Assembly (NCBI GenBank): GCA_036273715.1
Contig: DASUHB010000034.1
Coordinates: 1 to 64,000 of the forward strand
Direction: 5' to 3'
DNA length: 64,000 bases
Origin: Gemmatimonadaceae bacterium
Lineage (GTDB): Bacteria > Gemmatimonadota > Gemmatimonadetes > Gemmatimonadales > Gemmatimonadaceae
Position 1 is the stretch's first letter. Every line of letters starts with the position of its first letter. Of this stretch, positions 1-64,000 are shown piece by piece. The notes beneath the pieces were generated by a model. The model had not been told where the DNA came from. It made no database searches and saw only the letters and a program-made list of their open reading frames with translations. The position numbers and the translations under genes are program-made.

Positions 1-3
1 CAG

Positions 4-76
4 TTGCCCCTCCTGGGCTCGAACCAGGACTCTCCTGATCCAGAGTCAGGCGTGTTGCCAGTTACACCAAGGGGCA
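4..76 (-). tRNA. tRNA-Gln (CUG)
   Basis: Read on the minus strand this is a 73-nt cloverleaf. The 7-bp acceptor stem pairs TGCCCCT with AGGGGCA, the anticodon stem is CCTGA/TCAGG around the loop CTCTGGA (anticodon CTG), and the T arm contains the usual GTTCGA. CCA is not encoded: the genomic bases after the discriminator A are CTG, so CCA must be added after transcription. It decodes CAG. Confidence 0.95.
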
Positions 77-190
77 GTGCTTTCGGTTGTCCATGCTACG
101 CAAAACGAACCGCAATCTATCCTCTCCACCCCCAACGCCTCAAGTTGCCCGACGTCGAGCCGCGAACTGCACGGTGCACCGTCGCATGAC

Positions 191-685
191 TCACCTCGCA
201 GGAATGAAGAGAAATTGCCGGGCAAGGTCGTGAAACCCGGTGCTTGAAGCGGCCGCAACGAGCAGCACCAACCGAACACTGCTCCCGAGAATCGCCCCAA
301 TCGCCGGCGGCGGCGGTCCAATGTAAAGCGAATCGTGCAAAGCCAACGTGTCACTCGGCAAATAAAGCGAGTCGCCGAGTCGCGCGTATGGAATGGAGTA
401 GACGAACTGCAGCGGGTCGTCGACCGGCTGCCCCGTGCTCCCGATGTCCTGCTCCGTCAGCGTCACGTCAAGCGAGTCCGCGCCCACCCGCAACGTGCCG
501 GCAAGCAGCTCCGGCGTGGTGGTGCCCGGAACCAACGGCTGCGGAACGCCGGCGTCATCCACCGTAGCCAGGTCGTACGTGCCGCCGAACGGACGAACGG
601 ATGTCGACCCGCTGCACCCGACGGCGACGGCCATCACGCCAACGAAGGCGAGCGATCGTGCGAAGCGTTGCATGTGCCTAACCAT
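191..685 (-). CDS. small secreted lipoprotein, unknown function
   Basis: A 164-residue protein of unknown function. The N-terminus is a lipoprotein signal: basic residues, a hydrophobic run (SLAFVGVMAVAV) and a lipobox ending GCSGS near residue 24, so it should be lipid-anchored outside the inner membrane. The rest is rich in Asp, Leu and Pro with no motif I recognise. I start at the ATG at 685; an ATG at 673 also keeps the signal, and longer in-frame starts would bury it. It stands alone, divergent from the gene at 882, with an inverted GTTAGGC pair between them. Confidence 0.7.
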   Translation of the reverse strand: MVRHMQRFARSLAFVGVMAVAVGCSGSTSVRPFGGTYDLATVDDAGVPQPLVPGTTTPELLAGTLRVGADSLDVTLTEQDIGSTGQPVDDPLQFVYSIPYARLGDSLYLPSDTLALHDSLYIGPPPPAIGAILGSSVRLVLLVAAASSTGFHDLARQFLFIPAR

Positions 686-780
686 GGAATGGGACGACCC
701 GCCGTTGGGCGCGCCCGAACGCTCAAGTATCGGCGATGTCGACACGGACGCAAGGGGGAGACAGCGGAGGCATCCACTCA

Positions 781-828
781 GTTAGGCGACCGGCGCCCGC
801 CCTCACCTGCCGCTCGACACAGCCTAAC
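781..828. repeat. inverted GTTAGGC...GCCTAAC pair in a divergent intergenic region
   Basis: GTTAGGC at 781-787 and GCCTAAC at 822-828 form an inverted pair separated by 34 bp, in the 196-bp gap between two divergent genes. It belongs to the dispersed heptamer family found across the window. It could form a 7-bp stem, but no T-tract follows. Confidence 0.5.
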
Positions 829-881
829 ATCTGCGGCGACAACCCCTTCCACCGCGCTCGCCGGCCGTCGAGATTGAGCGC

Positions 882-2168
882 GTGCCGCTCCACACCCGCT
901 CGCGCCTCGCTGCCCTGGCCGCCGTGTCCGTGCTCGCGGCCTGCCGGGCGCCTGCCGCCGCCCTCGGTGCTCCGTCCACGTCCGACGAGCTCCTCGAGTC
1001 CCTCGCCGCGCGATTCGGCCCGCACGGCCGCGACGCCCGCTTCGACGCGCTGCGCCCGCGCTTCGCCAAGTCCGCGCTCGTTCCATCCAAGCTCTTCCAT
1101 GACAACACGGCCTGGACCGCCACGAGCGGCGACACCCGCACGCTCGTGCTCGCCGGCCACGGCACGCCCAATCACTACGCACTGGTCGTGGCCGGCGACG
1201 CGCCGCCCCCCGTCGCCCCCGCCGACTATCGCCGAGTGATGCGCCTAACGCACGACGGCGGCGATGACTACGCGTGGAACGTGCGCGATGAGCTCGCCGT
1301 CGGCACCGTCACCGGCGATCAGTTGGGCGCCGCGCTCACCGCGCTCTTCGCGGCCGCCGAGCACGAACGCAATGGAGCGGACGCGCACGCGGCGATCGAC
1401 CACGACCTCCCGCGCACCACCGCGGCCCTCGGCCGCGCGGTCTCGCTCGACACCCTCCGCCTGACGCCTAACAAAGACGGCGGCGCCGACGTCCACCTCG
1501 CCGGCACCATCCACGCCGAACGCCTAACGAACACGTTTCCGCGGCTCGCGCATTATCTGTCGCACTACGTCTCGCCCACCGGCGGCGAGATCCTCGTCTT
1601 CGACGACGCCAACCGCGCATGGTGGGACGCCGCGAAACGCGGCGACGCCTGGTCGCTCGACCTCCGCGTCGCCAACGGCAACCTCGCGCCGCTCCGCGGA
1701 CCGCCCGACCGCATGCCCGACCACCTGCACGTCCGCATCGATGCCGCCACCCGCACCTTCATCTTCCGCGTCGGCCTCGCCAACCTCGTCGGCGACGTCA
1801 CCATCACCCGCGCGCCTAACGAGCACGCCTTCACCGCCACGTTCCGCAAAGAGCCGGACTGGCAGCTGCCGCCGCTCGTCGAAACCATGCTCAAGGCGCC
1901 GCTCCAACGCCCCTTCCAGGGCTCGGGCGCCAGTGTGACCTTCGACATCCGCGACGGCCAGGCCCACGAAGCGCCAACCGTCATCTTCCGCGAGTACGAC
2001 CTCACCGTCCGCGAAAGCCGCATCATGCGCTGGCTCGGAGGACTCGGCGATGCGGCAGTCGAAGACTTTCGGACCGGCGCCGAAACGGAGTTCGACCAGT
2101 TCGCAGGCGAGACGTTGTCCGCACTGCGCGACGATGTCGCACAGCTCACCCAGACCGCCGGACAATAA
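882..2168 (+). CDS. secreted protein of unknown function (probable lipoprotein)
   Basis: A 428-residue protein starting at GTG. The N-terminus (RLAALAAVSVLAACRAP) is a lipoprotein-type signal with a lipobox Cys near residue 21. The mature part has no motif I recognise. It contains several aromatic and Asp patches, for example HYLSHYVSPTGG and FDDANRAWWDAAKRGDAW, suggesting a folded periplasmic domain rather than a repeat protein. It contains four copies of the GCCTAAC heptamer in 1.3 kb. The stop codon lies directly against a leftward terminator hairpin. Codon use is typical of the window, so it is a genuine gene, but I assign no function. Confidence 0.7.
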   Translation: MPLHTRSRLAALAAVSVLAACRAPAAALGAPSTSDELLESLAARFGPHGRDARFDALRPRFAKSALVPSKLFHDNTAWTATSGDTRTLVLAGHGTPNHYALVVAGDAPPPVAPADYRRVMRLTHDGGDDYAWNVRDELAVGTVTGDQLGAALTALFAAAEHERNGADAHAAIDHDLPRTTAALGRAVSLDTLRLTPNKDGGADVHLAGTIHAERLTNTFPRLAHYLSHYVSPTGGEILVFDDANRAWWDAAKRGDAWSLDLRVANGNLAPLRGPPDRMPDHLHVRIDAATRTFIFRVGLANLVGDVTITRAPNEHAFTATFRKEPDWQLPPLVETMLKAPLQRPFQGSGASVTFDIRDGQAHEAPTVIFREYDLTVRESRIMRWLGGLGDAAVEDFRTGAETEFDQFAGETLSALRDDVAQLTQTAGQ

Positions 2169-2172
2169 AAAA

Positions 2173-2198
2173 GAGCGCCGCGGACCACCGCTGCGCTC
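2173..2198 (-). terminator. Rho-independent terminator reading leftward
   Basis: GAGCGC (2173-2178) pairs with GCGCTC (2193-2198) and GCGG (2180-2183) with CCGC (2188-2191) around an ACCA loop, with one mismatch. On the minus strand the stem is followed by TTTTTTATT. It therefore terminates leftward transcription, most likely the transcript of tRNA-Ala 200 nt upstream. The plus-strand gene ending at 2168 gets no T-tract from it. Confidence 0.75.
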
Positions 2199-2252
2199 AG
2201 CCCATTCGTTCTTCGTACCCCGATCAAATCCGCGAGGGGGATGCCACGCTCA

Positions 2253-2353
2253 CCGTCATTGGAACTCTCCGTCCTACCGAACAGTGGCGGGCGATGGGAC
2301 CCCTTCGCAGAAGCGGGTGACACCTCCGTCATTGGAACTCTCTGTCCTACCGA
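2253..2353. repeat. 28-bp direct repeat downstream of tRNA-Ala
   Basis: Two near-identical 28-bp units, 2253-2280 and 2326-2353, begin CCGTCATTGGAACTCT and end GTCCTACCGA with one mismatch, at a period of 73 bp. They lie between tRNA-Ala and the leftward terminator at 2173-2198, so they are probably in the 3' part of the same minus-strand transcript. No open reading frame there looks coding. They may be part of a structured RNA. Confidence 0.7.
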
Positions 2354-2410
2354 TCGAAGGCGCACGCCGCAGAACGTTGGCTCCCGGCTATCCTGGCAGC
2401 CGGCGTGCCA

Positions 2411-2483
2411 TGGAGCTGAGGGGGATCGAACCCCTGACCTCTGCAGTGCGATTGCAGCGCTCTCCCAGCTGAGCTACAGCCCC
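2411..2483 (-). tRNA. tRNA-Ala (CGC)
   Basis: A 73-nt cloverleaf on the minus strand. The acceptor stem is GGGGCTG/CAGCTCC with one G-U pair, the D arm contains TAGCTCAGCTGGGAGAGC, the anticodon stem is CTGCA/TGCAG around ATCGCAC (anticodon CGC), and the T arm is AGGGGTTCGATCCCCCT. CCA is not encoded. It decodes GCG, a common codon in this G+C-rich sequence. About 210 nt of non-coding sequence and a terminator follow it. Confidence 0.95.
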
Positions 2484-2542
2484 GTCAACCACTTGCAGCG
2501 ATCGGGTCGTTTTGTGCTCCCGCTCGCCCCGCTCGTCAAAAA

Positions 2543-2559
2543 CCCCGCCAGTGGCGGGG
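2543..2559 (-). terminator. orphan Rho-independent terminator reading leftward
   Basis: CCCCGCC (2543-2549) and GGCGGGG (2553-2559) form a perfect 7-bp stem with a 3-nt loop. On the minus strand TTTTTGACG follows directly. It sits upstream of tRNA-Ala, and no minus-strand gene lies between it and the plus-strand gene at 2715. It either shields the tRNA from antisense transcription or ends an unrecognised RNA of about 150 nt from 2560-2700. Confidence 0.7.
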
Positions 2560-2714
2560 CCGCAACAAGCTGCAGAATGCTACTCGCTTCGCTGGGGCCG
2601 GTCAAGCTTGGCTACGCTGCGTCAATGCTAGGACGCACTGTCTTACCAACCGTCACGATCCTCGGCTTCCCCTTCCTTCTTTACTCGTTGTTGTCTTACA
2701 CATAGCATGCCAAA

Positions 2715-3674
2715 ATGTTCAAAGACCTGCGCCCAACAGAGATTTTCGCCGCGGCCCATCGCATTCGCGACGTCGTCCGCCATACGCCACTGCGCCTCTC
2801 GCTCTCACTAAGCGAACGCGCGAAGCGCGACATCTACCTCAAGCTCGAATGCACCCAGATCACCGGGTCGTTCAAGCTCCGCGGCGCATTCAACACCGTC
2901 GCGACACTCCCGCCCGAAGTTCGCGCGCGCGGCATCGTCGCGTCTTCTGCCGGCAACCACGGATTGGGCGTCGCCTGGAGCGCAAATCATTTCCACGCGC
3001 CGGCAACCATTTTCATTCCCCGCACCGCTCCCAAGGTCAAACGCGACGGCATCGAAGCACTCGGCGCCGCCGTCAACGCCGACGCGCAACATTATGATGC
3101 CGCCATGGCCCGCGCGATGACGTTCGCCCGCGACCGCGACGCTACGTTCATTCACCCGTGCACCGGCGACGCACTCATCGCCGGACAAGGGACCGTCGCC
3201 CTCGAAATCCTGGAGGAACTGCCCACCCTCGCAACCATCGTTACGCCCGTCGGCGGCGCCGGACTGCTCGGCGGCTGCGGAGTGCTGTTGCGGCACGTCG
3301 CACCCGAAACACACATCGTCGGTGCCCAAAGCGTGAATACTGCAGCCATGGCGCGCTCGCTGTCGGCGTCATCGCTCGTCCCAATACCGTCGGTGCCGAC
3401 GCTGGCCGATGGTCTCGCCGGCGACATCGATGATCTCGCCTTCGACATCGGACGCCACACGCTCGACGACATCGTCACCGTCGATGAGTCCAGCATCGCA
3501 AACGCGATCGCCATCCTGGCGCGAGACGAGGCGCTCACCGTCGAAGGCGCGGGCGCCGTCGGCGTCGCCGCCATTCTCGAGGGACACGCGCCAGACTGGC
3601 CCAGTCCCGTCGCCATCGTCGTCAGCGGCGGCAACATCGACCGAGACCGACTGGACGCCATCGTCGCCGGCTGA
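2715..3674 (+). CDS. threonine dehydratase / serine racemase-like PLP enzyme
   Basis: A fold-type II PLP enzyme of 319 residues. It probably deaminates L-threonine to 2-oxobutyrate or acts on serine (dehydratase or racemase). Lys54 in GSFKLRGAFN is the Schiff-base lysine, SSAGNHGLG (77-85) is the substrate-binding loop, and GGAGLLGG (180-187) is the PLP phosphate loop. It ends without the C-terminal ACT domains of biosynthetic IlvA, so it is the short, catabolic or racemase type. Sequence alone does not separate these activities. RNase Z follows 45 bp downstream in the same direction. Confidence 0.88.
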   Translation: MFKDLRPTEIFAAAHRIRDVVRHTPLRLSLSLSERAKRDIYLKLECTQITGSFKLRGAFNTVATLPPEVRARGIVASSAGNHGLGVAWSANHFHAPATIFIPRTAPKVKRDGIEALGAAVNADAQHYDAAMARAMTFARDRDATFIHPCTGDALIAGQGTVALEILEELPTLATIVTPVGGAGLLGGCGVLLRHVAPETHIVGAQSVNTAAMARSLSASSLVPIPSVPTLADGLAGDIDDLAFDIGRHTLDDIVTVDESSIANAIAILARDEALTVEGAGAVGVAAILEGHAPDWPSPVAIVVSGGNIDRDRLDAIVAG

Positions 3675-3719
3675 CCCAGCCGAAGAGTCCGCGCCTACTA
3701 TATTCCGCGACGATCTCAC

Positions 3720-4661
3720 ATGTCGCTCTCAGTCCGATTCCTCGGCACGTCCGCAGCCCGTCCAACGGTGGAGCGCGGCGTTTCGTCGCTCGCAATCATC
3801 CGCGAGGGCGAAACGCTGCTGTTCGACTGCGGCGAAGGCACGCAGCGACAGATGATGCGGTACGGCATCTCGTTCGCGCTGTCCGACATCTTCTTCACCC
3901 ACTTCCACGGCGATCACCTCATCGGGATCGTCGGGCTGTTTCGCACCCTCGCACTCCAGGGACGCGAGACCCCGTTCCGGCTCTGGGGCCCGCGGGGCGC
4001 CGCACGCGTGCTGCGCGCCGCCGCGCATTTCGGCGTCGATCGGATCGGATTCCCCGTCGAGATCACCGAGCTCGAGCCCGGCAACAGCGTCGCGCGCGAC
4101 GGCTACGCGATTTCCGCCGTGCCGGTGGACCACCGCGGCGCGACGGCCCTCGCCTACGTCCTCACCGAAGAGGAGCGCCGAGGACGGTTCAATCCGGAGC
4201 TGGCGCGTTCGTTAGGCATACCCGAGGGCCCGCTGTGGGGCCGCCTCCATCACGGGCAGGCCGTGACGCTGGACGACGGGCGCGAGGTGTCGCCGTCGGC
4301 GCTGGTCGGACCCACCCGCCCCGGACGCCGCGTGGCGCTCTCCGGCGACACCAGGCCTAACGAGCGGTTAGGCGAGGCCGCGGCCGGCGCCGACCTGCTG
4401 ATCCACGAGGCCACCTTCGGCGACGAGGAAGCCGAGCGCGCCGTGGAGACCGGGCATTCCACGGCGCGCGAAGCCGCGGAGCTCGCCGCGCGCGCCGGCG
4501 TCAAACGCCTCGTGCTCACGCATTTCTCGGCGCGCTACTCGCGCGATACCGCTGCGCTGGTGCGGGAAGCCCGCGAACGATTCCCCGACGCAATCGCGGC
4601 GCGTGACGGGATGGAGGTCGAGATCCCGTACGCGCCGGATGCGGAGCAGGGCGCAGCGTGA
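3720..4661 (+). CDS. rnz: ribonuclease Z
   Basis: A metallo-beta-lactamase-fold endonuclease of 313 residues, the usual length of short-form RNase Z. It removes 3' trailers from tRNA precursors, which fits the tRNAs here that lack an encoded CCA. The N-terminus RFLGTSAARPT and FDCGEGTQRQ are family hallmarks. The zinc motif HFHGDH has His61, His63, Asp65 and His66, and the C-terminal LTHFSARY supplies a late His. A GCCTAAC/GTTAGGC inverted pair with a 5-nt spacer lies inside the gene at 4355-4373. Confidence 0.95.
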   Translation: MSLSVRFLGTSAARPTVERGVSSLAIIREGETLLFDCGEGTQRQMMRYGISFALSDIFFTHFHGDHLIGIVGLFRTLALQGRETPFRLWGPRGAARVLRAAAHFGVDRIGFPVEITELEPGNSVARDGYAISAVPVDHRGATALAYVLTEEERRGRFNPELARSLGIPEGPLWGRLHHGQAVTLDDGREVSPSALVGPTRPGRRVALSGDTRPNERLGEAAAGADLLIHEATFGDEEAERAVETGHSTAREAAELAARAGVKRLVLTHFSARYSRDTAALVREARERFPDAIAARDGMEVEIPYAPDAEQGAA

Positions 4662-4685
4662 CGACGCACGCCGCGCCCGCCTGAC

Positions 4686-5054
4686 TCACGTCCCCGTCGG
4701 CGCGGGCGCCCCGGCGCTCACCGAATCCACCGAGTCCACCGTCACCACCGGGCCGAGCTTGCAGAAGGTGCCGCCGCCACCCGCGAGCGGCGTGATGATC
4801 AGCTTCGCGCTCGCGTTGTCCACCAGCAGGTCGTTAGGCACCTGCGCCGGCTGCAACTCGTAGTCTTTGCCCTTCGTCGACGTGAACTTCCAGCACGTCG
4901 AACTGTCGGCCGCCGTCACCATGTGCACGGTGCCGTGCACGATGAGCTCGCCCGGCTTCGGCCCTTTTTCTTCTCCGCTGCTGCATGCCGCCAGCGCGAA
5001 GAGAACGAGAGTGACTGCAGAACCGGCCCGCACCCGTCGAGCAACGTCAGTCAT
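4686..5054 (-). CDS. small lipoprotein with two mature cysteines, unknown function
   Basis: A 122-residue protein from the ATG at 5054; longer starts would place residues before an obvious signal. The signal (SAVTLVLFALAACSSGEE) has lipobox LAAC, so it is predicted to be lipid-anchored. The mature domain is about 100 residues with two further cysteines (SSTCWKF and GTFCKLG) that may form a disulfide, and it reads as a small beta-rich domain. It is convergent with rnz, leaving only a 24-bp gap. I do not recognise the family. Confidence 0.75.
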   Translation of the reverse strand: MTDVARRVRAGSAVTLVLFALAACSSGEEKGPKPGELIVHGTVHMVTAADSSTCWKFTSTKGKDYELQPAQVPNDLLVDNASAKLIITPLAGGGGTFCKLGPVVTVDSVDSVSAGAPAPTGT

Positions 5055-5221
5055 TGGATGACCCTCGTTGAAGTGGAAACGCCAACTCCAGCCGACTGCA
5101 TCGTCGCACTCGTACGCAAGCCCACATTGGAGCCCCGTCGCGCGCGGCGCAACCCGCGGTGGCGTCGAGCGTAAAACGTACGGCATGTCCCGGCGGACGC
5201 AACCAGCCGGGTAGACAGGTA

Positions 5222-5539
5222 TCAGACCGCGAACTGCGTCACCGGAATACCGAGCGGATTCGACGCCGCGGCGATCAACATGGACTTGCGAAAGAGCAGC
5301 GCCACCTGGCCGTCGGTCAACCCGCGCAAAATTTCCGACCCATCCAGATGCGAGGTCACGCTGCGCGCCTCCGGACTGTCCGAGTTGAACCACGCGTAAC
5401 GGTCCTCCCGTGAGTTCGGAGCGCCAATCTTCCGGAACAGAACCATTGCATTGCTCGAACCAGCGAGCCTGACTTCGACCCTCCAGCTGCGCGCCTCTAC
5501 GTCGGTGAACGTGCGTTCGAATTTGCGTTTCTTGGCCAT
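5222..5539 (-). CDS. small basic cytosolic protein, unknown function
   Basis: A 105-residue protein with a very basic start (MAKKRKFERTF), no signal peptide and no membrane segment. Alternating charged and hydrophobic residues (SWRVEVRLAG, VLFRKIGAP) suggest a small alpha/beta domain. It starts 6 bp after the DUF2203 gene ends, on the same strand, so the two are probably co-transcribed. No homology is recognised. Codon use is like its neighbours, which supports a real gene. Confidence 0.65.
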   Translation of the reverse strand: MAKKRKFERTFTDVEARSWRVEVRLAGSSNAMVLFRKIGAPNSREDRYAWFNSDSPEARSVTSHLDGSEILRGLTDGQVALLFRKSMLIAAASNPLGIPVTQFAV

Positions 5540-5545
5540 TTCTGG

Positions 5546-5965
5546 TTATGCAATCGGTTGGACGGCAAGCGGTTGACGGCCGGTGAAGCCTGCGTCGATC
5601 TCGTGCCAATGATCCACCGCAGGCTCTCCCAAGCGCCAACACAGGTAGACGGGCCGCCCGTCCATCTCCGCGGGAAAATCGACGAGGCCGGCATCGAGGG
5701 GCGTCTTGTATTCGGCGCCCAGCGCCTGGATCTCGCGGATGCACCCCTCGATCTCGGCGGCCAGGTCCTGCGTGTCACGCTCCAACACGGCGAGTCGCGG
5801 GTCGGGATCGTCGGCCCGCGAGGTCGCCGCGGCAAGCTCCAACTCGGCCACCCGCTCGCGCCACTTCGCATATAGGCGCACGATGTCGCGCACGATACGG
5901 CTGACCAACGGAAGGGTCCGCGTGGCCTGATCGGCGGTGAATGGCGGGGGCTTCATCGCACTCAT
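5546..5965 (-). CDS. DUF2203 family protein
   Basis: About 139 residues. It begins with the DUF2203 signature (FTADQATRTLPLVSRIV), has a helical middle likely to form a coiled coil, and ends with the conserved GLVDFPAEMDGRPVYLCWRLGEPAVDHWHEIDAGF block, of which LCWRLGE and HWHEIDAG are the strongest hallmarks. The family is small, cytosolic and of unknown biochemical role. Starts at 5965 (MSAMKPPP) or 5956 (MKPPP) are both plausible. It is the first gene of a probable two-gene unit with the small basic protein 6 bp downstream. Confidence 0.85.
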   Translation of the reverse strand: MSAMKPPPFTADQATRTLPLVSRIVRDIVRLYAKWRERVAELELAAATSRADDPDPRLAVLERDTQDLAAEIEGCIREIQALGAEYKTPLDAGLVDFPAEMDGRPVYLCWRLGEPAVDHWHEIDAGFTGRQPLAVQPIA

Positions 5966-6011
5966 CTTGCGCGTCCGGCCGGGCGGCCGCAAGCGGCGGC
6001 GCGGCGCACCG

Positions 6012-6473
6012 TCACATGTCGCGCATGTCGATGCAGGCCACGATGCGCATCACGCGCCGCGCGTGCTCGGGGAAAAACGCGTGCAGCTGCTTCGACGACA
6101 TGTTAGGCATGCGCGCCAGATCGTTGCGCACCGAATCGATCACCGTCAGCCAGTCGGGGTCGATCTTGACGTGCATGGCGCGCATCTTCGCGTCGTTTCG
6201 CGTGAGAAACTCGCTCACCAGTTGCTCGTGCGCCGGCAGCATGTGCCGTTGGGCATCGCCCGATGCGGACGACATGCTGTCGAGATCCGCAGTGACCGAG
6301 TCGATACTGTGTTTGATCGCCTCCATCTGCACGCTGTCCGCGGCACTCGTGAAGCGCGAATGTGGACGCGCTGTCATTGCGGCGCTCACCGGGCTCGCCT
6401 GGCCGCGTTCACATCCAATCGATGCAGCAATCACCATCCCGCATACCGCGAACACAAACGCTCGATTCGCCAT
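6012..6473 (-). CDS. secreted lipoprotein, unknown function
   Basis: A 153-residue protein. The signal MANRAFVFAVCGMVIAASIGC ends in a lipobox (SIGC), predicting lipid anchoring. The mature part is helical with regularly spaced charged residues, several Met/His positions (AQRHMLPAHEQ, ACIDMRDM) and a short PNMSSKQLH segment. No family is recognised. Met and His enrichment could reflect metal handling, but that is speculation. It lies 80 bp downstream of the lipoprotein-thioesterase gene on the same strand. Confidence 0.7.
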   Translation of the reverse strand: MANRAFVFAVCGMVIAASIGCERGQASPVSAAMTARPHSRFTSAADSVQMEAIKHSIDSVTADLDSMSSASGDAQRHMLPAHEQLVSEFLTRNDAKMRAMHVKIDPDWLTVIDSVRNDLARMPNMSSKQLHAFFPEHARRVMRIVACIDMRDM

Positions 6474-6552
6474 GGCACCAATCTCCTCGGCGCGCGGCGT
6501 CGGCTTGGTGCGTCGCGCTACCAGTCTCCTGTGACTGTCATCTGCTCACCCG

Positions 6553-8274
6553 TCATCCCGCGCCGCCGCCGCTTCCACGGCCTGTCTCTTCCGCGGCCCG
6601 TTCCTCGAGGCGGCGACGACGACGCTCCATCGCCGCTGCGTACCGACGGCGTTCGACTTCGGTCTCCGGAATCACCTGCGGGACTTCTACCGGTTTCCCG
6701 TTTCGGTCGATGGCTACAAACGTGACGTAGCACGAGTTGGTGTGACGTCGTACGCCCGAAACCATGTTCTCCGCCTCGACCTGCACGCCGACTTCCATGG
6801 ATGTCCGGCCGGCGTAGTTCACGCTGGCCTTCATCACCACGAGGTCGCCCACGTGGATGGGCTCTCGGAAGTCGACGCGATCGACGGACACCGTGACGCA
6901 ATTCCCGCGCGCGTGGCGAATGGCAGCCACGGCCGCAGCCTTGTCCATCATGGACAGAATGACACCTCCGAACACGTGCCCGAGCACGTTCGCGTGCTGC
7001 GGCATCATGATCTCGGAGGTCTCGTGCTGCGACGCGCGCACTGGACGACCGTCTCGAGAAGCGGTGTGCGCAATCGGAGTCCCCTGGGACTCGGGCGGAA
7101 CTTTGGTCATCGCGGTTCGGGCCTCGTCAGAGTAGAGGGCAGCTTCATCGAAAGCGCGGGCGAGCGCCCGTAAAGTTGTGGTGTCGGTGGTCGGCTTGTT
7201 CAGCCAGTACAAACGTTGAACAGATCCTTCGACTTCTCCGGCGTTCCAGACGTGTCGCGCGCTGTCTATCAATTCGACCTGCGCCGAGTCGCCTCCGGCA
7301 ACCGCGCGGGCAACGACTTGGAGGTGTCCGCTTTTCCATCGTTCGCTGGACGAGTCGCTGCTGTCGGGCAGGCCGGCGTCCTTCACGTTCCACCACGCGG
7401 GCGACACGGTCGCAATCGTCGGCAGCTGGAGCGTGAGGCCGCCGCCGCGGCTCCCTTTGCCGGGCGATACGAACTCGATCGCCGGTTTGCCGGCGCGCTG
7501 AACCAGATTGTAGCTGCCGCTGTCGAAGGCGAAGTCGCCGATGGCGTCGGCGGCTCGACGAGCGCGCGCATCGCGCGACGCGAGGACCGAGTCCAGCGCC
7601 TGGCCGAACAGGACGCGTCCCTTGGAGATGAGTGTACGCGCCGTCGTGTCGCCGAAAAGATCGCGGACACTCACGTCGCGTGCGCGGCGCAGGTCGAGCA
7701 CTCCGCGTCGAGCGATGTGCCACTCGTCGCCGGCATCGAGTGTGAGGTCGGCGCGGTATTCGTACGACACGTACGGTCCGAACTGGTCGAGCAGATCGAG
7801 CTCGCTGGTCGCTGAGACGCGCGGATCGTCGTCATCCGAATCGTCGTTGGGATCGAGGGGGTGGTCGTCGGGATGGGTGCGTGCGTACCAGTGCTCGATG
7901 CCTTCGATCGTCGTGTCGCGGAACACGAGCGACGAGTCGCCGCTCAGAATGTCTCGTCGCCACACCTGCTGGCCGACGATTTCGGCGTCGGTGTAGGAGC
8001 GGTCATCGTCGGCGACGTACACCTCGTAGTATTTGCCGCCGTAGCGTGCCAACTGGATGGGCGACCCGCGTGCGTGGATGCCTTGCGGTCCCGAGTGGAT
8101 CCAGAACGTCGAGTCGGCGGTGAAGAGGAGGAAGTCGGCCGTCGGCGGGTTTGGTTTCGGGCGATGACATGCCGTCGCGATCGCGCACGCCAGTCCGGCA
8201 ACGAAAACGGAGGTGACGCGGACGCGGGTGCGCGGCCGGAGCCGGCGAGTGGTTGGACAGAGTGGTACGGTCAT
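6553..8274 (-). CDS. lipoprotein-like domain fused in frame to an acyl-CoA thioesterase (hotdog) domain
   Basis: One uninterrupted frame of 573 residues holds two unlike parts. Residues 1-390 start with a lipoprotein signal (GLACAIATAC) and form an unknown Asp/Ser-rich extracytoplasmic domain. Roughly the last 180 residues are a YciA-like hotdog acyl-CoA thioesterase: NVLGHVFGGVILSMMDKAA carries the catalytic-helix pattern, followed by FREPIHVGDLV and the strand NSCYVTFVAID. These thioesterases hydrolyse acyl-CoA in the cytosol, so attachment to an exported lipoprotein is topologically odd. An internal ATG at 7110 (MTKVPPESQG) would give a 185-residue stand-alone thioesterase. Possible explanations are two abutting genes that lost a stop codon, a sequencing error, or a real fusion. 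Confidence 0.75.
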   Translation of the reverse strand: MTVPLCPTTRRLRPRTRVRVTSVFVAGLACAIATACHRPKPNPPTADFLLFTADSTFWIHSGPQGIHARGSPIQLARYGGKYYEVYVADDDRSYTDAEIVGQQVWRRDILSGDSSLVFRDTTIEGIEHWYARTHPDDHPLDPNDDSDDDDPRVSATSELDLLDQFGPYVSYEYRADLTLDAGDEWHIARRGVLDLRRARDVSVRDLFGDTTARTLISKGRVLFGQALDSVLASRDARARRAADAIGDFAFDSGSYNLVQRAGKPAIEFVSPGKGSRGGGLTLQLPTIATVSPAWWNVKDAGLPDSSDSSSERWKSGHLQVVARAVAGGDSAQVELIDSARHVWNAGEVEGSVQRLYWLNKPTTDTTTLRALARAFDEAALYSDEARTAMTKVPPESQGTPIAHTASRDGRPVRASQHETSEIMMPQHANVLGHVFGGVILSMMDKAAAVAAIRHARGNCVTVSVDRVDFREPIHVGDLVVMKASVNYAGRTSMEVGVQVEAENMVSGVRRHTNSCYVTFVAIDRNGKPVEVPQVIPETEVERRRYAAAMERRRRRLEERAAEETGRGSGGGAG

Positions 8275-8389
8275 GCAGCGTGCATGCAAATATAGCGTGT
8301 GACGGGAGCGGGCCGGGCGTCGTACATTGTGCAGATGCGGCGGGCAAGGCCGCTACTCTCCATTCGGTCGTGCGGAGCACCGATCATCC

Positions 8390-9538
8390 ATGCGAAAAAC
8401 TTTGTGGTTCGTCGCCGTGTCCGCCGCGTGCGGGCTTGCGGCTCTCTGCCCAACGCTCTCGGCGCAGGCGGGGCCGGCGGCCGCGGCGCGTCCGGTGTCG
8501 CTCGACGACACGACGATCGTGCGCGCGTTGTACGTGAATCGTTGGGCGTCGCAGAGTCCGCGCCGCATGCGGCAGCTCATCGCGCTGGCCGATTCGACGG
8601 AGATCAACGCGCTCGTGATCGACATGAAGGATGAATTCGGCCTCAACTTCGAGTCGACGGATCCGGTCGTGGAGCGGAACGCGGGACACGGGGGCCGCAT
8701 TCCCCATCTGGCCGAGCTGTTGGACACGCTCAAGGCGCACCGCATCCGGCCGATCGCGCGGCTGGTGGTGTTCAAGGATTCGGTGGCGGCGCGCGTGAAT
8801 CCCGACCACGTGATCCATCAGCCTAACGGGCAACCCTGGCGCGACAAGAAGGGCCTGACGTGGGTGGATCCCTACGACACGACGATCTGGGACTACGACA
8901 TCCGGGTCGCCGAGGAGATGGCCCGGTTAGGCTTCGCCGAGGTGCAGTTCGATTACATCCGGTTCCCCGAGCCGTATCCCAGTCTGCCGCCGCAGGTGTT
9001 CCGCGATGCGAACGGGATGACGAAACCGCAGGCGCTGGTGCGTTTTCTCGAGGCGGCATGTCCGCGCGTCCGGAAAGCGGGCGCGCTCTGTACCGCCGAC
9101 ATCTTCGGATTGGTGACGACGGTCCCGGGCGCCCTCGAGGTGGGCCAGCAGTGGGAGCCGTTATCGCCGAGGCTGGACGTGCTGCTGCCGATGGTGTATC
9201 CGTCGCTTTATCCGCACGGCGCGTTCGGGCTGGCGCTGCCTAACGCCAACCCGTACCAGGTAATCTACGATGCGACGAGCCGCGCGCACGAGCGCGACCT
9301 CAAGCTCCGGATCGGTTCGTCGGCGCACGTGCGCCCGTGGCTGCAGGCGTTCACGTTGGGCAAGCCGCGCTACGGGGCGCACGAGCTGGAGGAACAGAAG
9401 CGGGCGGTGTACGACGCGGGCTACGACAGTTGGACGCTGTGGAACCCGGGCTCGTTGTACGAGGCGTTCGTGCCCGCGCTCGAGAAGACGACGGTCTCGC
9501 GCAAGAAACCGTTCGGGAGCAAGGAAGCGTCTCGCTAG
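8390..9538 (+). CDS. secreted putative glycoside hydrolase (DUF4015-like TIM barrel)
   Basis: A 382-residue secreted protein. The signal is MRKTLWFVAVSAACGLAALCP...LSAQA, and the start at 8390 was chosen to place it at the N-terminus. The body matches the DUF4015 putative glycosidase pattern: VRALYVNRWASQSP, ALVIDMKDEFGLNF on an early beta strand, WVDPYDTTIWDYDIRVAEE, GFAEVQFDYIRFPEP (a probable active-site strand), LPMVYPSLYPHG, and WTLWNPGS near the end. It probably acts on polysaccharide in the periplasm or outside the cell. The substrate is unknown. It is divergent from the lipoprotein-thioesterase gene. Confidence 0.82.
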   Translation: MRKTLWFVAVSAACGLAALCPTLSAQAGPAAAARPVSLDDTTIVRALYVNRWASQSPRRMRQLIALADSTEINALVIDMKDEFGLNFESTDPVVERNAGHGGRIPHLAELLDTLKAHRIRPIARLVVFKDSVAARVNPDHVIHQPNGQPWRDKKGLTWVDPYDTTIWDYDIRVAEEMARLGFAEVQFDYIRFPEPYPSLPPQVFRDANGMTKPQALVRFLEAACPRVRKAGALCTADIFGLVTTVPGALEVGQQWEPLSPRLDVLLPMVYPSLYPHGAFGLALPNANPYQVIYDATSRAHERDLKLRIGSSAHVRPWLQAFTLGKPRYGAHELEEQKRAVYDAGYDSWTLWNPGSLYEAFVPALEKTTVSRKKPFGSKEASR

Positions 9539-9553
9539 CACGCGGCGCTGCCG

Positions 9554-10804
9554 TCACCCTCGCGCGATCTCGCTGACGGCCGCGACGAGCCGGTCGACCT
9601 CGTCCTGCGTCGTGTAGCATGCGCAGCCGGCGCGCACGACGCCGTCGGGCGCCATGCCAATGCGCTCGATCACCGTGGCCGCGTAGAAGTCGCCGTTGGA
9701 TGCGTAGACTGCGCGATCGGCGAGTTCGCGCGCGACATCAGTGGATGAGCGGCCCGCGACCGCAAACGAGATCGTGGGCGTGCGCGGCGACGATGGCGGC
9801 GGCCCGAACACGCGCACGCCGCGAATCGCGGACAGCCCGTTCCACATGCTCGTGATTAACGCGGTGCCGCGTGCGTGCAGCGCCTCGAACGCCGACGCGA
9901 GCCGGGCGCGCCGCGTGTCGCCGGCGCCGAGGGATGCGAGGAAGTCGACGGCCGCCGCGGCGCCGACGATGCCTTCGTGATTCTGCGTGCCCGTCTCGAG
10001 CCGCTCGGGCGCCGTGTCGGGCGCCGGCTCGAGGCGCGGCACATCGACCTCCAGAATGCGCTCGCTGGTTCCGTACAGAATGCCCAGGTGCGGCCCGTAA
10101 AACTTGTAGGCCGAGCACGCGAGGAAGTCGCAGCCGATGGCGCGCACATCGACGAGCTGGTGCGGCGCGTAATGCACGGCGTCGACGAACGCGATCGCCC
10201 CGACCGCGTGCGCGAGCCGCGTGGCGCGCGCCACGTCGGTGATCGTGCCTAACGCATTGGACGCGGCCCCGATCGCCACCACGCGCGTGCGCCTGCCGAT
10301 CGACCGCTCGAGATCGTCCCAGTCGAGCTGCCCCGTGTCGGGGTGCATGCGCACCATGCGCACGGTCACACCGCGCTCCGCCTCGAGCGCGCGCCACGGC
10401 GCGATGTTGGCGTGGTGATCGAGCTCGGTCACCACGATCTCGTCGCCGACGCTCAGCCGCCGCCCGATGCCGCGCGCTACGTGAAATGTGAGCGACGTCA
10501 TGTTCTGCCCGAACGCGATCTCGTCGTCGCGGGCGTTGAGCAGGTCGGCGATGGCGCGTCGTGCGCGCGCGATCGCCGCATCCGTCTCGATGCTCGTCGG
10601 ATATGCCCAGTGCGTATTGGCGTTGTGATGCAGCAGGTACGCGGTCACGGCGTCGGTGACCATGCGCGGCACCTGCGTGCCACCGGGTCCGTCGAAGTAG
10701 GCGACCCAGCGTCCGGCCTGGCGCCGCTCCAGCGCCGGGAAATGTTGGCGAATCGCGTCCGTGGACTGGACGCGTCCGTCGGCGGTGACGGGCGCGCTCG
10801 TCAC
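9554..10804 (-). CDS. cysteine desulfurase-like class V aminotransferase (VC1184-type)
   Basis: A PLP enzyme of 416 residues in the class V aminotransferase superfamily. The opening (IRQHFPALERR, WVAYFDGPGGTQVP) and NANTHWAYPTS match the VC1184/TIGR01976 branch of cysteine desulfurase-like proteins, whose physiological substrate is not settled. LDHHANIAPWR and FVDAVHYAPH are cofactor-pocket motifs, and the Schiff-base Lys is in CSAYKFYGPHLG. The GTG start overlaps the stop of the upstream dehydrogenase gene as GTGA, so translation is probably coupled. Assignment to SufS itself is unlikely, because no suf genes are nearby. Confidence 0.85.
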   Translation of the reverse strand: MTSAPVTADGRVQSTDAIRQHFPALERRQAGRWVAYFDGPGGTQVPRMVTDAVTAYLLHHNANTHWAYPTSIETDAAIARARRAIADLLNARDDEIAFGQNMTSLTFHVARGIGRRLSVGDEIVVTELDHHANIAPWRALEAERGVTVRMVRMHPDTGQLDWDDLERSIGRRTRVVAIGAASNALGTITDVARATRLAHAVGAIAFVDAVHYAPHQLVDVRAIGCDFLACSAYKFYGPHLGILYGTSERILEVDVPRLEPAPDTAPERLETGTQNHEGIVGAAAAVDFLASLGAGDTRRARLASAFEALHARGTALITSMWNGLSAIRGVRVFGPPPSSPRTPTISFAVAGRSSTDVARELADRAVYASNGDFYAATVIERIGMAPDGVVRAGCACYTTQDEVDRLVAAVSEIARG

Positions 10805-11691
10805 GTGATCTCGACCCCCGACCACGCTTCGATGACGCGCACGGCCTCGACGTGATCGGCCTCTTCGCCTAACAATGTGCGCGCGGCGCGGAACAGTTCG
10901 CTCGTGAGCTGCAAGAGCGGCGACGCGACGTGCTGCTCGCGCGCGACGCCGGCCGCGATGCCGACGTCCTTGTCGAGCAGCGCCAGGCGAAACGTGCGCG
11001 GAAATGCGCGCGTGAGCACGCGCTCGGGAAACAGGTTCTGCGATGTGTTGCTGCGTCCGCTCGATGCGTTGATCACGTCCAGCGCGATCTTGGGCGACAC
11101 GCCCGCTTTGGCGAGCGCGGCGAGTCCTTCGCCGGTGGCCCACACGTGCACCGCCAGCAGCGCGTTGTTCACCGATTTGAGCGCGTGGCCGGTGCCGACC
11201 GGGCCGCAGTGGACGAGCTTTTCGCCGAACGCATCGATGACGGGCCGCGCGCGCTCGAACGACTCGGCGTCTCCGCCGCACATCACCGTCAGCGTGCCGC
11301 GCTCGGCGCCCACGGTGCCGCCGCTCACCGGCGCATCGACGAAGCCGATGCCGCGCTCGCCTAACCGTGCCGCGATGCGGCGCGATGTCGCCGGGTCACC
11401 CGACGTGCAGTCGATGAGCATGCTGCCGCGCGCCATGCCGGCGATCAGGCCATCGGCGCCGTCGAGCAGCGACTCGACCTCGCGGGACGTCGGCAGGCAC
11501 GTGACGACGAAGACGGCGCCCGTCGCCGCCTCTCGCGGCGTGGCCGCGGCGCGCGCGCCCGTGCTGCGTGCGAATTCGTCCGCGCGTGCGCGCGTGCGGT
11601 TCCATACCGTGAGTGTGAACGGCGGTTGGGCGAGGTGGCGCGCCATTGGCGTGCCGATCGCGCCCAATCCGAGGAATGCGATCTGAGTCAT
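10801..11691 (-). CDS. NAD(P)-dependent 3-hydroxyisobutyrate dehydrogenase-like oxidoreductase
   Basis: A beta-hydroxyacid dehydrogenase of 296 residues. The Rossmann motif FLGLGAIGTPMARHL is at the N-terminus, DAPVSGGTVGAERGTL is the family substrate-binding loop, and GHALKSVNNALL contains the catalytic Lys. Likely substrates are 3-hydroxyisobutyrate, tartronate semialdehyde or succinic semialdehyde, which sequence does not separate. I start at 11691 because the longer frame reads through intergenic repeat sequence. The stop overlaps the GTG of the PLP-enzyme gene by 4 bp, making a coupled pair. Confidence 0.87.
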   Translation of the reverse strand: MTQIAFLGLGAIGTPMARHLAQPPFTLTVWNRTRARADEFARSTGARAAATPREAATGAVFVVTCLPTSREVESLLDGADGLIAGMARGSMLIDCTSGDPATSRRIAARLGERGIGFVDAPVSGGTVGAERGTLTVMCGGDAESFERARPVIDAFGEKLVHCGPVGTGHALKSVNNALLAVHVWATGEGLAALAKAGVSPKIALDVINASSGRSNTSQNLFPERVLTRAFPRTFRLALLDKDVGIAAGVAREQHVASPLLQLTSELFRAARTLLGEEADHVEAVRVIEAWSGVEIT

Positions 11692-11876
11692 GCGAGGAAG
11701 CGGTGGCGAGGACACCGGAACTTCGTTGACAGGCAGCGCGATGTCAAAGGCGGAGCGAGCGTGGTGGGCTTGAGAGCAGATTGAACGGAGAACAGCACGG
11801 AGAACGGCACGGATCGCTCGGCTGCTCGGCGCCGGCTTAGTCACAGCTGGAGGGCATCGATCCGTTGGTTGTTGGT

Positions 11877-12051
11877 TCTTCGGGAATTTCGGGAAGCGCG
11901 GCGGTGCTGGATTCAGCGGACACGACACGAGCAACACCAAGGCGTTGATTCTTTTTCGGTGCTTTGTCTGTTGTGTCCTGCTTTGTCCGCGTCTTCATGA
12001 GCGTAGCACTGTGCCCGTCCGGCCTGCCTCACGATCCATCTTCTCTCGTCC
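11877..12051. repeat. intergenic repeat, copy A (partial)
   Basis: This shares a segment with 21033-21320. The blocks GGAAGCGCGGCGGTGCTGG (11890-11908) and about 140 bp from 11914 to 12051 match copy B at roughly 90%, including CCTGCTTTGTCCGCGTCTTC and GCGTAGCACT. Copy A has the full right arm of the hairpin seen in copy B but only CAGCGGACAC of the left arm. It fills most of the 425-bp gap (11692-12116) upstream of the HMA gene; the left part of that gap has no gene. Confidence 0.8.
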
Positions 12052-12116
12052 GTTCGATTTTCCCCCGGCTACGAACCGGTACCGCGCGCCTGGTGCTCGC
12101 GCGCTTATTTTGCGGC

Positions 12117-12356
12117 GTGCGCATCACGACGTCGGTCACCATCCAGGGCATGCTGTCCGTACATGCGGCGCACGCCGTCTTCACCGCTCTGACGGGGGTG
12201 GAAGGCATCAGTACCGCAGACGTCAAAGTGGGTCGCGCGACCATCGAACATGACGGTCGGGCGACCCACGAGCAGATCATCGAGGCGATCGAAACGGCCG
12301 GCTATGTCGTGACCGAGATCCGCGACGAGCGGCGGCTGCCCTTGCTCGGCCGCTAG
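12117..12356 (+). CDS. HMA-fold protein lacking the metal-binding cysteines
   Basis: A 79-residue protein from GTG at 12117. It has a ferredoxin-like HMA fold pattern: a first strand (TTSVTIQGM), a helix (VHAAHAVFTALTGV), ISTADVKVGRATIEH and a final helix (ATHEQIIEAIETAGYVV). In copper chaperones the first loop is GMxCxxC; here it is GMLSVHA, so both cysteines are missing and classical Cu(I)/Zn binding is unlikely. In-frame upstream codons belong to the repeat and are not counted. Its end overlaps the convergent acyl-CoA dehydrogenase gene by 4 bp. Confidence 0.75.
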   Translation: MRITTSVTIQGMLSVHAAHAVFTALTGVEGISTADVKVGRATIEHDGRATHEQIIEAIETAGYVVTEIRDERRLPLLGR

Positions 12357-14245
12357 CGCGCGGCCGCGATCAGCTCAGCAGTGGCCGTTTCGGTCTCCTC
12401 CGACTCCATGGCGACGATGCCCTGTTCGAGCCATGTGAACTCGCCCGCCATCACGCGCTGCGACAGCCGGTAGAGCGCGCCGTCCGTTGGGCCGAACAAA
12501 TTGCGGTGGTGCTCGGCGATGCGCATCCGGGCTTCGCGACAGAACACATCGGCGAGGTCGATCGCGTTTGCGTCGCCGTTCCTGGCCACGCTCACTGCGC
12601 GCACGCACGATGCCGACATGGCGAACAGCTCGGCTCCGATGTCGACCGCGCGGAAGAGCACCATCTGCCGCTTCTCGAGCTTGGGGCCGAGCTTGACCAT
12701 CGCGTGGAAAATCGATCGGCCTAACCGGCGGGTGGCGCGTTCGATGAAGCGCATGTGGTCGGCGAGGTGGCCGAAGTCGCCGTACGACCGGAAGCCGCCC
12801 ACCCAGCGCGACGTGTACCACATGGGGTAGAACCTGGCGGACCGGCGGAGTGCAGCCATGCGCTGCTTGCCCGTCGCCTTTGGATTCACGAGATCGAATG
12901 CCGTGCGGAAGTGGAAGTCGACTGCTTCGCGCGCGATGAACAATCGCATGATCTCCGACGAGCCTTCGAAAATGAGATTGATGCGGAAGTCGCGCATGGC
13001 GCGCTCGATGGGGATCGGGCGTTCGCCGCGCGCACGTTGCGAGTCGGCAGTTTCGTAGCCGCGGCCGCCGCGAATCTGCAGCGTGTCGTCGACGATGCGC
13101 CAGCCGGCTTCGGTGTTCCACATCTTCGCGATCGCGGCTTCGAGGCGGATGTCGTAGCCGCCGCGGTCGGCCATTTTGCTGGCGAGCTCGGCCACGGATT
13201 CCATCGCGAAGGTGTTCGCCGCCATGCGCGCGAGCTTCTGCGCCACGGCTTCGTGCTTGCCGATGGGTTGTCCCCACTGCACGCGCTCGTTGGACCACTC
13301 GCGCGCCACGCGCACCATGCTCTTGGCCGCATACGCGGCGCTCGCCGGCAGCGTTAGGCGGCCCGTGTTGAGCGTGATCAGCGCGAGCTTGAGGCCTTTG
13401 CCTTCCTCCCACAAAATGTTTTCGCGCGGCACCCGCACGTTGGTGAAGCGGATGACACCGTTCTCGATGGCCTTGAGTCCCATGAAGCGGCAGCGGTGCA
13501 CGATCTCGACGCCGGGCCAACTGGTCTCGACGATGAAGGCGGTGATCTGCTTCTTCGGCTTGCCGTGCACGACTGCATCCGGCGTGCGCGCCATCACCAC
13601 CATGAGTTCCGCGCGCGTGCCGTTGGTGCACCACAACTTCTGTCCGTTCAGAATGAAGGCCGAGCCGTCCGGGGTGGGGTCGGCGGAGGTGCGCATGTTG
13701 GCGGGATCGCTGCCCGCGTCGACTTCAGTCAACGCGAACGCGGAGATCGCGCCCTTGGCCAGTCGCGGAAAATATTTCTTTTTCTGCGCGTCGCTGCCGA
13801 ACAACTTGAGCGGCTGCGGCAGGCCGATGGACTGGTGCGCGGAGAGCAGCGCGGTGAGCGAACCATCGCGCGATGTGACCATGCCCATCGCGCGGATGTA
13901 GCTCGTCTGTGAGAGTCCGAGTCCGCCGTATTCGCGCGGAATCTTGATGCCGAAGGCGCCCATCTCGCGCAGCTCCTGCACGAGCGGCTCGGGGATCTCG
14001 CCGGTTCGATCCACGTCGTCCGACGGATACCGTTCGAGGTAGCTCCGTAAGGCATCGACGAACGGCTTCGCGCGCGCCGTTTCTTCGGGGTCGTCGGCCG
14101 GAAATGGATGAATGATCTCCGGCCTGAACCGGCCGAGAAACAATTCTTGAAGAAAGCTCGGCTGGACCCATTCGCTCTCGCGCGCGGCTTCGGCAACGTC
14201 GCGGGCTTCTTGCTCGGAGGCCAGTCCGTGTGTGGTGTCTGCCAT
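12353..14245 (-). CDS. acyl-CoA dehydrogenase family protein, long form
   Basis: A 630-residue FAD enzyme that oxidises an acyl-CoA to the 2-enoyl-CoA. FALTEVDAGSDP is the first acyl-CoA dehydrogenase signature, LWCTNGTRAELMVV follows, and QIRGGRGYETADSQ lies in the second half. The FEGSSEIMRLFIAREA block is the FAD-binding end of the core. About 180 residues follow the core, as in the very-long-chain and ACAD9-type enzymes, and about 90 precede it. In FEGSSEI the Glu is in the usual catalytic-base region, but I cannot prove its role. Chain length is not predictable. It follows the SURF1 gene by 111 bp. Confidence 0.88.
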   Translation of the reverse strand: MADTTHGLASEQEARDVAEAARESEWVQPSFLQELFLGRFRPEIIHPFPADDPEETARAKPFVDALRSYLERYPSDDVDRTGEIPEPLVQELREMGAFGIKIPREYGGLGLSQTSYIRAMGMVTSRDGSLTALLSAHQSIGLPQPLKLFGSDAQKKKYFPRLAKGAISAFALTEVDAGSDPANMRTSADPTPDGSAFILNGQKLWCTNGTRAELMVVMARTPDAVVHGKPKKQITAFIVETSWPGVEIVHRCRFMGLKAIENGVIRFTNVRVPRENILWEEGKGLKLALITLNTGRLTLPASAAYAAKSMVRVAREWSNERVQWGQPIGKHEAVAQKLARMAANTFAMESVAELASKMADRGGYDIRLEAAIAKMWNTEAGWRIVDDTLQIRGGRGYETADSQRARGERPIPIERAMRDFRINLIFEGSSEIMRLFIAREAVDFHFRTAFDLVNPKATGKQRMAALRRSARFYPMWYTSRWVGGFRSYGDFGHLADHMRFIERATRRLGRSIFHAMVKLGPKLEKRQMVLFRAVDIGAELFAMSASCVRAVSVARNGDANAIDLADVFCREARMRIAEHHRNLFGPTDGALYRLSQRVMAGEFTWLEQGIVAMESEETETATAELIAAAR

Positions 14246-14356
14246 GCGAGATCACCCTTGTCGGTTGTGTCCCGCCTGTGCGGGAGGCGGCGCTCCCGCG
14301 TCGCATTCTCAAAATACACGCGCGCCGGGAGGCCGGACAATCAGCTGAACCACGCG

Positions 14357-15064
14357 TCAACCTGATCCGCGATGTTCCAACCAGAGCAGGTAGACGGCGC
14401 CGTAGAGCGCAATGGCGGCGAACGTGAACCACTGAATCGCGTAGCTCAGGTGCGGACCGTCGTCCATGGCCGGCAACTGGAGTCGAGTCGGGGCGCCGAC
14501 CGGACGCGGTCCGTTTGCCAGCTCGACGACGCTGTACGGCTCGATTGCGTAAGGCAGATCCGCCGTGGCGCGCGCGTAGTCGAGCTCTCTCCATGCGCGC
14601 GGATTGGTGGCGGACTGCGATGTGTCGTGGGTGCGCGCGGGCATCGGTTCGATGAATCCATCGACGGTGGTGCGTTCGGGCTCGAGCCACAACGAGGCGT
14701 TCACCGACGACGCATCGGGCGAGTAGACCCAGCCGCGATTCACGAGCACGGCGCGGGCGCCCGTGTCGGGCTTGAGCGGCGTGATGAGGAATACGCCGGG
14801 CGCACCATCGCGCGAGCGGCCGGTGATGACGAACTGGTGGTCGTAGTCGAACGTGCCGTGGACGCGCACGCGGCGATATTTCGCGAGCGCGGTGTCGCGC
14901 GGGATACTGTCGAGCGGCACCGGCGCCGCAGCCAGCCGCTGCTCGAACTGCGCATTGAACGCGCGGCGTTCGGCGAGCCGGTGCAGTTGCCACACGCCCA
15001 ACCGTGCGAACAGCGCCGCCGCGCCCGCGGCGACGACGCATCCGATGACCGTGCGCCACGTCAT
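14357..15064 (-). CDS. SURF1 family cytochrome oxidase assembly protein
   Basis: A 235-residue inner-membrane protein. It has two membrane helices in the usual SURF1 layout: one at residues 5-22, ending in the hallmark LGVWQLHR, and one near the C-terminus (AIQWFTFAAIALYGAVYLLW). The periplasmic loop contains GTFDYDHQFVITGRSRDGAPG and AVLVNRGW, both conserved. SURF1 helps heme a insertion into cytochrome oxidase subunit I. No oxidase genes are in the window. It is preceded by a DUF72 gene and followed by the acyl-CoA dehydrogenase. Confidence 0.93.
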   Translation of the reverse strand: MTWRTVIGCVVAAGAAALFARLGVWQLHRLAERRAFNAQFEQRLAAAPVPLDSIPRDTALAKYRRVRVHGTFDYDHQFVITGRSRDGAPGVFLITPLKPDTGARAVLVNRGWVYSPDASSVNASLWLEPERTTVDGFIEPMPARTHDTSQSATNPRAWRELDYARATADLPYAIEPYSVVELANGPRPVGAPTRLQLPAMDDGPHLSYAIQWFTFAAIALYGAVYLLWLEHRGSG

Positions 15065-15083
15065 GCAGCGCCGCGCCGCGGAC

Positions 15084-15097
15084 GCCTAACGTTAGGC
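15084..15097. repeat. 14-bp palindrome of two abutting heptamers
   Basis: GCCTAACGTTAGGC is a perfect palindrome made of two copies of the dispersed heptamer back to back. It lies in the 34-bp gap between the DUF72 stop (15099) and the SURF1 start (15064) on the minus strand. Possible roles are a weak hairpin, a protein site, or a tandem copy of the dispersed signal. Confidence 0.7.
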
Positions 15098-15098
15098 A

Positions 15099-15908
15099 TC
15101 AAAAGAGGGACATCTGCTCGCCCAACTCACTCGGGTCCACCGGATGCTGTCCGAGCAGGCGTTGAAGTTGGCGGGCCGTCGCGGGACTGTGTCCGGCGAA
15201 ATGGTTGTTCGCGTACCCGTACACCGCCGTCACCTTCTGCGCGAGCATCATGATGGCGTCCGCCCACGACTCGAGCTCGCGAGTGCGGTCCGCCTGAATG
15301 CGCGAATAGTCGACGATGTCACGATCGGGGCCCATCCACCGAATGTACGCAAAATCCGCTGTCGGCTTCTCCGCCAGTGCAAGCATTATGCGACGGGGGA
15401 TCCATCGCGCATCGATGAGTGCCAACGCCACCCGGTGTTCGGCGAGCAGGGCGAGCACGCCTTCGTGTATCCATGCGCGCTGGCGGAACTCGATGGCGAC
15501 GCGGATGTCGCGAGGCAGCGTCGGAAGAAATGCCGCCAGTGCGGGCAGCTCGGATGGCCCGAACTCCGGGCCGAGCTGAACCAGCACCGGCCCGAGTCTG
15601 GCGCCGAGTGCGCGGACCCGATCGAAGAATTGATCGGTGAGGTGGGCGCAGTCGCGCAGCTTGTGTTCGTGCGTAATTTCCTGCGGCATCTTGAGCGCGA
15701 ACGTGAAGTGTCCGGAAGTGCGCTCGGCCCAACTTTGCACGGTGCGTTCCGGTGGAACCGCATAGAACGTCGAATCGACTTCGACGGTGTCGAACGCGCG
15801 AGCGTACACCGAAAGAAAATCAGCCGCGCGTGTATCGGGTGGATAGAACGGTCCCAGCCAGGCATCATAGTTCCAGCCTTGTGTTCCGATCCGCACCGTG
15901 GAAGGCAT
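15099..15908 (-). CDS. DUF72 family protein
   Basis: A 269-residue cytosolic protein with the DUF72 TIM-barrel pattern: RIGTQGWNYDAW at the N-terminus, the EVDSTFYAVPPE strand, FALKMPQEITHEH, PVLVQLGPEFG, and the late AYGYANNHFAGHSPATARQL-type segment, here VYGYANNHFAGHSP. The family is widespread and its biochemical role is not established. It is co-directional with Usp (33 bp upstream) and SURF1 (34 bp downstream). An inverted heptamer pair lies just after its stop. Confidence 0.92.
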   Translation of the reverse strand: MPSTVRIGTQGWNYDAWLGPFYPPDTRAADFLSVYARAFDTVEVDSTFYAVPPERTVQSWAERTSGHFTFALKMPQEITHEHKLRDCAHLTDQFFDRVRALGARLGPVLVQLGPEFGPSELPALAAFLPTLPRDIRVAIEFRQRAWIHEGVLALLAEHRVALALIDARWIPRRIMLALAEKPTADFAYIRWMGPDRDIVDYSRIQADRTRELESWADAIMMLAQKVTAVYGYANNHFAGHSPATARQLQRLLGQHPVDPSELGEQMSLF

Positions 15909-15941
15909 GACGTAAGAATCGCCATGCGCGGCACGGCGGTG

Positions 15942-16421
15942 TCAAGAGGTGCGCGGTTCGGCGGGCTTGAACGGCGCCTCGGACGTCGATCGCGGGACCT
16001 TGGAACCGCGCACGAGCAGCACCGGCACATCGGACTTGTGGCGGACGCCGTCGGCGACGCTGCCGTAGATGAGATCGGAGAAGAAGCGATGCCCGTGCGT
16101 GGACATCGCAATGAGATCGCACCGCTCGCGCGCTGCCGCATCGGCGATCTCGCGCGCGGGATCGCCGTTGGCGAGCACGGCATCCACGTCGAGGCCGTCC
16201 GCTTCGAGCGCCGCGGCGATGCGGCTCAAATACTCGCGATCCGCGCGCATTTCTTCGCTTTCGCGCAGGTCCAGTTGCCGCAGATTGCGCGCGGCCCATC
16301 CATCGGCCACGTGGATGAGGATGATGGACGCGTGGCAGAGTCGCGCGAGTGCGCGGACGTGATCCAGGATCGCGTCGTCGTACGGCGAATTCTCGAGCGG
16401 GACCAGAATGCGCGTGTACAT
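15942..16421 (-). CDS. universal stress protein (UspA family)
   Basis: A 159-residue cytosolic protein with one Usp domain. The N-terminal strand MYTRILVPLENS is typical, and the ATP-binding pattern is visible at MSTHGHRFFSDLIYGSVAD, followed by DVPVLLVRG, the last strand. This matches the ATP-binding subclass. It is probably a stress-related nucleotide-binding protein. It begins 7 bp after the Nudix gene ends and is likely co-transcribed with it. Confidence 0.93.
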   Translation of the reverse strand: MYTRILVPLENSPYDDAILDHVRALARLCHASIILIHVADGWAARNLRQLDLRESEEMRADREYLSRIAAALEADGLDVDAVLANGDPAREIADAAARERCDLIAMSTHGHRFFSDLIYGSVADGVRHKSDVPVLLVRGSKVPRSTSEAPFKPAEPRTS

Positions 16422-16428
16422 GGCCGGT

Positions 16429-17070
16429 TCACTCGGTCGATGTGAGCGCCAGAAACTGCCGCAGGATGCGCTCCGTTAGGCCCCAGATGGTGCGGCCGCC
16501 GTGCTGATAGGTCGGCACGCGCCGCGGACCGCCCGTCAGTTCGAGCACTACCTCGCGTGTCGCCTCCGGCGCCCGCAGGGCATCCACGGGAACCCAGAAC
16601 GCTTCAGCAACTTCGTCGCTCAGCGTCAGCGCAGCGTCACCGGCCACGACGCCGACGAACGGGGTGATTACGAGTCGCGGCAGTGCAACCGTCCGCGGCT
16701 GCACGTCGTCCAGGCGACCGAGAATCGCTCCGCTGCGCGACAGATCGAGTGCGGTTTCCTCGCGCGTCTCGCGCACGACAGTTTGCTCGATCGTTTCTCC
16801 CGGCTCCTGGCGTCCGCCAGGCAGCGCGAAGTGTCCGCTCCATGGATCGCCGGCGTAGGTGGCGCGTTTGATCATGAGCAGTTCCACCGGTTCCCGCTCG
16901 CGCGCCCTGAGCACCAGTGCCACCGCCGCTCGTCGTCCCCCGGCGCCTGTTTCGATCTCGACCGTCGCGCGCGTCTGCAACCGCTCGCGGAGCCGGGCAA
17001 CGAGCGGCCGGAACAGGACCGATGCGGCAGAATCGTCGTTGCCTAACGGATTGCCGGCGCCGAGCGACAC
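16429..17070 (-). CDS. Nudix hydrolase, CoA pyrophosphatase-like
   Basis: A 213-residue hydrolase starting at GTG. The Nudix box is complete, GGRQEPGETIEQTVVRETRE followed by ETAL, which supplies the metal-binding acidic residues. KRATYAGDPWSGHFALPGG just before it is characteristic of the NudL-like CoA pyrophosphatases, which cleave CoA to phosphopantetheine and 3',5'-ADP. The substrate is therefore probably CoA, but a broader nucleoside diphosphate role is possible. It lies in a tight leftward run with rhodanese 6 bp upstream and Usp 7 bp downstream. Confidence 0.9.
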   Translation of the reverse strand: MSLGAGNPLGNDDSAASVLFRPLVARLRERLQTRATVEIETGAGGRRAAVALVLRAREREPVELLMIKRATYAGDPWSGHFALPGGRQEPGETIEQTVVRETREETALDLSRSGAILGRLDDVQPRTVALPRLVITPFVGVVAGDAALTLSDEVAEAFWVPVDALRAPEATREVVLELTGGPRRVPTYQHGGRTIWGLTERILRQFLALTSTE

Positions 17071-17076
17071 GCGCCG

Positions 17077-17415
17077 CTACTCCTCCAATGCTCCGCCGGC
17101 GTTCACCCACGCCATGAGCCCGCCCTCGAGTGAAAGTACGTTGGCGAACCCCAGCTCGGCCAGCGTTGCCGCCGCCGTCGCGGCCCGGCCGCCGCGTGCG
17201 CAATACAATAGGATGGTCCGATCTGTCTGGAGGCGCCGAGGAGCTTCGTCGCGCACGCGGGCGACGGGGATGTGAATGGCGCCGGCGATCCGAAATAAGT
17301 TCCACTCGTGCTGCTCGCGCACGTCGACGAACGTGACCTCGTCGCCACGCCGCTGCATTTCGATTACAGCTGACGCCGGCACCTCACGGTATCCCTTCTC
17401 TGCATCGTGCGCCAT
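17077..17415 (-). CDS. rhodanese-like domain protein
   Basis: A 112-residue single-domain rhodanese. FVDVREQHEWNLFRIAGAIHIP matches the N-terminal family block, and the active-site loop is LLYCARGGRA with the catalytic Cys followed by the usual loop residues. Such small cytosolic proteins carry a persulfide or act in sulfur transfer. I start at 17415 because the longer reading frame is low-complexity and lacks homology. It is the first gene of the leftward rhodanese-Nudix-Usp-DUF72-SURF1 run. Confidence 0.9.
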   Translation of the reverse strand: MAHDAEKGYREVPASAVIEMQRRGDEVTFVDVREQHEWNLFRIAGAIHIPVARVRDEAPRRLQTDRTILLYCARGGRAATAAATLAELGFANVLSLEGGLMAWVNAGGALEE

Positions 17416-17569
17416 CTCGACTCTGTCCCGAATCCGGAAGTGATGTTGACCCTCGGGCGCGGCGGTGCCCGCTGCGTGCAAAGTAGCGCACGGCCTTCCC
17501 CGCCCGCAAAAGCGGCCGCTACTTTTCCCGGGTGACGACCACCAAGCGAGACGCTTTCGCCGCGCCCAC

Positions 17570-18736
17570 GTGTTGACGCTTGCGCTCGTCGCCGCAGCGC
17601 CGTGGGTCGTCATTCCCATCGTCGCGATCTGGCGCGCGAGGGGTGATCCGTCGCTCGACCGTGAGCCGGTCGCCGACGCTGACGCACCGAAGGTTTCCGT
17701 CATCATTCCTGCCCGCAACGAAGCGTCGAACATCGCCGCCTGCGTCCAATCGATTTTGCTGTCGCACTATCCATCGCTCGAGGTGATCGTTGTCGACGAT
17801 CACTCGGCGGACGACACGCTGGCCATCGCCCGGGTGATGGCCACCATCCACCATCGCGTGACCGCGATCGAGGCGCCGCCGTTGCCGGACGGCTGGTTCG
17901 GGAAGCAGTGGGCGTGCGAGCGCGGAGCTGCCGTGGCCTCGGGCGACATCTTGTGCTTCACCGACGCCGATACGCGACATGGCCGCGAGCTGTTGGCGAG
18001 GACGGTACACCGCCTGAAGCGGTGCGAAATGGATTTCGTGAGCGTTCTGGGGCGTCAGGTGATGTTGACGTTCTGGGAACGGCTGATTCAGCCGCAGGTC
18101 TTCGCGATGCTGTCGATGCGTTTTGGAGGCGCGCGCGCGGTGAATGAATCGCGGCGAGCGGTCGACAAGCTTGCGAACGGGCAGTACATGCTGCTTACGC
18201 GCGCTGCGTACGACGAGGTAGGCGGTCACGCCGCGGTGCGCGATCAGGTTGCCGAAGACCTGGCGTTGGCGCAGCGTCTCTTCGAGCATGGCAAGCGTAC
18301 CGAGCTCGTCGAAGGTCGCAACCATCTGTCGACGCGGATGTACACCTCGTTCGGCACGCTCGTCCGCGGCTGGATGAAGAATATTTACGCCGGCGGCGTG
18401 CGTGCAACGCCGTTTGGATCGACCGGGCGTGCACTCTTACCGCTCGCACTTCTGGCTGGTCCGGCCGCCAGTTTGGCGCCGGTGGTCGTGCTGATCCTCT
18501 CGGCGTTTGGCCTGGTGTCCAGCGACTGGTTTGTGTGGTCGCTCATCGCGACCATCGCAACGCTGCTCTGGTGGGGCCAGGTGTACGTGCGCGCACCGAT
18601 CGTCGGTGTGTCGCGAGCGCTGCGCTTCGCGGCGCTTTACCCGCTGGGGTCATTGATCTTGGGGTATATCGTCATCCGCGCGGTGGTGCGTGGACGGCGC
18701 GTCGAATGGCGCGGCAGAGAGTACGTCTCGGGCTGA
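17570..18736 (+). CDS. membrane-associated family 2 glycosyltransferase
   Basis: A 388-residue GT2 enzyme. An N-terminal membrane helix (LTLALVAAAPWVVIPIVAIW) is followed by the GT-A domain: VSVIIPARNEASNI, VIVVDDHSADDT, GKQWACERGAAVASG and the metal-binding CFTDADTRHG. Two or three C-terminal hydrophobic segments (LLPLALLAGPAASLAPVVVL, SLIATIATLLWWGQVYV, ALYPLGSLILGYIVIRAVV) anchor it. The layout resembles HpnI/CrtQ-type lipid or carotenoid glycosyltransferases, but the acceptor is unknown. The start is a GTG; an upstream in-frame region is not coding-like. It is convergent with the S9 peptidase gene. Confidence 0.85.
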   Translation: MLTLALVAAAPWVVIPIVAIWRARGDPSLDREPVADADAPKVSVIIPARNEASNIAACVQSILLSHYPSLEVIVVDDHSADDTLAIARVMATIHHRVTAIEAPPLPDGWFGKQWACERGAAVASGDILCFTDADTRHGRELLARTVHRLKRCEMDFVSVLGRQVMLTFWERLIQPQVFAMLSMRFGGARAVNESRRAVDKLANGQYMLLTRAAYDEVGGHAAVRDQVAEDLALAQRLFEHGKRTELVEGRNHLSTRMYTSFGTLVRGWMKNIYAGGVRATPFGSTGRALLPLALLAGPAASLAPVVVLILSAFGLVSSDWFVWSLIATIATLLWWGQVYVRAPIVGVSRALRFAALYPLGSLILGYIVIRAVVRGRRVEWRGREYVSG

Positions 18737-18781
18737 AAAAGTACGAGGAAACCTTTTGCGGCCGGCGTTCGTCTTATGGTT

Positions 18782-18797
18782 GAAGCCTTCGGGCTTC
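18782..18797. terminator. UUCG hairpin between convergent genes
   Basis: GAAGCC TTCG GGCTTC is a perfect 6-bp stem closed by a stable UUCG tetraloop. It lies in the 128-bp gap between the convergent glycosyltransferase and S9 peptidase genes. There is no long T-tract, so it could terminate weakly in both directions or stabilise 3' ends. Confidence 0.6.
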
Positions 18798-18864
18798 TAC
18801 TTCCTCCGAGTGGGGGCGCCCCCGGTACCTGTGCCGACAGGTATGCGGGGGCGTTCCACATCCG

Positions 18865-20940
18865 TTAGCGCTGACCCACCGCGTTCTGCGCGCCGGCGCC
18901 TTGCCATTTCTTGAACCACGCCAGCACGTAGGCAATCTTCACCATCATGTGGCTCGGTGTCGCCGCGATTTCGTGCGATGCGTTAGGCACACGCACCAGC
19001 GCCGCCGGCACCTTGCGAAGCTTGAGCGCCTCGTAGAATTGCTCGGCTTCGGAGCTCGGCGTCCGGTAGTCGACATCGCCGGTGATCATCATCGTCGGCG
19101 TCGTCACGTTGCCCACGTAGGTGATCGGCGAATATTTCATGTAGGTGTCGGCCTGCGACCACGGCACGCCAGTGAACCAGTACGTTAGGCCGAACTCGGA
19201 CAGGTCGGTCGTCAACACCCAGCTGTACCAGTTGATCACCGGCTTCTGTACGACCGCCGCGCGGAACCGGTGCGTATGGCCCACGATCCACGCCGAGAGC
19301 ACCCCGCCGCCGCTGCCGCCCGTGACGTAGAGATTGTCGGGGTCGATGTACCCTTTCGCGATCATCGCGTCCACGCCCGACATCAGATCGTCGTAGTCGT
19401 GGTCCGGGTAGTCGTGGTTGATGAGATTGCCGAACGTCTCGCCGTAGCTGGTGCTGCCCCGCGGGTTCATGTACAGGACGACATAGCCCGCGGCCGCGTA
19501 TTGCTGCAGCTCCGCCGACCAGCGGTCGCCGTAGTCGAGATACGGACCGCCGTGGATCTCGAGCAGCAGCGGATACTTGTGGGAGGCCTCGAAGCCCGGC
19601 GGCGTGATCACCCATCCCTCCACGTCGCGCTGGTCGAACGACGACTTGACGTGAATCTCCTGCACCGCGCCTAACGTCTTCCCGCCCGGCCCGAACAATC
19701 CATCGTTGAGCCTCGTGAGACGAGCCACGGAGCCGGCGCGCACGCCCGTGACCGCCACGTCGGCCGGATGGTCCGGATCGGTCTCCGTAAATGCGATCCG
19801 CCCCGCGCGCGACGTCGAATACGACCCGCCCGGATACGGCCGGCCGATGTCCAACCCGCCGACGTGCGAGACGATCGGGGTCACCTTCCCGTCCAACATC
19901 ACCAATCCGACCTTCGTGTCGCCCTGATCATCGTAGAGCGCGTAAATGCCGCGCCCATCCGCCGCCCACGACGGCGCGAACAGGTCGCGATCGAAGTTAG
20001 GCGTCACCTCGCGCGGCGACGACCCGTCCGCGTTCATCACGTACAGGTGCGTCACCTGGTAGCCTTGATGGTGGTCGTCGAATCCCGTGTACGCGACCAT
20101 CCGCCCGTCCGGAGAAATCGCCGGCGAATTGTCGGGGCCATCGCGCGTCGTCAGCGCGCGCACCGCTCCACCCGCCACCGGCACCGAGTACACCTCCGTA
20201 TTCAACGGCGTGTAGTCGCCGTCCGGATGCCGGTTGGCAGAAAAGTAAATCGTCTTGCCGTCGGGCGACCACACCGGCGCGCCGTCGTCGAACGGCCCGC
20301 TCGTGATCTGACGCGGCGCACCCCCGTCCGCGCTCACCACGAAGATGTGCACGTGCCCCGATGGCACATCCCCGCCGCCATCACGCCGGTAGACTAACGC
20401 GTCGGTGTACCGCGTCGGCGGCCCCCAGTCGGCGCCATCCGGCTTCGCCGGCAGCGTGACCAACGGCTTCACCGGCTCCGGCACGAACATCGCGAACGCG
20501 ATGAACTCCCCGTTAGGCGACCACGCCGGCGCCGATGGCCCGTGCTCCACGTGCGTCACCGTGCCGTCGACCCCCGAGGCTAACCATCGCACGTGAATTT
20601 CGCTCGAGCCGTCCGCGTTCGACACGTATGCGATGCGCCCGCCGTCCGGCGACCATCGCGCCGACGCTTCGTTCCGCTCCCCGCCGCTCGTCAGCGGACG
20701 CTGCTCGCCGCCATCGGCGCTCACGAGCCACAGCGTCGATCGCTCGCGATCCTTCATGATGTCGTAGCGCGATCGCGCGTACACCACCTGCCGCCCATCC
20801 GGCGAAATCTGCGGATCCGCCGCCCACTGCAGCTCGAAGATGTCGCGCAGCGCGAACCGGTTGTTGCCTAACGAATCCTGCGCCCGCGGCGCCGTCGCCG
20901 CGACACACACCGCACACAGTGCACTCATCAACGTTCGCAT
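18865..20940 (-). CDS. secreted S9 family peptidase (prolyl oligopeptidase type)
   Basis: A 691-residue protein with a signal peptide (MRTLMSALCAVCVAATAPRAQ). Residues 30-400 form a beta-propeller with repeated WSPDG, SPDGRQVVY and WAADGRG blocks. The C-terminal alpha/beta hydrolase has its nucleophile in GGSGGGVLS (Ser about 543), Asp in GDVDYRTP (about 625) and His in NASHEI (about 656). This is the acylaminoacyl-peptidase/dipeptidyl-peptidase architecture, acting on short peptides in the periplasm. The ATG at 20940 is chosen because it places the signal at the N-terminus. Confidence 0.93.
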   Translation of the reverse strand: MRTLMSALCAVCVAATAPRAQDSLGNNRFALRDIFELQWAADPQISPDGRQVVYARSRYDIMKDRERSTLWLVSADGGEQRPLTSGGERNEASARWSPDGGRIAYVSNADGSSEIHVRWLASGVDGTVTHVEHGPSAPAWSPNGEFIAFAMFVPEPVKPLVTLPAKPDGADWGPPTRYTDALVYRRDGGGDVPSGHVHIFVVSADGGAPRQITSGPFDDGAPVWSPDGKTIYFSANRHPDGDYTPLNTEVYSVPVAGGAVRALTTRDGPDNSPAISPDGRMVAYTGFDDHHQGYQVTHLYVMNADGSSPREVTPNFDRDLFAPSWAADGRGIYALYDDQGDTKVGLVMLDGKVTPIVSHVGGLDIGRPYPGGSYSTSRAGRIAFTETDPDHPADVAVTGVRAGSVARLTRLNDGLFGPGGKTLGAVQEIHVKSSFDQRDVEGWVITPPGFEASHKYPLLLEIHGGPYLDYGDRWSAELQQYAAAGYVVLYMNPRGSTSYGETFGNLINHDYPDHDYDDLMSGVDAMIAKGYIDPDNLYVTGGSGGGVLSAWIVGHTHRFRAAVVQKPVINWYSWVLTTDLSEFGLTYWFTGVPWSQADTYMKYSPITYVGNVTTPTMMITGDVDYRTPSSEAEQFYEALKLRKVPAALVRVPNASHEIAATPSHMMVKIAYVLAWFKKWQGAGAQNAVGQR

Positions 20941-21032
20941 CACATCTCCCGATCCAGAGACGCCCAACGCACCACCATCGCCGCCCTTAAGTTGGGCACC
21001 GGACTCAGACGCGCAAGCTCCTGTTTTTGAGG

Positions 21033-21320
21033 TCCTTCGGGATTTCCGGGAAGCGCGGCGGTGCTGGATTCCCCAACACAGGGTCAAGGATCACACCACC
21101 GGCGTTCTCTTCTCCTGAGCGAGTGCCTGGGATGCCGATCCCTCACGTCTTGTATCTCCGTTCATAAAGACGCGAACACAGCGGACACGATCACGAGCAA
21201 CACCAAGCCTTTGATTTTTTTTGTCACTGCTTTGTCCGCTGTGTCCTGCTTTGTCCGCGTCTTCATGAGCGTAGCACTCTGCCCGTCCGGCCTGCGTCAC
21301 GATCCATCTTCTCTCGTTCG
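21033..21320. repeat. intergenic repeat, copy B, with an imperfect inverted repeat
   Basis: The 486-bp gap 20941-21426 holds a second copy of the element at 11877-12051. Within it 21161-21188 and 21234-21268 are an imperfect inverted repeat. The left arm contains CATAAAGACGCG and ACACAGCGGAC; the right arm's complement contains CATGAAGACGCG and the same ACACAGCGGAC, with an 11-nt bulge. Copy B also carries about 110 bp (21071-21179) absent from copy A. It sits directly before the methyltransferase/helicase genes. No gene is seen in the gap. Confidence 0.75.
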
Positions 21321-21426
21321 TGACCCTGCCAAACGACACGCAAGACCGCTTCAAACCGCAATCCTTTGCACCGCCCCGCAAAGTTTCGCACCCGCTCCGC
21401 CACACCGCCACCGCTACGTTCGCGGC

Positions 21427-24400
21427 GTGCGCTCCCTCGAATCTTTCGCCGCCCTCCTCGCCGCCGCCAGCTCCACCGCCGGCCTCTCCGCCATCGCCAC
21501 CGAGATCGGATTCCCCCCACACACCATCCGCCTCGACCCTGACCTCCAATCCACCCTCGGCTTGCCCAACGCCGTACGCTCGGCCCGCCTCGCGTCCGGC
21601 CGCGGCGCACTCCGCACCATCCTCGTCGAATGCGAACACGATACACCACTCCGCACCGTCGCCACTACCATCGCCCAACACTGCTCCGCCCACGCACCGC
21701 AATTGCTGTGGCTCCTCATCGCCACACAATACAACGGATGCGATCTAACGATCGCTACGTGGTCCGCCGACCGATCCAAACCACGCGTCGTCGCCCTCCA
21801 CGTCGATCGCACTCACATCGTCCCCAGCGACGCTGAAACACTCGCCGCACTCGCCGCTACAGCCGCCGAACCCGATATCCTCGCCCACTCCGCCTGGCTC
21901 GATACACTCGGCCGCGATGCGCTCAGCAGAAAGTTCTATCGAAACCTCCAACTCGTCGTCGCCAACCTCGCCGCGTCAGCTACCCTCGGCGCCACACGGG
22001 TCACAACAACCGAACGGTCCGACCTCGCACTTCTCTACATCTCCCGACTGCTCTTCCTCAGCTTCATCCAAACAAAAGGATGGCTCGACCACGATCGACG
22101 CTTCCTCCACAATACGTTCGCCCGCTGCATGGAACGCGGCGGCAATTACCACTCACGCACCCTCCTTCCACTGTTCTTCGGCACCCTCAATACACCACCC
22201 CGCGCACGCGCGTCCACCGCTCGAGCCTTCGGACGCATTCCATTCCTCAACGGCGGCCTCTTTGCCCGCACCGCCCTCGAACGTCGCTACCCCCAACTCC
22301 GATTCCCCGACCATACCCTCGGCGCCGTCTTCGGAGAATTGCTGTCAAAGTACCGCTTCTCTCCCCGCGAAGAATCCGCCAATTGGTCGGAAGCGGCCGT
22401 CGACCCGGAAATGCTAGGCAAAGCGTTCGAATCGCTCATGGAGGCCAACAGCCGCCGCGCCTCCGGCGCGTTCTACACACCACGCCGCCTCGTCGCTACG
22501 GTTAGTCGAGCCGTCCTCGCACACGCGCTCGCTGTGGATGCTGTCGCGCCCGATACCGCGCGCGCCGCACTCGATGGGCTCATGCCTAACGCAGAAGACC
22601 GCCGCCGCCTCGCCGACCGCTGCGCCCGCATCACCGTCCTCGATCCCGCCTGCGGCAGCGGCGCATTCCTCGTCCACATCCTCGAGGAGCTCGCCGCCCT
22701 CCGCGCCCGCCTCGGCGACCACCGCCCGCCATGGCAAATCCGCCGCGATATGCTCACAAAATCCATCTTCGGCGTCGACATCAATCCCACCGCCGTCTGG
22801 CTCTGCGAGCTCCGCCTCTGGCTCTCCGTGGTCATCGATTGCGACACACACGATCCAATGCTCGTCCCGCCACTCCCAAACCTCGATCGCCATATCCGCG
22901 TCGGAGACTCGCTCGCCGGCGATACGTTCGAACCACCCGCCACCACCACATGGCGCGGCGGCCCACGACTCGCCCAACTCCGCGAACGCTACGCCCGCTC
23001 CAGCGGACGCCGTAAGCACACGCTGCAGCGCACGCTCGATCGCGCCGAACGCACGCTCGTCATTGCCCACCTCGAGCGACAACTCGCCGCCTCCTCCGCG
23101 CGTCGACGAGACATCCTCAGCGCCCTGCGCGGACGCGACCTCTTCGGCACTCGCACTACCCCCGCATCCGTGGCGCGCCAACGCCTCGCCGCAGAACGCG
23201 ACCGAACCCGCGCACTGTCAGCCGCCCTTCGCGACGTGCGCAACGGAGGCGCGCTGCCCTTCGCCTGGGTCACCCACTTCCCCGACGTCGCTCGCCTCGG
23301 CGGCTTCACCACCATACTCGGCAACCCCCCGTGGGTACGGCTACACCGCATCCCAACCTCCGCACGCCTCGAGCTGCGCCGACGCTTTGCCTCCTACCGC
23401 AACGCGGCCTGGCCCCGCGGCGCCTCCGCCGCCCGCGCAACACTCGGCTTCGCCGCACAGGTCGACCTCGCCGCGCTCTTCACCGAACGCGCGCTCGCTT
23501 TGCTGCAACCCGCTGGCACCCTCGCCCTCCTTCTTCCATCAAAACTGTGGCGCGCCCTCGCTGGCGGCGGCCTCCGCGCCCAGATCCATCAACAGGCACA
23601 CATCGTATCCCTCGAAGATTGGAGCGATGCGCCAAACCAATTCGAAGCCGCCGTCTATCCCTCCCTCCTCGTCGCCGAACGACTCCGGCAACCTGCCACA
23701 CGCGAAAAACTCCACGAGATCCGCGACATCAGCACAACCGTCCACCGGCCTAACCGTACCACGCACTGGTGCATGCCGCATCACCGGCTGGCGCTTGACC
23801 TGGATCCTGCCAGCCCATGGCTGCTCGCACCCCCGGCCGTCCGCGACGCCTTCGATCTCCTCGCCAAAGAAGGAATCCCCCTCGTCGAGAGCGCGCTCGG
23901 CCCACCGCAACTCGGAGTCAAGTGTGGGTTGAACGAAGCCTTCATCGTACGAACCACCGACTCGGACACAATGATCGCGACCGTCGACGACGGCACACGA
24001 ACCGGTCGCATCGAACGGACCCTCCTGCGCCCGCTCCTGCGCGGCGAACACCTGGCCGCATGGCGACGCGAGCCAAGCAGAAACGGCGAGTCCATCGTAT
24101 GGACACACGACGCGCGCGGCGCACCGCTCCGAACGCTGCCGCCCCTCGCCCACACGTGGCTCGCCCGCTGGCGCGGGTCGCTCTCCCGCCGCGCCGATGC
24201 GCGCACACACGCACCCTGGTGGACGCTGTTCCGTACCGCCGCCGCCGCGAGCGAGCTCGCGCGCGTCGTGTGGGCCGATGTCGGGCGCACGCCGCGCGCA
24301 CTCGTGCTCATGCCTAACGATCCGACCATCGCGCTCAATAGTTGCTACCTGCTGCCGTGCCGCGACCCGCGCGACGCCCACGCGCTCGCCGCATTGATGA

Positions 24401-24660
24401 ATTCGCCGCTCGTTGCCGCATGGCTGGCCCTCATCGCCGAACCGGCCCGCGGCGGCTACCGACGCTTCCTCGCGTGGACCATCGCGCTTCTCCCCACGCC
24501 CCGCTCCTGGAACCGCGCCCGCGACATCCTCGCACCCATCGCCCAGCGCGCGCATCGCGGCCAACCCCCCGACAGCGACGAATTGCTCGACGCCACGCTC
24601 CGCGCCTACAACGTCCGACGATCCGACATCGACCCGCTCCTCCAATGGACCAGTTCCTGA
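21427..24660 (+). CDS. Eco57I/PglX-like DNA adenine N6-methyltransferase
   Basis: A large gamma-class-like DNA methyltransferase of 1077 residues from GTG at 21427. Motif I is LDPACGSGAFLVH (about 405-415), which binds AdoMet, and motif IV is LGNPPWVRLH (about 632), the adenine-flipping site. ASGAFYTPRRLV before motif I is typical of Eco57I/BREX PglX-type enzymes, and GVKCGLNEAFIV marks the target-recognition half. About 380 residues precede the catalytic core. I see no PD-(D/E)xK nuclease motif there, unlike bifunctional type IIG enzymes. The last 16 bp overlap the helicase gene. It probably marks self DNA for a defence module. Confidence 0.88.
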   Translation: MRSLESFAALLAAASSTAGLSAIATEIGFPPHTIRLDPDLQSTLGLPNAVRSARLASGRGALRTILVECEHDTPLRTVATTIAQHCSAHAPQLLWLLIATQYNGCDLTIATWSADRSKPRVVALHVDRTHIVPSDAETLAALAATAAEPDILAHSAWLDTLGRDALSRKFYRNLQLVVANLAASATLGATRVTTTERSDLALLYISRLLFLSFIQTKGWLDHDRRFLHNTFARCMERGGNYHSRTLLPLFFGTLNTPPRARASTARAFGRIPFLNGGLFARTALERRYPQLRFPDHTLGAVFGELLSKYRFSPREESANWSEAAVDPEMLGKAFESLMEANSRRASGAFYTPRRLVATVSRAVLAHALAVDAVAPDTARAALDGLMPNAEDRRRLADRCARITVLDPACGSGAFLVHILEELAALRARLGDHRPPWQIRRDMLTKSIFGVDINPTAVWLCELRLWLSVVIDCDTHDPMLVPPLPNLDRHIRVGDSLAGDTFEPPATTTWRGGPRLAQLRERYARSSGRRKHTLQRTLDRAERTLVIAHLERQLAASSARRRDILSALRGRDLFGTRTTPASVARQRLAAERDRTRALSAALRDVRNGGALPFAWVTHFPDVARLGGFTTILGNPPWVRLHRIPTSARLELRRRFASYRNAAWPRGASAARATLGFAAQVDLAALFTERALALLQPAGTLALLLPSKLWRALAGGGLRAQIHQQAHIVSLEDWSDAPNQFEAAVYPSLLVAERLRQPATREKLHEIRDISTTVHRPNRTTHWCMPHHRLALDLDPASPWLLAPPAVRDAFDLLAKEGIPLVESALGPPQLGVKCGLNEAFIVRTTDSDTMIATVDDGTRTGRIERTLLRPLLRGEHLAAWRREPSRNGESIVWTHDARGAPLRTLPPLAHTWLARWRGSLSRRADARTHAPWWTLFRTAAAASELARVVWADVGRTPRALVLMPNDPTIALNSCYLLPCRDPRDAHALAALMNSPLVAAWLALIAEPARGGYRRFLAWTIALLPTPRSWNRARDILAPIAQRAHRGQPPDSDELLDATLRAYNVRRSDIDPLLQWTSS

Positions 24661-26879
24661 TCGGCAACCGCGCCGACGTGCGCGCCCTCATCGCAGACCT
24701 CTGGCTCCACGAGCCCGAAACGACGACAGCCACAACCATCGGACACATTGCGCTGCGCCCACACCAGCAATCCGCACTCGGCCGCGCTCGACGCGCAATC
24801 GCCGAACACGGCGGCGCACTCCTCGCCGATGAAGTCGGACTCGGCAAAACATTCGTCGCGGTCGCGCTCATCCGCGAAGCACGCCGCGCACTCGTCGTCG
24901 CACCCGCCGCGCTCCGCGATATGTGGCGCGATGCGCTCGCCCGCGGTTCCGGAGCGGCACGCATCATCTCTTACGACGCGCTGAGCCGAGGGTCGCTGCC
25001 TAACGGGGATTTCGACCTGGTGGTGCTCGATGAAGCACACCACGCGCGCAATCCAGCCACCAAACGCTACGCACGACTCGCCGCACTCACGGCACGCACG
25101 CCCGCCCTGCTCCTCTCGGCGACGCCAATCCACAACCACGCGAACGATCTCGCCGCCCTCCTTGCCCTCTTCCTCGGCGCCCGTGCATGGCAACTGAACG
25201 ATGACCAGCGTGCCGCCTGCATCATTCGACGGGAACGCGCCGACATCGCCGCTGCCGCGCTGCCTGAGCTCACACCGCCGGTCTGGATACCGGTCGGAGA
25301 TGATCACGAGCTCCTCGACCTGATCACGTCGCTCCCGCCACCCCTCCCGCCGCGCGATGGCGAAGACGGCGGCGCACTCGTCCATTGGGGACTCGCCAGA
25401 CAATGGGCCTCGAGCCACGGTGCATTATTGCGCGCGCTCGATCGGCGGCTCGCGATCGCCACTGCGCTCGACGCCACGCTCGCCACCGGCCGCTATCCGT
25501 CCCGCGCAACGCTCGGAGCCTGGACGTGCGGAGACGACGCCGTCCAGTTGGCATTCCCGCAACTCTTCGAGGACGAGCGCCGCCTAACGGAAACCATGCG
25601 CGCCGTCGTCGCCGCGCACGCCGCCGCGGTCGCAGCGCTGCGCTCCCGCGCGCTCGCCAGCGTCTGGACCGACACCGAGCGCGCGCAACGACTGCACGAG
25701 CTCCGCGCGGCACACCCGGGCGAGAAGCTCGTCGCATTCTCCCAATTCACACACACCGTCCGCACCCTGTTTACCCGCCTGCCCGATCGCACCGGAGCGG
25801 CTGCACTCACCGCGCGCGGCGGCCACCTCACGAGCGGGCCAGTCACCCGGCGCGAGCTCCTTACCCGATTCGCCCCACGCGCCATGGCCTCCCACGCGCC
25901 GCGCGACATCGAGCGCATCGACTTCCTCCTCACCACCGACCTGCTCAGCGAAGGAGTCAACCTGCAAGACGCGTCCGTGGTCATCCACCTCGACCTCCCC
26001 TGGACGCCCGCCCGCCTCGAACAACGCGTGGGCCGCGCACGCCGCATCGGCTCGACACACAAAACCGTCGCCGTCTACGCCCTCTCGCCACCCGCGGCCG
26101 CCGAAGCGCTGCTTCGCGTCGAGCAACGGCTCCACGCCAAGCTCCGCGCCGCCAACCGCGCCATCGGCATCGCCGGCACCATCCTCCCCGTCGCCACGCC
26201 TAACGCAATGGAATGGGATCCGGCCGCGCCGTCGGCCGCCCGCCGCCAGGAAGCGCTGCGACAACGGCTCGCCGCATGGCGCTCGACCCAGGCGCCACAC
26301 CTCGAACACGCCGTCCCGCTCCTCGCCGTCGAGCACACCGGCCGCCGCTGCATGCTCGCCGCGTTCCAACACGGCGATGCCCGCTGCTCCCTCGCCGGCA
26401 GCCTCGACGACCGCCCGTTCACCGACGACCCCGCGCTCCTCCTCACGATCGTCTCCCTGTTCGACGAAACGCCGCCGCAGTCCGCCGCACCGTCGCCGCC
26501 TAACGGGATCGTCGGTCATCTGCTCGAGCGCTGCAGCGAATGGCTCAGCCGACGCGCCGCAGTCGCAGCAACCGGCGGAGTGCTGCCCCTGCACGTGCCC
26601 AGCCGACGGCACGCCATGCGGCGCATCGTGGCCATCACCGCCCGCGCTCCACACCATCTCCGCCCAACGCTCGCGCCGCTCGCCGCACGCGCCCGCCGCG
26701 CCATTACGCTGCCCTTCGGCATCGGTGCGGAACGCGTGCTCGACGATCTTGCAACTGCCACGCTCCCCGACGAGGCATGGCTCCGCGCGCTCGGAACCTT
26801 TGCCGACGTCCAGGAACGAGCCCACCACAACGACCCCGACTCGCCCGTGCTCGTCGCCGCGCTCGTCGGCCTCGGATGA
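24645..26879 (+). CDS. SNF2-family helicase/translocase of a methyltransferase-linked defence module
   Basis: A superfamily 2 ATPase of 744 residues. The SNF2 motifs are in order: a Q-motif-like IALRPHQQSALGR, motif I LADEVGLGKT (62-69), DEAH in VVLDEAHHARN (129-132), motif III LLLSATPIHN, and the C-terminal lobe with LLSEGVNLQDASVVIHLDL and QRVGRARRIGS (460-470). A C-terminal region of about 270 residues is unassigned. No HKD phospholipase-D or other nuclease motif is visible. The ATG at 24645 lies inside the 3' end of the methyltransferase gene (16-bp overlap), so the two are translated as an operon. The pairing resembles drmD/drmMI of class 1 DISARM without drmABC. Confidence 0.88.
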   Translation: MDQFLIGNRADVRALIADLWLHEPETTTATTIGHIALRPHQQSALGRARRAIAEHGGALLADEVGLGKTFVAVALIREARRALVVAPAALRDMWRDALARGSGAARIISYDALSRGSLPNGDFDLVVLDEAHHARNPATKRYARLAALTARTPALLLSATPIHNHANDLAALLALFLGARAWQLNDDQRAACIIRRERADIAAAALPELTPPVWIPVGDDHELLDLITSLPPPLPPRDGEDGGALVHWGLARQWASSHGALLRALDRRLAIATALDATLATGRYPSRATLGAWTCGDDAVQLAFPQLFEDERRLTETMRAVVAAHAAAVAALRSRALASVWTDTERAQRLHELRAAHPGEKLVAFSQFTHTVRTLFTRLPDRTGAAALTARGGHLTSGPVTRRELLTRFAPRAMASHAPRDIERIDFLLTTDLLSEGVNLQDASVVIHLDLPWTPARLEQRVGRARRIGSTHKTVAVYALSPPAAAEALLRVEQRLHAKLRAANRAIGIAGTILPVATPNAMEWDPAAPSAARRQEALRQRLAAWRSTQAPHLEHAVPLLAVEHTGRRCMLAAFQHGDARCSLAGSLDDRPFTDDPALLLTIVSLFDETPPQSAAPSPPNGIVGHLLERCSEWLSRRAAVAATGGVLPLHVPSRRHAMRRIVAITARAPHHLRPTLAPLAARARRAITLPFGIGAERVLDDLATATLPDEAWLRALGTFADVQERAHHNDPDSPVLVAALVGLG

Positions 26880-26945
26880 CAGCCCGCGACCCGGCCCCCG
26901 CCGCATTCCTTCGCGGCTCTCGCCAGATCGCTCTAAATTGCGGGA

Positions 26946-27632
26946 ATGCCGTCACGGAAACCGCTCGCAATTCTGTTCGATCTCGATGGAACGCTCGCCG
27001 ATTCGCTCGAGCTCATCTTGGGCGCCTTCCGCCACACCTTCGCCACCCACCTGGGCGCTGTCCCCTCCGACACCGCGTGGATCGCGGGCATGGGAACCCC
27101 GCTCATCGCTCAGCTCCGCTCCCTCGTCGCCGACGAAGCGCTCGTCGAACCGATGACCGCCACCTACCGGTCATGGCAAAACGAGCATCACGACGAGCTC
27201 CTTCGCGAATTCGAAGGCGTGCGCGAAACGGTGTCCTTGCTGCACGACCGCGGCCACCGGATGGCGCTCGTCACGAGCAAAGCCACCGATGCAGCCAAAC
27301 GGGCGCTGCACTTGATGGGCATCGACCCCCTTCTCGACCACGTCGTCGGATCTGACTCGACCACGACCCACAAACCCGACGCCGGTCCCGTCTTGCACGC
27401 GCTGGCGCTACTCCATCGCGATCCCACAGGAGCGATTTTTGTCGGCGATTCACCCCACGATATCGCAGCCGGGACCGCAGCCGGCGTCTTCACCGTGGCC
27501 GCCCTCTGGGGTCCTTTCAGCCGCCAAACCCTCGAAGCCGCACGACCCAGCCGCCTCATCGCGGACATCCGCGACCTTCCGCCCCTCGTTGAGGCCCTGA
27601 CCGCCACCGCCCTGGCCCCTTCGCACACGTGA
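26946..27632 (+). CDS. HAD-superfamily phosphatase, phosphoglycolate phosphatase-like
   Basis: A 228-residue HAD hydrolase. Motif I is FDLDGTLADS (nucleophile Asp and general acid Asp), motif II is the LVTSKAT Thr/Ser strand, motif III the Lys in THKPDAGP, and motif IV FVGDSPHDIAAG. The cap lies between motifs I and II, as in Gph/PpaX enzymes that dephosphorylate 2-phosphoglycolate or pyrophosphate. The substrate is not decided by sequence. It starts 66 bp after the helicase gene, and cannot be assigned to that module on evidence here. Confidence 0.88.
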   Translation: MPSRKPLAILFDLDGTLADSLELILGAFRHTFATHLGAVPSDTAWIAGMGTPLIAQLRSLVADEALVEPMTATYRSWQNEHHDELLREFEGVRETVSLLHDRGHRMALVTSKATDAAKRALHLMGIDPLLDHVVGSDSTTTHKPDAGPVLHALALLHRDPTGAIFVGDSPHDIAAGTAAGVFTVAALWGPFSRQTLEAARPSRLIADIRDLPPLVEALTATALAPSHT

Positions 27633-27695
27633 TCGTTCAAACCTTTGGCCCCGCCAAACCATCTGATTCAGCGACGGCACGAGGATGCGCACTGA

Positions 27696-28268
27696 ATGCT
27701 GACAGCCACGATGGCAGTGGTAACAACAATTCCGAGTGACGAGCCGCCAACCGACGTAGCACGAGCTGCGGCGGGTGACCGGCAAGCCTTCGAACGCGTG
27801 TACCGCGCCAACATGCAGCGGGTGTTTTCCATCTGCGTACGCATGTGCGGCGATCGCGTGAGAGCGGAAGAGTTGACGCAGGATGTGTTCGTCCGGGCCT
27901 GGGAAAAGCTGCCCCTGTTCCGCGGCGAAAGCGCATTCAGCACATGGCTCCATCGCCTCGCCGTCAACGTGCTGCTGAACGATCGGAAGACGCAGAGCCG
28001 CGAACGATCACGTGCCGCTGCAACCGATGACGATGAAGAAAACGAAGAATCGTACGGCGCGACGGCACCGCCATCGCACGCCGATCGGATGGATCTCGAG
28101 ACAGCAATCGCCTTGCTGCCTCCCGGAGCACGACGCGTGTTCACGTTGCACGACATAGAAGGCTATCGACACGAGGAAATTGCCGAAATGCTCGGCGTGA
28201 CCGCAGGCGGCAGTAAGGCGCAGCTCCACCGCGCCCGACTTCTCTTGCGCGAGGCACTGAACCGATGA
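27696..28268 (+). CDS. ECF-type RNA polymerase sigma factor
   Basis: A 190-residue sigma factor with region 2 (VYRANMQRVFSICVRMCGD, AEELTQDVFVRAWEKL, FRGESAFSTWLHRLAVNVLLND) and region 4 (LLPPGARRVFTLHDIEGYRHEEIAEMLGVTAGGSKAQLHRAR). The linker is acidic (DDDEENEES). It directs RNA polymerase to stress promoters. Its stop overlaps the next start as ATGA, so it is translationally coupled to an anti-sigma factor. The downstream DUF4097 genes may be its targets. An internal ATG at 27711 is an alternative start. Confidence 0.95.
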   Translation: MLTATMAVVTTIPSDEPPTDVARAAAGDRQAFERVYRANMQRVFSICVRMCGDRVRAEELTQDVFVRAWEKLPLFRGESAFSTWLHRLAVNVLLNDRKTQSRERSRAAATDDDEENEESYGATAPPSHADRMDLETAIALLPPGARRVFTLHDIEGYRHEEIAEMLGVTAGGSKAQLHRARLLLREALNR

Positions 28269-29032
28269 CCGACCAACTCTTCACCTGCGATCAATTCGAC
28301 GCGATGCTTTCCGAGTACCTGGAAGGCACCCTCGATCCTGCTGCGCGCGCCGCGCTGGAATCGCACGCCTCTCGCTGCGGCCGGTGTCGCGCGTTGCTCG
28401 CCGACCTCACCACGATCACGACGGCGGCGACGGCGCTCCCCGATCTCGAGCCGTCGCGCGACCTGTGGCCGGGGATTGCGGACCGCATCGATGCACCGGT
28501 GGTCGCGCTGCACGACGCCGGCCGCCCCAACGCCGGCCGGCCCTTCGTTAGGCCGTGGTACCTGGCGCCGGCGCCGCTCGCCGCGGCGGCGGCCGTGCTC
28601 ATCGCAGCCACGGCCGGCATCACACTCCTTGCCACCCGCACGGCGTTGCCGAACGGCAGCACCGTTGCCAGCACGGCCGGCAGCAGTACGCCGCTCGCGC
28701 GGGACGACTCGCTTCCCCTGATCCCGGCGCCTCCGCCGCGCGCGCGAAACGCGTCCGGCACCGCGCCTAACGCAGTGCCGGTTCAGGAAATCTACGCCCG
28801 CGAGATCGCCCAGCTCGACTCGATCGTCCGCGACCGGCGCTCGCAGCTCGACACCGCAACCATCGCGGTCATTGAAAAGAACCTCCAGATCATCGACCAG
28901 GCCATCGCCCAGAGTCGCGCGGCCCTGGATCGCGATCCGAACAGCCGCTTCCTGCACAACCAGTTGAACGACGCATACAACCAGAAGATCGCCCTGCTCC
29001 GCACTGTCGCTCTACTCCCTGCTCGCACGTGA
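28265..29032 (+). CDS. zinc-finger anti-sigma factor, single-pass membrane protein
   Basis: A 255-residue anti-sigma factor. The N-terminal zinc domain has the HxxxCxxC pattern in HASRCGRCRALL. A transmembrane helix (LAAAAAVLIAATAGITLL) follows, and the C-terminal extracytoplasmic part has a coiled-coil-like run (YAREIAQLDSIVRDRRSQLDT) that may sense envelope state. It should hold the upstream ECF sigma inactive until a signal. It overlaps the sigma gene by 4 bp (ATGA) and is followed by the DUF4097 genes. Confidence 0.9.
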   Translation: MTDQLFTCDQFDAMLSEYLEGTLDPAARAALESHASRCGRCRALLADLTTITTAATALPDLEPSRDLWPGIADRIDAPVVALHDAGRPNAGRPFVRPWYLAPAPLAAAAAVLIAATAGITLLATRTALPNGSTVASTAGSSTPLARDDSLPLIPAPPPRARNASGTAPNAVPVQEIYAREIAQLDSIVRDRRSQLDTATIAVIEKNLQIIDQAIAQSRAALDRDPNSRFLHNQLNDAYNQKIALLRTVALLPART

Positions 29033-29040
29033 GGCTCGCA

Positions 29041-29961
29041 ATGTGTGCCCGATTCTATACTGCCATGTGCCTGGCCGCGGTGATGGCGGCCACGCCCGCG
29101 CTGCTGCCGGCGCAACGACAACACCGGGATGACGACGACGACGCCTCGTCCCGCATCGACACGACGGTCGCACTCTCCGCCGGCGGCGTCGTCGAGCTCT
29201 CGCTCATCTCGGGAGAGATCAAAGTCACCAGTTGGAACCGCGACCAGGTCCGCGTCCACGCCACGAGCGAAGAGGGCCTGCTGCAATTCGATGCGTCCAA
29301 CGGTCGAGTGAGCCTCTCTGTCCGCTCGCAACACGGCAACATGGGCGACACGGAGTACCAAGTCACCATCCCGGCCGGCGCGCGCCTCATCACCCACAGC
29401 GTCTCCGCGGACATCACCACCGATGGCGGCAGCGATGTCGAAGCACGCTCCGTTAGCGGCGACGTCGCCGTCTCCAACGCAACGGGCCGAGCGACGATCG
29501 AGTCGGTGTCTGGAGGATTGAAAGCCAGAAACGTCGGCCGAGGACTCCGCGCCAGCACCGTGAGCGGCGATGTCGAAGCCAACGACATCACCGGTGACAT
29601 CGACGCCCAGAGCACCAGCGGCGACATCGTGCTCAGCGGCACGAAGTCATCCTTCGTTCACACGCAAACCGTGAGCGGTGAAACGCGATTCGGTGGTACG
29701 GTCGATCGCGCGGGTCGCTATGAGTTTCACTCGCACTCCGGCGACATCCAGCTCGCGGTCCCATCGACCGGCGTCACCTTCGACGTCAACACGTTCAGCG
29801 GCGACCTGCAGAGCGATTACCCCATGACGCTCCAACCCGGCTCCGAAGTCGGCCACAAGCACATGGAATTCTCGATCAACGGCGGCGGCGCCCGAGTCAC
29901 CGCCGAAACGTTCAGCGGCGACATCACGGTCGAACGACCCGGCCACTCCCACGAGGACTAA
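29041..29961 (+). CDS. secreted DUF4097 beta-helix protein, first of three paralogues
   Basis: A 306-residue secreted protein. The signal MCARFYTAMCLAAVMAATPALL ends before a poly-Asp stretch. The body is a DUF4097 repeat domain: many turns of the form VSGDV, TSGDIVLSG and FSGDI at about 20-residue spacing, typical of a right-handed beta-helix. The ATG at 29041 is preceded by GTGAGG as a ribosome site; a GTG at 29029 overlaps the anti-sigma stop. Its turns use SGD, while the two following paralogues use VNG. Function is unknown; an envelope role is inferred from the sigma/anti-sigma context. Confidence 0.88.
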   Translation: MCARFYTAMCLAAVMAATPALLPAQRQHRDDDDDASSRIDTTVALSAGGVVELSLISGEIKVTSWNRDQVRVHATSEEGLLQFDASNGRVSLSVRSQHGNMGDTEYQVTIPAGARLITHSVSADITTDGGSDVEARSVSGDVAVSNATGRATIESVSGGLKARNVGRGLRASTVSGDVEANDITGDIDAQSTSGDIVLSGTKSSFVHTQTVSGETRFGGTVDRAGRYEFHSHSGDIQLAVPSTGVTFDVNTFSGDLQSDYPMTLQPGSEVGHKHMEFSINGGGARVTAETFSGDITVERPGHSHED

Positions 29962-29966
29962 CGACG

Positions 29967-30773
29967 ATGCGAACCCTTGCTCACGGCACGCTTGCTCTCG
30001 CAGCCCTCGTTGCGCTCGCGGCGCCGGCGCTGGCGCAGAACACACAAACGCAGAACGGCGACACCTTCGACTGGTCGGGCGCTATTCCCGCGGGCAGCTG
30101 GCTCACCGTCCGCAATCTGAATGGTCCTGTGCGCGTCGAAGCCGCCTCGGGTGACGAGGCCTCGGTGCACGCTACCAAAGAATACCGCGGCGACGCCGAG
30201 CCGCAGCGCGTCCACTTTCAGGTCATGAAGGACGGCAGCAACGTCACCATCTGCGCACTCTGGAACGACGACGACACGTGTGACGACAACGGCTATCACT
30301 CCCACCACGATGGGAGCCACAACGATCACGTTTCGGTTCACTTCACCGTCAAGCTCCCCAAGGGCGTGAAGATGAACGCAGGCACGGTCAACGGTGACGT
30401 CAGCATCTCGGGCGCAACGGCGCCGGTCAAGGCACACACCGTAAATGGAACGGTTGAAGCAGCCACCGCGACCGGCCCCGTCGATGCGAGCACGGTCAAC
30501 GGCGACGTCTCCGTGAGCATGGACGCGCTGAGCGGCGACGGCGATCTCAACTACAGCACGGTCAACGGATCGATCACCGCCGAGCTGCCGGCCGGCCTCA
30601 ACGCGGACATCGATATGCAGACCGTCAACGGTTCGCTCACGTCGGACTTCCCCCTCACCCTGAGCGGATCCATCAACCCCCGACACCATCTGCACGCAAC
30701 GATTGGATCCGGCGGCCGCCATATTGAATTCCACACGGTCAACGGCAGCATCGAGCTCAGGAAACACGGCTGA
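29967..30773 (+). CDS. secreted DUF4097 beta-helix protein, second paralogue
   Basis: A 268-residue protein with a Sec signal (MRTLAHGTLALAALVALAAPALAQ). DUF4097-type turns recur as GTVNGDVSISG, AHTVNGTVEA, STVNGDVSV, STVNGSITAEL and QTVNGSLTSD, close to every 20-25 residues. The N-terminal strand block DWSGAIPAGSWLTVRNLNGPV is shared with the third paralogue, showing duplication. A His/Asp-rich loop (YHSHHDGSHNDH) could bind metal. It begins 5 bp after the first paralogue ends. Confidence 0.88.
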   Translation: MRTLAHGTLALAALVALAAPALAQNTQTQNGDTFDWSGAIPAGSWLTVRNLNGPVRVEAASGDEASVHATKEYRGDAEPQRVHFQVMKDGSNVTICALWNDDDTCDDNGYHSHHDGSHNDHVSVHFTVKLPKGVKMNAGTVNGDVSISGATAPVKAHTVNGTVEAATATGPVDASTVNGDVSVSMDALSGDGDLNYSTVNGSITAELPAGLNADIDMQTVNGSLTSDFPLTLSGSINPRHHLHATIGSGGRHIEFHTVNGSIELRKHG

Positions 30774-30895
30774 CCGCGCGCCCGTAGTGTGGATTGCGGG
30801 TGCTCACGCCCCGCCCCGGCCGCTTGCGCGAACCCGGGCGGGGCGCAGTGTTAGGCGCCCGCGAGGTCACACTCACGATCGCCCACGAGGTCGCC

Positions 30896-31702
30896 ATGCG
30901 TCGGTTCCTGATCGCCGTCGGTATCGCTGCGTTCGTCGCCAGCGGATGTGTCGCGCGACGCGCACACTACCAAGCCAACGCCTTCGAGTGGACGGGCTCT
31001 GTTCCAGCCGGCCAGTGGCTGCATGTCCACAACTTGAATGGCACCATCAACGTCGTCGCCGGCACGGACGCCAACGTCGAAGTGCACGCCTCCAAGAAGT
31101 GGACGCACGGTGGCGATGAAGTGCATTTCGTGAAGAACGTCGGACCGGACGGCGTCACCATCTGCGTGCTCTACCATAGCGGCGACGACTGCAGCGCCGA
31201 TCAGTCTTCGAGAAGCAGCAGACATCATGGCCTCTTCTCTTTCCACAGTAGCTCCGATGCGCAGACGGATTTCGTCATCGACGTGCCCCCGGGCGTCAAC
31301 CTCGAGCTGGCCAACATCAGCGGGTCAGTTCAAGCGTCGGGCACCTCCGGAACCGTCGACGCCAGAGTCGTCAACGGCGAAATCAACGTCGCCTCTCACG
31401 AGGGCGCGCTGGACCTGGTCACCGTCAACGGCAGTGTGACCGCAGCTCTCGACACGTTGCCGGCAACCGGCGACATCTCGCTCAAGACGGTCAACGGGTC
31501 GGTCACGGCGGTACTGCCGTCGGCGCTCAATGGGTTCGTGAGCTTCGAGACTGTCACCGGGCACATCAGCGACGCCTTCACCGCCACCAGCAACGACCCG
31601 CCGAGTGCCAAGAAGTTCGACGGCACCATCGGAACCGGCGGCTCACGCCACGTGACGTTGTCGACGGTCAACGGCAGCGTGTCGCTGCTCAAGCACGCCT
31701 GA
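30896..31702 (+). CDS. DUF4097 beta-helix lipoprotein, third paralogue
   Basis: A 268-residue paralogue of the preceding gene, but with a lipoprotein signal (MRRFLIAVGIAAFVASGC), so it is anchored where the second is soluble. EWTGSVPAGQWLHVHNLNGTI and repeated TVNGSVTA turns match it closely. A cysteine pair (VTICVLYHSGDDC) corresponds to one in the second protein. A Ser/His-rich loop (SSRSSRHHGLFSFHSS) is inserted. The 122-bp gap before it contains one GTTAGGC. It ends at a convergent hairpin. Confidence 0.87.
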   Translation: MRRFLIAVGIAAFVASGCVARRAHYQANAFEWTGSVPAGQWLHVHNLNGTINVVAGTDANVEVHASKKWTHGGDEVHFVKNVGPDGVTICVLYHSGDDCSADQSSRSSRHHGLFSFHSSSDAQTDFVIDVPPGVNLELANISGSVQASGTSGTVDARVVNGEINVASHEGALDLVTVNGSVTAALDTLPATGDISLKTVNGSVTAVLPSALNGFVSFETVTGHISDAFTATSNDPPSAKKFDGTIGTGGSRHVTLSTVNGSVSLLKHA

Positions 31703-31727
31703 GCAGCGCTGCCTAACGAGATGCGAA

Positions 31728-31759
31728 GCGGGGTGGCCGGCATCTGCCGGCCACCCCGC
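31728..31759. terminator. 14-bp perfect hairpin between convergent genes
   Basis: Bases 31728-31741 pair with 31746-31759 through 14 bp without mismatch around a 4-nt loop (ATCT); the stem begins GCGGGGTGGCC. It lies between the third DUF4097 gene and the convergent gene starting at 32104. No U-run follows on either strand, so it is probably a bidirectional attenuator or 3'-end stabiliser. Confidence 0.7.
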
Positions 31760-31783
31760 GCTCCATCCCTGGCACGATCCGAC

Positions 31784-32104
31784 CTACATCTCGGCGGCCA
31801 GGTCTCCCAAGACAGTCGCCGTCACCAGACCCGACCCGCCGCTCACCGGGCGAAAATCGCGCCGCGGCTCGAATCGCTCGGCCCGCAGACTTGCCAGTTC
31901 AATGCGCGATACATCCAGCGTCTTCCACCCATGCTCGGCCGTGTCGTTCCCGAATCCGCTGACTTGATACGCCTCGAGAACCTCGGTGCCGTCAGGCTTT
32001 CGAAGAATCGCGTGCGGCTGGACTGCGAACGGAGCGCCACCGGCATACGAGAGATCGAGCACACGCCGGTCTTCGAGTGCCTGCATGATGATGTCGCGGT
32101 ACAC
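31784..32104 (-). CDS. small WYL-like domain protein
   Basis: A 106-residue protein from a GTG start. IIMQALEDRRVLDLSYAGG, FAVQPHAILRKPDGTEVLEAYQVSG and WKTLDVSRIELASL match the strand order of a single WYL-like domain: short hairpins, a Tyr in the strand and a final LDVSRIE. Full WYL regulators have a DNA-binding helix-turn-helix; none is present here. It may bind a ligand or act as a stand-alone sensor. The domain call is by pattern only. Confidence 0.5.
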   Translation of the reverse strand: MYRDIIMQALEDRRVLDLSYAGGAPFAVQPHAILRKPDGTEVLEAYQVSGFGNDTAEHGWKTLDVSRIELASLRAERFEPRRDFRPVSGGSGLVTATVLGDLAAEM

Positions 32105-32241
32105 ATCTCCTCCAAAGCGAATCTCAATCCGGTCCGACGGCGCGGGACGCGTTGCAATGAGCTTACAATTCAGACGCCGCGTGCGCTAGCGACGACGCGA
32201 GCCAGCGTAGCGCCTTGCATGCCGACTGGTACATTTGGCGC

Positions 32242-33003
32242 GTGCCGCTGCACAGCCGACTCTCCGGAACCGCGAGACGTGTTTCGCTCGCGCTCGCCTC
32301 GCTGGCCTTGCTTGCCGCCGCGGCCACCGTGCACGCGCAGGACTCCTCCTCGACGCACACATCGAGCCCGCGACCGACGGCAAGCACCACTTCGGCGCCT
32401 CGCGAAGGTACCACGGCCAACGATAGCACCTCAGCCGACTCGGCTCGTGCCCGAGCAGATCGCGAGCGCTCGCAAGCGCGGCGTGCCTTCCGCGCGCGAT
32501 TCGCGATCGGATTCGTGTCCAGCATTCTCGCGCACGAGACTGGTCACGTGATCGCGGCGCTCGCGGTTGGCGGCCGCCCCACGTTCGGGTTCAACAAATT
32601 TCGCCCAACGATCTATTCCGGCATCGACGCAAGCCTCCACCCGACGAAGCAGTTTATCTTCTCGAGCGCGGGCCTCACGGTGCAATCGCTGCTCGACGAA
32701 ACGATTCTCGACGTTCCGCACCGCGGTGGGTCCGCCTTCGAGCGGGGCGTTCTCGCGGGCGGCATTGGCACGGTGCTTTTTTACATCACGCTCGGCCGCA
32801 ACGGTACGGTGAGTGACGTCGCCTACATGGCCCAGACGTCGAAGTTGTCCAAAGATCAGGTGTCGTTGATTTATGGTGCCATCGCGGCATTGCACGCGGT
32901 GCGAATTCATGGCAAGGCAGAGTACGCGCACTTCTTCACGGCGCCGGGTGACCGCGGCGGCGTCAAGATCGGCATGCGCATCGACGGCGACCTGGGCCGC
33001 TGA
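32242..33003 (+). CDS. secreted/membrane protein with an HExxH zinc-peptidase-like motif
   Basis: A 253-residue protein beginning at GTG. A signal (SLALASLALLAAAATVHAQ) is followed by a Ser/Thr-rich linker, then SILAHETGHVIAALAVGG, whose HETGH (98-102) resembles the zinc site of M50-like peptidases. Two hydrophobic segments follow (SSAGLTVQSLLDETIL and GVLAGGIGTVLFYITLG). I see no clear third zinc ligand. The function may be proteolytic, or the motif may be coincidental in a helix facing a membrane. It is divergent from the WYL-like gene and ends 12 bp before a convergent gene. Confidence 0.65.
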   Translation: MPLHSRLSGTARRVSLALASLALLAAAATVHAQDSSSTHTSSPRPTASTTSAPREGTTANDSTSADSARARADRERSQARRAFRARFAIGFVSSILAHETGHVIAALAVGGRPTFGFNKFRPTIYSGIDASLHPTKQFIFSSAGLTVQSLLDETILDVPHRGGSAFERGVLAGGIGTVLFYITLGRNGTVSDVAYMAQTSKLSKDQVSLIYGAIAALHAVRIHGKAEYAHFFTAPGDRGGVKIGMRIDGDLGR

Positions 33004-33015
33004 TCGCGCGAGCGA

Positions 33016-34578
33016 TCACCGAGGCAGCTCGTAAATCGCGCCGTCGTGTGTGCGCACCACGACGTGAATTGGCGGCGGCACCAGCTGCATCAACGCGGTC
33101 GCCGATACCGCGAAACGGCTCGAGCGGTTGAACGCCACAATAAGCCCGTGCGTCTGCGCGACCACGACCGCGAACGCACGGGCAGTGTCCGGCGTCGGCG
33201 CTGTCGGCATGAGCCGAGCCCATCGATTCGCGTGGAAGTAGAGTGCAGTTGGATAGTTCGTGTACAACGCACGGCCAGCAGCGTGGTCGCGCACCCACGC
33301 GATGAGCGGAGAGCCGAACCAGCTCTCGTCCGCATAGTCGTTGCCCGTGTCGACAGCGTAGGCTCCCTCCTGCGCCGTGGCCCAGGCCGACGCGCCCGCC
33401 CAACTCACGAGCAGAACAGCCGCGACGATGCGCGCCGTCCGACGCCAGACGCGCCAACCGTTGCTCAGCGTGATCACGATGGCGACGATCGCCAGCAGCA
33501 TGAGCGGCGACAGGAGCCGCTCGTCTAACGGAATCCCCGGATCGGCAAATAGCCTCGCCATGACGACGACCGCGACGTAGCACGCCGCGACCACCAGCGT
33601 CGCCGCGACTGCGAACGCCGCACGGGGACCCGGCGGCCCGCTCCCAGCCGCGCGCGACCACGTGCCCGACAGCCGCTCGCGCACCGACCATCTCCGCATG
33701 GCGTCGCGCGCCAGGACCAGGAGCGCGCACGCGGCCACGATCGCCGGAGCAAGGCGCCACAGTCCGCCGACGAGCGGTGCGCTCCACCCGACCAGCGTGC
33801 GCACGCCTTCGTGCAGCGTCGGAGCGATCTGGCCGTAGACCTTGAACTCGCGAATACCTCCGCCGTTAGTTTCCAGACGCGTGCGAATCATCCATGCGCC
33901 TAACGCAATCGCGCCCGGAACCAGCGCCGCCACCGCGCGTCGGACACGCTCGCGGAGTGTCCCGGGCAGCAGCAGCGACCACGCGCCCACCGCGGCGATC
34001 ACGGACACGCCGGCGTAGCGCACCATCGCCGCCGCGGCGGCGCCGAGCCCGGCCCACAGCGGGGAGCGCGGACGCCAGACCATGCACGCCAGCGTTGCGA
34101 GCATCAGCGCGAAAAAGAGCGGCTCGCTCAACACGTCGAGGAACACGTAGGACACGGCCGGCGTCACGGCGACCGCGATGGCGGCCACCGTTCCGGCCGC
34201 ACGCCCTTCCGCCCAACTGACGAACAGGAACACCATCCCGATCGTCACCAGCGCGGCGACCCCGTTCACGACACGGGCTGCCTGCAGCGGATCGACGCCT
34301 AACGCCACCGGCGCCGCCAGCACTGTCGACAGTCCCGGCGGAAAATGCGTCAGCGGGTCGACGCTGTCCGGGGTGTCCCAGCTGTCGTCAGGAACCTGGA
34401 ACGTCCCGTGCGCCGCGAACGACTTGGCGGCCGACACGTACTGGACCGCGTCCGGGTCGAGGCCCGGGCCGGCCGGCTGCGTCCAGTTGAAAACAAACCA
34501 GCACGCGATGGCGCCGAGCAGCACCGCCAGCGGGACGCGGAAGGTGGGACGGCGAGTGATCGGCGTTCGAGAAGTCAT
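33016..34578 (-). CDS. polytopic membrane protein, GT-C glycosyltransferase-like
   Basis: A 520-residue inner-membrane protein with about 10 hydrophobic segments. Near the N-terminus, GPGLDPDAVQYVSAAKSFAAHG gives the Asp of a GT-C luminal loop. LDVLSEPLFFALMLATLACM and AAAMVRYAGVSVIAAV resemble ArnT/PMT-type transferases that use lipid-linked sugar donors. A C-terminal soluble part of about 100 residues carries YTNYPTALYFHANRWARLMP. The acceptor is unknown. It is divergent from the SARP-kinase gene. Confidence 0.75.
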   Translation of the reverse strand: MTSRTPITRRPTFRVPLAVLLGAIACWFVFNWTQPAGPGLDPDAVQYVSAAKSFAAHGTFQVPDDSWDTPDSVDPLTHFPPGLSTVLAAPVALGVDPLQAARVVNGVAALVTIGMVFLFVSWAEGRAAGTVAAIAVAVTPAVSYVFLDVLSEPLFFALMLATLACMVWRPRSPLWAGLGAAAAAMVRYAGVSVIAAVGAWSLLLPGTLRERVRRAVAALVPGAIALGAWMIRTRLETNGGGIREFKVYGQIAPTLHEGVRTLVGWSAPLVGGLWRLAPAIVAACALLVLARDAMRRWSVRERLSGTWSRAAGSGPPGPRAAFAVAATLVVAACYVAVVVMARLFADPGIPLDERLLSPLMLLAIVAIVITLSNGWRVWRRTARIVAAVLLVSWAGASAWATAQEGAYAVDTGNDYADESWFGSPLIAWVRDHAAGRALYTNYPTALYFHANRWARLMPTAPTPDTARAFAVVVAQTHGLIVAFNRSSRFAVSATALMQLVPPPIHVVVRTHDGAIYELPR

Positions 34579-34701
34579 GCCGGGCCGAAGTATACCCAAA
34601 AGAGCGGTTCGCCGAAGTCGTCTCGCCGCGCCATGGCCGTGGGGAGTCTGTCGTCCAAGGCCAGTTCCGCGTATCGTGTAAACGCCTCCACGACCTGCAT
34701 C

Positions 34702-36153
34702 ATGGTCACCATCCAGACGCTTGGCGGTTTGTGCTTGCGCGGAGCCGTCGGCTTCGACGGTGCATCCGGCGACAACCAGCGCGCGCTGGCGTTGCTGGCG
34801 TTGCTGGCTGTTGCCGGTGAGCATGGCGTCGCCCGCGATCGCGCGCGCGATCTCTTGTGGGCCGACGCTGCGCATGACGCGGACCCGTTGCCGCCCGTTC
34901 TGGAGTCGATCCGGCGAGAGGTTGGGGACGCCGCCGTGTTCACCGACGTCGTGCTGCGCCTTGACTCGTCGGTGCTCCGGTCGGACGTCGGCGAATTCGA
35001 GAGGGCGCTCGACGGACGCGACGCGAGGACGGCCGTCGCGCTGTATGCTGGTCCGTTTTTGCGCGGATTTTCGCTTCCCGATGCGCCGTCCTTCGACGCA
35101 TGGGCAGGCCGCGAGCGTGAGCGTCTCGAGCGGCGGCAGCGGACGGCGCAGGCGATGCTCGCGTTGCGATCGACGCCGACGGGCCGTACGGCCGGCATCC
35201 CGGCCATCAAGCGATCAGGGTCGCCCGGCGGCCGCACGCCGCCGTCGGTCGAGGCGGTCCCGTCCGGTCTCGTCGCCAGTCGAGAGCGGGGGGCGATCAT
35301 TGGCGGCCGGTATCGGGTGTTGAGCGAGTTGGGCCGCGGCGCCATGGCCACCGTCCTTCTGGCGCGCGACATCAAGCACGAGCGCGATGTCGCCATCAAG
35401 TTCGTGCGATCCGACGCTGCGGATGCGCATGGATTGGCGCGCTTCCAGCGCGAGATCGCGGTGGTCGCCGGTCTCCAGCATCCGCACATCCTGCCGCTGC
35501 ACGATTCGGGCGAATCCGGCGGCTCGCTGTACTACGTGATGCCGTACATTGCCGGCGAGTCGCTGCGCGAGCGGCTGGCCGCCGCCCGAATCCTTCCGTT
35601 AGGCGAAGCGCTCCGGCTGGCGCGCGAGGCCGGCGACGCCCTCGCGTACGCGCACGCCCACGGCGTGATCCACCGCGACGTGAAGCCGGCCAACATTCTC
35701 CTCTCCGGCGGACACGCGCTGGTCGCGGACTTCGGCATCGCCCGCGGCGCGCCGCACCCGTCCGGCCGGCGCCTGACGGATGACGGCTACGCCGTCGGCA
35801 CGCCGGCCTACATGAGCCCCGAGCAGGCCTCCGGCGATCCGGTCGACGCGCGCAGCGACGAATACAGCCTCGCCTGCGTGCTGTACGAGATGCTCGCCGG
35901 GGCGCCGCCGTTCCCGGGCTCGCGCACCGAGTCCGCGCTCGCCCAACGCTTTCTCGCCGACGCGCCGCCGTTAGGCGACAAGCGGCCCGACGCGCCGCCC
36001 GCCGTCGCCCGCGCCGTCGCGACCGCGCTCGCCCGCGCCCCCGCCGCTCGCTACCCCGGCGTCGCCGAGTTCCTCGCGGCGCTCGAGGCGCCGACAGATG
36101 GACCGCCCGCCATCCGCTTCTCCCGCATCCGTCGCTGGCTCGGTCGCTCCTAG
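34702..36153 (+). CDS. SARP-like regulator (wHTH + BTAD) fused to a Ser/Thr protein kinase
   Basis: A 483-residue fusion. Residues 1-65 look like the winged helix of SARP regulators (IQTLGGLCLRG, NQRALALLALLAV, RDRARDLLWADA). Residues 75-150 are the start of a BTAD (ALYAGPFLRGFSLPDAPSFDAWAGRERERL, shown here only by its ends: ALYAGPFLRG and DAWAGRERERL). The kinase occupies about 190-470: ELGRGAMATVLLARD, the Lys in VAIKFV (about 230), HRDVKPANILL (about 323), DFGIARG (about 342), GTPAYMSPEQ. No membrane helix follows, so it is cytosolic. It probably couples phosphorylation to DNA binding. Confidence 0.85.
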   Translation: MVTIQTLGGLCLRGAVGFDGASGDNQRALALLALLAVAGEHGVARDRARDLLWADAAHDADPLPPVLESIRREVGDAAVFTDVVLRLDSSVLRSDVGEFERALDGRDARTAVALYAGPFLRGFSLPDAPSFDAWAGRERERLERRQRTAQAMLALRSTPTGRTAGIPAIKRSGSPGGRTPPSVEAVPSGLVASRERGAIIGGRYRVLSELGRGAMATVLLARDIKHERDVAIKFVRSDAADAHGLARFQREIAVVAGLQHPHILPLHDSGESGGSLYYVMPYIAGESLRERLAAARILPLGEALRLAREAGDALAYAHAHGVIHRDVKPANILLSGGHALVADFGIARGAPHPSGRRLTDDGYAVGTPAYMSPEQASGDPVDARSDEYSLACVLYEMLAGAPPFPGSRTESALAQRFLADAPPLGDKRPDAPPAVARAVATALARAPAARYPGVAEFLAALEAPTDGPPAIRFSRIRRWLGRS

Positions 36154-36261
36154 CCTGGGCGAGGGGTTGCCTCGTCCCCCGTCGCCGCCGTAAGAATGCA
36201 GTGGCTGACGCGCGCATCCGCCCGGTTGACGCGCCCCCGATCTACTGAAGTGGAGTGACCC

Positions 36262-37926
36262 GTGACATCGCTCGATACCGAGCGCGTCCGCGCGCCGCGC
36301 GGAACGACGCGCTCCTGCAAAGGTTGGCAGCAGGAAGCCGCGCTCCGCATGCTCATGAACAACCTCGACCCGGACGTGGCCGAGCGACCCGAGGACCTCG
36401 TGGTGTACGGAGGAACGGGGAAAGCAGCGCGCGACTGGGCGTCGTTCGACGCGATCGTCGCCACCCTGCGCCGACTCGAGAACGACGAGACGCTGCTCGT
36501 GCAGAGCGGCAAGCCGGTGGGGGTGTTCCGGACGCATCCCGGTGCGCCGCGCGTACTCATCGCGAACGCGAATCTCGTCGGCCGTTGGGCCACCTGGGAC
36601 GTGTTCCGCGAGCTCGAGCGTCAGGGCCTAACAATGTACGGGCAGATGACGGCCGGCTCGTGGATCTACATCGGCTCGCAGGGCATTCTCCAGGGCACGT
36701 ACGAGACGTTCGGCGCAGTCGCGCGGCAGCACTTTGGCGGCACGCTTGCCGGCCGGCTGGTGCTCACGGCCGGACTCGGCGGGATGGGCGGCGCGCAACC
36801 GTTGGCGGCGACGATGCACGGGGCGGCATTTTTAGGCATCGAGGTCGATCCGGCGCGCATTGCGAAACGCGTCGCCACCGGCTATTGCGATCGCCAGACC
36901 GCGAGTCTCGACGACGCGCTGGCGTGGGTTGCCGAGGCGAAGGCGGCGCGCAGGGCGCTGTCGGTGGGGCTGGTCGGCAACGCCGCCGAAGTCGTGCCGG
37001 AGCTCGTGCGGCGCGGCGTCGTGCCCGATGTGCTGACGGACCAGACCAGCGCGCACGATACCCTCAACGGCTACGTGCCCGCGGGCATGTCCCTCGAGGC
37101 CGCGGCAGCGCTGCGGCGCACGGACGCGGCGCAGTACGTTAGGCAGGCGACGGCGTCGATCGTCGAGCACGTGCGCGCGATGCTCGCGCTGCGCGCCCGC
37201 GGCGCGATCACGTTCGACTATGGCAACAACCTGCGCACGGTGGCGCACGACGCGGGCCTCGCTGACGCGTTTGCCTTCCCGGGCTTCGTGCCCGCGTACA
37301 TGCGACCGCTCTTTTGCGAAGGCAAGGGACCGTTCCGTTGGGTCGCGCTGTCCGGCGATCCCAAGGATCTCGCGCGCACCGATGAGCTCGTGCTCGAGCT
37401 GTTCCCGGACGACGAGCATCTGGTGCGGTGGATCACGCTCGCCCGCGAGAAGGTGCAGTTCCAGGGATTGCCGGCCCGCATCTGCTGGTTAGGCCAGGGC
37501 GCGCGGGCGCGCTTTGGCGTCGCCCTCAACGACCTCGTGGCCAACGGCGAGATCTCGGCGCCGATCGTCATCGGCCGGGACCATCTCGACACGGGCAGCG
37601 TCGCATCGCCGTTCCGCGAAACCGAAGCGATGCGCGACGGCAGCGACGCGATCGCCGATTGGCCGATCCTGAATGCGATGCTCAACGTGGCCAGCGGCGC
37701 ATCATGGGTCTCGTTCCATCATGGCGGCGGCGTGGGCATCGGCAATTCGCTGCACGCCGGCCAGGTGATCGTCGCCGATGGAACGCCGGAAATGCGCGTG
37801 CGGCTCGAGCGCGTGTTGACCAACGATCCCGGCATCGGCGTGGCTCGCCACGCGGACGCGGGCTACGACATCGCGGTGCGGACGGCGCGGGAACAGGACA
37901 TCGACATTCCGATGCTCGACCGCTGA
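36262..37926 (+). CDS. hutU: urocanate hydratase
   Basis: A 554-residue enzyme starting at GTG, matching urocanase length. It converts urocanate to 4-imidazolone-5-propionate in histidine degradation. [17 protein letters not shown] is the family signature, [10 protein letters not shown] is part of the NAD-binding region, and [15 protein letters not shown] contains the conserved Cys. The C-terminal [14 protein letters not shown] is also hallmark. It is convergent with hutI, 23 bp away. hutH and the final steps are not in the window. Confidence 0.97.
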
Positions 37927-37949
37927 GCGATTCGCTCACCCGTTAGGCT

Positions 37950-39170
37950 TCACGCCAGTTCGCCGGCGAGATGCCCCGCACAGACGGTTGCTTTGCAGGC
38001 GTTCGGGCGAAAGTTGTACAGCCAGTGGTCGATGCTCGGCGAGTCGAGCACCAGGAAGTCGGCCCGCTTCCCCGGCTCGAGTGACCCGATCTCGGCCTCG
38101 AGGCCCACCGCACGCGCGGCGTAGATCGTCGCGCCCTTGAGCGCCTCCGCCGGCGTCATGCGCTGCATCGTGCACGCGAGGGTGAGCGCGAGCGGCAGGT
38201 GATAGCTCGGAGCCGAACCAGGATTGAAGTCGGTCGCAACCGCGACGGGGACTCCAGCCGCAATGAACTTTCGCGCCGGCATTGGCGCTTGGCCGAGGTA
38301 GAGCGCTGCTAACGGAAGGCTGACGGCGACGACGCCGGCGCGCGCCATGGCCGCGATGCCGGCATCCGATGCATGCTCGAGATGGTCCGCCGAAATCGCG
38401 TGCATCTCGGCGGCAAAGGCGGCGCCGCCGCCGTCGCTCAACTGGTCCGCATGCACCTTTGCCGCGAGCCCCGCCTCCTGCGCCGCGCGCAAAATGCGGC
38501 GTGCTTCATCGACCGTGAACGCGCCGCGCTCCACGAACACATCGCAGCACGTCGCGAGGCGCTCCTGCGCCGCCGCCGGAATCATCTCGTTGATCACCAG
38601 ATCGACGTACGCATCGCGCCGGTCGTGCATCTCGGCCGGCACCGTGTGTGCGCCTAACAGAGTGGGCACGATGCGCTGCGGCCCATCCGCCGCCAGGCCG
38701 CGGTAGACCCGCAGGATGCGCAGTTCTTCCGCCGGCGTCAGCCCGTAGCCGCTCTTGCACTCCACGGTCATTACGCCTAACGAGAATATCTCGGCGAGAA
38801 ACGATGCACATTTGTCGAACAGGGCCTCGGAGGAAATCGCGTGCGTTTGCGCGACCGTCGCGGCGATGCCGCCGCCCTCGGCGGCGATCTCCTGGTACGT
38901 GCGACCGTTGATGCGCTCGACGAATTCGTTCGCGCGCCACCCGCCGAAGGCGAGATGCGTGTGGCAGTCGATGAGGCCGGGAATCACCACCGGCGTCGAC
39001 ATGCCGAGGTTCGCCGGCGTTTCCTCGGCGTACGCGGCTGGGAGGTCCTCGTCCCGCCCGACCCAGGCGATGCGTCCGTCCGCCCACGCCAGCGCGGCGT
39101 TCGTGATCGGATGGATCTCGCCCTGGCCGCCGTCCGCGGCGCAGGTGGCCAACATGCCGATGCGTCGCAT
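37950..39170 (-). CDS. hutI: imidazolonepropionase
   Basis: An amidohydrolase of 406 residues, the normal length, that hydrolyses imidazolone propionate to N-formimino-L-glutamate. Metal ligands are in IDCHTHLAFGG, VHADQLS and SADHLEHAS, and the Asp in ATDFNPGSAP. I use the ATG at 39170; a GTG at 39179 is in frame. It is convergent with hutU, so the two Hut genes here are not a simple operon. It precedes the cytochrome/sulfite dehydrogenase pair on the same strand, downstream of which it lies. Confidence 0.96.
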   Translation of the reverse strand: MRRIGMLATCAADGGQGEIHPITNAALAWADGRIAWVGRDEDLPAAYAEETPANLGMSTPVVIPGLIDCHTHLAFGGWRANEFVERINGRTYQEIAAEGGGIAATVAQTHAISSEALFDKCASFLAEIFSLGVMTVECKSGYGLTPAEELRILRVYRGLAADGPQRIVPTLLGAHTVPAEMHDRRDAYVDLVINEMIPAAAQERLATCCDVFVERGAFTVDEARRILRAAQEAGLAAKVHADQLSDGGGAAFAAEMHAISADHLEHASDAGIAAMARAGVVAVSLPLAALYLGQAPMPARKFIAAGVPVAVATDFNPGSAPSYHLPLALTLACTMQRMTPAEALKGATIYAARAVGLEAEIGSLEPGKRADFLVLDSPSIDHWLYNFRPNACKATVCAGHLAGELA

Positions 39171-39215
39171 GACAGGCACGGTATGATCTCAGCTGTTCAC
39201 GGTATGGATGCCTGA

Positions 39216-39800
39216 CTAACGAATCTCCGGGCCGCCGCGACGATTGTCCACCACGAACCGATCGCGGGCCGGCATGCGCACACGCGGAAGCGTGCGTGCA
39301 TCGATCGTGGCTGTGTCGGCGATGATCTCGTTTCGCCATAGCAGAAACGCCGCCAAGGCGTATACTTCGTTAGGCTTGAGCGATCCCGGCGCGTCGTACG
39401 GCATGGCCCGGTTGATGTAGTCGTACACGGTCGTCGCGTACGGCCAGTAATTCCCGATGGTCCGAACGAGCGATGCATCGCGGCCGAACGGAAAGCCCTG
39501 TCTGGGTTCCCTGCCGACTAGGCGGTCGAACGGGCCTTCGACGCCCGTCGGTCCGTGACACCGCGCGCATCGCTGTCGAAAGATCGCTGCGCCCTGCACC
39601 GCCGTCCCGCTGCCGGCGGGCAGTCCGATGCCGTCCGGCATCACCGTGACGTCCATCGCCCGGATCTCTTCGGTCGTCGCGGGGCGGCCGAGTGCGTAGT
39701 GGGCCGGCGGGCCGGGGCGATGATCGGCTCGCCTAACGTGGGCCGGCGCGCCGGCGGCCACGGCGAGGAGCGCCGTTCTGAGGATTCCGGCTCTCGTCAT
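39216..39800 (-). CDS. c-type cytochrome, SoxD/SorB-like
   Basis: A 194-residue periplasmic cytochrome. A signal (GILRTALLAVAAGAPA) leads to a single heme site RCARCHGPTG (Cys78, Cys81, His82), and the distal Met is probably in NRAMPYDAPGSL. This is the electron acceptor of the sulfite dehydrogenase encoded upstream. The ATG overlaps its stop by 4 bp (ATGA), strongly suggesting a heterodimer made in fixed ratio. It is one heme shorter than classical SoxD. Confidence 0.88.
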   Translation of the reverse strand: MTRAGILRTALLAVAAGAPAHVRRADHRPGPPAHYALGRPATTEEIRAMDVTVMPDGIGLPAGSGTAVQGAAIFRQRCARCHGPTGVEGPFDRLVGREPRQGFPFGRDASLVRTIGNYWPYATTVYDYINRAMPYDAPGSLKPNEVYALAAFLLWRNEIIADTATIDARTLPRVRMPARDRFVVDNRRGGPEIR

Positions 39801-41041
39801 CCGTCGGCTCTGAACGTCACGCTGCCATCGCCGCCGACGTGCCACGCGCGAATATTATTGAAGTGGTAGCGCGTGCCAGTCCCTCTCGCGGCGCGCAGCT
39901 GGGCCAGCGTCGGTTGGACGTAGCCCGTCTCGTCGGTTGCGCGGCTCATCAGCACGGCCTCCCGTCCGTCCCATTTCCAGGGAAACGAGAACCGCGTGTG
40001 ACACTTGGGCAGCACCGGCTGCTGGAGGACCGCCGGCGACCAGGTCTGGCCGCCGTTGGTCGACACGTCGACGCGCGTGATGCGCCCGCGACCGCTCCAC
40101 GCCAGGCCGGTGACATCCCACCAGCCGCGGTCCGTGAGCGTCGCCGGAAACGCAGGGAACGTGATGATCGACTTGGCGTCCATGACGAACGAGAACATTC
40201 GCGCCGTTCCGTTAGGCAACGGATCCGTGTATTTGGATGTCTCGTCGCGCGTCATGAACGGCCGGTCCGCAAATTCGAGGCGCCGGATCCACTTCACGTT
40301 GGTGTTTCCTTCCCACCCGGGCAGCAGCAGGCGCGCCGGATACCCTTGTTCGGGCCGCAACGCGTCACCGTTCTGCGCATAGGCGATCATCGCATCGTCC
40401 CGGGCCTTCTCGACCGGGATGCTCCGCGCCATGAGGCCGGCATCGCCTCCTTCGGCGAGGAACCATGTCGCGCGCGGCTGCACGCCCACCTCTCGCAAGA
40501 GCGTCGCCACGGAGACGCCCGTCCATTCGCTCGTGCTGGTGAGGCCGTCCACGAGCTGCGGCGATTGATCCCGGCGCATGTTCCGGTAGGCAGATTCGCC
40601 GTTGCCCGAGCACTCGAGAAAATGAAATCGCGAGACCGCCGGAAACCGCTTGAGCGCGGCCAGGTCGAAGACGGTGGGGCGATCGACCATGCCGTGGATC
40701 AACAACGTGTACTGATGCGGGTCGATGACCGCCACGCCCGCGTGGTGCCGTTCATAGTGGAGGTCGGACGGCGTCACGATGCCGTGCAGATCCTGGAGCG
40801 GCGTCATCGATATCTCGTGCAGCGCGCCGCCGACGACCCGCTGGATCCGTTCGTTCGGCGCGCGCACGCCGACGGCGGTGGCCGATCTGCCTAACGGACG
40901 CGAATGGACGGGCGGCGCTGCGGCTTGTCCGAGCACGCCGCGGTCGAGCATCGCCAGTCCAATCGCCGCCGCCGTGCCGGCGACCAGGCGTCGACGGGTC
41001 AGGTCGGCGGCATCCCGTGGCCTGCGTGGCTGATCGCTCAT
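39797..41041 (-). CDS. sulfite dehydrogenase molybdopterin subunit, SoxC/SorA-like
   Basis: A 414-residue molybdenum enzyme of the sulfite oxidase family. The N-terminus carries a Tat signal (LTRRRLVAGTAAAIGLAML). The Mo-ligating Cys is Cys144 in HFLECSGNGES, the form typical of SoxC. The C-terminal Mo-co dimerisation domain follows (TRVDVSTNGGQTWSPA). With its cytochrome it oxidises sulfite or sulfane sulfur in the periplasm and feeds electrons to cytochrome c. No soxXYZAB genes are present, so a SorAB-like sulfite oxidation role is more likely than thiosulfate oxidation. Confidence 0.9.
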   Translation of the reverse strand: MSDQPRRPRDAADLTRRRLVAGTAAAIGLAMLDRGVLGQAAAPPVHSRPLGRSATAVGVRAPNERIQRVVGGALHEISMTPLQDLHGIVTPSDLHYERHHAGVAVIDPHQYTLLIHGMVDRPTVFDLAALKRFPAVSRFHFLECSGNGESAYRNMRRDQSPQLVDGLTSTSEWTGVSVATLLREVGVQPRATWFLAEGGDAGLMARSIPVEKARDDAMIAYAQNGDALRPEQGYPARLLLPGWEGNTNVKWIRRLEFADRPFMTRDETSKYTDPLPNGTARMFSFVMDAKSIITFPAFPATLTDRGWWDVTGLAWSGRGRITRVDVSTNGGQTWSPAVLQQPVLPKCHTRFSFPWKWDGREAVLMSRATDETGYVQPTLAQLRAARGTGTRYHFNNIRAWHVGGDGSVTFRADG

Positions 41042-41064
41042 CTCGCGTTGGGTGGCGGCGTTGG

Positions 41065-42306
41065 CTAAACGCTCGCCTCCGTGACCCGCCTTGGCAAGGC
41101 GGCTACGGCGCCGGCGACCGCCGGCACGCGAAACGTCACCGGCAGCGTGATGCCGATGTCGGGCAGCGCACGCGACACCACCCACCCGCGCAAGAACGGG
41201 CTGTCGAATTCGTACCGCGCGCCGCGCTCCTCCCGGATGAGGCGTCCGGCATCGACCAGCGCGGCCAGCGCCTGCGACACTGCGCTGCTCGACGCGAGCC
41301 CGAAGCGGCCGCTCGTCTCGGCCGACGTGAGTCCTTCGCCGGCGACCGCGAGCGCGCGCAGCACGTTCTGCTGATGTGGCGTGAGCTGCTGCCAGAAATC
41401 GGCGAACGCATCGTCGCGCTCGGCCACGCCGTCGGCGAACGCGAGGTCGGCGTCGCCCGCGTCTGCTTTCCCGGCGGCGGCGGTGCGATCGAAGCAGGTG
41501 CGTGCAACCTGCGTGATGTCGCGGGTGCGCGGCCCCGCGATCTCCATGATGCGTGCGCCGACGCCCTCACACGTCACGCCGGCGCCGCGCATCCGCTGTT
41601 CGATCCACGAGGCGAAGTAGCCGGGGTCGATCGGGCCGAAGTAGAGCACATCGAGCATGTCGTAGAACGCGCGGCCCGGCTCGATCATGCGGCGAATGAG
41701 ATGCGGTTTGGAACCGGCGAGCACGTAGCTCACGTGGTCGTGGCGCTGGATGATGCCGCGCAGATGCCACTCGGCGTCCTCGCCGCCGAAGCGGGCGATG
41801 TCCTGGAATTCGTCGAGCACGAGCCCGATGGTCGCGCCGCGATCGCGCGCCAGATCGTTCACCGCATCGAGCACGCTGCCTAACGTGGCCCGCTGGTCCT
41901 CGAGGTCGGCGCGGCGGAGCTGCAGCGAGATGCTGGGCAGGAGGAGTCCGCTGGCGCGGTCGTGCGTGAGCGAGACGGTGGCCTGGAGCCGCGACGCGAG
42001 GTCGGCCGCCACGTTCTTCCACCGTTTGCCTAACGCAGCGGCCGCGCCCTGGAGGATGCGGGTGGAGACGTCGGCCACGGTCGATGCCGTGGACAGGTCG
42101 GCCACGAAAGCGTGGCCGCGCTGGCGGTTCACCTGCTCGACCGCCAGCGCGAGCGCCGAGCTCTTGCCCATGCGGCGGTAGCCGTAGACGAGCAGTTTGC
42201 TCGCCGGCCGCCGGAGGGCGTCGCGGATGCGCGTGAGCTCGGCGACGCGGTCGGTGAAGAATTCGCCGGTGACGAGCCCGTGGATGCGGAACGGATTCTC
42301 GGCCAT
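41065..42306 (-). CDS. archaeal-type AAA ATPase with C-terminal winged helix
   Basis: A 413-residue ATPase. Walker A is VYGYRRMGKSSALAL, Walker B is IGLVLDEFQDIARF, and YVLAGSKPHLIRRM is a sensor-like motif. FTDRVAELTRIRDAL at the start is typical of the STAND-like archaeal ATPase group. The C-terminal third contains a winged helix (LTPHQQNVLRALAVAGEGL, SSSAVSQALAALVDAGRLIREE). Its task is unknown; DNA or complex remodelling is plausible. Two inverted repeats lie in the promoter region it shares with the radical SAM gene. Confidence 0.8.
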   Translation of the reverse strand: MAENPFRIHGLVTGEFFTDRVAELTRIRDALRRPASKLLVYGYRRMGKSSALALAVEQVNRQRGHAFVADLSTASTVADVSTRILQGAAAALGKRWKNVAADLASRLQATVSLTHDRASGLLLPSISLQLRRADLEDQRATLGSVLDAVNDLARDRGATIGLVLDEFQDIARFGGEDAEWHLRGIIQRHDHVSYVLAGSKPHLIRRMIEPGRAFYDMLDVLYFGPIDPGYFASWIEQRMRGAGVTCEGVGARIMEIAGPRTRDITQVARTCFDRTAAAGKADAGDADLAFADGVAERDDAFADFWQQLTPHQQNVLRALAVAGEGLTSAETSGRFGLASSSAVSQALAALVDAGRLIREERGARYEFDSPFLRGWVVSRALPDIGITLPVTFRVPAVAGAVAALPRRVTEASV

Positions 42307-42340
42307 GAGAGGTCTCGCGGGTGCTGTCGCGTAGTGCCAC

Positions 42341-42364
42341 CTTACTAAGCAACCGCTTAGTAAG
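42341..42364. promoter_or_regulatory. 10-bp perfect inverted repeat, candidate operator
   Basis: CTTACTAAGC (42341-42350) and GCTTAGTAAG (42355-42364) are perfect inverted 10-mers separated by AACC. The symmetry and half-site length are typical of TetR-like operators. It lies in the 150-bp divergent region, 34 bp upstream of the ATPase start and 36 bp upstream of the radical SAM promoter. A second, smaller hairpin (AGGGGC/GCCCCT at 42374-42390) follows. Confidence 0.6.
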
Positions 42365-42400
42365 CTGCTCCTGAGGGGCAAATCGCCCCTGGAGTGTCTC

Positions 42401-42429
42401 TTGTCTCTTCGGTATCTATTCGGTATCAT
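42401..42429 (+). promoter_or_regulatory. predicted sigma-70-like promoter with 11-bp-spaced direct repeats
   Basis: TTGTCT (42401-42406) and TATCAT (42424-42429) are separated by 17 bp, close to consensus -35 and -10 elements, 27 nt before the radical SAM ATG. The direct repeat TTCGGTATC occurs at 42408-42416 and 42419-42427, spaced 11 bp, about one helical turn, overlapping the -10. This could be a regulator site of the mutasome operon. No classical CGAAC/GTTCG LexA box is seen. Confidence 0.5.
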
Positions 42430-42456
42430 CGTTTCCCCGCAACCCCCAGCAGTCTT

Positions 42457-51344: not shown

Positions 51345-51848
51345 TTAGGCGCCGCGGGCCGCCCGGCGGGATGTCCCGTTCTTTTTTCGCGAGCGCGGCG
51401 CGAGGATGGTGCCCCGGCATTTCGGCGATCCGCACCGGCACGGATAGAGCTTCTCGTCATCGTCGGTCGCATCGTCCTCGCGCTCGTACTGGTAGTCGTA
51501 CACCAGCTCTTCGCCGGGCTGAATGGTGCGCAGCGCCTCGATGTAGATGTGGGCGCCGTCGATCACCGCTTCGCAGTTCGGATCGCACGAATGATTGATG
51601 AAGCGCGCGTCGTTCCCGTTCACGGCAGCATCGATGCACGTCTTGCGATCGAGCGTGAACAGGAACGTGTGGTGGCGCTTCATGTGCTCGTCGTCGTAGC
51701 GGCGGTCCGCTTCCTCGTGCGACACGCGCTCGCCCGTGTACTCGATGATGCGCGTGCCTTTGCGGATCTTGCGGCGCGCGAACGCGCCGCGGCCTTGGAT
51801 GGTCGAGCGTCGAAGCTCGAAATACGGATTGCGCGATGGGCTGGGCAT
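51345..51848 (-). CDS. SET-domain lysine methyltransferase-like protein
   Basis: A 167-residue bacterial SET protein. STIQGRGAFARRKIRKGTRI is the first SET block, ARFINHSCDPNCEAV the AdoMet/active-site motif, GEELVYDYQYE the Tyr-bearing strand, and PCRCGSPKCRGTI a complete post-SET zinc-type cysteine motif. Such proteins methylate lysine in unknown substrates in bacteria, with eukaryote-like motifs. Its TAA stop lies inside a GTTAGGC copy. It is followed by the methyltransferase gene and preceded by the ABC exporter gene. Confidence 0.9.
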   Translation of the reverse strand: MPSPSRNPYFELRRSTIQGRGAFARRKIRKGTRIIEYTGERVSHEEADRRYDDEHMKRHHTFLFTLDRKTCIDAAVNGNDARFINHSCDPNCEAVIDGAHIYIEALRTIQPGEELVYDYQYEREDDATDDDEKLYPCRCGSPKCRGTILAPRSRKKNGTSRRAARGA

Positions 51849-51875
51849 GAATGGAACGACTGGGGGAGCAGCGGC

Positions 51876-53792
51876 TCAGAGCGACCGGTCGGGCGTCACG
51901 CGGACGCGCGGCAGCTCCTTGCCTAACGATTCGTCCGGCGTGAAATCCTCGCCCGGATTGACGAAACGGTCGACCTCCAACCCGTATTGCTTGTCGTAGA
52001 GTTGGCGGTAGCGGCCGTGCGCCGCGAGCAGCTGGTCCTGTGTGCCGCGCTCAACGATGCGGCCTTCCTCGAGCACCAGGATCTGATCCGCGCTGGCGAT
52101 CGTCGAGAGGCGGTGCGCGATCACGAACGTCGTCCGGCCGCGGCGCAGCCGGCGCAGTCCGTCGCGGATCAGCGCCTCGCTTTCGCTGTCGAGGCTCGAC
52201 GTGGCTTCGTCGAGAATCAGGATGCGCGGATCGGCCAGAATCGCGCGTGCGATCGCGACGCGCTGGCGCTCGCCACCCGACAACCGCACGCCCCGCTCGC
52301 CCACCACTGTCTCGTAGCCGTCGGTGAACCGGCTGATGAACTCGTCGCAGTGCGCGGCGCGTGCGGCGGCCCTGATCTCCTCCGCCGACGCACCGGGCTT
52401 GGAGAAGCCGATGTTCTCGGCGACGGTGCCGTCGAACAGAAAGTTGTCTTGCAGCACCACGCCGAGGTGCGAGCGATATTCGCCTAACCGCAAGTCCGCC
52501 AGGTCGCGTCCGTCGATCAGAATGCGCCCCGACTGCGGATGGTTGAACGCCATGATGAGGCTGATGAGCGTGCTCTTTCCGGCGCCGCTCGAGCCGACGA
52601 GCGCGGTGGTCGATCCCGCCGGCGCGTGGAACGAGATGTCGCGCAGCACCGGGACGTTCTCGGCGTACGAGAAACTCACATCCTCGAACCGCACGTCGCC
52701 TTCCACGTCGGGCACGCGGCCGCGCTCGGCGTCGTGCTCGTCTTCGGTGGCCATCATCCGGATCTCGCGGATGCGGTCGAGCCCCGCGAACGCCTCGCTG
52801 ATCTGCGTGCCGATCGACGCGATCTGGACCAACGGAGCAGCGACCAGGCCGATGAACAGCACGTACGTCACGAAATCGCCGAGCGTCATCGTGCCGGCGA
52901 GAATCGCGTGGCCGCCCACCACGATCATCAACACACCGACGGCGCCGACGATGAGCGTGGTGAACGCGGTGAGCGCCGACACGCCGGTGATCGTGCGCGC
53001 AATGTTGCGCAGCAGCCTGTGCACGCCGCGCGCGAAGACGAGCTGTTCGCGGCGCTCGGCGATGTACGTCTTGACCACGCGGATGCCGCTCAACGACTGG
53101 CTGAGGCGGCCCGTGACGTCGGCGGTGATCACGCTGCGCTCGCGGAAGATCGGGCGCAGCTTCGTGAACGCCATCGCCATGCCTCCGCCGAAGGTGATCA
53201 GGATGAGCAGCGTGATGGTGGTGAGCGACCAGTTGAGCCAGAAGAGCACGCCTAACGCAAGCACCGCGGTCACCAGGCCTCCGCTCAACTGCACGAGCCC
53301 GGTGCCCACGAGATTGCGGATGCCTTCGGCGTCGTTCAGGATGCGGGAGATGAGAATGCCCGTCTGCGTCCCGTCGAAGTAGGACACCGGCAACCGCAGC
53401 ACGTGCTGATTGACTCGCTTGCGCATTTCGGCGATCGCGCGCTGCGCCGCCACGCTCATCACTTGTGAGAGCGCGAAGGTGGTGCCGGCCTGCACCAGCG
53501 TCGCGACCACCACGACTAACGCGATCGGCATCAGCAGGTTGACCTGGTGTTTGCCGATCACGCGGTCGATGAGCAGCTTGGGGCTCGCCGGCAGCACCAG
53601 GCCCGCGAGGCGATTGATCAACATCAACCCCAGACCCAGCGACACCTGGCTGCGATTCCGCCAGATCAGCTCGCGCGCCTCGGCCCAGGCGTTGCTCATG
53701 TCGACTTTCTTTTTTTCCGACGGCGCCCGCGACGCACCGGGTGCGGCCCGGCGCTGCTCGTGCGCGATCCGCGTGGCTGGGGTTGTCATCAT
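51876..53792 (-). CDS. ABC exporter, fused membrane and ATPase domains
   Basis: A 638-residue half-transporter of the ABCB/MsbA type. Six membrane helices lie in about residues 40-340 (for example LGLMLINRLAGLVLP and LITFGGGMAMAF). The NBD has Walker A ALVGSSGAGKSTLISL, Q-loop VVLQDNFLF, signature LSGGERQRVAIARA, Walker B ILILDEATSSLD and the H-loop FVIAHRLSTI. The complete catalytic set implies a functional homodimer or heterodimer exporting lipid or drug-like molecules. The substrate is unknown. The start is one of two adjacent ATGs (53792 or 53789). Confidence 0.92.
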   Translation of the reverse strand: MMTTPATRIAHEQRRAAPGASRAPSEKKKVDMSNAWAEARELIWRNRSQVSLGLGLMLINRLAGLVLPASPKLLIDRVIGKHQVNLLMPIALVVVVATLVQAGTTFALSQVMSVAAQRAIAEMRKRVNQHVLRLPVSYFDGTQTGILISRILNDAEGIRNLVGTGLVQLSGGLVTAVLALGVLFWLNWSLTTITLLILITFGGGMAMAFTKLRPIFRERSVITADVTGRLSQSLSGIRVVKTYIAERREQLVFARGVHRLLRNIARTITGVSALTAFTTLIVGAVGVLMIVVGGHAILAGTMTLGDFVTYVLFIGLVAAPLVQIASIGTQISEAFAGLDRIREIRMMATEDEHDAERGRVPDVEGDVRFEDVSFSYAENVPVLRDISFHAPAGSTTALVGSSGAGKSTLISLIMAFNHPQSGRILIDGRDLADLRLGEYRSHLGVVLQDNFLFDGTVAENIGFSKPGASAEEIRAAARAAHCDEFISRFTDGYETVVGERGVRLSGGERQRVAIARAILADPRILILDEATSSLDSESEALIRDGLRRLRRGRTTFVIAHRLSTIASADQILVLEEGRIVERGTQDQLLAAHGRYRQLYDKQYGLEVDRFVNPGEDFTPDESLGKELPRVRVTPDRSL

Positions 53793-53839
53793 TCCCGAAA
53801 TATAGACGTCGCCGTGGGCCGCGGTCGCACTGCTGTCTG

Positions 53840-54271
53840 CTACTTCGCGGCGAGCTGCTTGGCGATCCGCTCGGTTTGATTCGCGAAGATGTCGCGCGCC
53901 GTCGCGCTGTCCGACACGAACCATTCGACGTTCCGGAACGCGCGCGAGGAAATCTCTTTCCGATAGCGCTCGAGATGCGGCTTCACCTTCGCGAACAACA
54001 ACAGGCCCTCGCCGCTCGTCTCCGCGAGAAAGTCTGAGTGGATGATGCCGTGGCGCGCCATGCCGTACACCATCTCCCAGTACGTCGTCGTCTGGCGATA
54101 TGCCGCGTTGAGCGGGTGATCGGCTTTCGTGACGGCGGCGAGATCCTCGTACGACTTGGGCAGAAACTCCCGCATCTGTTGTCGCGACACTCGCATCGTG
54201 GGCTCGCGACGCAGCTCGTACAAGCGGAGGACCAACTCGGCGTCGTGGTGATCGGGAAAGTCTTTGGGCAT
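53840..54271 (-). CDS. hypothetical protein
   Basis: A 143-residue cytosolic protein. It starts MPKDFPDHHDAELVLRLYELRREP and has helical, Arg/Glu-rich segments (MREFLPKSYEDLAAV, WEMVYGMARHGIIHSDFL). The compact sequence, with conserved-looking YWEMVYGMARHG, suggests a real small helical domain. It has no signal or membrane segment. I do not recognise a family. It lies 47 bp upstream of the ABC exporter gene on the same strand. Confidence 0.6.
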   Translation of the reverse strand: MPKDFPDHHDAELVLRLYELRREPTMRVSRQQMREFLPKSYEDLAAVTKADHPLNAAYRQTTTYWEMVYGMARHGIIHSDFLAETSGEGLLLFAKVKPHLERYRKEISSRAFRNVEWFVSDSATARDIFANQTERIAKQLAAK

Positions 54272-54492
54272 AGAGAAAATCTGATGGCGCGGGTCGCGGA
54301 CGGCCGGCGGCCACAACGAGCGGCCGGCGAGGACGCAATCAATCTATTCGAGACTGCGCCCCCGCGGTGCGCGTCGCGAAAGCGGTCGCGTTGACGTGGC
54401 TGAGCTCGCTGGAACCAATCGCCTGCCGCGGGTGAATATTCCTGTGCAGGGAATGGGTCTTGCCCGTTCCCCCAAGTCATGGTAGCTAGACC

Positions 54493-55173
54493 ATGAACGC
54501 ACTCCCTTCGTGGGCAACCGGGATGGACCAGACGACGTGGATTCTTGTCGGATGCGCCATTCTGGCGCTCGTTGTCGCCGTGATCATCGTACGGCGAAAG
54601 CGCGCAGCGCATCGGATCGAGGCGCTGCCGCCGCTCGTGTTCGAGGTGCACGACCGGCGCGAGCCGCGGCTCAAACCTGCCGCGTTCGGAAGGAGTAGCG
54701 GCGCGGCTGCGTACCCGCCGATGTATCAGCCGCCGGAGCCAGTGCGCAACTATGAGCCGCCGCCGGCGGAGCCGTGGCCGTACGCACCGCCCGACGGGCG
54801 TACGATCGAGATGCCGCGCGGCGGCGCCGTGCCTAACGGATATCTGCCCGGGCGCCTCGAGATCACGGGCGGCCCGCATCGCGGCGAGGCCATTCGGTTC
54901 CCGCGCGTCGATGGCGGAAGCGCGGCGGACTACACGCTCGGCCGCGGCGAAGGTCCGCCCCGCACGCACATCCGCCTGCCGATCACCACGGTGAGCCGGC
55001 AGCAGGCGCGCCTGCACTACGAGGGCGGACGCTGGAAGATCATCAACCTGTCGCAGACCAATCCGACCGCGGTGAACGGCCAGGTGCTGCACACGCCCGA
55101 GGGCGTGCGCTGGCTGCAGGACGGCGACACGGTGGAAATGGGAGAACTGGTGCTCCTGTTCCGCTCGAGCTGA
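54493..55173 (+). CDS. membrane-anchored FHA domain protein
   Basis: A 226-residue protein. An N-terminal membrane helix (WILVGCAILALVVAVIIV) is followed by a basic stop (RRKRAAHR), a Pro-rich linker, and an FHA domain at about 115-226: YTLGRGE, RLPITTVSRQQARLHYEG (Ser/His region), NLSQTNPTAVNG and LQDGDTVEMGELVLLF. FHA domains bind phospho-threonine, so it probably recruits a kinase-modified partner at the inner membrane. The SARP-kinase gene is not adjacent. It is divergent from the hypothetical gene at 54271. Confidence 0.87.
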   Translation: MNALPSWATGMDQTTWILVGCAILALVVAVIIVRRKRAAHRIEALPPLVFEVHDRREPRLKPAAFGRSSGAAAYPPMYQPPEPVRNYEPPPAEPWPYAPPDGRTIEMPRGGAVPNGYLPGRLEITGGPHRGEAIRFPRVDGGSAADYTLGRGEGPPRTHIRLPITTVSRQQARLHYEGGRWKIINLSQTNPTAVNGQVLHTPEGVRWLQDGDTVEMGELVLLFRSS

Positions 55174-55188
55174 TCGTTAGGCGAACGC

Positions 55189-55527
55189 TCAGATGCGCTC
55201 GCGGTGCGCTCCGGCCGCGACATGCTTCACCAGCCACGCCAGCGCGAGCAGGGGCAGCGCGACGAAGAGCAGCAGCTTGAGCGTCAGCGCGCCCACCTGC
55301 AGCACGGCGCCCAGCACGGCGAACACGACGCCCAACACGGCTGCCGCCGCGAGGAGCAGCAGCAGAATCGGCAAGCCGACCACGGCCAGCACGACGAGCA
55401 CCGGAACGGCGAGCACAGCCAGAATGACGACAGCCGGCAGCCCGATGACGCCGAGAATGATGGCGGCCGGCACGAGCAGCGCGAGCCCGAGTACAGTACC
55501 CAACAACGCCTTCAACACACCAATCAT
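55189..55527 (-). CDS. small hydrophobic membrane protein
   Basis: A 112-residue protein from the ATG at 55527. Most of the length is hydrophobic: LLGTVLGLALLVPAAIILGV, LPAVVILAVLAVPVLVVLAV and AAAAVLGVVFAVLGAVLQV, ending in a basic-charged tail (KHVAAGAHRERI). It forms three to four membrane helices with many Val/Leu/Ala repeats. No function is assigned. It is convergent with the FHA gene and downstream of the mocA-like gene on the same strand. Confidence 0.6.
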   Translation of the reverse strand: MIGVLKALLGTVLGLALLVPAAIILGVIGLPAVVILAVLAVPVLVVLAVVGLPILLLLLAAAAVLGVVFAVLGAVLQVGALTLKLLLFVALPLLALAWLVKHVAAGAHRERI

Positions 55528-55590
55528 GATTCCGCGCTCCCAAGCGCGCGTTCGAGACATCAGTCCGTACGCGCGCGGCGGTCGAATGTT

Positions 55591-56214
55591 TCATGTGCGG
55601 CCCGTCGCCGCAGGCTCGGCGGCGAGCGCGCGGCTGACGGCGTCGAGCGACGCGCGATCGTCCACGTCGAGCGGCATATCGGCGTCGACATCGAGCAGCG
55701 TTACTCGTTCGGGCGATCGCGCGATGATGTCGCGCGCGCCGCGATCGCCGCCGACGGCGCGCAGCTCGTGAAACACCGACGCGGCGAAGAGCACGGGATT
55801 CCCTCGCACGCCGCAATAGAGCGGCGCGACGATCGGCATGCGCCGTTCGTGCCAGGCGTCGACGAGTTTGTCGATCACGGCTGTGGACACGGTCGGCTGA
55901 TCGCCGAGCACGATGATCGCGCCGGTGACGGCCGCCGGAAGCGCCGCGATGCCGGCCTCCAGCGACGCGCCGAGTCCGCGCGCGTAGTTCGGATTGTGGA
56001 CGAGGCGAACGCGCAGGTTGGACAGCGCGCCCTTCACCGCATCGCGTTCGTAGCCGGTGACGACGACGACGTGGTCGACGCGCGATGCCAGGACGCGTTC
56101 GACGGTCCAACGGACGACCGGTTTGCCGGCTGCCGGCGCGACGAGCTTCTGCGCGCCGCGTCCGTCGGCGAAGCGGCGGGAGGCGCCGGCGGCGAGCACC
56201 AGGCCTGCGATCAT
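55591..56214 (-). CDS. MocA-like nucleotidyltransferase
   Basis: A 207-residue nucleotidyltransferase. The nucleotide-binding motif is GLVLAAGASRRFADG followed by QKLVAP, LGDQPTVST carries the metal-binding Asp, and GNPVLFAASVF is also typical. This is the molybdenum-cofactor cytidylyltransferase group (MocA/CoxI-like), which makes cofactor for Mo-hydroxylases. It lies directly after xdhC in the same operon, and the GCCTAACG heptamer lies between them with xdhC's stop inside it. No Mo-hydroxylase is in the window, although the Mo enzyme at 39797 is. Confidence 0.88.
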   Translation of the reverse strand: MIAGLVLAAGASRRFADGRGAQKLVAPAAGKPVVRWTVERVLASRVDHVVVVTGYERDAVKGALSNLRVRLVHNPNYARGLGASLEAGIAALPAAVTGAIIVLGDQPTVSTAVIDKLVDAWHERRMPIVAPLYCGVRGNPVLFAASVFHELRAVGGDRGARDIIARSPERVTLLDVDADMPLDVDDRASLDAVSRALAAEPAATGRT

Positions 56215-56217
56215 GCG

Positions 56218-57339
56218 TTAGGCAGAGGGTGCGCCGGCGGCGGCGCGCAGCGGTGTGCCGGGCCGTCCGGTGCGGACGGCGATGGCTTCGGCGAGCGCCG
56301 CCAGGGCGATCTCGGCCGCGCTGCGGGCGCCGATGTCGAGGCCGACGGGGACGTGGACGCGGGCGAGACTCGCGGCGTCGAATCCGTCGGCGGCCAGGAA
56401 CTCGAGGATCGCGCGGCCGCGGCGGCGGCTGCCCAACAGGCCGATGTACGCCGGTTGCTGCGCCAGCACCACGCGCAGGGCGGGCAGCTCGAACTTGTAG
56501 TCGTGCGCCACGAGGATCACGATCGTCGACGCATCGTAGCGGAGCTGCTCCGCGATCTCGCCTAACGCGCCGATCCTGATGTCATCGGCATCGGGGAACC
56601 GGTCGCGCGTCGCGTAGCGCTCGCGGGCATCGACGAGGATGACGTTCCAGCCCAGGCCTTTGGCGAAGCGCGCGAGCGGGATCGCCACCTGGCCGGCGCC
56701 GAACAGCACCAGCGTGGTCGCTGGTCCGTGCAGCTCGAAGAAGCACCGGGCGCGGCGGCCGCCGGCCTCGACCGCCGCGGCGCGCGAGGCGCCGTGCGCG
56801 ATGACGTCCAGCGCCTGCTGCGCCGCGGCGCGGTCGAGGTCCGCATCGCCCAACGTCCCGGCGGCGGTGCCATCCTCGCGCACCACGAGCCGCCTCGGGG
56901 CCGCCGCGCCGTCGCCTAACGGGACCACCGCCACCGCGCGGCGGCCCGCTGCGGCTTCGCCGCGGAGGGCGCCGTAGGCCAGGACCACCGGATCGGCATC
57001 GTTGTCGAGCTGCACCGGCTCGACGAGCACCTCCACCGTCCCGCCGCACGTCAGGCCCAGGTCCCAGGCCTCCTCGTCGCCTAACGAGAGCGACAGCAGC
57101 GCCGGCGTCGCCGAGCGCAAGACGTCGTCCGAGACGCCGACCACCTGCGCATCGACGCAGCCGCCGATGGTGACCGATCCGCGAATGCGCCCGTCTTCGC
57201 CCACCCACATCTTGGCGCCTTCTTTTTTCGGCGTCGTGCCCGTCGTCGACACGAGCGTGGCCATCGCCACCCGCCGCTCGCCCCGCTGGAGCGCATCGAG
57301 CTGGGCAAAGGTCTCGTCGTCCGGCACGGCCCGCGTCAT
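56218..57339 (-). CDS. XdhC/CoxF family molybdoenzyme maturation protein
   Basis: A 373-residue protein with the XdhC_CoxI pattern. STTGTTPKKEGAKMWVGEDGRI and GSVTIGGCVDAQV make up the N-terminal domain, and LVLFGAGQVAIPLARFAKGLGW begins the C-terminal Rossmann domain, followed by YIGLLGSRRR. XdhC inserts the sulfurated Mo cofactor into xanthine dehydrogenase-like enzymes. Its TAA stop lies in a GCCTAAC copy. It is translated just before mocA, 3 bp away, and after the mutarotase-like gene. Confidence 0.9.
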   Translation of the reverse strand: MTRAVPDDETFAQLDALQRGERRVAMATLVSTTGTTPKKEGAKMWVGEDGRIRGSVTIGGCVDAQVVGVSDDVLRSATPALLSLSLGDEEAWDLGLTCGGTVEVLVEPVQLDNDADPVVLAYGALRGEAAAGRRAVAVVPLGDGAAAPRRLVVREDGTAAGTLGDADLDRAAAQQALDVIAHGASRAAAVEAGGRRARCFFELHGPATTLVLFGAGQVAIPLARFAKGLGWNVILVDARERYATRDRFPDADDIRIGALGEIAEQLRYDASTIVILVAHDYKFELPALRVVLAQQPAYIGLLGSRRRGRAILEFLAADGFDAASLARVHVPVGLDIGARSAAEIALAALAEAIAVRTGRPGTPLRAAAGAPSA

Positions 57340-57345
57340 CGGTCG

Positions 57346-58290
57346 TTAGGCAACGGCGCGCCAGGTCACGGTCCACTCGAGCGTCGCGCCGGCGTCCACC
57401 CACGCCGCGCCGTGCCACGAGCCCAGCGCCTCCGCGAGCGACGCCGGTGCGCCGATGGACGGCGCGATCGCCACCCGGGGGGCCGCGCGCCGGAACGCCG
57501 ACCATCCCGGCTTCTCGATCGCCACGCTCATCGACGGCTGCACGGCGCCATCCAGGACCGCTTCGAGACGAGTGCCACCCTGCTCGACGGACGCACGCGA
57601 TGCGTCGACGTACGCCGTGCACGAGTACGCGCGGCCGGCCGCGTCTGGCGACGACAGATCGATCATGCGTCCCCGCGCCACCGCGCGCGGCCACCGCATC
57701 TCCGCGCCGATCCCAAGCTCGATCCCCCGGGCCGACCAGACGCGGGCCCGCGTCCCATCGGCGAGCACGATCCGCGTGTCCTTGTCTAACGGAAACACCG
57801 CGCGCGACGCCCACACGAACGGCAGCGGCACCCGTCCGTCGTTGGTCAGTTGGTACCGCAGCTCCACCGGCGCCGCCGCGCGCACGCTGATCCCGCGCAC
57901 GAACCGGTACGCCATGCGCCGTCCCTCCCACGCGCACGACGCGTACATGCCGTCGTCGCGCGTCTCGAGCGCGAACGTGCTCGGTTGCGACCACAGCTCA
58001 CCGTGATCGGGGAGCGCGAGTCCGCCGTAGCGCGCGACCGCCGACGGCAGCACGCACGGCGCCACGGTCGGGAAGCATTCGTCGATGCCGCCGGTGTCGC
58101 CCACCGATTCGTACGACGCGCCGTCGGCGGGGCGCGACGCGCGCGCCCGGCTGCGCCACAGCCACTCGCGGCCGCCGATCTCGAGCGACACGATCTTGCC
58201 GCCGAGCGCGGGCACGACGACCACGCGCGTCCCGCCCGCCTTGAGCTCGGCGAAACCGAAATCGCTGGACGGAACCGTGGCGGTGCTCAC
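57346..58290 (-). CDS. aldose-epimerase-like (galactose mutarotase-like) protein
   Basis: A 314-residue protein with a galactose-mutarotase-like fold pattern: VVVVPALGGKIVSLEIGG near the start, DHGELWSQPSTF (a His/Glu site), YRFVRGISVRAAAPVELRYQLTN, and PFVWASRAVFPLDKD. It probably binds a sugar and may interconvert anomers. The GTG start overlaps the ispH stop (GTGA), and its TAA stop lies in a heptamer. The surroundings give no clear pathway; ispH and the Mo-cofactor genes are unrelated in function. Confidence 0.7.
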   Translation of the reverse strand: MSTATVPSSDFGFAELKAGGTRVVVVPALGGKIVSLEIGGREWLWRSRARASRPADGASYESVGDTGGIDECFPTVAPCVLPSAVARYGGLALPDHGELWSQPSTFALETRDDGMYASCAWEGRRMAYRFVRGISVRAAAPVELRYQLTNDGRVPLPFVWASRAVFPLDKDTRIVLADGTRARVWSARGIELGIGAEMRWPRAVARGRMIDLSSPDAAGRAYSCTAYVDASRASVEQGGTRLEAVLDGAVQPSMSVAIEKPGWSAFRRAAPRVAIAPSIGAPASLAEALGSWHGAAWVDAGATLEWTVTWRAVA

Positions 58291-59507
58291 GCGATGCCGC
58301 GGGGATCGATGCCGCGCGTGGCGAAGATGCGCGCGACCGCGTCACCGATTTTGTTGTTCGGCGTGCTCGCGCCGGCCGTGATGCCGACGTGCACCGCGCC
58401 CGCCATCGCCAGCCAATCGCTCGTCTCGACGTCGCGGCCGGCGCCGATCGGCCGGTGCCGGATCGTGCCCGATGCGGCGTCCAGACACGTCGCATCTTCC
58501 ACGTGATACGTCGGCACGCGCGGCGCGCAGAGCGCCGCCAGCGAGAGGGTGTTGCTCGAGTTGTACCCGCCGACGACGACCATCGCGTCCAACGGCTGCT
58601 CGAGCAGCGCCGCAACCGCGTCCTGGCGGTCCTGCGTCGCGCTGCAGATCGTGTCGAACGATCGGAAGTTGGCCGCGCGGTAGGCCGCGCCGTGCGCGCG
58701 CTCGAGCGCGTCGCCTAACGCAGCAGCGATGGCCAGCGAGTCGCCGGCCAGCATCGTGGTCTGGTTGGCCACGCCGATACGCGCCAGGTGCACGTCCGGA
58801 TCGAAGCCCGGCGACGCCGCATGCGCGAACCGCGCCAGGAACGCGTCGCGGGCGGCGCGGCCCTCGATGTAGTCGCATACCTGGCGTGCCTCCGCCATGT
58901 CGCGCACGATGAGAAAGGCGCCGCCCTCGTGCCGCCGCACCTGCGACGCCGTGGCGCGCGTCTCCTCGTGGTAATGCTTGCCGTGAATCACCGCCGTGAA
59001 TCCATCGCGCGCGTAGGTCTCGACGCGCTTCCACACGTTCAGCACCGAGCCGCAGGTAGTGTCGACCACGACGCAGCCGATGTCGCGCAGCGTCGCGAAG
59101 TCCCGCATGGTGACCCCGAACGCCGGAATGATCACGACGTCGTCCGGCGTGACGCGCGAGTAGTCGAAGCCGGCGCCGCCCGGTTCCGGCAGCAGAATCT
59201 CGACGCCCATTGCGCGCAGCTTCGCGTTGACGTGCGGGTTGTGGATGATCTCGCCCACCAGGACGACGCGGTGGTCGGGGAATTTGGCGCGCGTTTGATA
59301 CGCGTACTCCACCGCGCGTTCGACGCCGTAGCAGAAGCCGAATTCGCGCGCCAGGTGCACCGTGGTGTCGCCGGCGGTGAGCACGAACTCACGCTCGCGC
59401 AGGAGGTCCACGAGCCGACCGGAGTAGTCCGAGTCGAGTGTTGCTGCGACCTCGGCTTTGAGGCCAAAACCCTTTCGGAAGTAGGTCGAGTCCGCGGGGT
59501 CGGGCAT
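58287..59507 (-). CDS. ispH: 4-hydroxy-3-methylbut-2-enyl diphosphate reductase, long form
   Basis: The last enzyme of the MEP isoprenoid pathway, a [4Fe-4S] reductase. It is 406 residues, the longer cyanobacteria/plant-like form. The cluster cysteines are Cys59 in EFGFCYGVERA, Cys152 in VVDTTCGSVLN and Cys288 in DTICSATQDRQ, and the substrate-binding motif VGGYNSSNT is present. The ATG at 59507 keeps YFRKGFGLKAEV at the N-terminus. It leads the operon with the mutarotase-like, xdhC and mocA-like genes. Confidence 0.95.
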   Translation of the reverse strand: MPDPADSTYFRKGFGLKAEVAATLDSDYSGRLVDLLREREFVLTAGDTTVHLAREFGFCYGVERAVEYAYQTRAKFPDHRVVLVGEIIHNPHVNAKLRAMGVEILLPEPGGAGFDYSRVTPDDVVIIPAFGVTMRDFATLRDIGCVVVDTTCGSVLNVWKRVETYARDGFTAVIHGKHYHEETRATASQVRRHEGGAFLIVRDMAEARQVCDYIEGRAARDAFLARFAHAASPGFDPDVHLARIGVANQTTMLAGDSLAIAAALGDALERAHGAAYRAANFRSFDTICSATQDRQDAVAALLEQPLDAMVVVGGYNSSNTLSLAALCAPRVPTYHVEDATCLDAASGTIRHRPIGAGRDVETSDWLAMAGAVHVGITAGASTPNNKIGDAVARIFATRGIDPRGIA

Positions 59508-59558
59508 GGAGTGGAATCTAGTGAATCGCGACAGGAATACAGGCGGACGGGCGGACGC

Positions 59559-59643
59559 ACTGCTAAAGGCGGACACGGCGCGGACACGTCGGACAAAGGA
59601 CGGACTGCTAAGGGCGGACACGGCGCGACACGTCGGACAAGGC
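59559..59643. repeat. imperfect 40-bp tandem repeat
   Basis: Two units, 59559-59599 and 59604-59643, share ACTGCTAA, GGCGGACACGGCGCG, ACACGTCGGACAA and differ at a few bases. The next bases, CGGATCGCTCGGCTGC (59645-59660), are identical to 11810-11825 in intergenic region A. It lies in the 724-bp non-coding gap upstream of ispH. Confidence 0.7.
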
Positions 59644-59660
59644 CCGGATCGCTCGGCTGC

Positions 59661-60231
59661 AGGAGACCAACGGCCTAGCGGGAGGTCGCGCGGGCGGCGT
59701 GTTTTTTCACAGGAGAGGTCGATCTATTGGGTTCGAGGCGTGAGGGCGGTGGCTCGGGGGCAGCATCGACGGTGGAGGTCGCTCTTGGTGTCAAAAGCGC
59801 CTTGACTATCCGTTAGGCAACGCCCTCGCCGTGCCGAGCACGATGGCTTTCGTTCTCGCTTCAGGTTCTCCTTCCCTTCGATCATGAAACGACGGGCCCG
59901 CGCCTGGCGCCGCGAACCGTGAACGGTCGACGCGGGACGGCTGCTCACCCTTGAGTATGCCGCAGACCTCATCTCTACGAAACCCGCGGAAGAGTTCCGA
60001 AAAGCAGCGACAGTTCAACCGAGAACGAGAGTGACGCGTTAGGGAATACGAAACGATCGTTCTGCGTCGAGGGAAAGCGCGGTTGCCCGTGGCGGGCGCA
60101 AGCACGTGTCGTCGCGAACGACAACGCACTTTAATTGGCCGTTAGGCAACGCACTTTTCGACGCACAACGATCGGTTCGGTTGTCCTTAGCTCGGTTCTG
60201 TGAAGCCCTGATGCTACTGCAGCTTTTTTGA
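59661..60231. other. non-coding remainder of the gap between ispH and the metalloprotease
   Basis: About 570 bp without a convincing gene: short reading frames here have arginine-rich, shadow-like translations. It holds two GTTAGGC copies (59812-59818 and 60141-60147) in near-identical contexts, CCGTTAGGCAACGC, 329 bp apart. No RNA gene is recognised. Confidence 0.65.
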
Positions 60232-62889
60232 CTACTTCTTCGGCTCCAGGATGTCGCCGATACGGTGGTCGGCGGCTTCGAGATGAAAGCGCGTCTCTTC
60301 GTTGGCGGCTTTCGGAATCGCACGACGGATGTCCGCGCGCAGGGCGAGCAGCTCGCCGCGCAGTTCCGACTTCACGTCCTCCGAGAGCGGAATGTTCCGA
60401 CGGCCAAACGGATTGCGCGGCGGTCCGGCCGGCCGTGCCGACTCGTCAGGCGGATTCAATTTGCTGTTCAGTTGCGTCAGATACACCATCTGCAGCTCGC
60501 GTCGATACGCATCGATCGAGACACGTCCCGCCGACAGCTCCGACCAGATGCCGTTCTGCAGATCGCTCAGCATGTTGGGGAGCGGATAGACCGTGCTCTT
60601 GTCGGTCGCCACTGCTTCCTCTTCGATCAACCGGTTCATGCGGTTGTCGTTGAGGACAGACGCGAGCACACGGGATTGCGCGGCGACGACGCGATTGATC
60701 ATGCCCTCCGCCTCGATCCGACGGCTGAGCTCGGGACGGATCAGATACGACGGTGTGCGGAACACGTTGTCGTTGAGGAATTTCATGGCTGCCACTTCAC
60801 GGGCTCGCGGCAGCGGCTTGTACACGGGACCCGGCTGGCTGCCCGACTTGTACTGCACCTCCGCGCCGGCGATGACGGTCACGACGTGCGTCGCCTCGGT
60901 GGCCCATTGGCCGACCGTGCGATCGTAAATCTCCTTCATGTCGCTGTTGTCCTGGGCCGCTTTCGTGGTCGCGCCGGCGATGTATCCCATCACGCGCGCG
61001 ATGTTCTTGAATCCATAGGTGGTGGACCACACCGGATCGGCGTCGCCAACGGCTTCGGTGAGTGTGCCGAAGTCGCCGAAGTCATTGCTCTCGGAGAAGC
61101 GATACCAGGGAATCGAGTCCTGCTGCATGGCCCACTTGTCCAGCGTTGGGCGCTCTTCGTCCGGCGTCTTGGCGTCGGGGATCGGCGTGTAGCCCCACAT
61201 GATCGCGAACTTGTCGTACGGACCGATCCGCGGGACGATGTCCTCGAGCGCGATGTGGTCTTCCGGTTGGGCCACGTAATTGAACCGCGAGTAGTCCATG
61301 ATGCTCGGGCTGTGGCCCATCTTGTGGACCCAGGTCGCACTGCGGACGCTGTCGGCCGGATACGTCGAGCTGCCTAACTGATCGTGCCGGAGGCCCAGCG
61401 TGTGGCCGATTTCGTGGGCGACCACGAACTCGAGCAGCCGGCCCATGAGCGAGTCGGGCATCGGGAACGACCGTGCGCGCGGATCGAGCTGCGAGGCCTG
61501 CGTGAAGTACCAGTCACGCTGCAGGTTGAGCACGTTCTGGAAGATGCGCACCGATCCGTTGAGGATTTCTCCGGTGCGCGGGTCGCTGACGTGCGGGCCA
61601 ACCGCGTTTTCAATTGTCGACGGCAGCCATCGTATCATCGTATGTCTGATGTCTTCCGGCGACCACGTCGAATCATTGGCCGGCGGATCTTTGGCGATGA
61701 TCGCGTCCTTGAAGCCCGCTGCCTCGAACGCCACCTGCCAATCCGTAATCGCCTTCCGAATCCACGGCTTCCATTCATCGGGCGTCCCAGGATCGACATA
61801 GTACACGATTTGCTTTTTCGGAATGCAGAGGTCGCCGACCCGCTGGTCCGAACATTCGAGACGATACCGCGAGATGTATTGACGCCGGGCCGCGCGCTGC
61901 TCGAGACCGAAGTCGACCTGATCGATGGAGAAGTACCCCACCCGCTCGTCGAACCGGCGCGGCATCATCGGATGATCGGGCAGCCGCACCAGGCTCCAGT
62001 GCGCAAGCACACTGATCGCTTCCGCGTTGGCTTGCGGTTGCGCCGGCTGCGGAGCACCAAAACGCCCGCCTTCCGGCGCCGGAATGCCGGTCTGCGCGGC
62101 CTGAATCTCAACGTTCTCCGGGAACGCCGCCGCGCTCTCGATGTACGAGCGGCGCTCATCGATCCGACCCCGAATCGCCGCGAACTCAGGCACTTCGCTC
62201 GTATAGAGGCGCGTCACATCGATGACGGCCGCGCTGTCGGGACCGTACGCCTCCACGTTGAAGATCGCAACGATGGGCGCATAGTTGGACGCCTCGACCG
62301 ACCGGTAGACCGCGAGCGACGAATCGGCGGTGATCGAGAAGGTCGGTGACCGGAGAATGATGCGATCGCCATCGCGCTGCCACACGAGCGTGCGTTCGCC
62401 GAACTCATCGCCCCCATACTCGCCGAAGCCGCCTCGCGGCTGATCGGGCTCTGCTGCAGCCGCCCGATCGTACCGGCCGACGAGGAGCATGTCGACGCCG
62501 AGCTGTTTCTGCGGGATCTCGAAATAGAGACGGTCGCACTGGACGTGGACGATGAACATGCCGCGATAGGTCTTCGCGGCGCGCGTGATGACGCGATCGT
62601 AGGGCCGCGGGCGCGGTGCGCCGGTCGCAACCTGACGGGCGGCACCGGTGTCTCGCGCGGCTGCGGCCGCTGCCGCAGCGGGTGCCGCTCCGCCGGGTGC
62701 GCCGGGTGCGCCACCGCCACCACCTCCTCCTCCGGCTCCGCATACCGCTCCGCGCGCCGGGCGCTGCTCCGAGATCATTGCTGTTGCGGGCTGCCGTACG
62801 GGCTCAGGCGCCTGCTGACTAGGTTTGTGGGCGCAGGCAGCCGCGGATGCGGCCGCCAGTGCCAGGGCGGGAAGAAGTTTTCGATTCAT
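60232..62889 (-). CDS. secreted zinc-dependent metalloprotease (DUF5117-type)
   Basis: An 885-residue protein with a lipoprotein-type signal ([15 protein letters not shown]) and a low-complexity Gly/Ala/Pro linker. Residues 100-300 match the DUF5117/DUF5118 precursor region and the catalytic zinc motif is [11 protein letters not shown] (about 491-501), an extended HExxHxxGxxH. The Met-turn is probably in [11 protein letters not shown]. The role is secreted proteolysis. The family is common in Gemmatimonadota and Bacteroidota. It contains only one GTTAGGC in 2.7 kb. Confidence 0.9.
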
Positions 62890-63153
62890 CACAGAGGTGG
62901 ACCGCCGGAGATGAGTAGAGCGCCCGACTCGACCAGCGGCAGGTCGAGATGGACAAGGGAGGCGACAAGCTAACGACGCACGACGGGGCCGATTCGCTGA
63001 AGCATTATTCATCGCGGTTTCACACATTCGCCAGAGTGTGCGTCCATCAATTTGCAAGGGCATTTTCGTCTGGCGACGCGCCCTTCGAGCGGTGTAGCAT
63101 TGGCTATAGGCCCGTCAGCGGCCGCAGACCTCGTTCGACTCACTGGTCACCCC

Positions 63154-64000
63154 ATGATTTCTGACGGCGGCGACAAACCCGCGCCCCTCATCAAGCCGCC
63201 CGCGCTCGTCAAAGGCGACGCAATCGGAGTCGTCGCGCCGTCGTACGCGCCGCGTCCCGGGTGGCTCGTGCGCGGCGTGAAGGCGTTGGAGCACGTCGGC
63301 TTCAGCGTCGTGCTCGACCCCGAGATCTCGAAGGGCCGGCGATTCAAGCGCGCCGAAGATGAGCGGCGCGCCGAGAATTTCATGGGCGTGTGGCTGGATC
63401 CGAAGGTCAAAGCCGTGGTCGGCGGCACAGGCGGCTATGGCGCGGTGCGTATGCTGCCCTATCTCGAGCCGGAGATTTTCCGCCGCAACCCAAAACCGTT
63501 CGTCGGCTACTCGGACATCACGGCGCTCCATCTCTGGCTCATGCGCCGAGCAGGCCTCCGCGTTTTTCACGGGCCCACGGTGGACGATCTGATTCCGAGC
63601 GCGCGCGACCCGACGATGGCCTCGCTGCTCAACGCGCTCATGATCCCCAAACCGCCGGCGAAGCTGGGCAAGGGCATGGCGCGCGTGCTGCGGCCCGGGC
63701 GCGCGACGGGCCGTCTCATCGGCGGCAACCTGTCGTTAGTCCAGCAGACGATCGGCACGCCGTACGAAGTCGATACGCGCGACGCGATCCTCTTCCTCGA
63801 GGAAACGCGCGATCCGATGAGCGTGCTCGACGAGCGGCTCGTGCACCTCCGCGCCGCGGGCCTGCTGCGCGCGGTGAAGGGCATCGTGTTCGGCCAGCTC
63901 TCGATCGACCGCTCGGAGGAAGATGAGTTCGAGGACTTCCTGCTCGACCTGGTCTCGGACCTCAACGTGCCGGTGCTCGCCGACTTCCCGGCCGGACACG
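63154..64000 (+). CDS. LD-carboxypeptidase (peptidase S66 family), truncated by window end
   Basis: The frame is open from the ATG at 63154 to the window end, giving 282 codons of a protein normally about 300-350 residues. The sequence matches S66 LD-carboxypeptidase: DAIGVVAPSYAPRPGW, VVGGTGGYGAVRMLPYL, the nucleophile Ser in FVGYSDITALHLWL and the Glu in AILFLEETRDPM. The enzyme trims L,D-peptide ends of recycled peptidoglycan in the cytosol. The missing part would hold the catalytic His. It is divergent from the metalloprotease. Confidence 0.92.
   Translation, partial: MISDGGDKPAPLIKPPALVKGDAIGVVAPSYAPRPGWLVRGVKALEHVGFSVVLDPEISKGRRFKRAEDERRAENFMGVWLDPKVKAVVGGTGGYGAVRMLPYLEPEIFRRNPKPFVGYSDITALHLWLMRRAGLRVFHGPTVDDLIPSARDPTMASLLNALMIPKPPAKLGKGMARVLRPGRATGRLIGGNLSLVQQTIGTPYEVDTRDAILFLEETRDPMSVLDERLVHLRAAGLLRAVKGIVFGQLSIDRSEEDEFEDFLLDLVSDLNVPVLADFPAGH

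Follow-up and report, generated by a model that had tools for sequence, protein, structure and literature searches.

The window analysed here, a stretch of 64,000 nucleotides from the genome of a Gemmatimonadaceae bacterium, carries two adjacent genes on its forward strand, where all other features described below also lie. The upstream gene (21427..24660, GTG start, 1077 residues) encodes a gamma-class DNA adenine methyltransferase of the Eco57I/MmeI type (Pfam Eco57I, 1.2e-16; MmeI_Mtase, 8.8e-10), with its catalytic and target-recognition parts in a single chain. The downstream gene (24645..26879, ATG start, 744 residues) encodes an SNF2/RapA-type helicase, or translocase (SNF2-rel_dom, 3.2e-14; Helicase_C, 1.3e-15), with the motifs GLGKT, DEAH and QRVGRARRIGS. 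The two reading frames overlap by 16 bp (24645..24660), which suggests that their translation may be coupled. Both gene calls, the motifs and the overlap are as described in the original prediction, and the annotation agrees with the S9 peptidase and HAD phosphatase that it named as neighbours.

The conserved chromosomal place of the pair is marked on the left by a family-2 glycosyltransferase (17465..18736) and on the right by an ECF sigma factor (27696..28268). The HAD phosphatase gene (26946..27632) adjoins the pair in the family, and is kept also in genomes that lack the pair. The remainder of the conserved block (28265..31702; gene clusters c7 and c3) comprises, in our own reading, a putative anti-sigma factor (28265-29032) and three DUF4097-like proteins (29029-31702). 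No defence genes were recognised around the pair, either in the window annotation or in the gene clusters of 40 loci. The window has no nuclease, DUF1998 or PglZ partner, as noted earlier, and for DUF1998 and PglZ this held up beyond it: no DUF1998/MZB domain was matched in the whole genome, which is 98.7% complete, and its sole PglZ domain lies on another contig, in a PorX-like response regulator of the REC-PglZ kind.

The methyltransferase has the layout of the MmeI/BpuSI-type IIG (IIL) enzymes, with an N-terminal domain, a helical spacer, a gamma-class methyltransferase core and a C-terminal recognition domain, but differs from them in that the nuclease residues are not conserved and a separate SNF2 gene is added. 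Residues 1-130 (21427..21816), the least conserved stretch of the protein, form what we read from the secondary structure as an alpha-alpha-beta-beta-alpha-beta-beta-beta domain, at the position of the type IIG nuclease. Across 59 family sequences the D...ExK pattern of an active PD-(D/E)XK nuclease is not conserved in this domain, nor is any catalytic D, E or K. There follow the MmeI-type helical spacer (residues 160-330; 21904..22416), with an invariant LNGGLF, the SAM-binding motif I DPACGSGAFL (residues 406-415; 22642..22671), the catalytic motif IV NPPW (residues 633-636; 23323..23334), and the target-recognition domain (residues 751-1030; 23677..24516). The solved fold nearest to the AlphaFold model is that of CamA (TM 0.76 over CamA's length), which ranks first partly because it is heavily represented among the solved structures of this enzyme class; it is also the best match by profile (1.2e-54). 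CamA is the core orphan enzyme of the Clostridioides difficile lineage and shares the methyltransferase fold, but it has only 577 residues, without the N-terminal domain and spacer, and its published description has no SNF2 partner (PMC8187626).

Unlike its cousins outside the clade, the helicase has no HKD nuclease domain at its N-terminus. Its nearest bacterial relative by profile is RapA, and the Foldseek alignment covers most of both chains, although the Tudor-like N-terminal domains of RapA are absent and the window protein is paired with a methyltransferase. Residues 550-744 (26292..26876) form a three-stranded meander, long helices and a final strand, which correspond to the RapA-like C-terminal region, with no nuclease recognised. 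The original prediction had, as one of its two alternatives, placed a hidden effector in either the C-terminal 270 residues of the helicase or the N-terminal 380 residues of the methyltransferase, and had called for structure prediction. The AlphaFold models of the two proteins reveal an intact nuclease in neither, and since they show a RapA-like helicase C-terminus and a methyltransferase N-terminal fold without conserved nuclease residues, such an effector is unsupported, and a nuclease at the helicase C-terminus was rejected.

In the profile searches likewise proposed at the outset, scores fell far below the NCBIfam thresholds for DrmD, DpdE and PglX, which agrees with the earlier view that the pair, without drmABC and BREX genes, lies outside the named systems. 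For BREX, there is no PglZ in the locus and the methyltransferase is below every PglX cut-off. The type-2 BREX-related (BR) systems, which are related to 'Hma', follow the same logic of an HKD-SNF2 helicase with an N6-methyltransferase (PMC12839542, PMC8565338), but the window helicase has no HKD at its N-terminus, and no conserved partner like their DUF499 ATPase and DUF3780 was recognised among the annotated window neighbours or the gene clusters of 40 loci. ARMADA combines a BrxHII-like and PglX-like pair with YprA, and the window pair resembles its SNF2 and methyltransferase part (PMC12458937). A YprA-family helicase belongs to both DISARM, where it has DUF1998, and ARMADA; a DUF1998/MZB domain was not matched in the genome of the window.

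Both genes are present in 88 of the 103 genomes sampled from the window's family (f1), while 12 have neither (by strong match), three have the methyltransferase alone and none has the helicase alone (Fisher p 3e-13). In the rest of the Gemmatimonadales, an order of bacteria from soil and water, the methyltransferase is found in 64 of 69 genomes. In 38 of 40 loci the helicase, scored by six-frame matches, is the next gene after the methyltransferase and lies on its strand, and the gene clusters of these loci place the pair in a single conserved chromosomal neighbourhood, where no third gene is conserved beside it across genera apart from the HAD, sigma and DUF4097 genes. The empty sites of pair-less genomes look clean; one genome, G235, was removed from this group, as a contig edge there carries the start of the methyltransferase. 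In another (G080), the methyltransferase was kept after a clean loss of the helicase and HAD genes. The methyltransferase tree follows genera and families: each of the 15 GTDB groups is recovered, and the number of changes is the lowest possible. The dN/dS values are 0.11-0.15 for the methyltransferase and 0.12-0.21 for the helicase, which is the faster-evolving of the two, and judged by their sequences both remaining catalytic cores are shown to be intact and under purifying selection. The pair is thus a core, syntenic and vertically inherited unit in Gemmatimonadales, and for this reason the idea of a stray, mobile defence module had to be given up. As in core orphan methyltransferases, almost every genome of the lineage has the enzyme, its inheritance is vertical, and no cognate nuclease was found.

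In other phyla, the nearest relatives are modules of an Eco57I methyltransferase and an SNF2 helicase with an HKD nuclease domain. As in the window, homologous methyltransferase and helicase genes adjoin in these modules (e.g. Bacteroides pyogenes L154 and Methanoculleus L151), but the cousin helicases have about 1050-1170 residues with an N-terminal HKD nuclease, against 744 without the HKD catalytic motif here, and the helicase-first order is common among them, whereas the window pair is methyltransferase-first. The cousins are spread over scattered phyla, some on viral contigs, and often have divergent recognition domains. In L154, a second recognition domain lies inverted next to a recombinase, and Aphanothece L112 has an M-OLD ATPase-H triplet. 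Outside the clade, the complete helicase N-termini have the HKD motif, inside it none do, and its presence or absence maps to one change on the methyltransferase tree, with both sides fully supported. The sequences thus indicate a single loss of the HKD, on the side of the tree that holds Gemmatimonadota and a few Myxococcota and Acidobacteriota. Family f4 retains a dead HKD remnant with the HxK replaced (hhalign probability 97.9%, E 4e-13). Homology to HKD is detected for f4, alone or combined with f9, but not for the f9 N-terminal extension by itself, and the window's family has no trace of the domain.

The target-recognition domain has a median pairwise identity of 0.50 across the family. 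Several matches stop near residue 752, but swapping of recognition domains within the family was rejected because in two genera (g8 and g22) the domain is a separate downstream ORF that is still 43-48% identical. At the same core identity, the domain is more conserved in the family than in the HKD clade (0.51 vs 0.41 at 60-70% core identity, and 0.63 vs 0.40 at 70-85%).

A reduced DISARM, with drmD and drmMI left after the loss of drmABC, had been suggested for this locus. The best-matching helicase family is DrmD in PADLOC and NCBIfam alike, DrmMI is among the methyltransferase matches, and class 1 DISARM (DrmD and DrmMI) also joins an SNF2 helicase to a PglX-like methyltransferase. We nevertheless consider this origin highly unlikely: the helicase scores 129 bits against a DrmD cut-off of 610, the neighbours are housekeeping genes instead of drmAC and a DUF1998 gene (DrmB), with no DUF1998 protein in the genome, and the gene order is opposite to drmD-drmMI, which we take to be that of DISARM. 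The suggestion is unsupported because the nearest relatives elsewhere are the HKD-SNF2 modules, and HKD-SNF2 helicases are also the partners of the methyltransferase's sister clade. It is improbable, too, that the pair belongs to a complete restriction system whose nuclease is hidden or acts in trans; the methyltransferase N-terminal domain does sit where type IIG enzymes have their PD-(D/E)XK nuclease, but its catalytic residues are not conserved, no nuclease is recognised in the helicase model, and across genera only the HAD, sigma and DUF4097 genes are conserved next to the pair. We also consider it highly unlikely that the methyltransferase marks GCCTAAC/GTTAGGC and so keeps this motif up across the genome, a role suggested in cyanobacteria for orphan methyltransferases and the HIP1 motif (PMC4390886). 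The repeat seen in the original prediction is real: the window has 88 copies, where shuffled sequences lead one to expect 2.2 (about 38-fold), and pattern counts find it frequently across the genome; an integron attC origin was rejected, the copies being dispersed, mostly coding and generally without attC paired arms. However, co-variation gives no support to the proposed marking: most family genomes carry the same conserved methyltransferase without motif enrichment, the enriched lineages are scattered on its tree (5 changes), and enrichment-associated columns are not clearly more frequent in the recognition domain (5.0%) than elsewhere (4.2% and 2.7%).

A more serious alternative, though one we consider rather unlikely, is a fixed innate defence, in which the pair would still stop phages or plasmids, though not by cutting: the methyltransferase would mark self DNA, the translocase would strip unmarked DNA or stall its replication, and constant phage pressure on the order would have made the pair core. 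Most of the named relatives, both those of the helicase (DrmD, DpdE, BrxH, HmaA, ZorD) and those of the methyltransferase (type IIG, DrmMI, PglX), serve in defence, and cousin modules occur on viral contigs, one with an invertible recognition domain. Nuclease-free helicases are known in BREX-related type-3 systems, though these carry PglZ (PMC12839542), and the only PglZ here is the PorX-like regulator. Conserved recognition domains with vertical, syntenic inheritance would be unusual for defence, the neighbourhood has no recognised defence genes, and the distribution of the pair, as read from the genomes, does not favour a defence role.

We therefore lean, with moderate confidence, towards a domesticated pair: a vertically inherited, nuclease-less derivative of a widespread restriction-type module, serving as a housekeeping DNA mark and translocase. 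The expected division of labour in the cousin modules is that the Eco57I-type methyltransferase protects self DNA while the HKD-bearing SNF2 translocase attacks unmarked DNA; the nuclease would then have been lost in the lineage ancestral to Gemmatimonadota and the few Myxococcota and Acidobacteriota, and in Gemmatimonadales the pair probably marks and handles the cell's own DNA. The methyltransferase would write adenine methylation at a single, lineage-conserved and probably non-palindromic site. The helicase, whose synthesis the 16-bp overlap would couple to that of the methyltransferase, may dock on this enzyme and move along double-stranded DNA using ATP, either to help it reach protein-covered sites or to clear proteins from unmethylated or hemimethylated ones. 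Together, the two proteins would perform a housekeeping task across the chromosome, either epigenetic control or the marking of DNA after replication. The logic would resemble that of CamA, CcrM or Dam, with a dedicated motor in addition. A further proposal, which we advance only tentatively, is that a core adenine methyltransferase and a motor resembling SNF2 remodellers, derived from a restriction module, set a chromosome-wide epigenetic state throughout the order, with the motor exposing or reading sites; DDM1-type remodellers, which serve DNA methylation in eukaryotes, offer an analogy. Against domestication, the helicase outpaces the methyltransferase in evolution, as is often so for defence effectors, and loss in several small genomes fits a defence system too.

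The usual picture of restriction-type modules is one of mobility and patchy distribution. In this case, the nuclease appears to have been lost once, with a remnant still visible in a sister family, and the pair was then retained as core syntenic genes order-wide. When such pairs are scored as defence by profile matches alone, the defence content of entire phyla can be miscounted. The pair offers a testable case of restriction machinery turned to housekeeping, and it predicts that most Gemmatimonadales would have one adenine-methylation site in common, written by one enzyme with an SNF2 partner.

The adenine methyltransferase of Eco57I/MmeI type (21427-24660, forward strand) and the SNF2 helicase (24645-26879, forward strand) both have intact reading frames, and their predicted 16-bp overlap was confirmed. 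Pfam assigns Eco57I, MmeI methyltransferase and MmeI spacer domains to the former and SNF2 and helicase-C domains to the latter; in PADLOC the methyltransferase comes closest to type IIG enzymes (140.6 bits), the helicase to DrmD, DpdE and BrxH. NCBIfam scores all lie far under the cut-off (DrmD 129 of 610, DpdE 128 of 500, PglX 43 of 400). A whole-genome search of the assembly (4.34 Mb) found no DUF1998 domain, and its sole PglZ domain is part of a REC-PglZ regulator. The family's methyltransferases show little or no variation in catalytic motifs I and IV or in the LNGGLF spacer motif. The GC skew across the pair (20001-28000) is strongly negative, down to -0.30, relative to the remainder of the window, which perhaps reflects codon use in both genes.

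The pair is not a stray module, being core in the Gemmatimonadaceae and placed in one conserved block. We sampled 298 genomes of the phylum, 103 of them from this family. A strong match to the methyltransferase occurs in 91 of the 103 and both genes occur in 88, and no genome of the family has the helicase without the methyltransferase; several of those without the pair are small genomes (1.8-2.4 Mb). The methyltransferase is also present in 64 of 69 genomes from the other families of the Gemmatimonadales. At 38 of the 40 loci read the helicase lies downstream on the same strand, as the next gene or nearly so (with a small ORF between in one), the exceptions being genomes G025, where the genes are 12 kb apart, and G080, which has no helicase. 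Within the family the block comprises a glycosyltransferase, the pair, a HAD phosphatase (upstream of the pair in some genera), an ECF sigma factor, a putative anti-sigma factor and DUF4097-like proteins. It is intact in G189, which is without the pair and has 104 bp separating the HAD and DUF4097 matches at the expected site, and the flanking block is likewise kept in G263 and G173, where the pair is missing.

The pair is inherited vertically. In a tree of 59 methyltransferases all 15 GTDB genera and families tested were recovered with the lowest possible number of changes, 14. Between close pairs the methyltransferase has a dN/dS of 0.11-0.15 and the helicase one of 0.12-0.21.

The same kind of pair was found in many other phyla, in a search of one genome per species and of viral contigs. 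These cousin helicases are ~1050-1170 aa long and, wherever the N-terminus is complete, carry at its start an HKD nuclease domain of the phospholipase-D type (HxK ... GSxN). The HKD motif is absent from every helicase on the Gemmatimonadota side, which also includes loci from Myxococcales (L100, L102), Acidobacteriota (L104) and a genome labelled Deltaproteobacteria (L108), as well as a viral-collection contig (L160). On a methyltransferase tree made without helicase sequences the HKD state changes exactly once, with both sides fully supported. An N-terminal helicase extension of ~190 aa is kept in families f4 and f9 and is gone in the Gemmatimonadaceae. hhalign shows the f4 extension to be a homologue of the HKD domain (probability 97.9%, E 4e-13), with PDF in place of HxK and GAHF in place of GSSN; HKD homology was not detected in the f9 extension taken alone. 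Because of the f4 remnant, and because the HKD form is widespread, the sequences argue strongly for loss of HKD rather than gain. Among the cousins, Aphanothece hegewaldii (L112:7614-16097) has a three-gene unit of methyltransferase, OLD/TOPRIM-like ATPase and HKD-SNF2 helicase, and in two cyanobacterial loci (L125, L131) and one of Anaerolineae (L120) a gap of 1.3-1.9 kb, possibly a gene, separates methyltransferase and helicase.

No substitute nuclease was found in either protein from AlphaFold models and residue conservation. The original prediction had suggested, as one option, an effector in the methyltransferase N-terminus or the helicase C-terminus. In the methyltransferase model (mean pLDDT 91, pTM 0.89) the strands and helices of residues 1-130 are, in our reading, arranged in a way that resembles a restriction-endonuclease fold, and no D...ExK set is conserved there; in the helicase model (pLDDT 83, pTM 0.76) the C-terminal 195 residues form a meander and long helices. 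The helicase model matches SNF2 remodellers and RapA, the latter over ~1000 alignment columns, and RapA also tops its profile search (5.5e-36). For the methyltransferase, CamA and M.BseCI lead the profile search (about 1e-54), and Foldseek ranks CamA top (TM 0.76 over CamA's length; MmeI 0.50 over the query).

In the Gemmatimonadaceae the recognition domain has a median identity of 0.50, versus 0.54-0.60 for the catalytic blocks. Among sequence pairs with 60-70% core identity, its median is 0.51 on the nuclease-less side, with a minimum of 0.40, whereas HKD-side pairs have a median of 0.41 and a minimum of 0.24; at 70-85% the medians are 0.63 and 0.40, the latter from only 10 HKD pairs. In Bacteroides pyogenes (L154:3988-12074), an HKD-SNF2 helicase and Eco57I methyltransferase are accompanied by an inverted second recognition domain beside a site-specific recombinase, an arrangement that looks like a phase-variable switch of specificity. 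These identities and the inverted domain suggest that target specificity shifts among the HKD-side members, whereas those of the Gemmatimonadota side retain it. Two genera, g8 and g22 (L047, L075, L076, L077), encode the methyltransferase in two ORFs, a catalytic one of ~800 aa and one of ~360 aa for the recognition domain, resembling HsdM/HsdS.

GTTAGGC had been raised as a possible mark of the methyltransferase, yet the motif tracks neither the presence of the pair nor its recognition domain, and we treat it as a separate finding. GCCTAAC occurs 88 times in the 64-kb window against 2.2 expected (~38-fold over-represented) and 5785 times in the genome, strand-balanced, within and between genes, with a sharp consensus, in extended form roughly YGCCTAACG; single-base variants are near or below chance, save GCCCAAC and GACTAAC. 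Counts within the family are bimodal, about 270-5800 in 11 genera (g1, to which the window belongs, g10, g13, g15, g16, g18, g20, g27, g28, g125 and g126) versus about 7-115 elsewhere. It is a lineage-specific, highly iterated, non-palindromic motif, near chance in the family's other genera, and resembles either the highly iterated motifs known from cyanobacteria or an uptake sequence. The exception in g1, G228, has neither pair nor iterated motif, with 9 copies where other g1 genomes have thousands; this assembly is fragmented (750 contigs) and possibly wrongly placed or a mixed bin. At L055, in G080, a second 7-mer set (CTACGGC, CCGTAGC, GCGCTAC) is over-represented too.

The pair consists of two intact, tightly linked core enzymes with no detectable nuclease and with conserved target recognition. 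Its mode of working would partly resemble that of a type IIG-derived methyltransferase with an SNF2 partner. We assign it to none of BR type-2 (HKD-SNF2 helicase, N6-methyltransferase, DUF499 and DUF3780; PMC12839542), ARMADA (YprA with a BrxHII-like/PglX-like pair; PMC12458937), Hma (PMC8565338) or DISARM class 1, because for each at least one defining feature fails or is unconfirmed. A literature search found no published account of the pair in Gemmatimonadota, which only weakly suggests that none exists. The main rival reading, a fixed antiphage system that does not cut, seems to us unlikely; nuclease-free helicases are found in defence too, in BREX-related type-3 systems, but these do have PglZ (PMC12839542).

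We favour a housekeeping or epigenetic role, in which the methyltransferase would methylate adenines at specific sites of the host chromosome and would form a physical complex with the helicase, itself probably moving on DNA by ATP hydrolysis. CamA, an orphan methyltransferase with this fold, illustrates that such an enzyme can act as a species-wide epigenetic regulator (PMC8187626). G080 (7.5 Mb, 4 contigs; L055:6334-10755) has cleanly lost the helicase and the HAD gene and retained the methyltransferase, and so offers a natural test of the methyltransferase without its motor.
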